64,000 bases of DNA from Ehretia macrophylla (lineage: Eukaryota; Streptophyta; Magnoliopsida; Boraginales; Ehretiaceae), in assembly GCA_037974665.1 (NCBI GenBank), contig CM075765.1, forward strand, positions 11,892,001 to 11,956,000. Reading direction: 5' to 3'. The notes under the pieces are model-generated. The model made no database searches and was not told the DNA's origin. It saw only the letters and a program-made list of their open reading frames with translations. The position numbers and the translations under genes are program-made. This document shows, in pieces, positions 1 to 64,000 of this stretch (position 1 is its first letter; each line of letters starts with the position of its first letter).

Positions 1-703
1 TCACAGTTTATCATGTTCACAATTGTTGCTCTCCTTGATCAGGCGGTAAGGAAGAGAAAGAATAAGAGGTCACCTCCTGGTCCAAAAGGACTTCCTATTT
101 TGGGGCATCTCATATCTTTTGGGAAAGAATCCTCACCAAGATTTGCATGAGCTAGCCAAGAAACATGGCCCCATCATGTACATGCGATTTGGATTAACAC
201 TCACTATCATTGTTTCATCCCTTTAAGCAACAGAACAGTTTCTCAAGAGGTACGACCATGTTTTCGCAGGTAGGCCACTTATTAAGGCTTCTAAGTACCT
301 GTCTTACTAGCAGAGGAACTTCGCCACGGCTCCATATGGTCCTTACTGGCGAAGCATGCACAAATTTTGCACATTAGAGTTGCTTAGTAACTTCAAAATC
401 AATTCATTCGAATCAATAAGAAGAGAAAAGCTTGGTCTTTTGGTCGAATCACTCAAACAGGCAGCACAAGATCGCGGTATTGTCGATCTTAGTGCCAAGG
501 TTTCATCCCTGAGTATTGATATGACTTGCAGGATGTTGTTTGGAAAGAAGTACATAGATGAGGACTTGGGTCAAAGAGGGTTCAAAGCTGTGATGCAGGA
601 GGCAATGGAATTAGCAGCTGCTCCAAACCTTGGTAATTATTTTTCTTATCTTGGCATACCAGCTAGACATTCAAGGATTAACAAGGAAAATAAAGGCTAT
701 AAG
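1..703 (+). pseudogene. Cytochrome P450 pseudogene (CYP71-clan, CYP736/CYP71-like), exon 1, 5' part
   Basis: This is the N-terminal half of a plant microsomal P450 (heme monooxygenase of the endoplasmic reticulum). Its start lies before the window. The basic stretch and proline-rich hinge PPGPKGLPILGH are at 73-108. A frameshift near 130-140 changes frame, after which HELAKKHGPIMYMRFG and later APYGPYW read well. In-frame stops are TAA at 224-226 and TAG at 308-310. The C-helix WxxxR motif reads W-x-x-x-H. The readable frame continues through MLFGKKYIDEDL to LDIQGLTRKIKAIS, after one more frame change near 660. There the gene is cut by the 704-7800 insertion and resumes at 7806 without loss. 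The subfamily is judged from remembered family wording (FGKKY-DEDL, AAAPNLG), so substrate and pathway are unknown. It cannot encode a working enzyme. Confidence 0.88.
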
Positions 704-3524
704 TGTAATAGCCCAAATCCAGCATATAGCATACAATACATATTTGTATATATTTATGTGTTACTTTAAAAGTTTATTTATAATTATGTGAATAACTTAA
801 TTCAAGTCATTCATTAATTATACTATATATCATATTTTTGAAATACATGCAAAATAGAGTTTAGAAAAATTAAATAAGGCAACCATTTTAATATTATAAT
901 TATTGAAAATTATTCTTTTGTATCTAAGTACTAGATCTTATTATTTTTCATTAATTGTTTAAATAACTCAAGCCCGGAGACTAAAAATTTTCTATTTCTT
1001 TTTCTGAATTACTTATTTTTCCTATATTCCATATCATTTATATAATCATTCGATCATCGTACGTTGTGCATAGCATATCGGGAATGTCAGGAAATTAATT
1101 ATCTTTAGTGTCCCCGATGAATAGTATTTTTCAGTTTTTACTAACCTTTTTCATGATGCACTTAGCATTTTAATGACCCATTTGCTTGACATTTGACCCA
1201 TTTAAAACCTCCCACAGCCATGGACCTGTGGCCTTTGAGCAAGCGAACATATAAGCCAAATAAACACAAAAAATGCACAAAAACACCTTAAAAAGGAGGC
1301 CAAACCTATTGGCCCTTAGGAAAAGAAAAAAAAAATTCTTCAATAATCTTGCAATTTGATCCCTTAAGGTTGTATTAGGAGGTGTTTGAACCATCCAAGA
1401 GTCTTCTTCTAGCCTTCTACAACCCATTTGGTGAGGTACATTTCATATTTTTTTGTACATTTGTATTCTAGCGCTTACTTTGAATTTTTACAAATGTTGT
1501 TTAATTCTATTATTTTGCTATTTGATACTTCAAATACCTCATAATATGCGTTGAGAACAATCTTTTGTGGTTTATTGGCAATTGCTATGGCTAGAAATGA
1601 AGAATGCATGTTGTAGGAAGATGATGAATAGTGTATGTAAATAGTAACCTGCGAATTTTGGGGTTTTTGCATTTTTAATTATTTTATTGCTTCTAATAAT
1701 TGCTTTAAACCTTGAGAATGCTTTATGTATAATGAGAATGGATATAACCTTGTTAGAATTGGAATTATAGCTTGAATTATGAAGAGGGCTTTAGAACGAA
1801 GTGTTGAATTTGATTCGTTTGATTATATAGTTAGTCTTAGAAATATTAGGAAGCTCTTAAAATGTAATTATGACACTTAATTTTTAATCGGATTAGATAG
1901 TTGTAATTCAAATCACTAAAGAGGCTTTTTGGTGCTTTTGTGTTAACATGCTTAAAAATGTGATTTTGTGGCATTTAGTTGCATCATAAAGTGGCCATAT
2001 GGGATTAGTGAAGCCAGATTTGAAGTTAATTATCTTGCTATGTGTTAACTTGAAACTTATGATTGGGTAGTTGTTTAGTGTGAAAAATGATGTATGAATT
2101 CTCCAATGCTTGTGTTGCTAGTTTATATATGTGTTTTGGATGTAGTTGAAGATTTTTAACTTAATAGTGTAGCTTAAGTGTTTGTAATAATGTCTAAATG
2201 AAGTATAAGAATGTTATACATGCTAGAATGTTGATCATAGTTAGTAAATGCAAGAAAACAACAAGAAAAGTTGATAAACAAGCGAAGCCCTAATTCGGAC
2301 AATCTACTACCCCTTCCTTACGAAGCTCTTTTGATATAGTAAACGTGTTAAAAAATTAACGAAATTTGTATAGTAGCTAGATTAGGCAGTTTAGAGCAAA
2401 TATTGGTTTCTAGGACTAAGACTAATTCTAACGTTTTAGCCCTCTGATCATATCATTTCTGAAATGTAACTCAAAAATCGCTGGTTCTACCCAGCTATGT
2501 CTAGTTACACGGTAAGGGTTATAACTTTGGGAACCGTTTGAACCTAAAATTAACTAAACTTGAAGAGTTACGTTTATAAATAAAAATCAGATAATTTGAA
2601 GGTCATTAGCATAGGTACATGATTGAATAAAGTTAAGCTTCTGTTAGAAAGTTGAAAAATGAGCCTGCTTTCGTGAAATTTTACATGTTAAGTGTTGAAA
2701 ACGTGCTTGCTAGTTGATTTTCTTTTGGTGGTTAAATGGGGTTGAGTATAAGTGTCTATTTGGTATATCATGAGTGTGTAAGAACATTCTTTTGTTAATT
2801 ATAGAACCTTATATAATTATTTTCATTATAGATCAAAGTTTGATGTGTTAGGTGGAAATTGAAGATCAAGTGTTTGATTCAATGCTTGAATGAAGTGTAT
2901 ATTGGTAGAATTAAGCTTCATTTGATTTATGAACCAAGAAACAACTAAGGAATCCAAGTAAAATTCCATGTGGCAAATTGGCTCCTTTGTGTTGCTTGGG
3001 GATTTTTTTTTTTTGAGGTTTTGATGGCTAGATAGGTTTGAAGTTAGCAATTAGTAGTCTTTTAATGGTCTTTCATCTTTAGTATGCATTGTACAACAAT
3101 TGGACAAGTTAAAGTTAAATACCTAGTTGATTTAATTAAGGGTTTTTCTTATGAATTAAAGGTGTTTTTGAAGCTACGGTATTTAACGAGTATTGAATCT
3201 AGTTAGTTGTGAGTTTTAGAGTTAAAGAATGATAAAGAACGCATAATGTGATTTATGTAAGTAAAAGTAAAGCATGTTGATTTCGTCTGCTTATATTATG
3301 TGTTATCAAGATAATTCAAGTGAATTAGCAAGCTAGCAAGCATGTTAAATGTAGTTGAGTCAGTTTTAGTAAAACTATATTTATCTTAATTGCACCTAAC
3401 TACATCATACTAGTTGAATATTCTTTTCTTGAGTTGACTGGGTTCTTTTTTGTGCAAGCCATTAACTAGTTGTAAGGAAGAAAATGCTATGGAATACATG
3501 TAATTGCTTGATTCTCGAGTATAT

Positions 3525-5960
3525 TGTAATGCCCCGAACCCAACCCTACGCTATAGTCCATGTCCGGACCCGTCACTCGGATAGAGTCTCCTTTGTACCG
3601 TGGACCAAACTAGTACCTACAATAATCACATACAATGCTTGAACCACAACAACCGTTTCATACAATCTAACTTCCAAGTTTATCGGAACCAACCAAATTC
3701 ACAAGGCCATTCGAGCCTTGGCACAACAAAATAGAAACATACAAGCATGCGGGTTCAATTCTAACTTAAACTTTCAAGTAGTATGACATAGTTAAAACAA
3801 GATAATTATCACACCCAAGCTTACAACAACCGAGATAGGTCTACTATAGTCTATTACATGTCATTCTACTTTATATCCAACATACAAGAATATAACTAAG
3901 TTACAACTTCCCGAGCAAATATACAAGACCCCAAGGTCTCAAAACACAACATCTAACAATCATCCATGCAAGCTTCACATTAAAGACAACCTTATCACAC
4001 AAGAAGTCACGGAAGTTGCTCAACTTGCATTTCTTCCTCTTCAACTATTGCAACTAGCTGGGGATCTACCTCAGCTTTTCCTAAAACATGTTAAATAAGG
4101 AGTAAGAAACAATGTTGCCCAGCAAGGGAGATAATGCAACATACTGGGCCGTGCAATATGATATGCAAACACAAGAAATCATATATGTATAATATAAACA
4201 ACAAGATTAAATAGCAAGTAATTAACCACATTAAAAAGAATACGGTTCCACTTCAAGTCTTCAATCTCGAACCACGAGCCACGAACTTCACGCAAGTGCT
4301 AGCAAAACCTTACACCATCAAGTTGGGATACTTCGGATGTATCCTGATCCTATGACCCTTTCTCCTGAGGCAGCTCCATATGCCCAGCAAGTGAACCACG
4401 CCTCTGGGGTAATGGAGTATACTCAACGAGAAAGGGAATAGGTACCATAGTAGTCTAGAGAGCACGGCAAGCCCGATACTGCCCGTGTTTTTTGACGCTA
4501 CCATATCTGAAAAGGTTGTACCACCCCAAGACAAGTCCACAAGAATCAAGATATCAAATAACACGCAAGAGGGTCGACAAAGTAGGCCGCCCTCATATAT
4601 AAACACAGTATAAGCAAACATATGCACGAAATAGCTCTAAAGTCTTAAAAGAAGCATTCAACATAACTTTTCCCCCACAATCTACTTAAATAGCTCAATT
4701 AAACTTAAACAATTAATATAATACATGACAACACAATAACAAGCTCTAGATGCATCAAAAATAGCCAAATACTACTTATCCCCTTTCTTTAACCAAGTTT
4801 TTCTTCTCCTAAGTGCATTTCAAGGTTACCAAACCATATCCTAATCATACTAAATTCCTAGTTACACCAAAATACACCTATTAAGATCATAGAAAACCCG
4901 TTTTAGAAACAAAAGCTCGGGAAGGCCCCGAGCGGGTTTTAACTACAACTACACTATCTGAACCCTAATTCCGCGTAACGAAAGCACCAAAAGTGCTTCT
5001 ATACCCCAAGGATACCCAAACCAAAGCCCAAATGTGCCTGGATTGCACAACGAGAAAAGTCCCCTTTTTAAAGTTGACTAACTTTGCAATTTAACTCAGT
5101 TTTGGGTGATTCAACGTCACGTAGCCTCCCTACTAGCTTCACTAGGGTATAGAGCATCTAATTGAAGTCTCAATTCATTCCAATTAGCAAATTTATTCAA
5201 AACCCTAAATACACTATTCATCATCTCTTTTATTCAATTTATGCATTCTACCATAGAATTTGCTAACAAGCTACATAAGTTAGTTCTATAGGCTCCAAAT
5301 AACATATATCAAACATCCATAGCAAGCAATATAGCAATATTCAACAATACAAGAAATTCAACATATGTGCATCAACTTTAAAATCATGAAATATGCAACT
5401 CTCTCACAATTTTTGATGTGTAAAAGCTTGTTGGGAACCCTAGGATGCTCAAACAAACTCCAAGATCCAAGCCAAGAGTCAAGCTAACAAGATTGTTAAA
5501 GAATTTTTCCTCATTCTTCTCCTTGAGGGTGTCGATTTTGGTGGGGAACACAAGGGAAATTTTTAGCTTTGTTTGTTGAGTTGTTTTGTTAAAATGGTGA
5601 TAAATTTAGTATATAGGTGTATATGTGCAATAAGTTGATGTCAACTACTATAAAAGAACTTGGTCAAATGAGCTTAATTACTAATCAAATGCTAACTAAG
5701 TCAAAACTAAGGTTGTTACGTACGTAACACTATTCAAATATCGCAGAAAACATTTTCTGATTGTATTCAAGTTCTCGATTCCTATTATGTGTCATATGAC
5801 CTAAAAAAAATATTAAATCGAACTTTTAAGATGGTCGAAAATCTTATGAATAGTAGCCTTAACATAGAGCAATTAAGCAAGAAAAATGATGCACGTAAGA
5901 ATGCTCAGGTAAGTATGTAACAGTTATAAAGAAATTATAATGAAATTCTCGAGCGTCACA
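3525..5960 (-). mobile_element. Nested solo LTR, 2.44 kb, same type as the 46430-53135 element
   Basis: It starts TGTAATGCCCCGA and ends GAGCGTCACA on the plus strand, with perfect TATAT duplications at 3520-3524 and 5961-5965. Read on the minus strand it resembles the LTRs of 46430-53135, including the donor context GTGAGAGAGTTGCAT versus GTGAGGGAGTTGCAT. No internal domain or second LTR is present. It lies inside the predicted intron of the outer LTR, in the opposite direction. Confidence 0.85.
4081..5407 (-). other. Predicted LTR leader intron (3525-5960 LTR)
   Basis: On the minus strand the donor GTGAGAG starts at 5407 and the acceptor AACATGTTTTAG ends at 4081, followed by GAAAAGCTG; length is 1327 bp. 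A CCTATATAC TATA-like box is at about 5610-5618. Hairpin 2 is 4325-4345 (GGGATAC/GTATCCT). Hairpin 1 is not recognisable in this copy. Confidence 0.5.
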
Positions 5961-7805
5961 TATATTATGTTACTTTATTGAAGTAGTTACTGATTCATAT
6001 CATATTTTATGTTCCTTGTTCAAACGCAATAACTAGCTTGAAAGCATAATCTTTTGAATAAGGTTAAATGATTATAGTTAAAGAATGTCATAATACCTAC
6101 ATAAGGATGATTACTTAGTTATAAGGAGGATGCGATTATGTTTTAATGTTTACTTAGGTTACTAACTTGATTGGATATGCATAGTTAAATGTAGCTATAA
6201 ATAATATGACTTGAAATTGAAGGTGTCAAGTGGTATTAATTACATAATGCTTTTATGCATGCTACATAAATAAGAATGAATGCTTAGCTAATAAGAGCTA
6301 ATTGTAATTCATGGAATCAAGTAAAGCTTTAAAGCATGTCACTTAGCTTTAAATTTAAGTAATGTATGTTAAAGTGTTATGCGAGTTACTTGCGTAGTGT
6401 TATGCTAGTTTTTATGGCTAAATGTTATACTTATATGAATAAATTAGGGTTTGCATGTTTGAGCAAATTCAAGGAGATTTGGAGTGAATCTAAGCAATTC
6501 TCTTACATAATTAGCCTAATCCAAGATGAGGGAGTCTTCATCTCTTCTGTGCATTTTAACTTGATTTATTATTTCTAAATTGAATTATTTAGTAGTTGAT
6601 AAAGTTTATACGAAATATTTTACTTGCTATCTTGAGTCTTTTCATGTTATTTGTGATTAACTACGAGGACGGCCTACTTTGTTATTCCTCTTACGTGATT
6701 TGATATTCTTGTTTCTTGTGATCTTGTCTCGGGGTTGCGCAACCTTCTCGGACATGTTAGCATCAATAAACACGGGCTGCATCAGGCTTGCCGTGCTCCC
6801 TCGACTACCATGGTGCCTATTCCCTTTCTCTCGCTGAGTATACTCCACTACCCCAGAGGCGTGGTTCACCTACTGGGCATATGGACCTACCTCAGAAGAA
6901 AGGGTCGTAGGATCGGGGTACATCCAAAGTACCCCAATTTGGAGGAGTAAGGGTCTTGCCGGCACTTGCTTGAATATCTTGGCTCGTGGCTCGTGATAGA
7001 AAACAAGTGGAACCGTATCCTTTATATACGTGATTAAATACCTGTCTAATTAACTTGTTTATTTGTGTTATTAATGTTTTTTATCTTGTTGCATCTCACG
7101 AAAACACACTCTGGTTTACTGCATTACCTCCCTCACTGAGTAACTTGGTTACTTATTCATCTTTTCAACATATTTTAGGTAAAGCTGAAGATTGGATTGC
7201 CTCATGTATGGCCTACTTGCTCTATCAGTGTGTAAAACATGGAAGAATGTGATCATGATATGCTTGTATTGTATTTGAGACTTTATGCCCATGTATGTAT
7301 TTATGTTATATCAAGGAATGTAATATTAAAGTTTTAGTTTTGTTTGATGATTAGGTACTAGTGGGCTTGTAATATCTTCTATTTGTTTTACTTTATTACT
7401 TAGTAGTGCATTCTTGTGTGGATGATGAAAACTAGTTGGTTGGTTGGATAAAAATGATAAGAAAGCTTGATTGATAATGTAGAGTGGTATGATAAGTGAA
7501 TTGAAAAGATAGAACTTCAATGGATTTAATTTTGCATGCTTGTGTGATATGTTGTTGGGTTCTAAGGTTCGGATGGCCTTATGGAGCTGTGTGGCTTTAT
7601 GAATCTTCAAAGCTAGGTTGTATGAAGGGTTGATTGTGGTTCAGGACTTGTATGTTAGTAATTACAGGTTTCTAGATAGTTCTATATATAGAGGAAACTC
7701 CATCCGTTTTCCCTTAAATTTCGTGTCCGGGGTTTAGAATGGGGCTGAGAACAACAAGATTAATAGTAGTCCCAGTTTCGTGAGGGATCGGGGCGTTACA
7801 ATAAG

Positions 7806-7965
7806 CAAGCTTTTTGATGCATTCTTGGAGAAAATAATAGAGGAACATGAACAAAAAAGGAACCAAGGTCAAACAAAGGATTTTGTTGACACCGTGCTTG
7901 CTATTATGGAATTTGAAGAAGCTGAATTTTGACTTGATCGGAGCCATGTTAAAGCCATTTTGCTG
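7806..7965 (+). pseudogene. Cytochrome P450 pseudogene, exon 1, 3' part
   Basis: Directly after the second ATAAG target copy (7801-7805) the reading continues as SKLFDAFLEKIIEEHEQ and DFVDTVLAIMEFEEAEF, then a TGA stop, then LDRSHVKAILL. This matches the stretch before the I-helix in CYP71-clan enzymes. The exon ends at 7965 after a full codon and is followed by GTAGGT, a plausible donor. The intron would run 7966-8914 and contains a foldback repeat. Confidence 0.88.
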
Positions 7966-8064
7966 GTAGGTAGAAGTAATTAATAGAATCCACTGTTTAC
8001 CTACCTTATATGCCATCTGATTAATTGTTTCTGCATTTGCTCTTTGATGTTCTTTTGTGGATAG

Positions 8065-8552
8065 ATTTTATAAATGGTTCCCAATCTTTACACCATTCTT
8101 TAATTTTGTTCTCGTTATTTTAAAAGTAACACATCTCTAAAAATTGCAAAAAATATTCAATTAATTATGAAATTCGTCATTTATTTATGGATTTTTTTGG
8201 ATTTATCTTTCTTAGAAAAATATTTTAGTACCCAATAGTTACACTTTCTTTCATTTTCGTCCCTATTGGTTTGAAAGTAATATACTTAGTCCTAAATTTT
8301 TCAAAAAAATTCAGTTTTGTCCTTATATTTTATAATTTGCACGTGAAACTTTGGGTAGATTGAAAAATAGTTAAAACATTAAGGGTTATATTAAAACTTT
8401 TTATAAACTTTATAGATTAAGCATGTCACTATTGTAGCAATAAGGATTAAATTGAAAAAAAGTGTAAACATTGGGATTAAGCACATCTCTTTTCAAACAA
8501 TATGGATGAAAATGAAAAAACGTAACAACATTAAAGGTAATTTGTGAAATTT
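8065..8552. mobile_element. Diverged palindromic MITE-like foldback in the P450 intron
   Basis: The left part (about 8065-8137, TAAATGGTTCCCAATC...) and the right part (about 8479-8552) are diverged inverted complements over roughly 70 bp. Both carry the 'ATTTT-GT-CC-TAAT-TTTAAAA' character of common plant foldback elements. A second partial copy of the motif lies near 8228-8300. No ORF is present. No clear target duplication was found, so the superfamily is undecided and the borders are approximate. Confidence 0.55.
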
Positions 8553-8914
8553 ACTCTTCTTTTGTTCAGTAGTCTAGTTCTGAAGCACTAAAATTAGGAG
8601 GAAAATATCGTTTGGAATTTGTGGCAGAAATTCAAAGATTTAGAGATAAGCCTGAAATTTTGCTCATATAGTATTATTTTTCTGAACCCTATATTCTTTT
8701 TCTTTTTTTTTCTCCTAGGTAACCCTATATTCTTTTGGTAAAAATATGTTTTAAATATCCAACCAATAATTTAGTAAAATTATTCACGTTTCAGTTTCCT
8801 GAACTACTAGGAATTCGATCGCCTTATATATTCATTCTAAGAGCAATCTTATTCTTATACTTTGAAATGCTTATTTAAACAACACTTTAATCACTCAACA
8901 AATTTTCACGGAAG

Positions 8915-9529
8915 GATATCTTTTTAGCTTCATTGGACACCTCGGCAGCAACAATTGAGTGGACTTTCTCAGAACTCCTAAAACACCCGCGGGTCATGAA
9001 GAAAGTTCAAGAAGAACTGAAAAAAACTATAGGAGTGAACAGGATGGTAGAAGTGTTAGACTTGGATAGCCTGGAGTACTTGAATATGGTGGTGAAAGAA
9101 TTCTTCAGGCTCATCCCTGTGGCGCCATTGCTTCTTCCTCATGAGGCCATGAAAGATTGCACGGTTGATGGATTCGATATAGCAAAGAAATCACGAATTA
9201 TCATAAATGTATGGGCAATTGGACGAGATCCTAATGTATGGAATGATCCAGAGAAGTTCATCCCTAAAAGATTTATTAGCAACAATATAGATGTTCGGGG
9301 ACATGATTTTGAGCTAATTCCATTTAGTTCAGGCAGAAGAAATTGTCCCAGCATACATCTTGGCCTTACTGTTGTTCGGCTAGTAATAGCACAATTAGTG
9401 CATTACTTTGATTGGGAGCTTCCATATGATATGATGCCCACAGCTTTGGACATAACTGAACATTTTGGTCTTGTAGTGTCAAGGGCCAAATATTTAACAG
9501 CTGTACCAAATTATAGGTTACAAATATGA
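8915..9529 (+). pseudogene. Cytochrome P450 pseudogene, exon 2 (heme-binding half)
   Basis: After an AG at 8913-8914 about 205 codons read without interruption to a TGA at 9527-9529. They begin [16 protein letters not shown], the I-helix oxygen-binding region. The K-helix ExxR motif is present as KEFFRL, although the usual HP after it reads IP. The PERF-like motif reads PKRF. The heme loop reads [11 protein letters not shown]: the ligand cysteine is kept but the glycine two residues later (FxxGxRxCxG) is serine. It ends in PNYRLQI, a normal C-terminus for the family. The exon is open, but the gene is dead because of exon 1. Confidence 0.9.
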
Positions 9530-10084
9530 TTGAATGAAAGGAAATTCATAGAATATAAGTCCAAATTTAATAATAATTCCATTGAATTCTTATGCTTAGC
9601 TACTTCATCACTATTTCATACTCGTTTACCGTACTGGTTACTAATACTTTTAAATATCTAATAATGGTGTTGTCCTTGCGGCGAGCCTTCCTTTTATTTT
9701 ACTTGTTTGATTGTTTTTCCTTTTTTTTTTTTTTTGTTTTGGATGCCTAGTGGTCCTAGAAGGGCTTGGTCACAATGTGGTAAAAGATTGAAAATAGCAC
9801 ACTTTAATGAATTGTAAAGCTGAGTTATTAGCTAATAGAGTTATTAGCTCAGTTTCGCATCTAACTGATAGACGTATGTAAATGAAAACTTTTGTACTCA
9901 TGTGTTTGTGGTTGGAATGAAAGAATTACTTGTTTGTTTAGCCAAAATAAAAAAATAGCTGACCATGCCCTTTGTTAAATTTAGTTAATATCCCTCTTGT
10001 AATTAGTAGTTTTAATTTTATCAACTTTCTTAATTTAGTGTTTTAATTTGTTAGTAATTACAGGATTGATTTGCTTATTTTGAT

Positions 10085-10190
10085 AAACTCTTTCTATATA
10101 AATTGACATCAACGTTCAATGAAAAGGTGTGAAATTTTTTCTCTCACCGTTGCCTTGTGAAATCTAACGTGGTATAAAATTAGAGTCGTA
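10085..10190 (+). mobile_element. Possible Copia-like LTR end with degenerate primer-binding site
   Basis: A TATA box TCTATATAAA at 10092-10101 is followed about 70 bp later by AATCTAACG and TGGTAT at 10170-10175, with a broken rest of the initiator-tRNA site (TAGAGTC). This is the layout of the 3' end of a short Copia LTR plus primer-binding site. The 5' border and any coding part are not visible. Confidence 0.3.
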
Positions 10191-10379
10191 TGGCTTCGAC
10201 TTCTTTTGCTAAATAGGGTTAGATTTATGTAATTAGAAGATTTGATGTAATTTAGATTTTGATAGTTGAAAAGCTTTCAAACCATGGTTGAAAAGTTAGT
10301 TTAACAAGATTAGTGCAGTCCACATTGTTGGAAACAGGTACGTGATTTATAGGGAAGTGACAAAGAATTTACTGGACTT

Positions 10380-10734
10380 GTTATAGGATTTATGAATCCT
10401 CACACATAAATTACAGGAAATACTTTGTTTTTTAGAATATGAAAATGCTCAAAAGCTATATTTCACAATATATTACTAAGAGTTTTTCTCATTCTCTCTT
10501 TTGTGTTTCATTCTCTTTTTTTCTCTTACAATTGGTTCCTAACTACACATCTATTTATAGAAGAAAATATATGAGGATCGCCTCCCTTTGCCACCCTTTT
10601 GTCTCCATGGCCACCTGGTGCCACCCAAAAAGTTAGCCAACCTCTTGTCACATCTTGCAGGCCTACCTATAGCTTTAGTGCTGCTTTCTTTGCCTTCAAG
10701 GAATGCCTTGGGTTTTGATTTGCATTTTCTAACA
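10380..10734 (-). mobile_element. Possible short LTR remnant, minus strand
   Basis: Read on the minus strand it starts TGTTAGAAAATGC, has a TATA box TCTATAAATAG near 10550, and continues into a purine-rich GAGAGAATGAG leader, as in Copia LTRs. No second copy, target duplication or coding region supports it, so the call is tentative. Confidence 0.3.
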
Positions 10735-11815
10735 CATATATGGTGAAATGTGGCATTAATTGAATAAGTATGGTGTGGAATTGTAAATAATGAAATTGTA
10801 GAAAAACCTTCAATAGTTTACATAGATTTTTAAGGAACCTTCAATCAGATGTCCAGTTTATCCGTTTAAAAAATAAATAAATAAAGTAAAATATATAGTA
10901 TGAGGAAGTACTAAACATCAAAATAAAGAATAATATAATACTAAATGGCACATTATAAATGCTCTTGATCATATTAAGAGCAAAGTAAATATCTAGTGTG
11001 TAACATGAATATAATATCATTCTAATATAAATTATACAATAAGAATGATTATCAATAGATAGTATACTTACACACAATGCATACGTTAAACAACTAGAAA
11101 CTCATATGCATCACATATTATAATATATCAAGCCTTATATATTGTTGGAACAAAGTCAATCTTTATTGAGTGTGCTAAAAAGAATTAGATGCGAGCATAA
11201 CAAAATTCAATGTCAATTTCAATTTCAATTCATATAAATAAATTATTATTTATATTTAGAAGACATGTAATTGAAGAATACATTTGACTGAGTACATGAG
11301 TCAACTTTTCAATTTTACTCATTGTACTTAAATCACTTTTCAGTTTATAATTTAGCATCATATTTTTAAGATTTGATATATTTCTTAAATATAATCAACT
11401 ATATTCAAAATAAAGCCAACAAGTATTATCTAATGATTATACTTCATTTTTTACTTCAATAGATAATTCCTTGTGAGAAATAATAGTACTTAATAAAATT
11501 CAACCATTATATGAAATACATATGTTTCATACTTCAACACGAATAAAAACTTATTTAATTACAATGTCAATATTGTCTACATGTACATATGATGATGTAA
11601 TAACTATATAAATTAATTTCCGATGTTGAGATCCCAATATCATTTTCTTCTCGAAGTTAGAGAATTTCAACAATTTTATAATATATGTGGATGAGAAATT
11701 CTAGAACATATTAAAATGCTTCTATTTTATATTGTTAAGATCTGCTAAGTAAAAGCAACATCTAAAGGCCAAAAATACATTATCGTTTTAGAGCATGAAA
11801 ATAGTGACGGGTGAC

Positions 11816-13347
11816 TGATCGCAACTCAGTTGGTGTATAAAATGTGTGCAAAATTAACCAAGTTTTCAACCCGCAAGTACACTGATAAGTGTAATGTAGT
11901 GTGCTGGGGTGCGGGGTCGAATCCACAGGGAGGCTACTAAGTTAGTCTGTGATAAAGTGTGTGAAAGTGTTTAAGTGAGAATGTGAAACAATTTGTGATT
12001 GAAGTGTCGTGAAAATAATGTAAACTAAACTTAAAGTACGGTTTGTCAAGTTCAGGGGAAAGGATCTAGAGGTCGGATATGCAATGAAGCAACTAATCTA
12101 GGCTCGAATTCAGGATTCTTTGATTCAATACTCGAATTAAGCTACAAGCGTAACCTAGTTAATTTTCTAAGTCTAATTAAGTCCTGGTCACTATTTTTGT
12201 AATAGGTGTCATTCTATCCTCGAGTCCTTTATCTACCCAAAGTATAGATCTGTCCTTGGAATCTAAAGTGACAAGACAAATTAACTAAACAAAGCAATTA
12301 ACAAATCCACAACTAGAAATTATGGTAGAACCTATAACTTTATGAAAACTATGGTACAACCGATAGGTTCACTATTAAAGCTTGGATATATGGCACAAAT
12401 GTAAAACAATCATAACATTAACTACAAGTATAATGAATATGAAAGACAATAATGTACTGAATAACAAAAGCCATATATTGCATTGAAATCAAATTATTCG
12501 AATCCGAGACCGTAAATTAAAATACCATCATTACAATATCCTCCCCTAGATAATAGATCTACTCAAACATTAAAAATGAATACGAGCTACACAAATAAAA
12601 GAGAGTAAAGAAAGGCTCCCCAATTAGATGAACTTGTATTTCTGAAGTAACAGTTTGAGCAGAGGTTCCACGAGTGTTGCTACCAGCCTCCGATTAAAAT
12701 GTGCAATAATCTCCCCGTAATGTATCTACCTGGGTAGAATTTACCCCGTGTTTTTCAAAATAAAATTACAATAGCCCTAACAAACCAACTATAGAAACTA
12801 TAGAAAAACCGGAAAATAAACTTGAGTTGAAACTGAAACTGAATCTGAATTGAATTGAATGATTTCTTCTGGACCCGGAAGGGTAGTTATAGACCCCCAT
12901 TCTCTTGATTGGTTGAAGCGAGAGGGCCACGGGGCCTGCATGGTATAACATGGCCCAATCATGGGGCACAACGTAGGTGGTGGTTGCCCAGGCGTGTGCC
13001 AGGGGCCCCGCCTTGCTCGTGTTGATTGTGCCAGCCCGATTTCGTCATTCGAGCAAAATTCTGAAAGAGCCATTCCTTAATGAGTTCGACGTCCTGAGCT
13101 CATTTTTGCGCTCGGTTAGGCCAAATTCTTTATCTACAAGCTCCTTTTTGCCACTGACTCTTGAATCTTCTTCACTATTCAATTCTTTAACTTGCAATTT
13201 GAATTGTGTTTTGTGTTCGGTTTCCTCACTTCAACGATCAACCTACATTGTATCAAAACCATATTAAATGTAGCATTCAAGCCCCAAGTTAAGATGCAAA
13301 TGTAGTTAGAGTAATGTGGTTTAAGTGTTGCAATTACAGAAATATCA
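11816..13347 (-). mobile_element. Athila-type element A, 3' LTR
   Basis: On the plus strand it starts TGATCGCAACTC and ends AATATCA, directly followed by ACATTCCCAAACC, the complement of a polypurine tract. The same arrangement (TGATCGCG ... CATCA/ACACCCCCAAACC) bounds the LTR of element B at 53136-54521. Part of it (about 12060-12655) recurs at 34833-35428, the remains of the other LTR of the same element. Confidence 0.8.
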
Positions 13348-14084
13348 ACATTCCCAAACCTAAACTTTGCTTATGCTCAAGCAAGACTACCCAAAACACA
13401 TTGACTCAAAAGTGAAATCACATAAATTGCAAGTCCAATTTTATAACAGATAATTACTACCCATTCTAATCTATGTCATTCTTTGTCATGTTCTTCTTAA
13501 ATGAATTATGATAAATGCAGTCTACCATTCTTAACAAGTTCATAAGTCAATGACAAGAACAACAAGAGAACCTTTAAATAGTTTTCAAAAATAGCTACTC
13601 TTTTAGAATTGATCTATCGATTGCTTTGGAATATATATTCAGAAAAAAAACTAAGCAATTTAAGTTCATACGAATTCTCCAACTTTCAGGATCTGCAGAC
13701 AGATTAGTTTTTGATATTCTTGCCCATTTGTAATCAAACCTAGGATCTCCAACTTTTCAGGATCTGCAGACAGATTAGTCTTTATATTTCTCAGTTTCTT
13801 TTTGCTTTTTGAATATCCCATATAGTGGGCTTTGAGGCCAACAATCCCTAGCCATTTGGCCGAGTTTGCCAGGTTTTAAAGGGACCCCTATGTGCCTTAA
13901 TCACCCGAGATGTTCAAGCATGAAACCTTACACTGTAGTACATATCCCGATGGATAATGATAAAGTTCAGGATAGCGGTGCGTCGAGATTTATAATATTA
14001 ATGCGCAACAGTAAAGGTATATACATCTCTTCTTCTCTTCTTTTTTTTATTTTTTTATTTTTTTACTAAATAGAAGAAAGTAAC
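13348..14084 (-). mobile_element. Athila-type element A, 3' non-coding region, distal part
   Basis: It starts with the polypurine tract complement and a GCTTATGCTCAAGCAAG box that is also found after the element B LTR. The stretch 13820-13930, with ATAGTGGGCTTTGAGGCCAACAATCC-type wording, corresponds to 55090-55210 in element B. There is no coding potential. It is cut at 14084 by a solo LTR. Confidence 0.7.
13676..13779. repeat. Short direct duplication within Athila-type element A
   Basis: A 33-34 bp segment (TCTCCAACTTT...CAGATTAGT) occurs at 13676-13708 and again at 13746-13779 with one extra T, about 70 bp apart. It looks like a local tandem duplication. Confidence 0.75.
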
Positions 14085-17000
14085 TGTGACGCCCAAGACC
14101 TAGGGCATGCATATATCACTTAGTTGCATATGTTTTGTGCATTTACTTGCTTAAATGTTTATTTGATATAAATGTACAATTAAGTGTTTAGTTGTCTTTT
14201 ATATGCAATTACATGTTTAGTTAAGTTTGAATATTAAATTTTGAGTTTAATTAATTTAGTAAATAAATAAATGTACATTTCTATTATTTTCACAAAAGTT
14301 TTTAAAGAAAATTGTGCATTTTTCACTTAAAATATTATTTTTCAAAAGTTACTATTCATAAGCGTTTTCGACCGTAAAATTTTTTTCCGTTTTTGAATTT
14401 TTCCCATGTTACTTGACATTTATGAGGCATGAGAAAATTTGAATTTCGTGCATAGCTTATCGGAAGTGTGAGATATAAAATAATTCGTGACTCGTATAAA
14501 TAGTAAATTTCAGCACTTTTGTTTTGGGCTTTTAGTGTTTAGCATTGTTTTGGGCATTTTACTTAGCTTATTGCATTAGTTTGGCCCAAGCCTATGACTC
14601 AAGACCCATTTGACTTGTCTTATAACTACATATAACACACAAACACACACACAAAACAAATAAAAATACCACACACATACAAAAATCGGGTCTTCACCCA
14701 AAAACACACACACACACACACACGCTGAAAATACCACACACACATACATGACTGAAATGGAAGAAGGAAAAGAAGAGGAAAAAGAGGGAAATTAGGTGGA
14801 AAAGCTTAATCTCAAGCCATTCTTGCATCTCTAGTTAAGTAAAAGGTAAGGGATCGCATCTTTGTGCTTATTTCTTGAATTTTTGTTAATGGTAGGGTTA
14901 TGTAATTATTGAGATGAGTTTTTTTACACCTTGTTTTAGCTAGCTAATGTAGTCATTATGATTATCATGTGTAGTAAATGTGTTAATGTTAGCTAAACTT
15001 GGAGTTGTGAGCATGTTAAGTGTAGTTGTATGTTAAGGGTGAAGATGAAGTTCAATGAAGCGCATGTGCTAGTGAAAATGTGTGAATGAATATTGTTTAG
15101 CTAAAGGAAGCAAATTCAAGCTATAAAATCATGTAAAGCAATCAATTGAAGGTAAGTTCACATTTTTATGTGTGTGTTCAGTTCGGGTCTATTCACTGCC
15201 CATGAAATCTAGAGCCATTTTGACACAGCAAACGTACTTGGAAATTAATGAAATTTATACAAAATCTAGATTAGGTAGTTTAGAGCAAATGTTGATTTCT
15301 AGTACTAAGGCTAATTCTAACGTTTTAGGCCTCCGATTTAGCCATTTTCGAAATATGTCTGGAAAAATCACTGGGCAGGACAGTTATGCGCAGTCGTATG
15401 GAAATAGTTGTATCTTGAGGAATTTAGATCGGAATTGAGTTCTGTTTGGTTCTAAGATCATCTACACTCGAAGGGCTACGATTATATGTAAAAATCATAA
15501 AATTTGGAGGTTAATAGAATGGATAATGAATTTGATAAAATTAGGGTTATGTTTGAAGATTTGGAAATTGGCATGTTTTCATGGGGTTCTACTTGCTAAG
15601 TATTGTATTGCATATCTATCTTGTATATTAAAGTTCATAAGTGAGAAAGAGCATTCCTTGATGGTTTTAGAAGTTTTGTGGTTATTTTCATGTTAGACCA
15701 AATATTAGTTAGTAATGTATATATTGAAGACCAAGTGTTTGATTATTTGCTTGAATGAAGTGAATAAGGATGAAATCATGCTTAATATAACTTATGAACT
15801 AATTATTGGATAAGAAATTCAAGTAATTTATGCATATGATTTTGGACCCTTTATGCTACTTTGGAATTCTTGAGTCATTGATGACTAGTTAGGCTTAGAA
15901 CTTCTTGTTCAATAATCTTTTAGAAGTTTTGATCTCTAGTATGTGATATGCAATAATTGGATAAGTTAAAGTTAAATACCTAGTTAGTTAGTGAGATTTT
16001 GGTGATTTAAAGGTATTTTGAAGCTATTGTATTTAATGAGCATTGGATTAAGCCTAATTGCAAGTTTTGGAGTTAGAGAATACCTAAGTACGTAGAATGT
16101 AACTCTTATTAGTAGAATGAAATGTATGGTAATGTGTTTTAGAGCGCATTTTAGTAGTTGAGTTAGGGATTGTTTAAATTAAATTGTTAAAAGTCCAACT
16201 TAGTTGGTATATGAAGGTAATGATAGCCGGGAGAACCAAAGAATGATGGAACCATAAGTAATGCTAGCTAGAAAGAGTTATGAGCATTAGTGAACTAAAT
16301 GCATACTAGCTTAATTTTCATGAAGATAAAGTGATACTTGAGTGTTGGTTGCTAGCTAGATTTTTCTTGTTTAAATGTTATAGTGTCTTGTTATCATGTT
16401 GTATATGATATATATGATGATTTATGTGTAGTAGAGCTTTGAAATTAGTTTTATAGTGAAATAATTGGGAAAAAAACATAAGTTACGAAATCTGGAAAAA
16501 TTGGACAAATTTGTATGCCTGCATTGTAGGACCAATTTGACCTAAAAAAAGTTGATGAAATTATCTGAATTTTGGATATGTTGTAGTAGATTCATAGTAG
16601 AACAAAAGTGTGTTTCTAAGGCTTGGCCAAATTCTAGCTCTAAGTACTCGTTTTTCAATGGTTTCAAAGAGGCGTGTGATTAGGCATGAGCTGGACAGTT
16701 TTCCCCTAGCTGCAGCCACCGTGAGTTTTTCCCCCTTCCCCTTTGCCTTGTTCTTATAGTTTATAATTTATAGTTAAGAATAATTTTAATGAGGAGTGTT
16801 ATGGTTGTGTCCTTGGTTGTGTTGTTAATTAGTGGAATGAAGAGAACGTATGGTTAGAAGACTTTTAAGGTAATAAATGTTTGGAACTTGTTGCTAATTA
16901 TAGATTAAATAATTGTTGAACTTGTATTAGATTAATATGTAATTATCACTAGTTGTTTCTATTGTATCTCTTCAATTGGTTACTATTTCATGTGAGATAA

Positions 17001-18419
17001 CTTTATATGTGAACTAGAAGCTCTATTGATTGGATAATTTGCTATGTTTAGAGTGTTCAACTTGGATTCATGGATGTGTAACGAAATATAAGAATTAGTT
17101 GTTAATATCTAAAGTTAACTTTTGCCAATAGTTACTAGCCTTACTCATTTCATATATGCTACTGTTCACCTACCAATGTTAGTTATTTGTATGACTAACT
17201 AAACTATGTAATAATGTGGAATAAACAAGTGATTTTATAGCTTCTATTGTTGTGGGTTGAGATTGCATATTAGTTAAAGTTAGAATTGCTATAATAAATT
17301 GTTAAAAGTGTTACACTTATATGAATAACTAGGGGTTTGCACATTTGAGTAGATTCAACTAGATTTGGAGTAAGACTCAAGCTATACCCTTACAGGTTTG
17401 GTAAATGTGAGGGAGTCTTCATCTCTTTTGTGCATCCTATCTTATTTTTATTGCCTTAATTGTATGGTTCTGTTTAATTGATAAAGTTTATATGTACTAT
17501 TTACTTACTGTCTTATAATTCTCGTGTTTACTTGTGATTATTCTATGATATTTTGTGAATTCTCAAATTCGTGTTTTAGGGTTACGCAACCTTTTTAGAC
17601 ATGGTAGCATCGAGAAACATCGGCGGTATCGGGCTTGCAGTGCTCCCTCGACTACCATGGTGCCTATTCCATTTCTCTCGCTGAGTATAATCCACTACCC
17701 CAGAGGCGTGGTTCAGCTGCTGGGCATATAGACCTACCTCAGGAGAAAGGGTCGTAGGATTGGGGTACATCCGGAGCACCCCATTTTGGAGGAGTAAGGG
17801 GTTTGCCGGCATTTGCTTGAAGATCAAGCTCGTGGCTCATGATTGAAGATAAACATGGAATCGTATCCTTTTTATACGTGGTTAAATACTTGTCTAATTA
17901 ACTTTGTTATTTTGTGTTGTATATGTTATTATTCTTGTTGCATTTCATGAAAACATTCCTCGGTATGCTGCAACACCTCCCTCACTGAATATACATGTTG
18001 TATACTCACCCTCGTTTCTAACACCTTTCAGAATCAGTGCTATCAGAGGTAAAAAAAGAAGGCTCGAGAGTTTCGTGTTGACTATGCTAACTTACGGGGA
18101 TTATCATTGAATCCAGTTTTGTAATTATAAAGTTAAGTTTAGAATGTATTGATAGTTATAACTGACTTGAAATGTTTTATTAACTTATAATCTTTACCTT
18201 GTTGTCTAGTTGACTTGCATGCTTGTAAGGATGAAATGGATTGAGGTTGTGGATTATGGTCTTGTGGTTGTACGTTGATGTTTGCAGTTGCTAGATATTC
18301 CTATATATAGGGGAAACTCCGTCTGTTTTCCCCTAAATTTCGTGCCCGATGTTTGGAAATAGGTTGAGAATATCATGGCTAATAGAAGTCCCGGTTCTGT
18401 GAGGGATTGGGGCGTTACA
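14085..18419 (+). mobile_element. Solo LTR, 4.34 kb, same family as 704-7800
   Basis: It starts TGTGACGCCC and ends GGGGCGTTACA, flanked by GTAAC (14080-14084) and GTAAT (18420-18424), a duplication with one transition. It aligns with 704-7800 over long stretches, for example 15255-15360 with 2380-2470 and 15720-15830 with 2860-2965. There is no second terminal copy and no coding region. It sits in the 3' non-coding region of Athila-type element A. A (CA)n tract is at 14704-14723. Confidence 0.83.
14846..18031 (+). other. Predicted LTR leader intron (14085-18419 LTR)
   Basis: The donor is AAAAG/GTAAGG at 14846. The acceptor ACACCTTTCAG ends at 18031 and has a good branch-point match TTCTAAC just before it; length is 3186 bp. 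A TATA-like TATAACTACATATAAC lies at 14621-14636. Hairpin 1 is 17986-18008 (TGAATATAC/GTATACTCA, one mismatch), 23 nt before the acceptor. Hairpin 2 is 17762-17782 (GGGGTAC/GCACCCC). Confidence 0.5.
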
Positions 18420-18424
18420 GTAAT

Positions 18425-19134
18425 AGAATATTACATACAGACATGACATCTGGGTTCATGTTTCGATCACAAGAAGCTTTCATAACAAAGGGTAATCATA
18501 TCTCATTCTTCTCAAATTCACATATCCATCAATTGAAGAAAAGAATAATAGCTAAGTTAACTCATGAATACAATAATGCATAGTTTTTCTTTAGACATTC
18601 CTTGGAGTTTATTTTCATATTACAATAGCTAAAAACACAAGTTCTCAAATCATCAAAATCATCCTCCTATAAACAAGTAAAGAAACAAATTACTCTTTCT
18701 CATGAAAAATGGTTACTAAAATGGTGTTTTTCTCACATATTTGAAAAATGTTTATGCATGAAACTCAATATGCACCCCCACATCGAAAGCTTGCTTGTCC
18801 TCAAGCAAACGACAATGTAGTAAATAGGAAAATGCAATATGTAAATAAAAACACAAAGACAAATGATACATCCCCAACTCTTTAGCACATGTTGATCAGG
18901 TACAAAGGAAAATGTAGTAATAAGGAAAAAGATCACCTGATGTGTAGCAATTTCATTCAATGTAGATAAAAAGAATGGGTCTATTGTCTTTGTCAAAAGA
19001 TGGATCATTCTACATACTCAGAAAAGATTAGTAGACAAAACAGTTTAAGAGTATCATCAACAAAGCAAAAATGGTTAGTAAACTTGAGTAATTCTAAACA
19101 AAAAGTATAGGGGAGAAATCAAAAAGAAATTCGG
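18425..19134 (-). mobile_element. Athila-type element A, 3' non-coding region, proximal part
   Basis: This AT-rich non-coding stretch lies between the solo LTR and the end of pol. It has a CACCCCC...TTGTCCTCAAGCAA box at 18773-18807 that resembles the LTR-proximal box of both Athila-type elements. Unlike element B, element A has no env-like reading frame in its 3' region. Confidence 0.6.
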
Positions 19135-20263
19135 TCACAAAAAATAACTAATACACTGAGCAAATATGAAAAATTTAGGTTGCCTCCTAGGAGCACTAAG
19201 TTTAACGCCGTCAACTCAGCAAAATCTATACTCATGTAGGTAAGAGGGATCCCGAAGCTCCAAAGATTCAACTTCATGACAGACCGAGTTTGGATCAAAA
19301 GCATGCTTCAATCGCTGACCATTGACTGTGAGACACACCCATATTTGAGATGTTTAGTCTTGATAACTCTAGAAGGGTATGCTTCAAGCACCTCATAGGG
19401 TCTATCCCACTTAGTCCTTAACTTTCCTAGGAAGAACTTAAGTTTGGAGTTAAACAATCAAACTTTATTAGAGGGGGAGAAGGTTTTTCTTAGAATAGAT
19501 CTATCATGAATTTGTTTTTTTATTCTCTCCTTATAAAGTTTGGCATTCTCATAGGCTTCAAAACAAAGTTCTTCCAACTCACTCAAGGCCAATCTCTTAC
19601 TCTTTCCTGCTTGCTGCATGTCACAGTTTAGGGCTTTAATAGCCTAATAAGCTTTATGCTCAAGTTTAACAGGGAGGTGGCAAGCCTTATCGTACACCAA
19701 TCTATACGTGGACATCCTGATAGGAGTCTTAAAAGCTATATGGTAGGCCCATAATGCATCGTGTAGATGACATGACCAATCCTTTTGATCGGCCTAAATA
19801 TTTTCTGCAAAATGGATTTGATTTTCCTGTTCAACACTTCTACCTGCCCACTTGTTTGAGGGTGATAAGGTGTCGCTATTTTGTGATGGACTGAATATTT
19901 TTTCAAAAATGCCTCAAGTGTCCGATGACGGAAATGTTGGCCTCCGCCGATTAAAAGTACATGGGGTACCCTAAATCTAGAAAGATATGTTCCTTAATGA
20001 ATTTGACCATAATCTTGTGATCGTTGGTTCGGGTTGCTGCTGCCTTTACCTATTTGGACACATAGTCCACAACCACAAGAATATAAGTATACCCAGAGGA
20101 ATGAAGAAAAGGACACATGAAGTCAATGCCCTACACATCGAATATTTCACAGATTAATATGGGTGACAGGGGCATCATGTTCCTCCGAGAGATAGACCTA
20201 GATTGTTGACAACAAGAGCATTTCTTACAAAACTGTTAGGCAGGACTTTAGCAGCGGTCCTCT
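19135..20263 (-). pseudogene. Athila-type element A pol: integrase, C-terminal part
   Basis: Reading leftward from 20263, RTAAKVL is the start of the integrase block that would follow the zinc-finger histidines at the other side of the Tekay insertion. Then come FCKKCSCCQQ (the CC half of the zinc finger), SRRNMMPL, GIDFMCPF and VVVDYVSK (core Asp), followed by many stops, including TAG in place of the usual Trp after VSK. The C-terminal wording WDRPYEVLEAYPS and RRQPKFF leads to a final TGA at 19135-19137. Integrase would insert element cDNA into chromatin; this copy is dead. Confidence 0.75.
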
Positions 20264-21309
20264 TGTAACGCCCCAACTCGACCCCACCTATGATCAGTCA
20301 GGACGAAACGGAATTTCGGCAGTATAATAACAGTAACATGGACATCAGGGCTCCAAACCAACCCTTTAGAACTTTATACAACCAACTCCACAAATCACCA
20401 ATCAACTCCACAATCAAGTTAGCAACATACAACGCAACCAAAATATACTTTAAACATTCTTTTACCATTTCATCCATAAGTTATACGCCTCCGTTCTAAC
20501 ATCATACATCACTAAGTAAAGCCATATACATACATAACATATTATACTACCTTAGCAACTTATTTAAATAGAAAAGTAAGACAACTAAACTAGCATAATA
20601 CTTTTACTATCTTTAGATCAGTTTATACAATACAACCTTTAAAACTTGAAACTCTACAACATAAGTCATACTACAAAATAGTATAAAACATTCCAGCTAA
20701 GATCAGGATATGACTCTGGCACATAAGACTCTTCAACAAAAGTCATATTCTCAGCCTCCTGAGGCACATACTCGTAGTCCTGTTCAGTAACACCTGTATA
20801 CATATAACAAATGAGAGTGAGCTTATATAAAACAAGCCCAATGAGGATTCGATAGATCTTTTAAAATTATTTACTATAGTCCTTGGAAATCATCTTTTGA
20901 GCAGTAAACACATAGCAGACATTAATAACAATATAAGCACAACAATAATAATAACCAATCAATAAGGATACTCTAGTTGGTGTAGTTCTAAACGCCATCA
21001 CGATCTCAACCATCTTCTTATAACTCCCCATTACTCATAAACCCGAGGTACCTCACTAGCCCATCCCTCCATGGCACCTCCACCCATGCGAGCTGGGGGT
21101 AATCTATGGTAGTCATGTCGTTATCAACCTGACAGCCCAACACTGCCCGAGAGGTGGCACACACATACCAAGACTCATAACAATAATAATAATCATTCAT
21201 ATCACAAGAGGACAACAAAGGAGGTTGCCTATCTCCCTTCTTCATCAATAATCAATCAGTTAACATCATTTCAACAACATAATATTAATTAATCAGTTAA
21301 CAACTCAAC

Positions 21310-23828
21310 TGTAACACCCGATCTCTCTCGAGACTGGAAGTTATGTTAATCAATCTAATCGCAACCCAATTCCAAACCCGGGCATAATTTTTAGGGAAAA
21401 CGGACGGAGTCTCCCCTGTTTCTAGGCAAAATGCAAACCTGCGACAGCATATAAGTGGACCAGCACTGTGTCCAACCATTCAAAATTCCTCAAGGCCATC
21501 CTAGCCTCGGTTCTCAACAATTAAACACAACAAGTATATATACATTTCCAAGCACCTAGACTATTATAACTCTTTCATTTAAACAATACAAACATGCATT
21601 GAATCTAGATCTTATTAATCTATATATAAAACTTAAATGACTTTTCTTTACACATTGATTATATACATCTCATGAAAGTAAAATCTTTGTATCTTTGACA
21701 ACTCAAGCCACATAGCACGCAAGGCAACTTTTCAAGCACCATCTATCACATAACCACGAACTTTTCAACTGACATAGTATTTCCTGAAATGTGGTGGTAA
21801 GGGGTGAGTATACACAACACGTATACTCAGTGAGGGTGAAACAGATGTCAAGGTGGAGAGAAAGAAAGTCGTGCAATGTAAATAAGACAGTTAAGCAATA
21901 TATCCAATAAGAACAACAATCAATATAATTAACAATACAATAACAATTAAAGAAGGCATTAACACAACCATCAAAGCTATACCACACTTTGAAAGCTATG
22001 GTTCACTCATACGAGCAATGTACCATTTCACGAGCAATACATCAATCTCGAGCTTGATGTTGACAACGATGACAATAAGCGCGCAACCACCTTATAACTT
22101 CCACTAGGTGTACTCCTGATGTACCCCGACACATCTACGACCCAAATCTCCTAGGGTAGCATCCCTAGCGAGAATGGGAATAGGATACAGAGCTAGAGCA
22201 ACCCAACCCTGGCAGCTCAAGACAGCCCAGAGAGGCCGATCACTCACGCACCTGACACTATGCAATGCAATACGAGATACAAGCAATAAACGAGCGATAG
22301 CACCAAAGTGCAGATTAGTGACGATATACGAGATATCAAGCATTTACAATCAATATTAGCATTCAATTAACTTTTCAAGCATGGTTATCATTAATACCAA
22401 CAATAACATCAATTAAACAAGTAATAGGAATTCAAACATGAAAACGACAAATATCATTATTCAATCTCTAACTTCCAAAGACAATTACGAGCAAACGACC
22501 TACAGGATTAAGAAACCGATTTCACTACATTCACTTAGGTACTACAAGGCACATTTCTATATTACAAAACTTCACTTTCTCACCCGAAGCCCGAAAGTCT
22601 ACCTACTATGTTTGAACTACAGCTATGTTAACTGGACACTCAATCAACACCATAACAGTGCCAAAAGTTCTTCCATGCCCTCAATAGCAAAACCCCCAAC
22701 TCAATTCGAGCACGGTCAACTCTTGGTCAAACGGCCCCTTTACGTTTCTTTGTCTAATTTCCAATTTTAACAAAGGCTGGTCCATTTTTATTGCACATTT
22801 TATCTTTCTAACATTAATGGCACCTATCCAAATCAAGAAATCGTAATTCGGAGCAAAAATCTAAAAATCTAGGGTTTTACTATTTATTTTTACTATTCAC
22901 GTTCTTCCCTAATTCAAATACGCAATTTCAGCCATAAAAATTGCTAAATAACTAACAAGCAATGCTCTACGAATCCTAAGGAAGTTATTTCAAGCAATAA
23001 CAAGCATTATAACGCGATAAATATCAAATCTAAGAAATTGAATCAAAAATCAAATTCAAATAAAAATGCACAAAAACGTAAAAACCCTCACAGAGATTGA
23101 AGAGGAAGGCTTGCAAGGAACCAAGCCACGATCCCCGAGCAATTCCACGCATGATTTTAGCCTAAAAATGCAAAATCAATTTTTTTTCTTTTCCCTTGAA
23201 CTTTTGGCCAACCAAGGGGACATGGGGGGAATTTGACAATTTGTTTTGTTTTGATTCTTAGCTTGGTTGTTTATTTAAAGGATGACAAAGGGCGTTTTGA
23301 TTCTTTTACAAAGTCAAGCTTACGTTAAAATATGGTCAAACAAGCTCATTTAATTAGCATTTAGTCTAATTCTAGTTAAAACAATGCAATTTAATGCAAA
23401 TCAACTAAAAAGTAGCTAAATTAAACTTAAAACACTATTCACTAAGTCCGATAAATATTTCTCTAACTTTCATTTTCGATGCATTACGATCGAGCAATTA
23501 ATAAATGATTACGATAAGTATGGTAAATAATAATATCAAAATATAATTTTTGAAAAGTAGAATAATTTAAAACCTACTCCGCTTCGGAGTTACTTTTCTA
23601 TTTTGTTGAAAATAAAGTAATTTAAGTGCAAGAAAATAAATCCAAGTTTTGAAAACAATCAAAAATAGTTAATACTCCTTTAAAATAACTATTGTATGTA
23701 TTACTAAAATACTTTTTTTTTGAAAAAGAAGTATGAAATTAATCCAAAATGAAAAAATTAAGTAAGTTAAACAATCAATTAAATGCATCTAAATGCCATT
23801 AAATACGTGCCGGGTTCGGGTTATCACA
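21310..23828 (-). mobile_element. Solo LTR (2.52 kb) nested in the Tekay-like 3' LTR; family of 38589-45591
   Basis: It starts TGTAACACCCGATC and ends GGGTTATCACA, with perfect TCAAC duplications at 21305-21309 and 23829-23833. The undisrupted site is visible in the partner LTR near 31266, where CAACTCAACAACTAAG runs straight through. Sequence and ends match the LTRs of 38589-45591. Confidence 0.92.
21784..23091 (-). other. Predicted LTR leader intron (21310-23828 LTR)
   Basis: The minus-strand donor CAATCTCT/GTGAGGG starts at 23091 and the acceptor CCACATTTCAG/GAAATAC ends at 21784; length is 1308 bp. A CCTTTAAATAAAC TATA-like box is near 23269-23281. Hairpin 1 is 21805-21829 (TGAGTATAC/GTATACTCA, nine perfect pairs), 21 nt from the acceptor. 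Hairpin 2 is 22107-22127 with one mismatch. Confidence 0.55.
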
Positions 23829-25219
23829 TCAACAACTAAGTTAGATGACAAAGTAGGTCATCCAACTTAACATACATTAAACTACTCAACCAAATCCGAA
23901 TCTAACCAACAACAACCCATGATTCATCCACTCAAACAACTAAAGACATTATTTCAACATTTAAAGAAAAACTACTCAAACTTCTAAAAGTCATAACTTA
24001 CAATCTACTAATCCAATAACCTCCAAACAGTTTCTATCACTCACCCACTCAAGCAACTATATTAGCCCACTCGGAAACCAACCACAATCCATCCAAAACA
24101 AGCTCAACAACCCTAAAACCTCAATGCACCATGACTGAAATTTCTGGACTTTCACCACGACATCACAATCAAAATTTTGGCATTACAACATTACTACCAC
24201 ATATTTAACGAACTTTTAGAAGCTAACAGCAATCAATTCCAACCACCACAACTCTATTAAATCAACAACAAGCCAATAACTCAATTTTAATACCCGAAAA
24301 ATAGAAATACATGCTACCACGGTTCAAAACAGCTATAAACTCATATAAATGATCCTTAGCATCTATTGAGCAATATTCTAACATCAATTCAACATTTCAA
24401 CGGCTAAAAATTCAATTATACGAATTGACATAAAAATAGCATTTCAAGATCTAGAATTTTTTTTTCTCTCACCTTTGATGTTATATGATGAAAGAAAGGT
24501 GTAGAATGGATGCCCAACAAGTGTAATCAAACTTTGGTTCAAGATTATTGGCTTTGTATTGCAAATTCTATTAGAAAAATTGATCAAAAATAAAGCAAAA
24601 ATGGCTCCTAGGTGCTCGTCCATGTGTGTGAGATTTGGAGGTGTTTGAGCTTTGTTTTATGATCTATTTTTGTTATGTTAAGCATATGTAAGGCAAGTCA
24701 ACAAAATTAAAAGAAAGCTAAAGGTGAAACAATTTAGTATTTTTAGTCTTTTAATTCTATACCTTGACTATTTTTGCTCACAACATGCAATTAACTCCTA
24801 GACTATTTTAAGTAGCATATTTTTAGTTGAAAACAAGTTTTACATACAAAAACTTTCACCCGACTCGGTTAAAAATTCGATTTCTGTAAAAGAATGTGTA
24901 AAAACCTTTAAAATTTCTATTCCGATTTGAAATTCATTTTCATCAGACACAGGTCTATTAATATCCGAGGATTAGGTTTTAAAACGTTTAAAACACCCGT
25001 GTAAAAATTTTAGCTGACGTGTGTTCAAAATACTATTTATAAAAATCGTCAATAAAATTTCTGATGCCGATTTTGATGAAAATTTTATGGATGCACACAT
25101 AGCATGTATTAGGAATATAAATCACAGAATTAGCTCATTCCAACTCATATAACACATAAATAGGTCAAATCACATAAATCTAAGCAAAGACAAAATCTGG
25201 GGTTTCACATTCTCCCCCC

Positions 25220-26761
25220 TTAAAGAAATTTCATCCTCGAAATTCTTACTTGCTGTAGGTAAAGATCTAGATACTGTCGCTGCATCTGATCCCTTCTTTC
25301 CCAAGTAGCTTCCTCAATCCTGTGATGTTTCTACAACACTTTGACCATCAGAATTTTCTTCGACCTCAACTCCCGTTCCATCTTATCAAGAATGCGAATC
25401 GACCGCTTATCATAAGTCAGATTCTCCCAAAGTTGTAACGGCTCTGATTCAAGAATATAAGAAGGATGCGGATTATATTTTCTCAAATTAGACACATGAA
25501 AGACATCGTGAACATTAGAGAAATTCTCTGGTAAAGCCAACCAATATGCTAACTTGCCAACCCTTTCAGTAATCTCAAACGGCCCTGCAAACCTCGGACT
25601 CAACTTACCACTTTTACCATAACGAGCAAATCCTTTTCAAGGAGACAATTTCAAGAAAACCCGATCCCTGACTACAAACTCCAAATCCCAACGTCGCTTA
25701 TCAACAAAACTCTTGTATCTGCTCTACGCTGTAAGCATTCTTTGCCTGATCAACTAAACATTCTCAATCTTCTCTAGAAGCTCTGGCATGATAGTCGGAT
25801 CAATAGCCTTCACCTCCTTCACCTCCCCTACTTCATCCCAATACAAAGGTGATCGGCACTTACGGCCGTAAAGAGTTGCAAAAGGTGTCATCCCAATAGT
25901 CGCTTGATAACTGTTGTTATAGGCAAACTCGGCAAGTGGTAGATGTTTTTCCCAGTTCTTCCCGAAATCCAGAACACAAGCCCTGAGCATATTCTCCAGA
26001 ACCTGAATAGTCCTCTCAAACTGACGTCGGTCTGTAGATGATACGTTGTGCTAAAGTTTAAATGAGTACCCAAAGTCTCATGAATTTTCTCCCACAATCG
26101 AGAAGTAAATCGAGGATCTCGATCTGAGACAATACTAGATAGAATCCCGTGAAGTTTAACAATCTGATACACATAAAGATCTGCCAACTTTGCAACCTCA
26201 TCTCCTAACCTCATTAGAATGAAATGAGTTGTCTTTGTCAAACAGTCCACAACAACCTAAACTGCGTCATTACCTCTCGGTGTTCTAGGCAAACTAGAGA
26301 CGATGGCCATCGTAATATGTTCCCACTTCCATTCTGGTATTGCCAATGGTTGAAATAACCCTACAAGTCGTTAATGTTCTGTTTTCACCCGTTGACAAGT
26401 CAAACATCTGGATACAAACTGAGCAACTTCCCTTTTCATGTTATTCCACCAATAATGTTATTTCAAATCCCGGTACATCTTGTTTCCACTGGGATGAATG
26501 GTATACTTAGAAATATGAGCCTCCTCCAGAAAACCTCACCTCAAGCCCAGTTCATCTGGAACACAAATCCTATTTCGAAACTGAAGAATACCATCTTCAT
26601 GTAATTTGAAGTCAGACTGATGAACCGTGATCTGATTCTTGATCTTCTGAAGTTTTGAATCAAGTTGCTGAGCTTCTCTGATTTGAGACAACAATAAAGG
26701 TTAAATACGGAGATGTAAACACATCACCCCAACCTGAGTGAATTATGGTATTCAATAACTA
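25220..26761 (-). pseudogene. Tekay-like integrase with chromodomain-like C-terminus
   Basis: The core is readable as DCLTKTTHF (first Asp) and SIVSDRDPRFTS (second Asp), then FAYNNSYQATIGMTPFATLYGRKCRSPLYWDE. The C-terminal block SPRFAGPFEITERVGKLAYWLALP, VHDVFHVSNLRKY and RILDKMERELRSKKILMVKVL is followed by a TAG and then EEATWERRDQMQRQY. This is the chromodomain-like tail that marks the Tekay/Del branch of chromoviruses and is thought to direct insertion to certain chromatin. The reading ends RISRMKFL with TAA at 25220-25222, just before the LTR. Several frameshifts and stops, including TAG for Trp in KVLW, inactivate it. Confidence 0.88.
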
Positions 26762-27360
26762 AATTCTTCAAGAACCTCCCACTTTTTAATAGCCAAACAA
26801 GAAATACTCACCTTACGGCTAAGAGTGTCTGCTACCACATTTGCCTTCCTATACAGATAATTGATAGAACAATTATAATCTCCGAGAAGTTCCATCTACT
26901 TCCGTTGACGCATATTCAACTCTTTCTATGAAAACAAATACTTCAGACTTTTATGATCGATCAAAATCTTCAACTTACTGCCCCACAGATAATGACGCCA
27001 TTTTTTTAGTGCAAATACAACGGCTACCAACTCAAGATCATGAGTTGGATAATTCACCTCATACGGCTTCAACTTTCTACAAGCATAGGAAATAACCCGG
27101 CCATTCTGCATAAGTATACAACCTAAGCCCTCCTTGTGTGTATCGCTATAGATAACCATATTATCGGTCCCCTCTTATAGAACAAGTACTGGAGCGGTAG
27201 TCAACCTCTTTTTCAACTCCTGAAACCTACTCTCACATTTCTCATCCCAAATAAAGCTGGTTTGTTTCTAAGTTAATTTAGAAAGTGGCCCTGCAATCTT
27301 AGAAAAGTCCTTCACAAACCTACGATAATAACCCGCCAAGCCAAGGAAACTACGAACCTC
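26762..27360 (-). pseudogene. Tekay-like RNase H domain
   Basis: [43 protein letters not shown] (26926-27159, given here in short pieces) is the Ty3 RNase H signature: [17 protein letters not shown] and YPTHDLE. It is followed by the DHKSLKYLF block and, after stops, NVVADTLSRK. RNase H degrades the RNA strand of the RNA-DNA hybrid during reverse transcription. At least two in-frame stops interrupt it. Confidence 0.85.
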
Positions 27361-28310
27361 CGAAACATTCTCCGGCCGTTTTCAAGACATCACCACTTCA
27401 ATCTTAGTGGGATCTACAGAAATACCACTCTATGTAATCGCATGGCCAAGAAATGATATTCGTTGCAGCCATAATTCACATTTGCTGAACTTTGTAAACA
27501 ATTGATGCTCTTGCAGCTTCTGTAAGTCAAGCCGTAGATGGTGCTCGTGCACCGATTCAGACTTAGAATAAACCAAAATATTATCAATAAAAATTACCAC
27601 AAACTGGTCCAAGTAAAGCTGAAAGACCCAATACATAACATCCATGAATGTTGTCGGTGCATTAGTCAATCCAAAGGGCATAACTATAAATTCATAATGC
27701 CCGTACCGAGTCCTGAAAGTAGACTTTAGAACATCTTTTGTACAAATCCGAAGCTGATAATAGCACTGCCTCAAGTCAAACTTAGAGTACACTTTTGCTC
27801 CCTGAAGTTGATCAAACAACTCGTCAATCAGTGATAAAGGATACTTGTTCTTGATGGTTACCTGATTCAAACCACGATAATCAATACATAATCTCAAGGT
27901 ACTATCCTTCTTCTTCATAAATAATACAAGTACTCCCCATGGTGAAGAACTCTGCTGAATGAAACCCTTCTCTAATAACTCCTACAACTAAGTTTTCAAC
28001 TCCTTAAGCTCATCAGTGCCATCTGGTACACTAATTTAGAAATAGGTTGAGTACCGGGAATCAGATTAATCACAAACTCAACATCTTTATCTGGAGGCAA
28101 TCCTGGCAACTCCTCGGGAAATACATTGGAATATTCCAAAATAATAGGAACTTCATCCAGCTTTAGCTTATCGGATGGCTTATTGATCAAATAAGCTAGA
28201 TAACCCGAACACCCCTTACTCACCAGCTTAATAGCTTTAGTTGATGAGATAACAAAACTCGTCTTAGTATCCTGGTTCCCTGCTACCTCAACCACTGGCT
28301 GATCTGGCAA
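27361..28310 (-). pseudogene. Tekay-like reverse transcriptase and linker, active site altered
   Basis: The protease-RT linker reads FPEELPGLPPDKDVEF (28310-27996), and the RT core from 27918 reads [31 protein letters not shown] and [12 protein letters not shown]. The catalytic box is F-I-D-N at 27580-27591 where this group has F-I-D-D, so the second metal-binding aspartate is lost by one transition. The fingers-to-thumb region continues to ISFLGHAIT followed by a stop, and [17 protein letters not shown] follows. The enzyme would make cDNA from element RNA; this copy cannot. Confidence 0.9.
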
Positions 28311-28794
28311 ACAAATCTATACAACATTTGTTCTATAGTTTAACTGGGCATCGTACTTAGAAAGCCAGTCCACACCCAAGATAACATCATAACCTCGGAT
28401 AGGAAATAAGATAAAGTCCGAAGAAAAATCCTAACCCTTAACATGTATTTTACAGTCTTTACATACTAAGCCAGTCACATACTTATCAGTTAAAGAAGTA
28501 CTAATCTCAACCACATAAGGCAATCTTTCAGGTTGCATGTTAACACGTTGCACACAAGTAGGCATAATGAAAGAATGTGTAGTACCAGAATCAATCAATA
28601 CTTTAACAAGTTAACTGAGTATAAGGAAGTTACCTTCTAAAACTGTCGCTGCCTCAGGTACTTCCTCCAAATCCACTGCGTAGGCCCGAGCCTGAACCCT
28701 CTGCTGCTGAGGTGCACCATCGATAAGTCGACCCTGATAACCCTGGGTCACTGTCCGATCCTCAGACCTCTGAAATCTAAGGCAATCCTTCACC
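28311..28794 (-). pseudogene. Tekay-like aspartic protease
   Basis: VLIDSGTTHSFI places the catalytic D-S-G-T at about 28583-28594. It is followed by GYDVILGVDWLSKYDAQL, which closes the Ty3 protease. A stop precedes VKVLIDSG. The segment before it (MKDCLRFQRSED...) is the end of the gag zinc knuckle. The protease would cut the Gag-Pol precursor. Confidence 0.85.
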
Positions 28795-29933
28795 CTGTGC
28801 TAATTGCTGCCGCAACCCAAACAAGTTCTTGCTTTCACCCACGGCTTCCAAATGGCCTTGACGTTTGCAGTAAGTACACTGTGGTGACGAAGTACTAACA
28901 CTGCCCCTCGAAGACCCATAAGCTGAAAAAGTAGTTGTACCAGCCTGTTGCTGGGGTCTCGCAACACTAGGCCTATATTGACCCTGAGACTAGGCCGACC
29001 TATACTATGATTGAGCCTGGAATGATCCCTGCTGAAACTGGGGCCTATAGAAACCCTGCTGACCTTGCAATCTGAAAGAGCTTTGCTATACTGGCGGCCT
29101 ATACACAACCTGCTGCATTGGAGGCCTACACATACCCTGCTGACCCTGCGGCTAAAATGGCCTCTTACTAGACTGATTAGGACCAATCTGTTCCCCTTTC
29201 CTCTTTTTCAACCTAGATGCTGCCTCAAAAGCCTAAGAAAATACATCATACTGATTCAGGGCCATTGCATCCTGAATCTCTGGCCTCAAAGCCAACATAA
29301 ACCTCCAAGTCTTACGCTCCTCATCTGCTACAAATTCTGGTGCATACCGGGACAGCCTGGTAAAAGTGGCCTTATACTAGGCCACTGTAGCATCACCCTG
29401 AACTAAAGACAGGAACTCCGCCTCTCTTAGTTCCCGCGCAATCCTCGGAACGTACTTGGCCTGAAACTCTCTAAGAAAAGTATCCTAAACATAAGGAGTA
29501 CCTTGTGCCTCCCAACTGCTTTCACTGTACGCCACCACTCTTCGGCCTCATCATTAAACAAATAAACTGCAAAAGTGACTTTCTTCTTGTCAGTGTAATC
29601 CAAAGGATAAAAAATCTTCTCAATCTTCTTGATCCATGCCTCCGCCTTTCTATCATCTCACTCACCCTGGAATCTCGGTGGATAGTAACCCAAGAATTCT
29701 TTCAACGTATTTTACCTGTGGTAACCACCCTATGCATTCATTATCTATGCCTGCAGAGCCTGTGCCTGGGCAGCCTGCCTTGCTAATAACTGTGCCTGTC
29801 TTGCCATGATTCCCATCATTCTATCCATAGCTGCAGCAATATGGTCATCACCCCGATCTCGGCCTGGTGTTACATTACCCGGTGCCTCATTATCTGCCTT
29901 CGGCCTATCTCTTGTTCTCGGTCGACCCGCCAT
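28795..29933 (-). pseudogene. Tekay-like gag (capsid and zinc knuckles)
   Basis: The start codon is the ATG complemented at 29931-29933 (MAGRPRTRDRP). The capsid segment contains WIKKIEKIF, VTFAVYLF and AEEWW. A glutamine-rich tail (QQGFYRP, QQGSFQAQS) leads to CTYCKRQGH and CLGCGSN-stop-HRVKDC, two zinc knuckles. In-frame TAGs fall at 28990-28992, 29005-29007, 29152-29154, 29233-29235 and 29377-29379 (plus-strand CTA), in settings where CAG (Gln) is expected. Gag would form the virus-like particle. Confidence 0.85.
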
Positions 29934-30226
29934 TATACTAATAAAGAGTTAGCACGGGTTATAGCACATAGACAGGCTATAGACAATTATTATCACATAA
30001 GTAACAAACTCACATAAAGCACATAAATCACTTAAGTATAAATTACATAAACAAATTGATCACATAATTACATAGTCACTAAATCATGTAATCACTTAAT
30101 CACTTAATCATATTAACACACATTTCACTTTTCTTTGACTTCATACATACTTTCATGCTAAGACCATTACCCACATTCCGAGAATACCCTGGCTTACAAC
30201 TAAACATAAGCTCTTATACCACTTAA
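29934..30226 (-). promoter_or_regulatory. Tekay-like untranslated leader with primer-binding site
   Basis: GCTCTTATACCA at 30210-30221 is the complement of a TGGTATCAGAGC initiator-Met-tRNA primer-binding site with one mismatch, five bases inside the 5' LTR. The rest, up to the gag start at 29933, is AT-rich and non-coding. Confidence 0.8.
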
Positions 30227-32645
30227 TGTAATGCCCCAACTCGACCCCACCTACGATCAGTCAGGACGCAAAGGAATTTTGATAGCATAACGACAGTAAC
30301 ACGGACATCAGGGCTTTAATCCAACCCTTTAGAACATCATACAACCAACTCCACAAATCACCAATCAACTCTACAATCAAGTTAGCAACATATAACGCAA
30401 CAAAAATATACTTTAAACATTCTTTCACCATTCCATCCTTAAGTTACACGCCTCCGTTCCAACATCATACATCACTAAGTAAAGTCATATACATACATAA
30501 CATATCATACTAGCTTAGCAACTTATTTGAATAGAAAAGTAAGACAACTAAACTAGCATAACACTTTTACTATCTTTTGATCAGTTTATACAATACAACC
30601 TTTAAAACTTGAAACTCTACAACATAAGTCATACTGCAAAATAGTATAAAACATTCTAGCTAAGCATCAGGATATGACTCTGGCACATAAGAATCCTCAA
30701 CAAAAGTCACATTCTCAACCTCCTGAGACACATACCCGTAGTCCTATTCAGTAACACATGTATGCATATAACGAATGTGAGTGAGTTTATATAAAACAAG
30801 CCCTATGAGGATTCGATAGATCTTTTAAAATTATTTACTATACTCCTTGGAAATCATCCTTTGAGCAGTAAACACATAACAGACATCAATAACAATATAA
30901 GCACAACAATAATAATAACCAATCAATAAGGACACTCTAATTGGTGTAGCTCCAAACATCATCACGATCTCAACCATCTTTTTATAACTCCCAATTACTC
31001 ACACACTCGAGGTACTTTACTAGCCCCTCCTTCCATGGCACCTTCGCCCATGCGAGCTGGGAGTAAATTATGGTAGTCATGCCATTATCAACCCGACAGC
31101 CCAACACTGCCCGAGAGGTGGCACACACATACCAAGACTCATGACAATAATAATAATCATTCATATCGCAGGATGACAACAAAATAGGTTGCCTATCTCC
31201 CGGCTTCATCAATAATCAATCACTTAACATCATTTCAACAACATAATATTAATTAATCAGTTAACAACTCAACAACTAAGTTAGATGACAGAGTAGGCCA
31301 TCCAACTTAACATGCATTAAACCACTCAACCAAACCCAAATCTAACCAACAACAACCCATGATTCAACCACTCAAACAACTAAAGACATTATTTCAACAT
31401 TTAAAGAAAGACTACTCAAACTTCCAAAAGTCATAACTTACAATCTATTAATCCAATAACCTCCAAAATAGTTTCTATCACTCACCCACTCAAGCAACTA
31501 CATTAGCCCCTCGGAAACCAACCACAATCCATCTAAAACAAGCCCAACAACCCTAAAACCTCAATGCACCATGGCTGAAATTTCTGAACTTTCACCACGA
31601 TATCACAATCAAAATTTTGGCATTACAACATTACTACCACGTATTTAACAAACTTTTAGAAGCTAACAGTAATAAATTCCAACCACCATAACTCCATGAA
31701 ATCAACAACAAGCCAATAATTCAATTTTAATACCCGAAAAATAAAAATACATGCTACCACAGTTCAAAATAGCTATAAACTCATATAAATGATCCTTTGC
31801 ATCTACTGAGCAATATTCTAACATCAATTCTACATTTCAACAACAAAAAATTCAATTATATGAATTGACATAAAAATAGCATTTTGAGATCTAGAATTTT
31901 TCTCTCACCTTTGATGTTATATGATACAAGAAAGATGTGCAATGGGTGCCCAACAAGTGAAATCAAAATTTGGTTCAAGATTATTGGCTTTGTATTGCAA
32001 ATTCTATGAGAAAAATTGATAAAAAATAAAGCAAAAATGGATCCTAGGTGTTCGGCCATGTGTGTGAGATTTGGAGGTGTTTGAGCTTTGTTTTATGAGC
32101 TATTTTTGTTATATTAAACATATATAAGGCAAGTCAACAAAATTAAAAGCAAGTCAAAGGTGAAACAATTTAGTATTTTTAGTCTTTTAATTCTATTTCT
32201 TGACTACTTTTGCTCACAACATGCAATTAACTCCTAGACTATTTTAAGTAGCATATTTTTAGTTGACAACAAGTTTTACATACAAATACTTTCACCCGAC
32301 TCGGTTAAAAACTCAATTTCCACAAAAGAATGTGTAAAAACCTTTAAAATTTCTAATCCGATTTGAAATCCATTTTCATCAGACATGGGTCTATTAATGT
32401 TCGAGGACTAGGTTTTAAAATGCTTAAAACACTCCTGTAAAAATTTTAGGTGACGTGCGGCCAAAATACTATTCACAAAAACTGTCGATAAAATTTATGA
32501 TGCTGATTTTGATAAAAATTTCATGGATGCACACATAGCATGTATTAGGAATATAAATTATAGAATTAGCGCATTCCAACTCATATAACACATAAACAGG
32601 TCAAATCACGCAAATCTAGACAAATACAAAATTTGGGGTCTCACA
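30227..32645 (-). repeat. Tekay-like 5' LTR (uninterrupted)
   Basis: It starts TGTAATGCCCCAACTCGACC and ends GGGGTCTCACA. It is 2419 bp and aligns throughout with the 3' LTR, mostly with transition differences. It preserves the empty site of the 21310-23828 insertion. Confidence 0.9.
30758..31908 (-). other. Predicted LTR leader intron in the Tekay-like 5' LTR
   Basis: The donor CATCAAAG/GTGAGAG starts at 31908. The acceptor position at 30758 reads CAT instead of CAG, a change private to this copy. Length is 1151 bp. A clear TATA box CCTTATATA is at 32120-32128, about 212 bp before the donor. Confidence 0.45.
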
Positions 32646-34832
32646 CCTTATACCTCCAAAATAGCCACCACAAGCTTCAGAGTGGTAGAATTGAAGTATA
32701 CTATCAAAGTCTTCCTCAAATATGCATCTCCTTATGACCTGATCGACACAAATTTTAAAGAAATATGGATCTTCCCAGATAAAGTACTTCACATGTGGCA
32801 CAAAATGCTCTTTTGCTCTCTTTCCCCAATAGTGAGGTAACTCTCGGGCTACCAAGTAATTAACAAAGTGGGCATACCAAGGTGTCCAGTGTGAGACAAC
32901 AAAGAGTTGTTCATCAGGAAATGTATCATTAAAATGAAGAGAGTTAATGGGGGAATCACGAACAAGACATGATAAGTGGTTCGCAACAGAATTCTCACTC
33001 CTCCTTTTGTTTCTGATGTCTAAGTAACAATAACCAACAGATTAAACGGGGCTTAGCATCCTATTAGTAAATAAGTAACGCAAGGCAGCATGATCCATGT
33101 ATACTATCACTTTAGACCATAGGATGTATACCCTGAACTTATCAAGGGAGAAGACTACAATTAGCAATTCTTTTTCAGTGGTTGTATAATTCCTTTGAGC
33201 TTTATCTATGGCCTTACTAGTGTAGTAAATCACATGAGGCAACCTATCCATATGTTGTCCCAAAATAGCCCCCCCTACGTAATCTAAAGTATCACACATA
33301 ATCTCAAAGGGGAGACTGTAATCGGGAGGTTGGATGATAGGCATGGAGGAAAGTAAGGACTTCAAGTTCTCAAAAGCCTAAGTATACTTGTCATCAAAAT
33401 GAAATGTAGTATCATGTACTATGAGACTTGAGAGAGGTTGAGCAATGTGGCTAAAGTCTTTGATGAAACACCGATAGAAATCGGTATAGCCAAGGAAAGA
33501 ACTAATATCCCACCCTGTTTTGGGTGTAAGAAGCTTCTTTATCAATTCAACCTTAGCTGGGTCAACATGGATACTCTCCCGAGATACCACGTGACCAAGT
33601 ACTATCAACTGCTTAACCATAAAATGACTTTTCTCCCAACTAAGAACCAAATTCATCCTAATACAATGCTCTAGGACTAGGGAAAGATATGTGAGGCACT
33701 CATCAAAAGTAGCTCCAAAAACTGAGAAATCATCCATAAATAATTCTAGAAATTTCTCAATCTTGTTAGAAAAAATAGCCATCATACACCTTTGAAAGAT
33801 CGTAGGTGCATTGCATAAACCAAAAGGCATGTGTCGATAAACGAATGTCCTATAAGGACAAGTGAAAGTGGTCTTTTCTTGGTCCTTAGGGAAGATTGAG
33901 ATTTGATTATACCCGGAATGCCCACCTAAAAAGCAATAGTAGCCCTGCCTGGCTTACTCTATCTAGTAACTGATCCAGAAAGGATAAAGGGAAGTGGTCT
34001 TTCCTAGTCTTGACGTTGAGCTTTCTATAATCAATACAGACACGCCAACCAGTGGTGGTGCGTGTGTGAATGAGCTCACCTTTATCATTAGGGACCATCG
34101 TGATCTCAAACTTTTTAGGCATAACTTAAATTGGACTAACCCATGAGTTGTCCGAGATCGGGTAAATAATATCTATGTCAAGAAGTTTAATGATTTCTTT
34201 GTGGACAGCCTAGCTCATGTTTGGGTTTAGTCTCCTTTGTATTTCTCAAGAAGAAGCAACACCATCCTCAATATGAATTCGATGTATGTAAACAACCGGA
34301 TTTATTCCCCTCAAATTATCTATGGTCCATCCTGTGGCTGTTTTATGCTCGCGTAGAACTTCCATTAAGATTCTCAGGCAATGGTTTGAGCTCCAAAGCA
34401 AGTGGAGACTCAATTGTAGGGCAATCAAATTCATCAGAGAGAGAAATCGTGACCTGATCGCTTTCACCAAGATCGATCATGAGAGAAGTGGAGAAGACAG
34501 ATTCAGAAGAAATGTTGCAGTGATATAAGAGTTTTTCTAGTTCTCTAATTTCTTCCTCAGGAGTCAGGAGTGTTTGGGCATGTTCCTCTATACATGTATC
34601 AATAATATCTACATGAAAATATTCCTTCTCCTCATCTTGGTTCACCCTATTAGCCACATATTCTACCTTTAACTTAGTGCGCATATTCCTAAATATAAGC
34701 TCTATCATGCCCGTCCTATAGTAGATGACAACATAACTTGTTGCTAAGAATGGTCTGCCTAATAGGACGGGAGTGACATTTCTATTATCAGGTCCTAAGT
34801 CCATATCTAGCACAATAAAATCAACAGGGAAA
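32646..34832 (-). pseudogene. Athila-type element A pol: protease end, reverse transcriptase, RNase H, integrase N-terminus
   Basis: Reading right to left, FPVDFIVLDMDLG and TPVLLGRPFLAT (protease end) are followed by an acidic spacer and by GWRVCIDYRKLN and KDHFPLSFLDQLLDR (RT fingers). Then come MPFGLCNAPTIFQRCMM and FMDDFS (intact catalytic FMDD), SFLGYTDFYRCFIKDFS, the RNase H wording LPHVIYYTSKAID and YTTTEKELL, and VYMDHAALRYL. The segment WEDPYFFKICVDQVIRRC leads to FYHSEACGGYFGG, where the second zinc-finger His is Tyr. Here the Tekay-like element interrupts it; the protein resumes as RTAAKVL at 20263. Frameshifts and stops are spread throughout. Confidence 0.85.
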
Positions 34833-35428
34833 TGATCTAGAGGTCGGATATATAATGAGGCAATTAATCTAGGCTCGGGTTCAGGATTCTTTGATTCGAT
34901 GCTCAGATTCAACTACAAGCTTAACCTAGATAATTTCCTAAGTCTAATTAAGTCTTGGTCACTATTTTATTTATATGTGTCGTTCTATCCTCGAGTCCTT
35001 TATCTAAGCGAAATGTAGATCTGTACTTGTAATCTAAAGTGACCGAACGAATTAACTAAACAAAGCAATTAACAAATTCACAACTAAAAATTATGGTACA
35101 ACCTATAACTTCATGAAAACTATAGTACAACCGATAGGTTCACTATTAAAGCTCAGATATATGGCATGAATGTAAAGCAATCATAACATTAATTACAAGT
35201 ATAATGAATATGAAAAAAAGTAATGTATTGAATGAAAAAAGCCATATATTGCATTGAAATCAAATTATCCGAATCCGAGACCATAAATTAAAAGACCGTC
35301 ATTACAATATCCTCCTCTAGATAATAGATCTACTCAAACATTAAAAATGAATACGAGTTACATAAATAAAAGAGAGTAAAGAAATATTCTTCTATTAGAT
35401 GAACTCGTATTTCTAAGGTTTCAGTTTG
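34833..35428 (-). repeat. Athila-type element A, clipped 5' LTR
   Basis: This segment aligns with 12061-12655 of the 3' LTR (GATCTAGAGGTCGGATAT, then CTAATCTAGGCTCG). On its left it joins the protease directly, so gag, the primer-binding site and about 245 bp of LTR are missing. On its right it stops at the GTTTG duplication of the next solo LTR, and the sequence beyond 36793 does not continue the LTR. Confidence 0.8.
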
Positions 35429-36788
35429 TGTAACGACTCGTAAATTATGGGAAAACTAAGGCAAATTTGTTGGGTTTGTTTTCCTTTTTAATATTTAAGT
35501 AGCTAAATTTTTGGAGAAAATAAAGATATTATTAAACTACCTTATCAACCACTATCTTATCTTAGAATCATATTAGATTGAATCATGGGAATGATTTTGG
35601 GGATTTAAAACAGAATTGGAAAAGTGCTAGTGGTAGATTGCAACTAAACCAATTTTTAAGGAGATTAATTGGTTGTGATGGAGCAAAGAAAAAAAAATCT
35701 CTTATAATAGTGGTGTAATTGACCACTTGAAAACATAGGCTTAGCAATTATGGACAATAGCCTTGTCACGAAGCTATTAGCAATATATCAAATCAATATA
35801 GCTATAAGATCAGTTCAACCTTAGTGACGAAATTCAGAATTCCTTTTGGTAAGAATTTAGGTAATTTTGTCATTAGTTTTAAGTAATATTCCTCATATTT
35901 GTGGATATTAGAATTCATGAAATTTTAATGAAAGAAGTATCGTGGTTTTAATTTTTGAACTAGGCTTAAGGACTACTTATTCAAGGCTTTACAAAAACTC
36001 ATAGGTTTATTGATTTTTCTCATGTGGAATTGAGGTAAGTAGAACTTACCATTTCTTTTGTCTACCCCATTTGCTCATCTGCAATAATCACTCAAGTTAT
36101 TGTTACTTCACTCTTTGTTTATGATTCTTCTTAATTTATCATATCGATTCTTTTGAAATAAAGTTACTAGTCAATGATTCAAGCCCTACAAACTATAGAA
36201 GTTGTGCATCGAATCCTAAACGGATGGGAGTTAATAAGCCATCATCTGTTATTGACTGTGTATTAAATTGTGAATTATTTGTGCGCTGCTAAGAAGCCAT
36301 AACTTTGTATATGTTTTGTTGGTGCTTGAAAATATTATTCTTGACCTGTTATTGTTGTGATTGAGTTTATTGACCTCTATTGTTTATTGTTCTTGAGCCT
36401 CACCATTTCTTGGGGTAGATTTTACTTATTGAGTATTGTTTTTCTCAACCCTTTCCCTTTATTACTTTTGCAGATGACAAATTTAGTTCGGGGTTGCTAA
36501 GCTAGAAGTTTCATGAAAAGATGCAAGAGATCAAAATAAATTTATTTAAGATCTTTTGTCTGTTTTTTTTTTTTATTTTTTTTTATGTAATTAAAGGACT
36601 AGTATTTTTAGGTATTTAATTAAAGTATTAGTTTTTTTCTCTGAATTATTTATTGATATTCATATTAATGGACTTATAGCATATTTTATTGAGGATTTAG
36701 AGTCTTGTAGGCTTAGGATGACTTGTCTTTCTAAGTTCGCGTCGGCCTCGTCCCTGAATTTGCCCTAACAGAATTTGAGGGCGTGACA
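35429..36788 (+). mobile_element. Solo LTR, 1.36 kb, short-intron type
   Basis: It starts TGTAACGACTCG and ends GAGGGCGTGACA, flanked by perfect GTTTG duplications (35424-35428 and 36789-36793). No internal region or second copy is present. Its ends belong to the same terminal class as the other LTRs here, but the body is a distinct family. Strand is inferred from the donor-acceptor order. Confidence 0.85.
36035..36473 (+). other. Predicted LTR leader intron, 439 bp (35429-36788 LTR)
   Basis: The donor TTGAG/GTAAGT and acceptor TTACTTTTGCAG/ATG fit the plant consensus closely, with a pyrimidine-rich stretch before the acceptor. A GCTATAAG TATA-like box is at 35810-35817, about 220 bp upstream. 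Only a weak TTGAG/CTCAA inverted pair lies where the other LTRs have hairpin 1. Confidence 0.6.
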
Positions 36789-36793
36789 GTTTG

Positions 36794-37895
36794 AATTGTA
36801 GACAAGTGTGTAACTAATAAAATATCTATAGTCACGTGCTATAGAGAGTCTACATGCACACAAGTGGGTAACTAATAAAACATTAAACAATTCGTGCATA
36901 ACTTATTATTCAAAAACTAATAATATTAAGAAACGATAGCATAAACAATTGGTAGACATTAACAAGGAATATGACAAATATATGTCTAATGTCTTTTCAA
37001 GTCACATTAGTAGCAATCATTAGGATTTCTTTTGTAAATCTTTCCATTCTTTTTTCATGTCTCGCCTAATTATTTTCAAGCTTTCTAAAATTTGAGTTGT
37101 TTATGATGATCATAATATTTATATAACCACAACCATACCCGTAATTACATCAATGACAATACGATGATATATCATTCACTTTAGGGAATGGTTATAAGCC
37201 AATTGGCATAATAGATGATGTTCATGAAAGTTTATTATTTCATTCAGTAGATGTGGTAACAAATCTAAAATATTTTTTTCAATGATATGCTCTCAATATT
37301 GTTAATTTAGGTACATATTCAAGGCATAAAAATATAATATACTTCTACTTAACAAATCTTCCATTTTCATATTACTTCTACATAAAAAGATCGTTGCCTT
37401 GTCATGAAGATCATATATTCTTTCTCAAATTTTACAAAAAAGATTTATGTATCATTTATCATAATATATTTAGGCTTTAGCCTTCATGCAGATAATAATG
37501 AACGAATATCATTATTTTATTGTAATCCTTCAGGGATACATGATTTCCTTAAAATTATTTCTCCATATGGATTTTAACGTAAATGGTTATGCATATGTAT
37601 TATTGCTTGATATATCAAAAGCAATGAACTTCAGGTTCGTGATCATATGGATGTAAATATGAACTTTTTAGGCAAATTATTATTGCTCAATATATTAGAA
37701 CCACAAACCTCTAGTTCATGAGATTTTACATCATGAAGCATATAGATTTCAAAATAAAATTGATAAAAGATTAAAAGAACATTTACCGAAAGTCACGATA
37801 TGAAATATTTTAATGTTGTCAATAATACTTCTTTTTTCACAACCTTTATATTTGTCTCTTCCTTTTCTTACCACCTCTAAGATTGATAGATACTA
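36794..37895 (-). mobile_element. Probable internal remnant of a Copia-type element
   Basis: This AT-rich sequence lies on the internal side of the 37910-38232 LTR. I recognise no gag or pol domain in it. Membership of the Copia element is inferred from position only. The junction with the solo LTR duplication at 36793 may be a truncation point. Confidence 0.4.
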
Positions 37896-38232
37896 TCGTG
37901 CTGATAATATATTATAAAAATAGAGATAAAATTAGAAAAGACAATAAAAAAAAAAGAAATATAATAGGGAGAGGAAGAGAAGAAACTTGTATTGAATTTT
38001 TTGGTGTAACTTTACAATGCATATAACCTTATTTATAGCTAAAGATACAAGTGAAATTGTATACTGCTAAACTTTGTATAGGATCAGAACACATAGTTTA
38101 GATAAATATTATTACTATAAATCTGAGATAATTATGAACCAAAATCTGCATCGGAATGAATATCCATTAATATCAATAATTACATAACAGGATTTTCATT
38201 TTTTAGTCTTATTAAACTTTTTTTTTCCAACA
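37896..38232 (-). mobile_element. Copia-type LTR with TTATCAGCACGA primer-binding site
   Basis: On the minus strand the LTR starts TGTTGGAAAAAAAAAG (38232), has a TATA box CTATAAATAAGG near 38030, and ends ATAATA at 37910. Two bases on is TTATCAGCACGA (37896-37907), a primer-binding site seen in some plant Copia elements. The LTR is 323 bp. Only one LTR was found. Confidence 0.65.
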
Positions 38233-38588
38233 TAATATGCACAAACACGAACCATTTGTCAATAGATAAATGCCTCATAATCTTTTCCTCTATCCGAGGC
38301 AATTAGGTAGTCACATATTTGGTGAAGAATCGCTGCCATTGGATGAAGTCCAGATAAGAAGAAGAAATTTAACACATCTAAATTTGCACACATCATGGAG
38401 ACATGACAAAGATCTCAGTAGGTATCGAATTAGCGTTTGTTATTCTGCAAAAAAATTCTCTCATCGTTTTCCAACTATTATCGCAAGCTATAGTCCTCGC
38501 TTTTTACTTCTCATTAACCTTATTCCATCTTTCTCTACCCTCTATCTTTTTCTTCCCTTCTGGTTCCGTCTAATTGGATCCCCCACCC
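38233..38588. other. Unassigned 350 bp before the non-coding LTR element
   Basis: No homology is evident. Its right edge CACCC (38584-38588) is one copy of the target duplication of 38589-45591, so this sequence was originally next to the DUF4283 relic at 45597. It may be the 5' flank of that gene. Confidence 0.4.
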
Positions 38589-41196
38589 TGTAACACTCCG
38601 ATCCCTCTCGAGACCGGAGGTTCTATCAATCAATCTAATCACAACCCAATTCTAAACCCGGGCAAATATTTTAGGGAAAGACAGGCGAAGTCTCCCCTAT
38701 TTCTAGGCAAAATGCAAACCTGTGACAACATATAAGTGGACCAGCACCATGTCCAACCATACAAAACTTCCTCAAGGCCATCCGAGCCTTGGTTCTCAAC
38801 AATTAAGCACAAGTAAATATACAATTCCAAGTTCCCAGACTATTCTAACTTTTCCTTAAGCAATACAAACATGCATTAAAGTAAAGCTATACTATCTAGA
38901 TACATAAACTAACTTATCAAACACTTCAATAATCTAGTAAAAACTTAAATTACATTCCTTTTGACATTAAATACATTCAATACATGAAACATACATCTTT
39001 GCATCTTTGACAACTCAAGCCATATAGCACGCAAGACAACTCTTCAAGCACTAACTTTCACGTAATCACGAACTTTCCAGCTAACATGGTATTTCCTGAA
39101 ATGTGGTGGTGAGGAGTGAGTATACTCAACACGTATACTCAGTGAGGGTGAGACAGATATCGAGGTGAAAAAAGAGAAGTTCGTGCAATGCAAATAGGTA
39201 CAGTTAAGCAACATAATCAATAAGGAAACATTCAATGTAAACGACAATACAATAAACAATTAAGATAGCTTTAACATAACCATTCAAAGCTATACCACAC
39301 TTTGAAGGCTATGGTTCACTCGAGCGAGTAATGTACCGATCACGATTTCGATGACTTTAACGATGACGCGCTGGCTCACCCACCTTATAACTTCCGTTTA
39401 AAGTACTTCGGACATACTCTGTCAATTCTACGACCCAAAACTCCTTGGGCGGCAACCCAAGTGAGAAAGGGAATAGGACACGGAGCTAGAGCAACCAACA
39501 CTGGCAACCTGAGGCTACCCAGAGAGGCCCATCACTCACGCGCCTAACACTTATGCAATGCAATACGAGATATATAACGATAATCGAGCAAAGTACCGAA
39601 GCGTAGGTTAGTAACAACATGCGATACAATAAGCATTACAATCTATAAAGTAACAAGAATAACACTAACAAGCATTATCAACAATTGATATACAATTCAA
39701 TCATAGCCAACTTTAGCAAGCATAACAAGCAATATTAAGTATTCTATAGGCATTACACTATGAAAACAAACAAAATCACAAAATGACCCCAACTTTCAAA
39801 ACGCTACTACTTTCAAACGAGCCACGAGTTTTAAAAACCGACTTCACCAATCCACCTAGGTCACCATAAGGCACGTCTAAAGACCCCGAAACCCTATGTT
39901 TCCCTTGAATTCACGCAAAGTCCCGATTTTTTCCTTTACTTATTTGAACTACCGCTACCCTAACCAAACACCCAACCGATGCCATAACCACACCAAAAGT
40001 GCTTCCATGGCCTCCCGAGACAATGCCATCACGTAAAACGAGAAAACGCTAAACTCGACCTAAACGTCCCCAACTTTTACCAAGGCATTTTTCCTCATTT
40101 TCCATTACACAATCCAAACAAATCATGCATTTAGGCATTCTAGCATATCTAACATCTTTTCACATCAACAGAACGCATAACAGAACAACTTCGTCGAAAT
40201 GGGGATTTACTATTCATAATTTACTATTTAATTTTCAATTTCAATTTCAATTTCGATATTCAACCGCAGAAAATGCTAAAAAGCTATAAATACATGTTCT
40301 ACAATTGCTAGGGAACATTCTTCAAGAATCAAAACGAATTAAATAACAATCTATGGCTAAAACCCAAAAACTAGAGTTTAGACAAAACAATTTCAAATGC
40401 GCAAATAACGATGAAACCCTCACCTTAGACATTCCTAGATGCTAGGAAAACCATGCTGGATGCCTCGAAAACCACCCTGTGCAAGCTCACGCGAAGATTT
40501 GAAGTTTTGATATTGAAATCTTTTTTTTTTATCTCCTTGTATTTTCGGCCTGCTCTTCTTTTTTTCAGCTTTTTGCTTTTTTTTTTTCTTTTTTTTGTAG
40601 TGTATTATGCATATAAGGTGACAACAAAGTCAAATGGTCAAGGCCCCTTGGTCAATGCTAACTAAACATGGTCAAAGTAGTTCATTTTGTGTATTTTAAG
40701 CTTAAAACAACTAACACAATTTTAATTCTAATCAACAACAACTAAAATACTAAAATTAAAACACTAAATACTAGTTTTCACTATGTGCTAAGGACTAGAA
40801 AATACTATCTAACAATCGCTCTCGAAATGCAATGCACTTTGCGACAATAAAAGAATAACAATTAAATCTCAAAGAATTTAAGAAAATATAATTTTTGAAA
40901 AGCAACATAGTTCAAAATTTACTCCAGCTCGGAGCTACTTTTCATTTAATTGAAAACCGAGCATTAAAGTGCAAGAAAAATAAAATTGAATAACATAAAT
41001 ATGAAAAGTAGTTGATATTCCGTTAAAATAATTAACTCAAGTATTATTTAATTACTTCTAAAAGAAATATGAAAATAATGCCAGAAATGTATGTTTAACT
41101 AAAAATAAACACGAAATTCAATGCTAACATTTAAGATGTCACTTAATTAAATACAATTAAATGCCATTAAATGCATGCCGGGTTCGGGTTATCACA
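38589..41196 (-). repeat. 3' LTR of the 38589-45591 element
   Basis: It starts TGTAACACTCCGATCC and ends GGGTTATCACA. A TATA box on the minus strand, CCTTATATGCATAATA, is at 40602-40618. It is collinear with 42992-45591. Confidence 0.92.
39096..40423 (-). other. Predicted LTR leader intron, reference copy (1328 bp)
   Basis: The minus-strand donor GTCTAAG/GTGAGGG starts at 40423, about 180-190 bp after the TATA box. The acceptor CCACATTTCAG/GAAATACC ends at 39096. Hairpin 1 is 39117-39141 (TGAGTATAC, loop TCAACAC, GTATACTCA). The solo LTR at 55739-57101 lacks exactly this interval. Confidence 0.65.
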
Positions 41197-42991
41197 TCAT
41201 TCCCCCCTTAAAACAATTGCGTCCTCGCAATTCTTCTTCCAATAGAACTCTACATCCACTTAAATCCAACTCTGACTAATCTTCATCAGCTACGCTATTA
41301 ATCAAGATAACCAATAAGGAAGTTTAAGAAGAAATCCAAGTAGTAATGCCGAATAAAGGCTCAAATGTAGATACCGTACAAGAATCCCGTTGACACGAAT
41401 ATCGAAGAAGAATAAAATTCCAACCAAGAGCGCCGAGATAATACCAAAAAAGACTAAAGCAAAGATACTATAGATAAAATCACATCACATATTAATGATA
41501 AGAAGAATACCGAATGAATACCTCATACAAGAATTTCTAGTAGAAGTTCAACTATTACTGCCCGAGAATTCCCAAGCAAGAAGCCAAATAAAAGCTCAAA
41601 CAAAGGTTCCATCTAGAGGTCCAAAGAAATACCCGGCTAGTCATGAATTTCATAGAAGAATTCCCTGTTAAGAGTGCTGAAGAAAATACTAAGAAACCCA
41701 ATCAAATATACTTCAAAAGTTCCAAAGAAGCCTTCCAAATAATAACCCCATAGGACAACCAATTAGATTCCGAGTATCGCTATCAAATGCTGAGAAGAAT
41801 GTCAAAGGGAATAGCAGAGAAAATATAATGTGCCCAATAAGACAATCAAGTTGAATAACAAATATAGTTTCCCAGATAGACGAAAACCCTAAGGAAAATA
41901 CTGAGCTGGTGCACAATATACAAAACCAAACTCCGAGGCCCCTGCACTGTTTACCAAGTGAAAATTTTATACAACTTACCACCAAGAAAGCCCAAAGTAT
42001 TCCACAGCATACCATAAGCAATATGAGATAATAAGTCTAAACATGATTCCAAGTGTAAGACTTCCAATAAGTGCCATCAAGGAAAGATACTTGTAGATTG
42101 CCCACTAAGAATTCTATAAAATGCCATTGAAGAATTTCCAATCAGGGATGCCAGTATCACACCAATAAAGACCGAGACACATATACCATAGATAATATTG
42201 TGCAGTAACTCCAATTGAGATCCCAATAGCCAAGTCCACAGAGAAGTGCCAACAAAAGTTTCCAAAGAATACCCAATAAGAAAACCAAATAATGCCCCAG
42301 AGGACAACCAAATAAACCCTAAAAGAAAGCTACTCTTTCACAACTGTTAAACACAGAGGAGGACCTTAAAGATTCACCAATAACCAAGATCCAAAAGCAA
42401 ACACCAACTCCCAAATAAAGTCTAATTAAATGCCATTCATTTCCTGCCAATCCATACACCTTGAGAGACCAGCTGTGAACCACTTTCTTCAGGGGAAGAA
42501 GAAGTTTTTCTTACCATTTCAATAGGACATGTATGATTGCCAAGATATCACATTTATACATACATGCCTTAAACTACTATGCAAGCAAGTTTATAAAACA
42601 GTTTATTCAACAAAGTCACTCAAGCACGACAATCAAGTCAAGCACAACATAATCAATTCAAATCACGGCATAACCAATTCAAGGCATCCTAATACTCACA
42701 TTACAAGCAATACTTCAAGCAAATAACAATTCACGAGATCAATTCGATTCACGATGCCAATTTGATAGGTCAATTCAATGCACAGCTAGACACTTCACTT
42801 TACTTGAGAAACATTTAACACATAACACATAACTATATCACATAGGTACATATATTCAAGCCAAGACACACAATCTCACATACAGGCATACACTTTCAAG
42901 ACACACTTAACAAGCACACATTCAAGGATCACTACCCACCAGACCGATGACCCTGTCCCGGCTTATGAGCTAGACAAGCTCTGATACCACC
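41197..42991 (-). other. Non-coding internal region with degenerate repeats
   Basis: No gag or pol is visible. From about 41300 to 42330 the sequence is a loose series of similar phrases (CCAATAAG, CCAAATAA, AAGAATTCC, CAAGAATTTC) spaced some 40-70 bp apart, like a decayed tandem array. Short ORFs in it, for example 41713-42021, arise from the repeats. The polypurine complement TTCCCCCCTTA is at the left end and the primer-binding site at the right. Confidence 0.7.
42978..42989 (-). promoter_or_regulatory. Primer-binding site, initiator Met-tRNA type
   Basis: GCTCTGATACCA is the exact complement of TGGTATCAGAGC and lies two bases inside the 5' LTR. It is where the tRNA would prime minus-strand DNA. 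Confidence 0.9.
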
Positions 42992-45591
42992 TGTAACACC
43001 CCGATCCCTCTCAAGACTGAAGGTTCTATCAATCAATCAAATCACAACCCAATTCCAAACCCGGGCAAAAATTTTAGGGAAAGACGGACGGAGACTTCCC
43101 TGTTTCTAGGCAAAATGCAAACTTGTGACAGCATATAAGTGAACCAGCACCATGTCCAACCATAAAAAACTTCCTCAAGGCCATCTGAGCCTTGATTCTC
43201 AACAATTAAGCACAAGTAAATATACAATTCCAAGTTCCCAGACTATTCTAACTTTTCCTTAAGCAATACAAACATGCATTAAAGTAAAGTTATACTATCT
43301 AGATACATAAACTAACTTATCAAACACTTCAATAATCTAGTAAAAACTTAAATTACATTCCTTTTGACATTAAATACATTCAATACATGAAACATACATC
43401 TTTGCATCTTTGTCAACTCAAGCCACATAGCACGCAAGACAACTCTTCAAGCACGAACTTTCACGTAATCACGAACTTTCCAGCTAATATGATATTTCTT
43501 GAAATGTGGTGGTGAGGAGTGAGTATACTCAACACGTATACTCAATGAGGGTGAGACAGTATCGAGGTGGAGAGAGAGAAGTTCGTGCAATACAAATAGG
43601 TACAGTTAAGCAACATAATCAATAAAGAAACATTCAATGTAAATGACAATACAATAAACAATTAAGAAAGTTTAACACAACCATTCAAAGCTATACCACA
43701 CTTTGAAGGCTATGGTTCACTCGAGCGAGTAATGTACCGATCACGATTTCGATGACTTTAACGATGACGCGCCGGCTCACCCACCTTATAACTTCCGTTT
43801 AGAGTACTCCGGACATACTCTGTCAATTTTACGACCCAACACTCCTTGGGCGGCAACCCTAGCGAGAAAGGGAATAGGACACGGAGCTAGAGCAACCAAT
43901 ACTGGCAACCCGAGGCTACCTAGAGAGGTCCATCACTCACGCGCCTGACACTTATGCAATGCAATACGAGATATATAACGATAATCGAGCAAAGCACCGA
44001 AGTGCAGGTTAGTAACAACATGTGATACAATAAGCATTACAATCTATAAAGTAACAAGAATAACACTAACAAGCATTATCAATAATTGATATACAATTCA
44101 ATCATAACCAACTTTAGTAAGCATAACAAGCAATATTAAGTATTCTATAGGCATAACACTATGAAAACAAACAAAATCACAAAATGACCCCAACTTTCAA
44201 AATGCTACTACTTTCAAACGAGCCATGAGTTTTGGAAACCGACTTCACCAATCCTCCTAGGTCACCATAAGGCACGTCTAAAGACCTTGAAACCTGACTT
44301 TAGCCAAGAATTCACGCAAAGCTCCGATTTTTCCCTTTGCTCGTTTGAACTACCGCTACCCTAACCAAACACCCAACCAACGCCATAATCACACCAAAAG
44401 TGCTTCCATGGCCTCTCGAGACAATGCCATCATGCAAAACGAGAAAAAGCTAACTCAACCTAAATGTCCCCAACTTTCACCAAGGCATTTTTCCTCATTT
44501 TTTCATTACGCAACCCAAACAAATTATGCATTTAGGCATTCTAGCATATCTAGTATCTTTTCACATTAACAAAACGCATAACGAAGCAACTTCATTGAAA
44601 CGAGGATTTACTATTCATAATTTACTATTCAATTATCAATTTCAATTTCAATTTCAATATTCAACCGTAGAAAATGCTAAAAAGCGATAAATATATATTT
44701 ACAATTGCTAGGGAACATTCTTCAAGCATCAAAATGAATTAAATAACAATCTACGGCTAAAACTAAAAAATTAAAGTTTAGACAAAACAATTTCAAATGC
44801 GCAAATAATGATAAAACCTTCACCTTAGACACTCCTAGACGCTAGGAAAACCATGTTGGATGCCTCGAAAACCACCCCGTGCAAGCTTACGCGAAGATTT
44901 GAAGTTTTGATGTTGAAATCTTTTTTTTTTCTCTCCTTGTATTTTCAGCCTGCTCTTCTTCTTTTTTTCAGCTTTTTGCTTGTTTTTTTTTTGTAGTGTA
45001 TTATGCATATAAGGTGTCACAAAGTCAAATGGTCAAGGCCCCTTGGTCAATGCTAACTAAACATAGTCAAACTAGTTCATTTTGTGCATTTTAAAGCTAA
45101 AATAACCAACACAAATCTAATCCTAGTTAAATACAACTAAAATACTAAAATTAAAACGCTAAATACTAGTTTTCACTATTTACTGAGGACTAGAAATCAT
45201 TTCCTAACTATCGCTCTCAAAATACAATGCACTTTGCGACAATAAAAGAATAACAATTAAATCTCAAAGAATTTAAGAAAATATAATTTTCGAAAAGTAA
45301 CATAGTTCAAAATTTACTCCGGCTTGGAGCTACTTTTCATTTAATTGAAAACCGAGCATTAAGGTGCAAGAAAAATAAAACCGATTAACATAAATATGAA
45401 AAGTAGTTGATATTCTGTTAAAATAATTAACTCATGTATTATTTAATTACTTCTAAAAGAAATATAAAAATAATGCTAGAAATGTATGTTTAACTAAAAA
45501 TAAACACGAAATTCAATGCTAACATTTAAGATGTCACTTAATTAAATACAATTAAATGCCATTAAATGCATGCCGAGTTCGAGTTATCACA
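42992..45591 (-). repeat. 5' LTR of the 38589-45591 element
   Basis: It starts TGTAACACCCCGATCC and ends GAGTTATCACA. The TATA-like CCTTATATGCATAA is at 44999-45012. Differences from the 3' LTR are mostly transitions. Confidence 0.92.
43499..44823 (-). other. Predicted LTR leader intron (5' LTR of 38589-45591)
   Basis: The donor GTCTAAG/GTGAAGG starts at 44823. The acceptor position reads TTTCAAG instead of TTTCAGG, one transition; length is 1325 bp. Hairpin 1 is 43520-43544 (nine perfect pairs). Hairpin 2 is 43801-43821 (AGAGTA/TACTCT). Confidence 0.55.
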
Positions 45592-45593
45592 CA

Positions 45594-46397
45594 CTCCCCA
45601 TAGACGTGGTCATAAATTTACTCCAACAATCAACCATATGCCATCCACTACCATCCCTCACTCCTGCTGGCTCTTTAACCAGTAACTCCATAGCTGAATA
45701 TGCCTTGGTTGGCCATGTGCTTTCTAATCGACCCTGCAGCATAGCAATCATTCGTACAATAGTCAAACTTTCATGGGGTCTCAAAAACCCTGTTTGGGTC
45801 ACCTATTTGTACTTTAACACTTTTTTGTTACTTTTTCACACTTTTGAGGATTGTCATGTTGCTTGGGATAACCGCCTGTGGGCTGTTCATGGGGCTCATA
45901 TGTTACTTCAACCTTGGTGGTCGGATATCACTTTTGATGCTTTGGACCTCAATTTCACATTTTTCTAGGTTCAAGTCTGTGGCTTGCCTCATCAATACAT
46001 TACTCGCCCTAATGTTGTGGTTCTTAGTCAGTATCTTGGTGAACTAGAGAACATTGAACTTGAAGATGAGTTGGGTCTAGGTTTAAAAGGATATCTTCGT
46101 TTAGGTGTTAAATGGCTAATTTCTAGACCCTTGGTATCACGCCTTCAATTTTCACTCCCACACATGGCTCTTCTTAATCTTCGATTCAGCTATGAAAAAT
46201 TATCTTCCTTCTATTTTGGGTGTGGATTGATTGATCATGATTGGTATCAATGCCCAAATTCGCTAGTTGCACAACCTCCAGATACTACCCTTAGTTTTTG
46301 GGTTTACGAGCTGTGGCTTCAGGCTGAGACTCCAAGACCTGTTCGGGCCCTCATTCCTCCTATGCCAAGCAATACATATGGGCTCGCTGCCACGTAG
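45594..46397 (+). pseudogene. DUF4283 / zinc-knuckle protein relic (LINE ORF1-like)
   Basis: One frame reads LVGHVLSNRPCSIAIIRTIV, NPVWVTYLYFNTFLLLF and AVHGAHMLLQPWWSD. After a single TAG at 45966-45968 it continues VQVCGLPHQYITRPNVV, KWLISRPLVS and LLNLRFSYEKL. This order matches DUF4283 (PF14111) followed by a CX2CX4HX4C knuckle (PF14392), found in plant LINE-encoded and related nucleic-acid-binding proteins. The stop replaces the Trp of FWVQV, and the first knuckle Cys is Tyr (Y-F-G-C-GLID-H-DWYQ-C). The final stop is 46395-46397. Both ends are abutted by LTR elements, so its original extent is unknown. Confidence 0.8.
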
Positions 46398-47005
46398 AAT
46401 AACCTTGGTTTACCTTCAGTGACAAGGCTTGTGATGCCCGAGATTTCCCATCACGTCATACGTAACTATTGCATATTTGTTTGAGCAATTTTATGTTCAT
46501 TTCTTTTTTTTGCTTCTATGCTTTATTAGTGGTTACTATTTATAAAAAATTCAACTGTCTAAATTGCTCAGTTTAATATTTTTTCTAGATAGTATAACTT
46601 ATAAAAGGAATCGAAAACTTTTAGTTTTGGGCTTTAGAGGTCGGGAACGTGCATTTGAAAAATGATTTGCGCTTCGTTTGAACAATGTAACATTGGTGAA
46701 ACAATGGTTTTAATTAGTTAGCAATTATACGAGTTTTTAACATGGTTTGACTAAGTTTTAGCTAGCAATTGACTTTTATTAAAACACATACACATACATA
46801 TATATCTAATATACCTTATATACATGAAATTGGCCCAAAAAATTATTCAAGAAAACCCCAAAATGTCCCCCTTACTCGTCGACCATAAGAAGGAAAAAAT
46901 GAGGAGAAAACTTTGCTCAATCTTTGCGTCTTGGTCTCTTAGTTTGATTTTAGAAGATCTTTGGAGTAGCTAGGAGCATCACCACCTAGCCAAAACCTTG
47001 TACAA

Positions 47006-48339
47006 GTGAGGGAGTTGCATAATTTTCATGTTTTAAGTTTATGTCAATTGTATGAAATTCTTGAATTGTTGATTATAGCTATGTTAATTATTATTGATGC
47101 TTGACATACAATCTTGAGAGCCTATAGAACTCTCTTTTATAGCTTGATAACAACCTCTATGGTTGAAAGCTTGATTTGCACAAAGAAGATGATGAATAGT
47201 GAGGAATTTTAGGGTTTTGATATAACTTGCTATTTAGAGTGAATTGATACTTCCTGTAGGTGCTCTAGACGTTAATGAAGCTAGTTAGAAGCTAACGTGT
47301 AGTTAATTTGCCTGAATTGTTGTTAAAATGCAAAATTAGCTAACTTTAAAAAGGGGGGTTTTCACGTAACATAATCTGAGCACGTTTGGACTTTAGATTA
47401 GGTATCCCTGGGGCATGGAAGCACTTTTAGTACTTTTGTTGTGTTAAATTGGGGTCCAGATATGGTAGGTATAGTTAAAACTCGCTAGGGGCCTTCCCGA
47501 GCTTTTGCCTCCAAAACGGATTTCAGGGCTTTGATAGGTGTCTTTTGACTTCCTTATAAATGTAGAATGATTGGATTGTAGTTTTGGAGCCTTAAATTTC
47601 ATATGAAAGAAGAATTTTATAGTTAAAGAAAGGGAAAAACTGATAGAAGGGTACCTTTGTGCTTATAAGAGCTTGTAGATGTATTGTTATGTATTTATAT
47701 GCTTGTCTAAGGTATAATTGAGTTAATTGAAGAGTTTGTGGAAAGAATATGTCATTTGTCACTTTTATGGTTATATCGTTAAACTGCGTATAATGGCTTA
47801 TATTGTGGCTAATTGTAAGAGCGGCCTACTTTGTCGTCCCTCTTACGTGTTACTTGGAAATATTGGCTCTTGTGAACTTGATTCGGGGTTGCGCAACCTA
47901 TTCGGGCATGGTAGTGTCGAGTAACACGGGCGGCATCGAGCTTGCCGTGCTCTCTCGACTACCATGGTTTCCTAGTCCCTATCTCACTGAAGCATACTCC
48001 CCTACCCTAGAGGCGTGGTTCACCTCATTGGGGCATACGGACCTACCTCTCGAGATTATGGGTCGTAGGATCGGGGTACATTCGGAGTACCCCATTTGGA
48101 GGAGTAAGGGGTTTGCCGGCATTTGCTTGAAGATTTTGGTTCGTGGCTTATGATTAAAGACAAAAGTGGAACTATATCCTTTTTATACATGGTTAAATAC
48201 TTGTCTAATTAGCTTTGTTATTTTGTGTTATTATTGTTACTATCTTTGTTACATCTCATGGAAGCACTCCCCGTTTTACTATATCACATCCCTCATTGAG
48301 TAACTTTGGTTACTCATTCCTCGTTTTAACATGTTTCAG
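47006..48339 (+). other. Predicted LTR leader intron (5' LTR of 46430-53135)
   Basis: The donor TACAA/GTGAGGG is at 47006, about 185 bp after the TATA box. The acceptor AACATGTTTCAG/G ends at 48339; length is 1334 bp. Hairpin 1 is 48297-48316 (TGAGTAAC/GTTACTCA, eight perfect pairs), 23 nt before the acceptor. Hairpin 2 is 48073-48093 (GGGGTAC/GTACCCC). Confidence 0.55.
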
Positions 48340-48643
48340 GTGCAGTTAGGACAACTACCTTGTGTGTCGTGTTGTTTAATGCGTATCTTGCTAAAGTTGG
48401 AAGTTGTTTGTGAGGATGGGACTTGATGTGTTTGTGTTCTATTTGGAGACCCTTGAGGTCTTTTATGTATTTTTGTATGGCTTGTTGGATTGTAAACTAA
48501 ATTAAGAACTTATGTGATTTGATAGAGTAGTTGGCATGTAATAGCTAAAGATAGACTTTATCATCTTTTGATTGCATGCTCGTGTGGTTATGTTTTGTCT
48601 AAGGCTCAGATGGCTTTAAGATTAAGAAAAATTGGACAGTTGA

Positions 48644-49239
48644 TGTAACGCCCCCGAACACGCACCCACGCCTGCAGGATACACCCCGCCCTTAACGGGT
48701 CCGAGCGTGCACCGAGGCCATGGCGTACGCACCCAGAGGCGCACTATGTGTAAATTGTCCGCTGTGGGGCCCATACCCCTCACGGTTTTGCTTTCCACGC
48801 AGCCACTGTCACGTGAAAACGCGTACACACGATATGAGGAGCGAACTCCTTATATCTAGTAGCCCAGTCTCGTCTGCGTCCGATGTGGGATGCGATTCCT
48901 CACATTCACCCCCCCTTAAGGAGGCCCGCGCCCTCGCGGGCTAACGGCACAAAGGACACGTCTGCTCTGATACCACCTTTGTAACGCCCCGAACACGCAC
49001 CCACGCCTGCAGGATACACCCCGCCCTTAACGAGTCCGAGCGTGCACCGAGGCCATGGCGTACGCACCCAGAGGCGCACTATGTGTAAATTGTCCGCTGT
49101 GGGGCCCATACCCCTCACGGTTTTGCTTTCCACGCAGCCACTGCCACGTGAAAACGCGTACACACGACATGAGGAGCGAACTCCTTATATCAAGCAGCCT
49201 AGTCTCGTCCGCGTCCGATGTGGGATGCGATTCCTCACA
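48644..49239 (-). mobile_element. TRIM (terminal-repeat retrotransposon in miniature), 596 bp
   Basis: Two LTRs of about 260 bp (48644-48904 and 48980-49239) flank only 75 bp. That core contains the polypurine complement CACCCCCCCTTAAG and GCTCTGATACCA (48964-48975), the initiator-tRNA primer-binding site complement. Perfect GTTGA duplications lie at 48639-48643 and 49240-49244. By eye the LTRs differ at about eight positions including one indel, so the insertion is fairly recent. It is much richer in GC and CpG than its surroundings. No gene is encoded, and no 5S-like block is seen, so it is not a Cassandra type. Confidence 0.95.
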
Positions 49240-49418
49240 GTTGAAGTTAGGGTGTTGGTATGGGGTTTTACTTGTTGTGGGCAGGTTTTGATTAGTCCTA
49301 TAAATAAGGGAAATCCCGTCCGTTTTACCTAAAAATCTCGTGGTCGGGTTTGGATTTGGGTTAAGTATAGCATGTTTAATAGCATTCCCGATCTCGTGAG
49401 AAGTTGGGTCGTTTTAGA

Positions 49419-50970
49419 AGTGGTATCAGAGCTATATAGCTCTCGACTGGGATAAAGTCTTTGGCCTGTTGGGTAGTGACCTCGAATTGTGTGCTTGTAA
49501 AATGTGTTACGTAGATAGAGTAATATATGTGACTTATGTGCTAAGTATGTTAATGTGTTATGCGCTCGGAATGTGTGAAGTTGTGTACTAATGTTAGTGT
49601 TATGTACTTGTGTCTATTTTATGGTTTAAAAGGCCTTGTATGATTATATGATCATGTGATTGATTAATTGATTAGGTGTAAGATTGTTTAAGTGAATAGC
49701 CTGCTAGCATGTAGATAAGAACATGAAGACTCTATTGCATAGGTATATGTGCTAATGACATGTCTAGATTTTCTTGTAAACTTAGTGCATTGTATGTGGT
49801 TATGTGAATAATATGTCTTAAGTGTAAATGTTTGCCTATATGTGTTATATGATTATCTATAATATTGCTATTTCTTTTGGTACGGAGGTGAGGAGAAGAG
49901 GTAGTTAGATGAAGTTCTTAGGCAGGGTACTGTGGTGGCAGGGAGTGAGTTGTAATTATTGGCCTTGGTAGACAACTTGTTGTTTGCATGTTATTCATGT
50001 CTAGATCAAAAGGGATAGGCTTTCTTAGTCAAATCTTTGCATGATCATTAGCCTAGGAAAAAGGGAAATTATCTTTTGTGTGTAGTGTTAATTTTACATG
50101 TTGATTTCATGTTATTATGTGATAATTAAGCTTATGTGCATACTTGCTTGCCCGAATGACTAGATTAACCTTTAGCTGTCTCTTGAAGTTGCATGCAGAG
50201 TATTTAAATTGTTTATTTTATGTTTAACCCATTGCATCCATGCATTGTCCCCTTGAATTGGTAAGTAAACATTATCCCTGAAGAGATGGCAATTGATGGT
50301 TTACTTAAAGATGTGGACCGGTGAAAGAGAATAGTGGCTCAGTTGACTATCGGAAGTTAGTGGAAGGGATTTAATGCTCGGAGGTTATGTCCTGTAAGCG
50401 GCCGCTAGTGTTCATCTTCGACAATCTTTCTTGACATTCTCTTCTGCCTTGAAACTTGATTATTGGAATTCTTATAGGTTCTCGGGAATTTCTTGGTATT
50501 ATTTATGTAGTACTTTATGCCTGAAACTCCTACTTGGAAGTTTATATTCAAGATGTTCAGCTGGTGTTCTTAACATGGACTCCTACATGGATTTCTTATT
50601 TGGGACTTCATACATGGCATTCCTTGATACTTTGCTGAGTATCTATCAGTATGCGGGAATCATTCTCGGGATTCAGTTCAAGTTCATCTTCAATGTTTAC
50701 ATACAGGCTTCTTCTTGGTATTTTCTTAGTATTTCATAGCTGGTACTGTTGTAAGGGCCTTTATTTGTCTACCTTGCTTGGAACTTCGTCGGTAGGGTTC
50801 TTTTGAGATTTTTACCGGATTTCTTGGCAATCTTAATACGAGTATTCTTGCTAGTTCTCCTGGACAAAGTACTTCTTGGCTTCAAGTTCGACTAGAGTAG
50901 CTACTATTATGGAGGATTCTCTTTGAGCCTAAGAAATTGCAAGGACGCAATTTTTGTAAGGAGGGAAGAA
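49419..50970 (+). other. Non-coding internal region with primer-binding site and polypurine tract
   Basis: TGGTATCAGAGC at 49421-49432 is an exact primer-binding site and overlaps a 16-bp palindrome, AGAGCTATATAGCTCT. From about 50420 to 50930 the sequence is a decayed repeat series (phrases such as CTTGGAA, GGAATTCTT, TTCTTGG, CTTCATAC), the sense counterpart of that in 38589-45591. The end reads GCAAGGACGCAATTTTTG and then the polypurine tract GTAAGGAGGGAAGAA at 50956-50970. No gag or pol is seen. Confidence 0.75.
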
Positions 50971-53135
50971 TGTGATGCCTGAGATTTCCCATCACGTCAT
51001 ACGTAACTGTTGCATATCCGTTTGATCAATTTTATGTGCAGTTCTATTTCTTGCTTCTATGCTTTATTAGTGGTTACCATTCATAAAAAAATCCAACTGT
51101 CTAAATTGCTTAGTTTAATATTTTTCCTAGATAATATAACTTATTAAAGGAATCAAAAACTTGTAGTTTTGGGCTTTGGAGGTCAGGAACATGCATTTGG
51201 AAAATGATTTGCGCTTCGTTTGAATAGTGTAACATTGGTGAAATAAGTTTTAATTAGTTAGCAATTATAGGAGTTTTTAACATGGTTTGACTAAGTTTTA
51301 GCTAGCAATTGACTTTTATTAAAACACCTACACATACATGTATATCTAATATACCTCATATACATGCAATTAGCTCAAAAAACAATTCAAGAAAACCCTA
51401 AAATGTCATCCCCTACCCGTCGACCATAAGAAGGAAAAAAAGAGGAAAAAACTTTGCTCAATCATTGCATCTTGGTCTCTTAGCTTGATTTTGTAGGATC
51501 TTTGGAGCACCTAGAAGTATCACCACCTTGCCAAAACCTTGTACAAGTGCAGGAGTTGCATAATTTTCATGTTTTAAGTTTATGTTAATTGTATGAAATT
51601 CTTGAATTGTTGATTATAGCTATGTTAATTAGTTATTGATGCTTGATATACAATCTCTAGAGCTCACAGAACTCTCTCTTATAGTTTGATAACAATCTCA
51701 ATGATTGAAAGCTTGATTTGCACAAAGAAGATGATGAATAATGAGGAATTTTAGGGTTTTGATATAACTGGCTATTTAGAGTGAATTGATACTTCTTTTA
51801 GGTGCTCTAGATATTAATGAAACTAGTTAGAAGCTCACGTGTAGTTAATTTGCCTAGATTTGAGTTAAAATGCAAAATTAGCTAACTTTCAAAAGGTAGT
51901 TTTTCACGTAACGTAATCCAAGCATGTTTGGACTTTAGATTAGGTATCCTTGGGGCATGGAAGCACTTTTGTTGCTTTCGTTGTGTTAAATTGGGGTCCG
52001 AATATGGTAAGTGTACTTAAAACCTGCTCGGGGCCTTCCCCAGCTTTTGCCTCCAAAACGGATTTTTAGGGCTTTCATAGATGTCTTTTGATGTCCTTCG
52101 AAATGTAGAATGATTGGATTTTATTTTTGGAGCCTTAAATTTCATATGAAAGAAGAATTGCATAGTTAAAGAAAGGGGAAAAGGCATAAAAGGATACCTT
52201 TGTACTTATAAGTCTTTGTAGTTGTGTTGTTATGTGTTTATATGTTTGTCTAGGGTATAATTGAGCAAACTAAAGAGTTTGTGGAAAGAATATGTCATTT
52301 GTCTCTTTTATGGTTATATCGTTAAATTGCGTATAATGGCTTATATTGTGGCTAATTGCGAGGGCAGCCTATTTTGTCATCCCTCTTATGTGTTACTTGG
52401 AAATCTTGGCTCTCGTGAACTTGATTTAGGGTTGTGCAACCTATTCAGGCATGGTAGTGTCGAGTAATACGGGCGGTATCGGGCTTACCGTGCTCCCTCA
52501 ACTACTATAGTTTCCCAGTCCTTATCTCGTTGATGCATACTCCCCTACCCTAGAGGCGTGGTTCATCTTGTTGGGGCATACAAACCTACCTCGGGAGATT
52601 ATGGGTCGTACGATCAGGGTACATCCGGAGTACCCTATTTGAAGAAGTAGGGGGTTTGTCGACACTTGCTTGAAGATCTTGGTTCGTGGCTCATGATTGA
52701 AGTCAAAAGTGGAACCGTATCCTTTTTATACGTGGTTAAATACTTGTCTAATTAGCTTTGTTATTTTGTTTTATTATTGTTACTATCTTTGTTGATCTCA
52801 TGGAAGCACTCACCGTTTTACTGCATCATCTTCCTCACTAAGTAACTTTGATTACTCATTCCTCATTTTAACATGTTTCAGGTGGAGTTATGACAACTAC
52901 ATTGTGTGTCATGTTGTTGAATGCATATCTTGCTGAGGTTAGAAACTGTTTGTGAAGATGGGAGTTGATGTGTTTGTGTTCTGTTTTGAGACCCTTGAGG
53001 TCTTGTATGTATTTTTGTATGGCTTGTTGGATTGTAAACTTAATTAAGGACTTATGTGATTTGATAGAGTAGTTGTCATGTAATAGCTAAAGATAAACTT
53101 TATCGTCTTTTGATTACATATTCGTGTGGTTATGT
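50971..53135 (+). repeat. 3' LTR (visible part)
   Basis: It starts TGTGATGCCTGAGATTTCCC and is collinear with the 5' LTR until GTGGTTATGT at 53135, where element B starts. The TATA-like CCTCATATACATG is at 51355-51367. Confidence 0.88.
51547..52881 (+). other. Predicted LTR leader intron (3' LTR of 46430-53135)
   Basis: The donor position reads GTGCAGG at 51547 (GTGAGGG in the partner) and the acceptor AACATGTTTCAG/G ends at 52881; length is 1335 bp. Hairpin 2 is 52616-52636 (AGGGTAC/GTACCCT). Hairpin 1 near 52838-52858 has lost some pairs. Confidence 0.5.
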
Positions 53136-54521
53136 TGATCGCGTCGTTGAACGATCAATAATAAAGGGTAAAAAATAAAGCAACGACAATATAGATTAAA
53201 TTCCTCTTTGACCACGCGTATGGCTACTCAAGGGTCATCCTCAGGGAATTGGGATGATTGCTAAGAATTCATAAAGCAGAAGAGTAAATTCAATTGGTTA
53301 AGATTTGAATGACTACTGACTGACAAAACAAATAAAGACTAACTAACGGCAATTCCTAATTTTAACACAGTAAAGCTTGGGGTGTACTATGGTAAATGGA
53401 GCGATTTGGGATGTTAGTCGCCTACTTACTGTTAACTGTGTTCTGGGATTCGGGTTTCGCCAATTAAGTGAAAAAGACTAGGCTACAAGCTATAATCATA
53501 GGTTAGATTAGTTAAGGGGTGTCGAAGTATAACCTATCTTTAAGGCATAGATTATCATTCGCCTAGCCTATACTAATTAACTCAAGATATTCTTAATCTC
53601 TAATTGAGTTTAATAGGCATAGACTATCACGATAGATTGCCTATCTCAACTAAACCCAATTATAAATTAGGATTATGATGCCAATTCGTACCCCTAAAAT
53701 CTACAAGATTCAATGGCAGAAGAGTAGGAATTCTTGAAATACAAAACTATAACTACAAGTTCGTAGATGATAGATCAAGAAATCCAAATCCAATAATCCC
53801 TGTGTAAATCGATAGAATTGAAACATGAATCCCAACAGAGTATTTAGTAAATGGTTAACTGCTACCCCAAACCATGGGGTTTAGTGTGACGACATGCTAG
53901 CAAAAGTTAAAGGCAAGATAAAGAAAAATAGTTCAAGAAAGCAGAAAACTAGTCTGAGAAAACTCATGTGTTGAAGATGGTGATGATGCTTGGTAGAGCT
54001 TCTTGGATCTTGTTTGCTTCAATCTTGGCTAAAATTCGTGTTCTTCCTTCTTCTAGCAATAAATGAAGGCTCCCTTTTATGTTTAGGGTTAGGAAAAATT
54101 TTCCAAAAGCTGAAAATAAACGTTTAAATAAGAAAATAGGCTTGGTCAAAACATAAGTTGACCAAGCCCTAAGTTGCACGTTTGCAGCGTTGCTGAATCT
54201 CCCAACCTACTCGTGCAGGTTCTTGAGTTGTTTGCTGGAGTTCAGTTGATTGATTACTTGCTTGACAACCTGCTCAAGCAAGTTCTTGAACTTCTTTGTT
54301 GGGCTTCAGTTGCTCGAGTAACTCCATAGCTGCTCAAGCAGCTTCACACAACCTTCTATGCACATTTGCTCTTGTTCGTTCCTCTCGTGTCCCATTCTTT
54401 CCCATAGCACTGAGAACCTGCAAAAAACAAGAAATCTCTTGAATGTGCTAAAGGTCCTAATAATTAGATTACATATCGTGCGCCAAAGAATAGATTTAGA
54501 CATAAAATTATGAACTCATCA
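53136..54521 (-). repeat. Athila-type element B, 3' LTR
   Basis: It starts TGATCGCGTCGTTG and ends GAACTCATCA (1386 bp), followed by ACACCCCCAAACC, the polypurine tract complement at 54522-54534. The order of landmarks matches 11816-13347. Confidence 0.85.
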
Positions 54522-55738
54522 ACACCCCCAAACCCACTCTTTGTTTGTCCTCAAGCAAAGGAACAACGACAATCGACCTAAGACAAGACAACAAGTTAAT
54601 ACCAAGCAGATAATGAGACATGTTTGTGGTTCAAGCAAGCACACAACGGGTGCACAAGTCAACTTTCTTCCATCACACCCCATAATCAGTACGTAGTGGT
54701 GCCCACTATTTGGGCCAGTTTAAGCACCTCAAGACAAAATATAAAGATAAAAAAAAAATGGAGTCCACAAAACTTTGCTAGACCTAGAGTAATTCCGCCC
54801 CCATGCCACCCTCCCTTGTTACATTCAAACTGTGGTCCAAAGAATACAAGTGATGTTCCTCAAACAAAAGTGTACAATATTTTTTTATTTTTTATTTTTT
54901 TATTTGCAAACTTACTGGTTAGGTCCCCCGTGTAGCGAGGTTTCAATCAGTGACTCCCAGCCACTTAAGGCTTAAGGCACTAGGTGAAGAACACCTCTCA
55001 AATTTACTAGCTCGAGTTTCCCAACCACCTACACACAACCAAAAGCCAAACACACTGTCCCTTGTCTAAATGCATGGTTCCATATGGCTTTCTTGGTGTC
55101 CCATGTAATGGGCTTTCGAATCAACAATCCCAACCAATGTGGTTTAGGTTGTTAGGCTTTGAAAGGCCCTATGCGTATCTTATTTGCCCGAGACACCAAA
55201 GCTCGAAACCAGCACATTTTATTTCGCTCTTTTTTTTTTTGATTTTGTTGATTTGGTTGATTTTTTTTTTGTGTGCACAAGTAGGTCCATTCTATCTGTT
55301 GCATGTAAAGGGAACACATTGTACCTACAATCAGAGTTCAAGTATAACATGACAGAACAACAATCAAGCAAACGTCCTACCAAGTCTAGCGCAGGCTTAC
55401 GTACCTAATACTCCTACCTTTATAAGATAGCCTTGTGCTACTTACAGAATAGAAACACTACTCAAGGACACATAAATAAAGGGCATAGCAAGAGATGAAC
55501 TAGGGCACCCTGAAAAAGAAAATGATCGTAGCACAAATAGTCTCATTATTCACTTGGGGTCAACCATGTTGTGCAAAAAAAAAAAATGATTCAAATAGGT
55601 CGCTAATATTGATTATGCACAACCCTTTGTACCCCCAAACCCAAGTCTTGCAGTGTTCCCACTGCATGGAAAATGAAGTAAACTAAGGAGGTGCAAAGGG
55701 AGAAGAGAGGAAAATAAAAAGAAACGAAACAACATGGG
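54522..55738 (-). mobile_element. Athila-type element B, 3' non-coding region, distal part
   Basis: It starts with the polypurine complement and TTGTCCTCAAGCAAAG, shared with element A. The stretch 55060-55210 (CCCATGTAATGGGCTTTCG, then CCCGAGACACC) corresponds to element A 13820-13930. Poly-T runs occur near 54880 and 55230. It is non-coding. A second ACCCCCAAACCC box is at 55631-55642. Confidence 0.7.
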
Positions 55739-57101
55739 TGTGATAACCCGAACCCGACATGCACTTAAAGGCATTTAATTGCATTTAACTAAGTGACATC
55801 TTAAATGTTGGCATTGAATTTGTGTTTATTTTTAGTTAAACATTTATTTGTAGTTTTACTTTCATATTTCTTTTAGAAGTAACTAGAATAATACCTGAGC
55901 TAATCATATTAACAGAATATCAACTACTTTTCATATTTGTGTGAATCGGTTTTTTTTTTCTTGCACTTAAATGCTCAGATTTCAATTAAATGAAAAGTAG
56001 CTCCGAGCCGGAGTAAATTTTAAACTATAATACTTTTCAAAAATGATATATTTCTTAGATTCTTTGAGATTTAATTGTTATTTCTTTGTTGTCGCAACGT
56101 GCATTGCATATCGAGAGCGATAGTTAGAGAGCGGTTCCTAGTCCTCAACAAATAGTGAAAACTAGTGTTTGGTGTCTTAAATTTTATATTTTAATTATTG
56201 TTAGCTAGAATTAATATTACATTAGTTGTTTTAGCTTTAAAATGCATAAAATAAGCTAGTTTGACCAACCTAAGTGAGCATTGACCAAGCCTTGACCATT
56301 TTGACCTTGTGCCATCTTTTAATAGCCTAAAATAGCATAAAATAAAAGAAAAAACATACCTGAACAAAAAACAAGCAGGGCCGAAAATGAGGGAGAAGAA
56401 AAAAAGAAAAATTCAACTTCAAATCTTCGATTCTTCGCGTGAGCTTGCACGGGGTGGTTTCCGAGGCATCCTACGAGGTTTTCCTAGCGTCTAGGAGCGT
56501 CTAAGGAAATGTCATGTTAGCTGGAAGTTCGTGATTATGTGACAGTTCGTGCCTGAAGAGTTGTTTTGCATGCCTATGTGGCTTGAGTTGTCAAAGATGC
56601 AAAGATATATGCTTTCATATGTTGTATGTATTTATTGTTAAAAGAAATGTAATTTAAATTTAGCTAAGTAGTTGAGGTAAATTAATAAGCTAGTTTCTGT
56701 AATCAGTTAGCATAGCTTAACTTCAATGCCTGTTGTAAAGTCCAAAGGAAAAGAGCTAGAATGGCATAATAGTTTATTTTATGCAGTAGCTTAGTATGGT
56801 TTAATTGTCTAGTTAAAATGTACTTGTCAAAATGAAAAGAGATAGGTTAGCTTTTAAATTAGAAATGTATGTATACTTGCTAAGTTTAATTGTTAAGAAC
56901 CAAGGCTCGGATGGCCTTGAGGTGTTTGTATGGTTGGACTCGGTGTTGGTCCACTTATATGCTGTCGCAGGTTTTACATTTCGCCTAGAAATAGGGGAGA
57001 CTCCGTCCGTTTTCTCTGAAAATTTATGCTCGGGTTTGGTTTGAGTTGTGATTAGATCGATTGATAGAACTCCCGGTCTCGAGAGGGATCGGGGTGTTAC
57101 A
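55739..57101 (+). mobile_element. Solo LTR lacking the predicted intron (1.36 kb); family of 38589-45591
   Basis: It starts TGTGATAACCCGAACCC and ends CGGGGTGTTACA, with perfect ATGGG duplications (55734-55738 and 57102-57106). Its first 767 bp match the LTR part before the donor (773 bp in 38589-41196) and its last 596 bp match the part after the acceptor. The join between 56505 and 56506 reads GTCTAAG/GAAATGTCATGTTAG, exactly donor exon to acceptor exon. The TATA-like box is weak (TCTTTTAATAG near 56316). Confidence 0.88.
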
Positions 57102-57360
57102 ATGGGAGCCATTGCAGCAACATGACAACTCAAGAGTAGGAGAAGTACTAGCATGGTTCCACAATAATCCAATCCCTTACAAAGAGCACTAGCAAAACAG
57201 GTATAACAAAATTAGCCAAGCAAAACACAATATAGAAGGCCTATAAGATTGTACATACGTAAGTTGTCAACAATACAAGCCATGGTAGAAGCAACCAAAC
57301 AAAATAAGACACTGCACCCAATAACGCTAAAAGAAACAAAGAACAATGGAAAGTAAACGA

Positions 57361-58608
57361 CTATGATACTTCCAATTCATGGCCTCCTCCCAAATACATT
57401 ATAGACAAAACAACCATTGGGATGAGCCAAGCTGGCGAAGGGAGCCAGGCGGACGGGCGGTGGGATGATACACCCGTGTTGCGCAAGCTAGTTACATCCT
57501 TATGAAGAGTGTCTGCACGGATATTCACCGCCCGTAGCTGCTCACTGAAATGATCAAATCTCTTGTCCACATGCTTACGGAACACAATAAGGTACTTTAC
57601 TATAGTCGCGGAAGGCCCACTGGATCCCATAGCAAAACTAGAGCTCGGGCCTACTGATGTGATCGCCCTATCCTGTTGTTCATCCTGTGCTAGTGCTCTC
57701 GTTCCATTCCTTGGAGGTCTCGCCAAATGCACCGCCACCCCGCTAGCTATCCTATCACACTGGTATTGAAAGTCAGCATATGTGTATGTGAGCATCTCAA
57801 ACTGTTCCCCTTTCTTCAACGACGAAGCAGGGCACCCCATCATCTTGAGTAAATGAATGATCAAGCGCGGATAATACAAATAGGTAGCCCGATGCTCCTC
57901 CTCAGAGATTGTATGCCTGGCTGACAACATCAACTCCACTATGAACTCCCCTACATTAAATAGTTGTCTGACCGTCAACCAATACAGGATGTGCAGAAAG
58001 AGTAAAGATTGCTTATTCTCATGTCCGATCGGGTGTAAGTTCTTCCTAGCGATAATGTCCAGAAGCCACATATGGCGGGGGAGATGAGAACGGTAGTATT
58101 GGCCTGTGCCTCCTTCAGGACATAGGGGAAACACCTGTCGCTGAAAGTTGGATGTCAATGCAGGAGGTGAGTGGAAAGGGAGGTGTGCACCCCAAAGCTC
58201 GTCCAATGTAAGTCCTAAATACACTGCCGTAACATGCTCAGTAGTAAACTCATAAGAGCTCCCGTTGATCTCACACACATAAGTGAACTTAGTATATCTG
58301 GTCCATTCGCATGAGTCCTTTTCCCAATCTCCCGTTGGACTTGTCATGTGGAGGGAGAAGTAAAATTGGAGCATGATATCGGGGTACACCAACTTGGTAC
58401 CTTTGACACGTGTGAGAAAGGGCTACTTCTAAGCATTTATTATTGCCAAGGCATGTGCAGTGTCGGGCTTGTCCTTAAAGGACTTCAGATAAAAAATCAT
58501 CTCTAACTTAATGGAGGCATCGTCAAATTGGGACCATTTACTTCACAACAAAACTCTGGCGGCTGTCGGAAAATGAGGCTTGTTGACACGACGACGTGGA
58601 GGAACCAT
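57361..58608 (-). pseudogene. Env-like / putative plant transposon protein ORF of Athila-type element B
   Basis: Read from an ATG at 58608 (MVPPRRRVNKPHF) one frame runs about 415 codons to 57361 with three stops near its start (one TGA, then TAG-AAG-TAG), after which 343 codons are open. It contains VYPDIMLQFYFSLHMTSPTGDW, YEFTTEHVTAVYLGLTLDE, then RHMWLLDIIARKNLHPIGH and LYYPRLIIHLLKMMG. This wording resembles the 'putative plant transposon protein' domain (PF20167, from memory) common 3' of pol in Athila elements. It may have a C-terminal hydrophobic segment (PMVVLSIMYLGG) but no clear signal peptide. Function is unknown; 'env-like' refers to position. Confidence 0.6.
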
Positions 58609-59957
58609 ATATGCACAATGGAAAGTCACAAGACCACAAAACAAATTAGTAAATTGTAGTGATGGGATCGGGGCCATGTCTAGAAAAATGGTACTTGCAA
58701 AAGTTGGACCCAGTATACGAAAAATTCGACATTATAACCGCCACGCAAGAGCATACAAGTAGTCCCATGAACCCCCAAACCTATTTGACACCACATCAAT
58801 TCAAAAATGGCCAAGTAAGTAATCAAGAAGATGAACAATTATAATCCTTGGCATCAATTCAAAAAAAATCAACCACTGTCGAATCACCACCCCAAAGTAT
58901 GTATGCAACCCATGACATATAGGGCAATCTTAAATTTGCAAGCTTAAAGGCACAATAGGAAAAACTCTATATCAAACATAAATTCCTACCTCATGAACAA
59001 AGTCCCCAAGCCAAAACCATATCAAACCCATATCACCAAAACTACACAGTGTATATAATTCATGAGTAACGCCAAATTGGAGCACAATTCTACCAATAGG
59101 TCATGATTTAGAGAGACCGATATCACTTGTGTGCGAAAAAAATTCAAGGTAGACATGGCACATATCAAACCCCATAAACCCTCAATCTTGCAAATAATTA
59201 ATTAATTACGCAAATTGCAATTACCTCCAAGCCAAAGATAGACCCAACATTCATGAAAAATAAAAAATAAAATAAAAAATATAAAGGTTCGCAAGAAAAA
59301 AAACAATAAAAGAATAAAAATAAATAACAAGAAATAAAAAGAAAGGGACTTGAAAGAGGGAGAAAAGGAAAAGAGGGCATACTTTGGCAAGACGAGTGGA
59401 GAGAGAGAGAGAGTGTATGTGTGTGTGTGTGTGTGTGTGGTAACATGTGTATAAGTTGAGAGAAAAAAAAGAAGATGAGAAGGGATTTGGGGTTTTAGAG
59501 TTTTTGAGGTTTTAAAAGGAAAAACAAAAGAAATAGAACAGCCCGCGGGCTGTTCAGCGTTTTGTTTAAATTGATTTTTATTTTATTTTTTATATTTTTT
59601 ATTTTTATTTTTTTAAAGTAACAATGAAGCTGCTCGAGCAGCTATTGCTAGTTGCTCGAGCAGGGGCAAAGAGCGTTCTTTGCCTGGCACAAGCAGCTAA
59701 GCAAGTTGCTTGAGCGACTGGCACCTTTTTTTTAATTATTATTTTGATTTTTTATTATTTTTATCTTTTTGATTTTGATTTTGATTTTGATTTTGATTTT
59801 TTTTTATTTTGATAAAACAACTGAAAACTCAACAAAGAACAAACAAACAAAACTAAACCAAAATGACAAAACAAATAGAAGAGTAGAGAAAACATGAGGA
59901 AAAACAAATAATTAAAACCATTAGAGAAGAAAAGAAAAACAAGAAAAGTAGTTTTTT

Positions 59958-59993
<36 letters not shown>

Positions 59994-60166
59994 AATAAAA
60001 ATTTAATTTACCACTAACATAGCAAATAAATGGAACAAAGAGTGTAAAAAACCTGAATGAGGGAAACAAGAACGACACTCTACTAAGATAACAAATAAAA
60101 CAACCTAAAGGAATTAGAAAAATAACCACGTTAAACATGAGATATGCAAAAAAGAAAAAAAATAAT
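58609..60166 (-). mobile_element. Athila-type element B, spacer between pol and the env-like ORF, with microsatellites
   Basis: There is no coding homology. Simple repeats are (GA)n/(GT)n at 59399-59439, five GATTTT units at 59771-59800 and a (TA)14 tract at 59961-59988. Long A/T-rich tracts lie around 59240-59350 and 59565-59615 and yield spurious lysine/phenylalanine-rich ORFs. Confidence 0.7.
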
Positions 60167-61620
60167 CTAAAATAAATAACGACATAAACAAATTAATCTG
60201 GGTTGCCTCCCAGTAGCACTATGTTTAATGTCTTTAGCTAGACGACCTGCATGTTCAATCATGATAGGTAGGATCTCTCAGATCCATGGACTCAACCTCT
60301 GCATTTGGAATCAATTGCTCTATGGTCGGCTTTAGTCTTTGCCCATTCACCATCAATTTTTGTCCGTCTCTGGTGTCCTAAATTTGGACAGCGCTAGAGG
60401 GAAACACTTGCACTACCTCAAAAGGACCATCCCATCTAGATCTCAGCTTACCTAGAAACAAACGAAGTTTAGCGTTAAAGAGCCAAACTTTCTAGTGAGG
60501 TTCAAACATTTTGTGAAGGATCATCTTATCGTGTACTCATTTTATCATCTCCTTATATAGTTTAGCACTCTCATAAGCCTCTAAATGCATCTCATCTAGT
60601 TCATTAAGCTGAAGTTTTCGCTCAAGCCCTGCTTTATGGAAATCAAAGTTAAGACATTTAATGGCCCAAAATGCCCTGTGCTCTAACTCGACAAGTAAAT
60701 GAAATGATTTACCATATACCAGCTGAAAATGTGACATACTTATAAGGGTCTTAAATGCAGTCCTATAAGCTTAAAGTGCATCATGCAAATGCGTGGACCA
60801 ATCCTTCCTATCGGGGCAAACCATTTTCTCTAGAATAGATTTAATTTCACGGTTCGATACCTCGACTTGCCCACTTGTTTGAGGATGATAAGGAGTGGCT
60901 ATTTTGTGTATGATCGAATACTTTCAAAGTAACGCCTCGAATGCACGATATGTAAAATGACTCCCCCAATTACTAATGATAGCTCTAGGTGTGCCAAACC
61001 TGCAAAAAATGTTCTCTCTAAGGAATTGGAGGACTACTTTATGATAATTAGTTCTAGTGGCAACTGCCTCCACCCATTTAGAAACATAATCGACCCTAAC
61101 AAGAATGTAGGTGAAACCAAAGGAAACGGGGAAGGGACCCATGAAGTCTATGCCCTAAACATCAAAAATTTTACACACAATAATAGGACTAAGAGGCATC
61201 ATATCCCTTTTCCATCGCACCCGTGCATTGGCACCTTTCATATGTTTTGCTGAACTTATGTGCATCATCAAATAACGAAGGCCAATAGAAACGACATTGA
61301 AGCACTTTGGACGCCGTACGACGTCCACGAAAGTGACCTCCACTTTCTTGAGTGTGGCAGAAAGACAAAATGCTCTGTTGTTCACACTTGGGGATACACC
61401 TGCGAATAATTTGATCAGAACAAATACGAAAAAGGTCAGGATCCTCCCAAACATAAAACCTAATCTGTGAAATGAATCGATCTTTTTCAGATTTAGTCCA
61501 CCCTTTGGGTAGCTCTCCTACGGCTAGATAGTTTACAATATGCACATACCAAGGAGCCTTAGAGGTGGTAACGGCCAAGAGTTGTTCATCAGGAAGGGCA
61601 TCATTTAATGAGATAGGGTT
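60167..61620 (-). pseudogene. Athila-type element B integrase
   Basis: The N-terminal zinc finger reads [11 protein letters not shown]...YERCQCTG, with the third ligand Cys replaced by Tyr. The core has MGPFPVSFG, VRVDYVSKWVEA (Asp) and RAIISNWGSHF, where the second Asp is Asn. The C-terminus has [24 protein letters not shown] and LQLNELDEM, then SRWDGPFEV and ATGRQPRLIC to a TAG at 60167-60169. Integrase joins cDNA ends to the genome; the lost Asp and several stops make this copy inactive. Confidence 0.82.
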
Positions 61621-62140
61621 ATTAGATCCCTCGGTCAGAATACGAGAAAGATGGTCAGCAACCACATTCTCAGTGCCTTTCTTATCTCTAATGGTCAAAT
61701 CAAGCTTTTGCAACAAGAGAAGCCATCTAATCAAGCGTGGTTTGGCATCCTTTTTAGCCAAAAGGTACCTAAGAGCAGTATGATCTAAAAAGACAATCAC
61801 TTTAGACCCAAGGATATAAGCCCTGAATTTTTATAATACAAACACAACAACTAGCAACTCTTTTTCAGTGGTGGTGTAGTTTTTTTGTGTGTCATCTAGA
61901 GTGCGATTAGAATAATAGATAACATGTAGGACTCTATCCTTTCGTTGACCTAAGACTACTTCTACAGCATAATCGGATGCATCACACATGATCTTGGAAG
62001 ACAAGGAATAATCAGAGGATTGTATGATGGGAGTTGAGGAAATGGAAGCCTTTAAGGTCTCAAAGGCACTCGTGCATGCTTTATCAAAAGTAAATGGAGT
62101 GTCCTATGTAAGTAATGTAGATATTTTGCTAAAGTCTTGA
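61621..62140 (-). pseudogene. Athila-type element B RNase H
   Basis: [22 protein letters not shown] and [20 protein letters not shown] (61800-61620) are the end of the Ty3 RNase H and its connection. Upstream wording (DYAVEVVLGQRK, KELLVV) is recognisable with frame breaks. Confidence 0.75.
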
Positions 62141-62960
62141 ATGAATCGACGATAAAAATCAGCATGGCCAAGAAAAGACCTTACCTGCTTCACCGTTGTA
62201 GGTGGTGGAAGACTTGCAATTATATCTATTTTTTCCTTGTCTACCCTGACCCCAACCAATGAGACCACGTGACCTAAGACTATACCCTCTCAAACCATAA
62301 AATGGCTCTTTTCCCAACTGAGGACCAGATTAGACTCTTGACACTTCTTTAAAACCAATGACAAGTTATGCAAACAATTGTCAAATGATGCACCAAAAAT
62401 TGAAAAATCATCCATGAAAACTTCCAAAAAATCATCCAACATGTTAGTAAAAATAGACATCATACATCGCTGAAATGTGGCGGGTGCATTACAAGGACCA
62501 AAAGGCATCCTCCTATATGCAAATGTTCCAAAGGGGCATGTAAATGTAGTATTTTCCTGGTCTTCAGGGAAGACAGGAACCTAATTATACCTAAAATACC
62601 CATCTAGGAAACAATAATATCTTTGCCCAGCTAACCTATCTAGGATCTGATCAATGAAAGGAAGAGGGAAGTGGTCCTTGCGAGTCATAGAATTTAGCTT
62701 CCTGTAATCAATGCAGAGTCGCCACCCAATGGTGGTACATGTTAGAACCAACTCCCTTTGGGTATTGGGAACAACGGTGATCCCAGACTTCTTGGGTACT
62801 ACCTGAACGGGACTGACCCATGTGCTATCAGAAATAAGGTAGATGATGCCTGCGTCAAGCAGCATAACTACCTCTTTTTTCACGACCTATCTCATATTAG
62901 GCTTCAACCTACGTTGCATCTCTCTGGAAGGCCGAGCACTTTCCTCTAAGTGAATTCTAT
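62141..62960 (-). pseudogene. Athila-type element B reverse transcriptase
   Basis: MLLDAGIIYLISDSTWVSPVQ, WRLCIDYRKLNSMTRKDHFP and FLDGYFRYN are followed by a TAG in place of the usual Gln. MPFGPCNAPATFQRCMM and the catalytic FMDD (62407-62418, intact) follow, then LSWEKSHFMV with TGA in place of a codon that is usually CGA, and SFLGHADFYRRFIQDFS. The enzyme would synthesise element cDNA. Confidence 0.85.
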
Positions 62961-64000
62961 GCATGCAGAATGAAGGGTCAATGCCTTTCAAGTCGGCTAC
63001 TATCTACCCTAAGGCCTCTTTATTAGTTTTCAAAACCTCTATCAACCTAGACTCTTGGTTACTATTAAGATCAGATGTAATAATGCACAGAAGAGTCTCC
63101 TCAGGGCCAAGAAAAGCATACTTGAGATTGGAAGGAAGAGGCTTCAACTCGAGCTCAATAGGAGATTAAGTGGAGGGTAGCATGGGCTCCTTCGAGGGAG
63201 TGGGAAGGGGTTCAAGCATACATGTATGCGACTTGACATCCATGAGGGGGATAAAATCTAACAAAGCATTAACTTCTCTCACAGATTTCTCTATGTCAAA
63301 ATCCCCCATCCCAAAGTAAGCTAAAGTTGTCTCTAAAGGGTCGCCCTGCACAAGAGTAGAGAAGGATTCTTGGACTAAGGAATCTATTTCATCAATTAGA
63401 AAACATTTAGGACCCTTGTCGTGACTAAGAAGCTTGGCTAAATTAGCCACGTTTAATCTCACCTTCATATTCCCAAAAGATATATCTATCTCCCCAGTTC
63501 TACAGTTAATTTTAGCATTGGCCGTGGCCAAGAAGGGTCTACCAAGGATGATAGGGATGTAGGATCCACGCAACTCATTCGGCTCCATGTCGAGCACAAT
63601 GAAATCGACAAGGAAATAGAACTTATCAACTCCAATAAGTACATCCTCCACCACCCCCTGAGGAACCTTAATTGACCTATCTGCTAATTGAAGAGTTACA
63701 AGAGTTTCTTTCAACTCCCCAAAATCTAATTGCTCATACACAATATAAGGTCGCAAGTTCACACTCGCCCCAAAGTCAAAGAGTGCTCGGTCAATACGGT
63801 GCTTACCTATGATGCATAGGACAGTGAAAACACCAGGGTCTTTCCACTTAGGGGGAGATGGAGATGTCAAGATGCAACTAACTTTCTCAGTCAGTCTTAC
63901 CTTTTGGGGAACATGTACCTGATGCTTACGCGTATGAGTGCATAAGTCTTTGAGGAACTTTGCATATACTGGGATTTGCTTAATGACCTCTAAGAAAGGC
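62961..64000 (-). pseudogene. Athila-type element B gag end and aspartic protease
   Basis: The window end reads LEVIKQIPVYAKFLKDLC and KVSCILTSPSPPKWKDPG, the gag-protease junction typical of Athila elements. The protease reads RALFDFGASVNLRPYIVYEQL (active-site D-F-G-A-S instead of the usual D-L-G-A-S), VEDVLIGVDKFYFLVDFIVLDM and PIILGRPFLATANAKINC. This piece (63166-63870) is open; it continues beyond the window. Confidence 0.85.

Follow-up and report, generated by a model that had tools for sequence, protein, structure and literature searches.

How did a solo LTR on contig C2 of Ehretia macrophylla come to lack exactly 1,328 bp from its interior? The LTR lies at 55739-57101 of the window, the 64,000-bp stretch of DNA analysed here (C2:11892001-11956000; the genome comprises 1.58 Gb in 20 contigs). 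The original prediction had been that LTR RNA was spliced before reverse transcription. It had also named its own weak point: AGG stands at both breakpoints, so that a microhomology deletion would leave the same join.

The solo LTR and its join

The solo LTR (plus strand, 1,363 bp) starts with TGTGATAACCCG and terminates with GGGTGTTACA, has TG...CA ends, and is not followed by a primer-binding site (PBS). It carries the hallmark of insertion, a perfect target-site duplication ATGGG at 55734-55738 on the left and 57102-57106 on the right (plus strand), which bore out the claim of a real insertion with intact ends. When the LTR was aligned to an LTR of the same family in the window, it was collinear with the minus strand on both sides of the join. 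Positions 55739-56505 (exon 1 side; U3, with the putative promoter and R) matched 41196-40424, and positions 56506-57101 (exon 2 side; putative U5) matched 39095-38589. The interval 39096-40423 was absent to the base, as predicted.

The join reads GTCTAAG/GAAATGTCATG at 56499-56516 (slashes mark cuts), the last base of exon 1 being 56505 and the first base of exon 2 being 56506. In LTR orientation the excised interval reads AAG/GTGAGG...CACATTTCAG/GAAAT, with CTAAG preceding the cut. Alignment thus confirmed that the junction joins the donor exon exactly to the acceptor exon, with GT-AG boundaries. It also confirmed that AGG is common to both breakpoints of this copy.

Intron-bearing elements of the family

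The LTR used for alignment belongs to a complete, non-autonomous element of the family at 38589-45591 (minus strand), which has two 2.6-kb LTRs, a PBS, a purine tract and a 1.8-kb internal part. Its 3ʹ LTR in element orientation (winA, 38589-41196, minus strand) retains the putative intron at 39096-40423, delimited by sequence and site scoring. Its 5ʹ LTR (winB, 42992-45591, minus strand) is 93.9% identical to winA, and by alignment its putative intron occupies 43499-44823, where the acceptor AG is mutated (TTTCAAG). The internal region (41197-42991, minus strand) has the PBS TGGTATCAGAGC at 42989-42978 and a purine tract adjoining the 3ʹ LTR (AAGGGGGGAATGA). No stop-to-stop frame of at least 110 aa was found within 41197-42991. 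By eye, the flanks of the element (CACCC and CACTC) match at 4 of 5 positions.

Another LTR, winC (21310-23828, minus strand), is a diverged member of the family. It is nested in another repeat and also retains the putative intron, here 1,308 bp at 21784-23091 (minus strand), with the sequence TCTCT/GTGAGG...TTTCAG/GAAAT and an exon 1 that ends in TCTTCAATCTCT. Identity between winA and winC is 76-87 positions per 100 in the final 500 intron bases and the 100 bases that follow, and 59-71 per 100 over the first ~750 bases of the intron. The greater likeness of this stretch, which runs from late in the intron into early exon 2 (winA LTR positions 1600-2200; window ~38997-39597, minus strand), may reflect function or recombination. 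An intron-bearing element on contig C7 has a PBS with one substitution, a target duplication ATGGC, and LTR starts 4,849 bp apart.

With its TG...CA ends, PBS, purine tract, target duplication and no coding capacity inside, the family is a non-autonomous, LARD-like LTR retrotransposon. The element has no coding region, and the Tekay/Del-type Ty3 lineage would be a tentative name for it. A search by motif for a TATA box in the short LTR, winA and winB gave nothing convincing. A short palindrome, GTATAC...GTATAC, was seen near the acceptor, in the stretch where winA and winC are most alike.

Several other features of the window were recorded. A repeat pair spans 20264-32645; the nested winC LTR interrupts the left copy, reverse-transcriptase-like frames lie between the copies by eye, and the pair is probably an LTR element. 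Long direct repeats of 2.17 kb, 90% identical, lie at 46430-48594 and 50971-53136, with relatives at 4208-5407, 6647-7180 and 17572-18031, and are probably another LTR family. A 260-bp segment is present in two near-adjacent direct copies, 97% identical, at 48644-49239, and an open frame at 311-766 looks by eye like a partial cytochrome P450 gene.

Splice sites compared with microhomology

The GT and AG sites of the winA LTR were scored with an approximate plant splice matrix. By this matrix, the proposed donor ranked first of 210 GT and the proposed acceptor second of 149 AG. A second AG/GT site at winA LTR position 2477 (window ~38720, minus strand) was the top acceptor and the second donor by the same approximate matrix.

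The AGG shared by the two breakpoints would allow a chance microhomology deletion, or a jump of reverse transcriptase on its template, to produce the window join. Against this stands the number of places where such an event could have fallen: the winA LTR allows 39,657 distinct deletions, 300-2000 bp long, that have 3 bp or more of microhomology, compared with 2 equally good donor/acceptor pairs. Because of the ranks of the two sites and this ratio of 2 pairs to 39,657 deletions, the window join goes beyond what chance would explain.

The window join elsewhere in the genome

The original prediction had asked whether the same join occurs at other loci. A first join pattern, searched genome-wide with 3 mismatches allowed, gave 7,057 matches, 100 of which were listed. 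Among those 100, one was exact (the window copy), none had 1 mismatch, 92 had 2 and 7 had 3, and nearly all resembled acceptors by their letters. Twenty-nine of the 92 two-mismatch matches were made into loci, every one of which retains the intron; one further match is a copy on contig C12 described below, and the other 62 lay outside the comparison. One two-mismatch candidate, C6:61052366 (L077/L079), was rejected as an intron-bearing copy.

A clean join pattern extends further into exon 1, and by hand comparison intact donors and acceptors do not match it at 3 mismatches. Searched genome-wide with 3 mismatches, it gave 3 matches, and its reversed control gave 0. The matches were the window copy (0 mismatches), C12:42147545 (1 mismatch) and C20:23026123 (2 mismatches). 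The last (L084) has no homology to the LTR and was discarded as a chance match. Spliced copies that are strongly diverged escape both patterns.

The C12 copy (L078, C12:42145554-42149079; join near 2007) aligned straight through the join of the window copy, with 77% identity over 331-996. It terminates with GGGTGTTACA, and the first 330 bases of its LTR went unrecognised. Up to the join it has exon 1 of the main subfamily, and after the join it has an exon 2 like that of LTRs on contig C9; the first 120 bases of its exon 2 are 98.3% identical to a C9 LTR. Judged from its sequence, this mixed structure needs either a splicing event of its own or a template switch at the join. The join is therefore not confined to the window but recurs at a second, diverged locus, which is a further point against a chance deletion.

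Retention of the interval among family copies

We compared 72 rows against the 5ʹ LTR of the C7 element, and a row was said to keep the interval when more than 40% of the interval was matched. The rows comprised 39 copies fetched from 40 scored ones (of 6,448 candidates; the 40th was the window copy), the 29 loci from the listed matches of the first pattern, winA, winB, the window copy and the C12 copy. The interval was kept in 69 of the 72 rows and the join was present in 2 (window and C12), while one (L034) was assigned to neither, in a sample that is non-random because copies were picked by similarity or by pattern and the LTRs of one element were counted separately. Donor and acceptor motifs were retained in the copies read, apart from scattered mutations (GC donors in L044 and L045; AA for AG in L038).

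Small deletions with breakpoints of their own do exist in the family, as a deletion origin of the join would lead one to expect: the comparison, which detects clean gaps of at least 60 bp, found other gaps of 61-134 bp with breakpoints elsewhere. The only clean gaps above 134 bp between collinear matches in the 72 rows, however, were the two joins. Varied breakpoints in short copies had been named beforehand as a sign of chance deletion; in these 72 rows, clean gaps of that larger size fell at the splice positions and nowhere else.

Paired intron-less LTRs on contigs C9 and C2

A different end of exon 1, CAATCTCT/GTGAGG, was found in five intron-bearing LTRs (winC, L049, L058, L062 and L076). 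In this winC-type subfamily, a single G is all that donor and acceptor have in common at the cut. A pattern for the winC-type spliced join, searched genome-wide with 3 mismatches, gave 4 matches, and the reversed control gave 0. The two C9 matches, at 34877506 and 34880392, have 0 mismatches each and lie on one strand at a distance of 2,886 bp. The two C2 matches, at 62475481 and 62478311, have 1 mismatch each and also lie on one strand, at a distance of 2,830 bp; one of these joins has A instead of G as the first base of exon 2.

In the 221-base stretches around all four joins, exon 1 passes directly into exon 2 of the intron-bearing relatives. Identity to the five intron-bearing relatives was 77-91% for the exon 1 pieces and 83-91% for the exon 2 pieces. 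The two stretches of the C9 pair are 97.7% identical to each other over 214 aligned bases, and those of the C2 pair 91.8%. When the window copy and the C12 copy are included, joins exactly at the canonical donor and acceptor occur in six LTRs, which represent four loci.

The two pairs are as expected for elements in which both LTRs are intron-less, and their spacing fits the 4,849 bp of the C7 element minus the 1.3-kb intron, allowing for internal length. Complete elements of this kind had been proposed as a check of the splicing reading, and the check was largely borne out. Two same-strand pairs are present, and the PBS TGGTATCAGAGC stands two bases after the upstream C9 LTR, whereas a 111-base stretch (L090), placed by the length of winC where the C9 3ʹ LTR should start, had U3-like letters by eye and contained no LTR start and no purine tract (PPT). 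The exon 1 of C9 therefore would differ in length from that of winC or be altered.

The weak point at AGG does not apply to the winC-type joins, because only one base is shared at the cut. A deletion or template jump guided by microhomology would thus have to explain splice-position joins at C9 and C2 as well, and we consider this origin of the window copy improbable. Reverse transcription of spliced RNA, the reading supported by the recurrence at C12 and by the paired C9 and C2 joins with one shared base, is the best supported explanation, and on the sequence evidence we regard it as very likely.

An ancestral form without the interval

The direction of change could also be the opposite: the short form may be ancestral, with the 1.3-kb interval inserted later between AGG repeats. 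That some interval-free copies (C12, C2) are diverged would agree with this order. In trees, however, the window copy is nested among intron-bearing copies whichever side of its join is analysed, and a homologous interval starting with GTGAGGGTTT is present in both subfamilies despite their different exon 1 ends. We therefore hold an ancestral short form to be extremely improbable.

Number of independent events

For the window and C12 copies, a pair chosen for the clade test after earlier trees had been inspected, grouping in one clade was rejected on exon 2 (p-AU 0.000237; 52 rows, 598 columns), and was not rejected on exon 1 (p-AU 0.109; 43 rows, 438 columns). A shorter exon 2 tree of the first 120 bases (74 rows, 121 columns) was weakly resolved and rejected none of three clades: C9 with C2 (p-AU 0.386), C9 and C2 with C12 (p-AU 0.555), and all six spliced LTRs (p-AU 0.101). 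The longer exon 2 alignment supports at least two events, not six. A single intron-less parent may have given rise to the insertions on both C9 and C2.

A mosaic block in the window LTR

Between 55978 and 56364 (LTR positions 240-626), the solo LTR has 0 mismatches to a copy on contig C7 (L012, C7:72447600-72451306), and its flanks differ by ~5%; beyond position 626 there are 7 mismatches in 142 bases. By this pattern of matches the block is a mosaic of recombination or strand transfer. Such a mosaic, together with an exon 2 that is nearest to copies other than L012, is what gene conversion of an existing LTR by spliced cDNA or RNA might leave; the join would then be RNA-derived with no new insertion from spliced RNA. 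Strand transfer also yields mosaics, though, and paired LTRs joined at both ends are the product of ordinary reverse transcription of spliced RNA. Gene conversion is accordingly a very improbable source of the window join. If the mosaic arose by strand transfer between two RNAs near position 626, it would give a weak hint that R lies upstream of the donor (LTR position 767), a placement that the splicing reading requires.

A model of spliced-RNA insertion

In the reading that we prefer, reverse transcription of spliced RNA, a spliceosomal intron of ~1.3 kb would lie wholly inside the long LTR, between the presumed transcription start and the PBS. Packaging and copying would almost always involve unspliced genomic RNA, and we propose that this is why the intron persists in nearly all copies seen. 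Now and then, an RNA whose 5ʹ leader had been spliced would serve as the template. Exons 1 and 2 would then be contiguous in the minus-strand strong-stop DNA, and both LTRs of the completed element would lack the intron. An LTR element derives its two LTRs from a single U3-R-U5 combination when it is reverse transcribed; an intron spliced from the 5ʹ leader should therefore be missing in both LTRs, with the PBS and PPT intact. The window copy would have begun as an insertion of this kind and would have become a solo LTR when its two LTRs recombined. A point against this reading is that spliced joins are rare: they were found in six LTRs at four loci, compared with 7,057 matches of the first pattern, of which the 100 listed mostly resemble acceptors.

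We also considered a more far-reaching possibility, which we put forward as doubtful: the LTR intron may have been kept as an RNA sorter, by which unspliced RNA would be packaged through signals in the intron and spliced RNA used otherwise. Leaked spliced RNA would then have founded a transposition-competent intron-less lineage (C9, C2, C12), and the C12 copy would have arisen by strand transfer or trans-splicing of co-packaged RNAs.

Comparison with known systems and meaning

L1 is copied by target-primed reverse transcription, and the splice sites of the SDARE of murine leukaemia virus (MLV) are not confined to the LTR. Human L1 gives rise to SpIREs (spliced integrated retrotransposed elements), which, like the copies described here, are DNA retrocopies of a spliced retroelement RNA, the splicing in L1 lying within the 5ʹ untranslated region (PMC5860796). 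They differ in that L1 is a non-LTR element, whereas the present intron is in the LTR and is gone from both LTRs of a pair. SpIRE-like features in the present family are a join at canonical donor and acceptor, occurrence at several loci, a target duplication (window) and a PBS (C9). Membership in the SpIREs of the L1 family proper was ruled out, since the element is an LTR element. The SDARE of MLV resembles the present case in that spliced retroviral RNA is packaged, reverse transcribed and integrated, and differs in that it belongs to an animal retrovirus with splice sites that extend beyond the LTR, as indicated in part by a passage on SDʹ (PMC10496198).

According to portions of the plant literature, plant elements generally have no introns (PMC12786077), and spliced RNA is described for the LTR elements BARE1 (PMC3735527), EVADE and Ogre (via PMC12786077), and sunflower Tyran and Varan (PMC7730604). 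As in the family studied here, these are plant LTR elements; in them, spliced and unspliced RNA coexist. In the same portions, the introns of BARE1, EVADE, Tyran and Varan differ from the present one in that they touch the gag-pol part. Among the listed titles and abstract beginnings of open-licence PubMed Central papers, none described a plant LTR that naturally contains a whole intron and has left spliced copies in the genome. The principle is already known from L1 SpIREs and the MLV SDARE, and an intron wholly inside an LTR together with natural spliced copies looks new.

The LTR of plant retrotransposons is usually regarded as promoter and terminator only, and the intron would sit in this very part. 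Because both LTRs are made from one U3-R-U5 combination, the LTR intron would act as a natural reporter: where it is precisely missing from both ends, the insertion would have come from spliced RNA. Counts of intron-less and intron-bearing insertions would then gauge how strictly an LTR element bars spliced RNA from reverse transcription.
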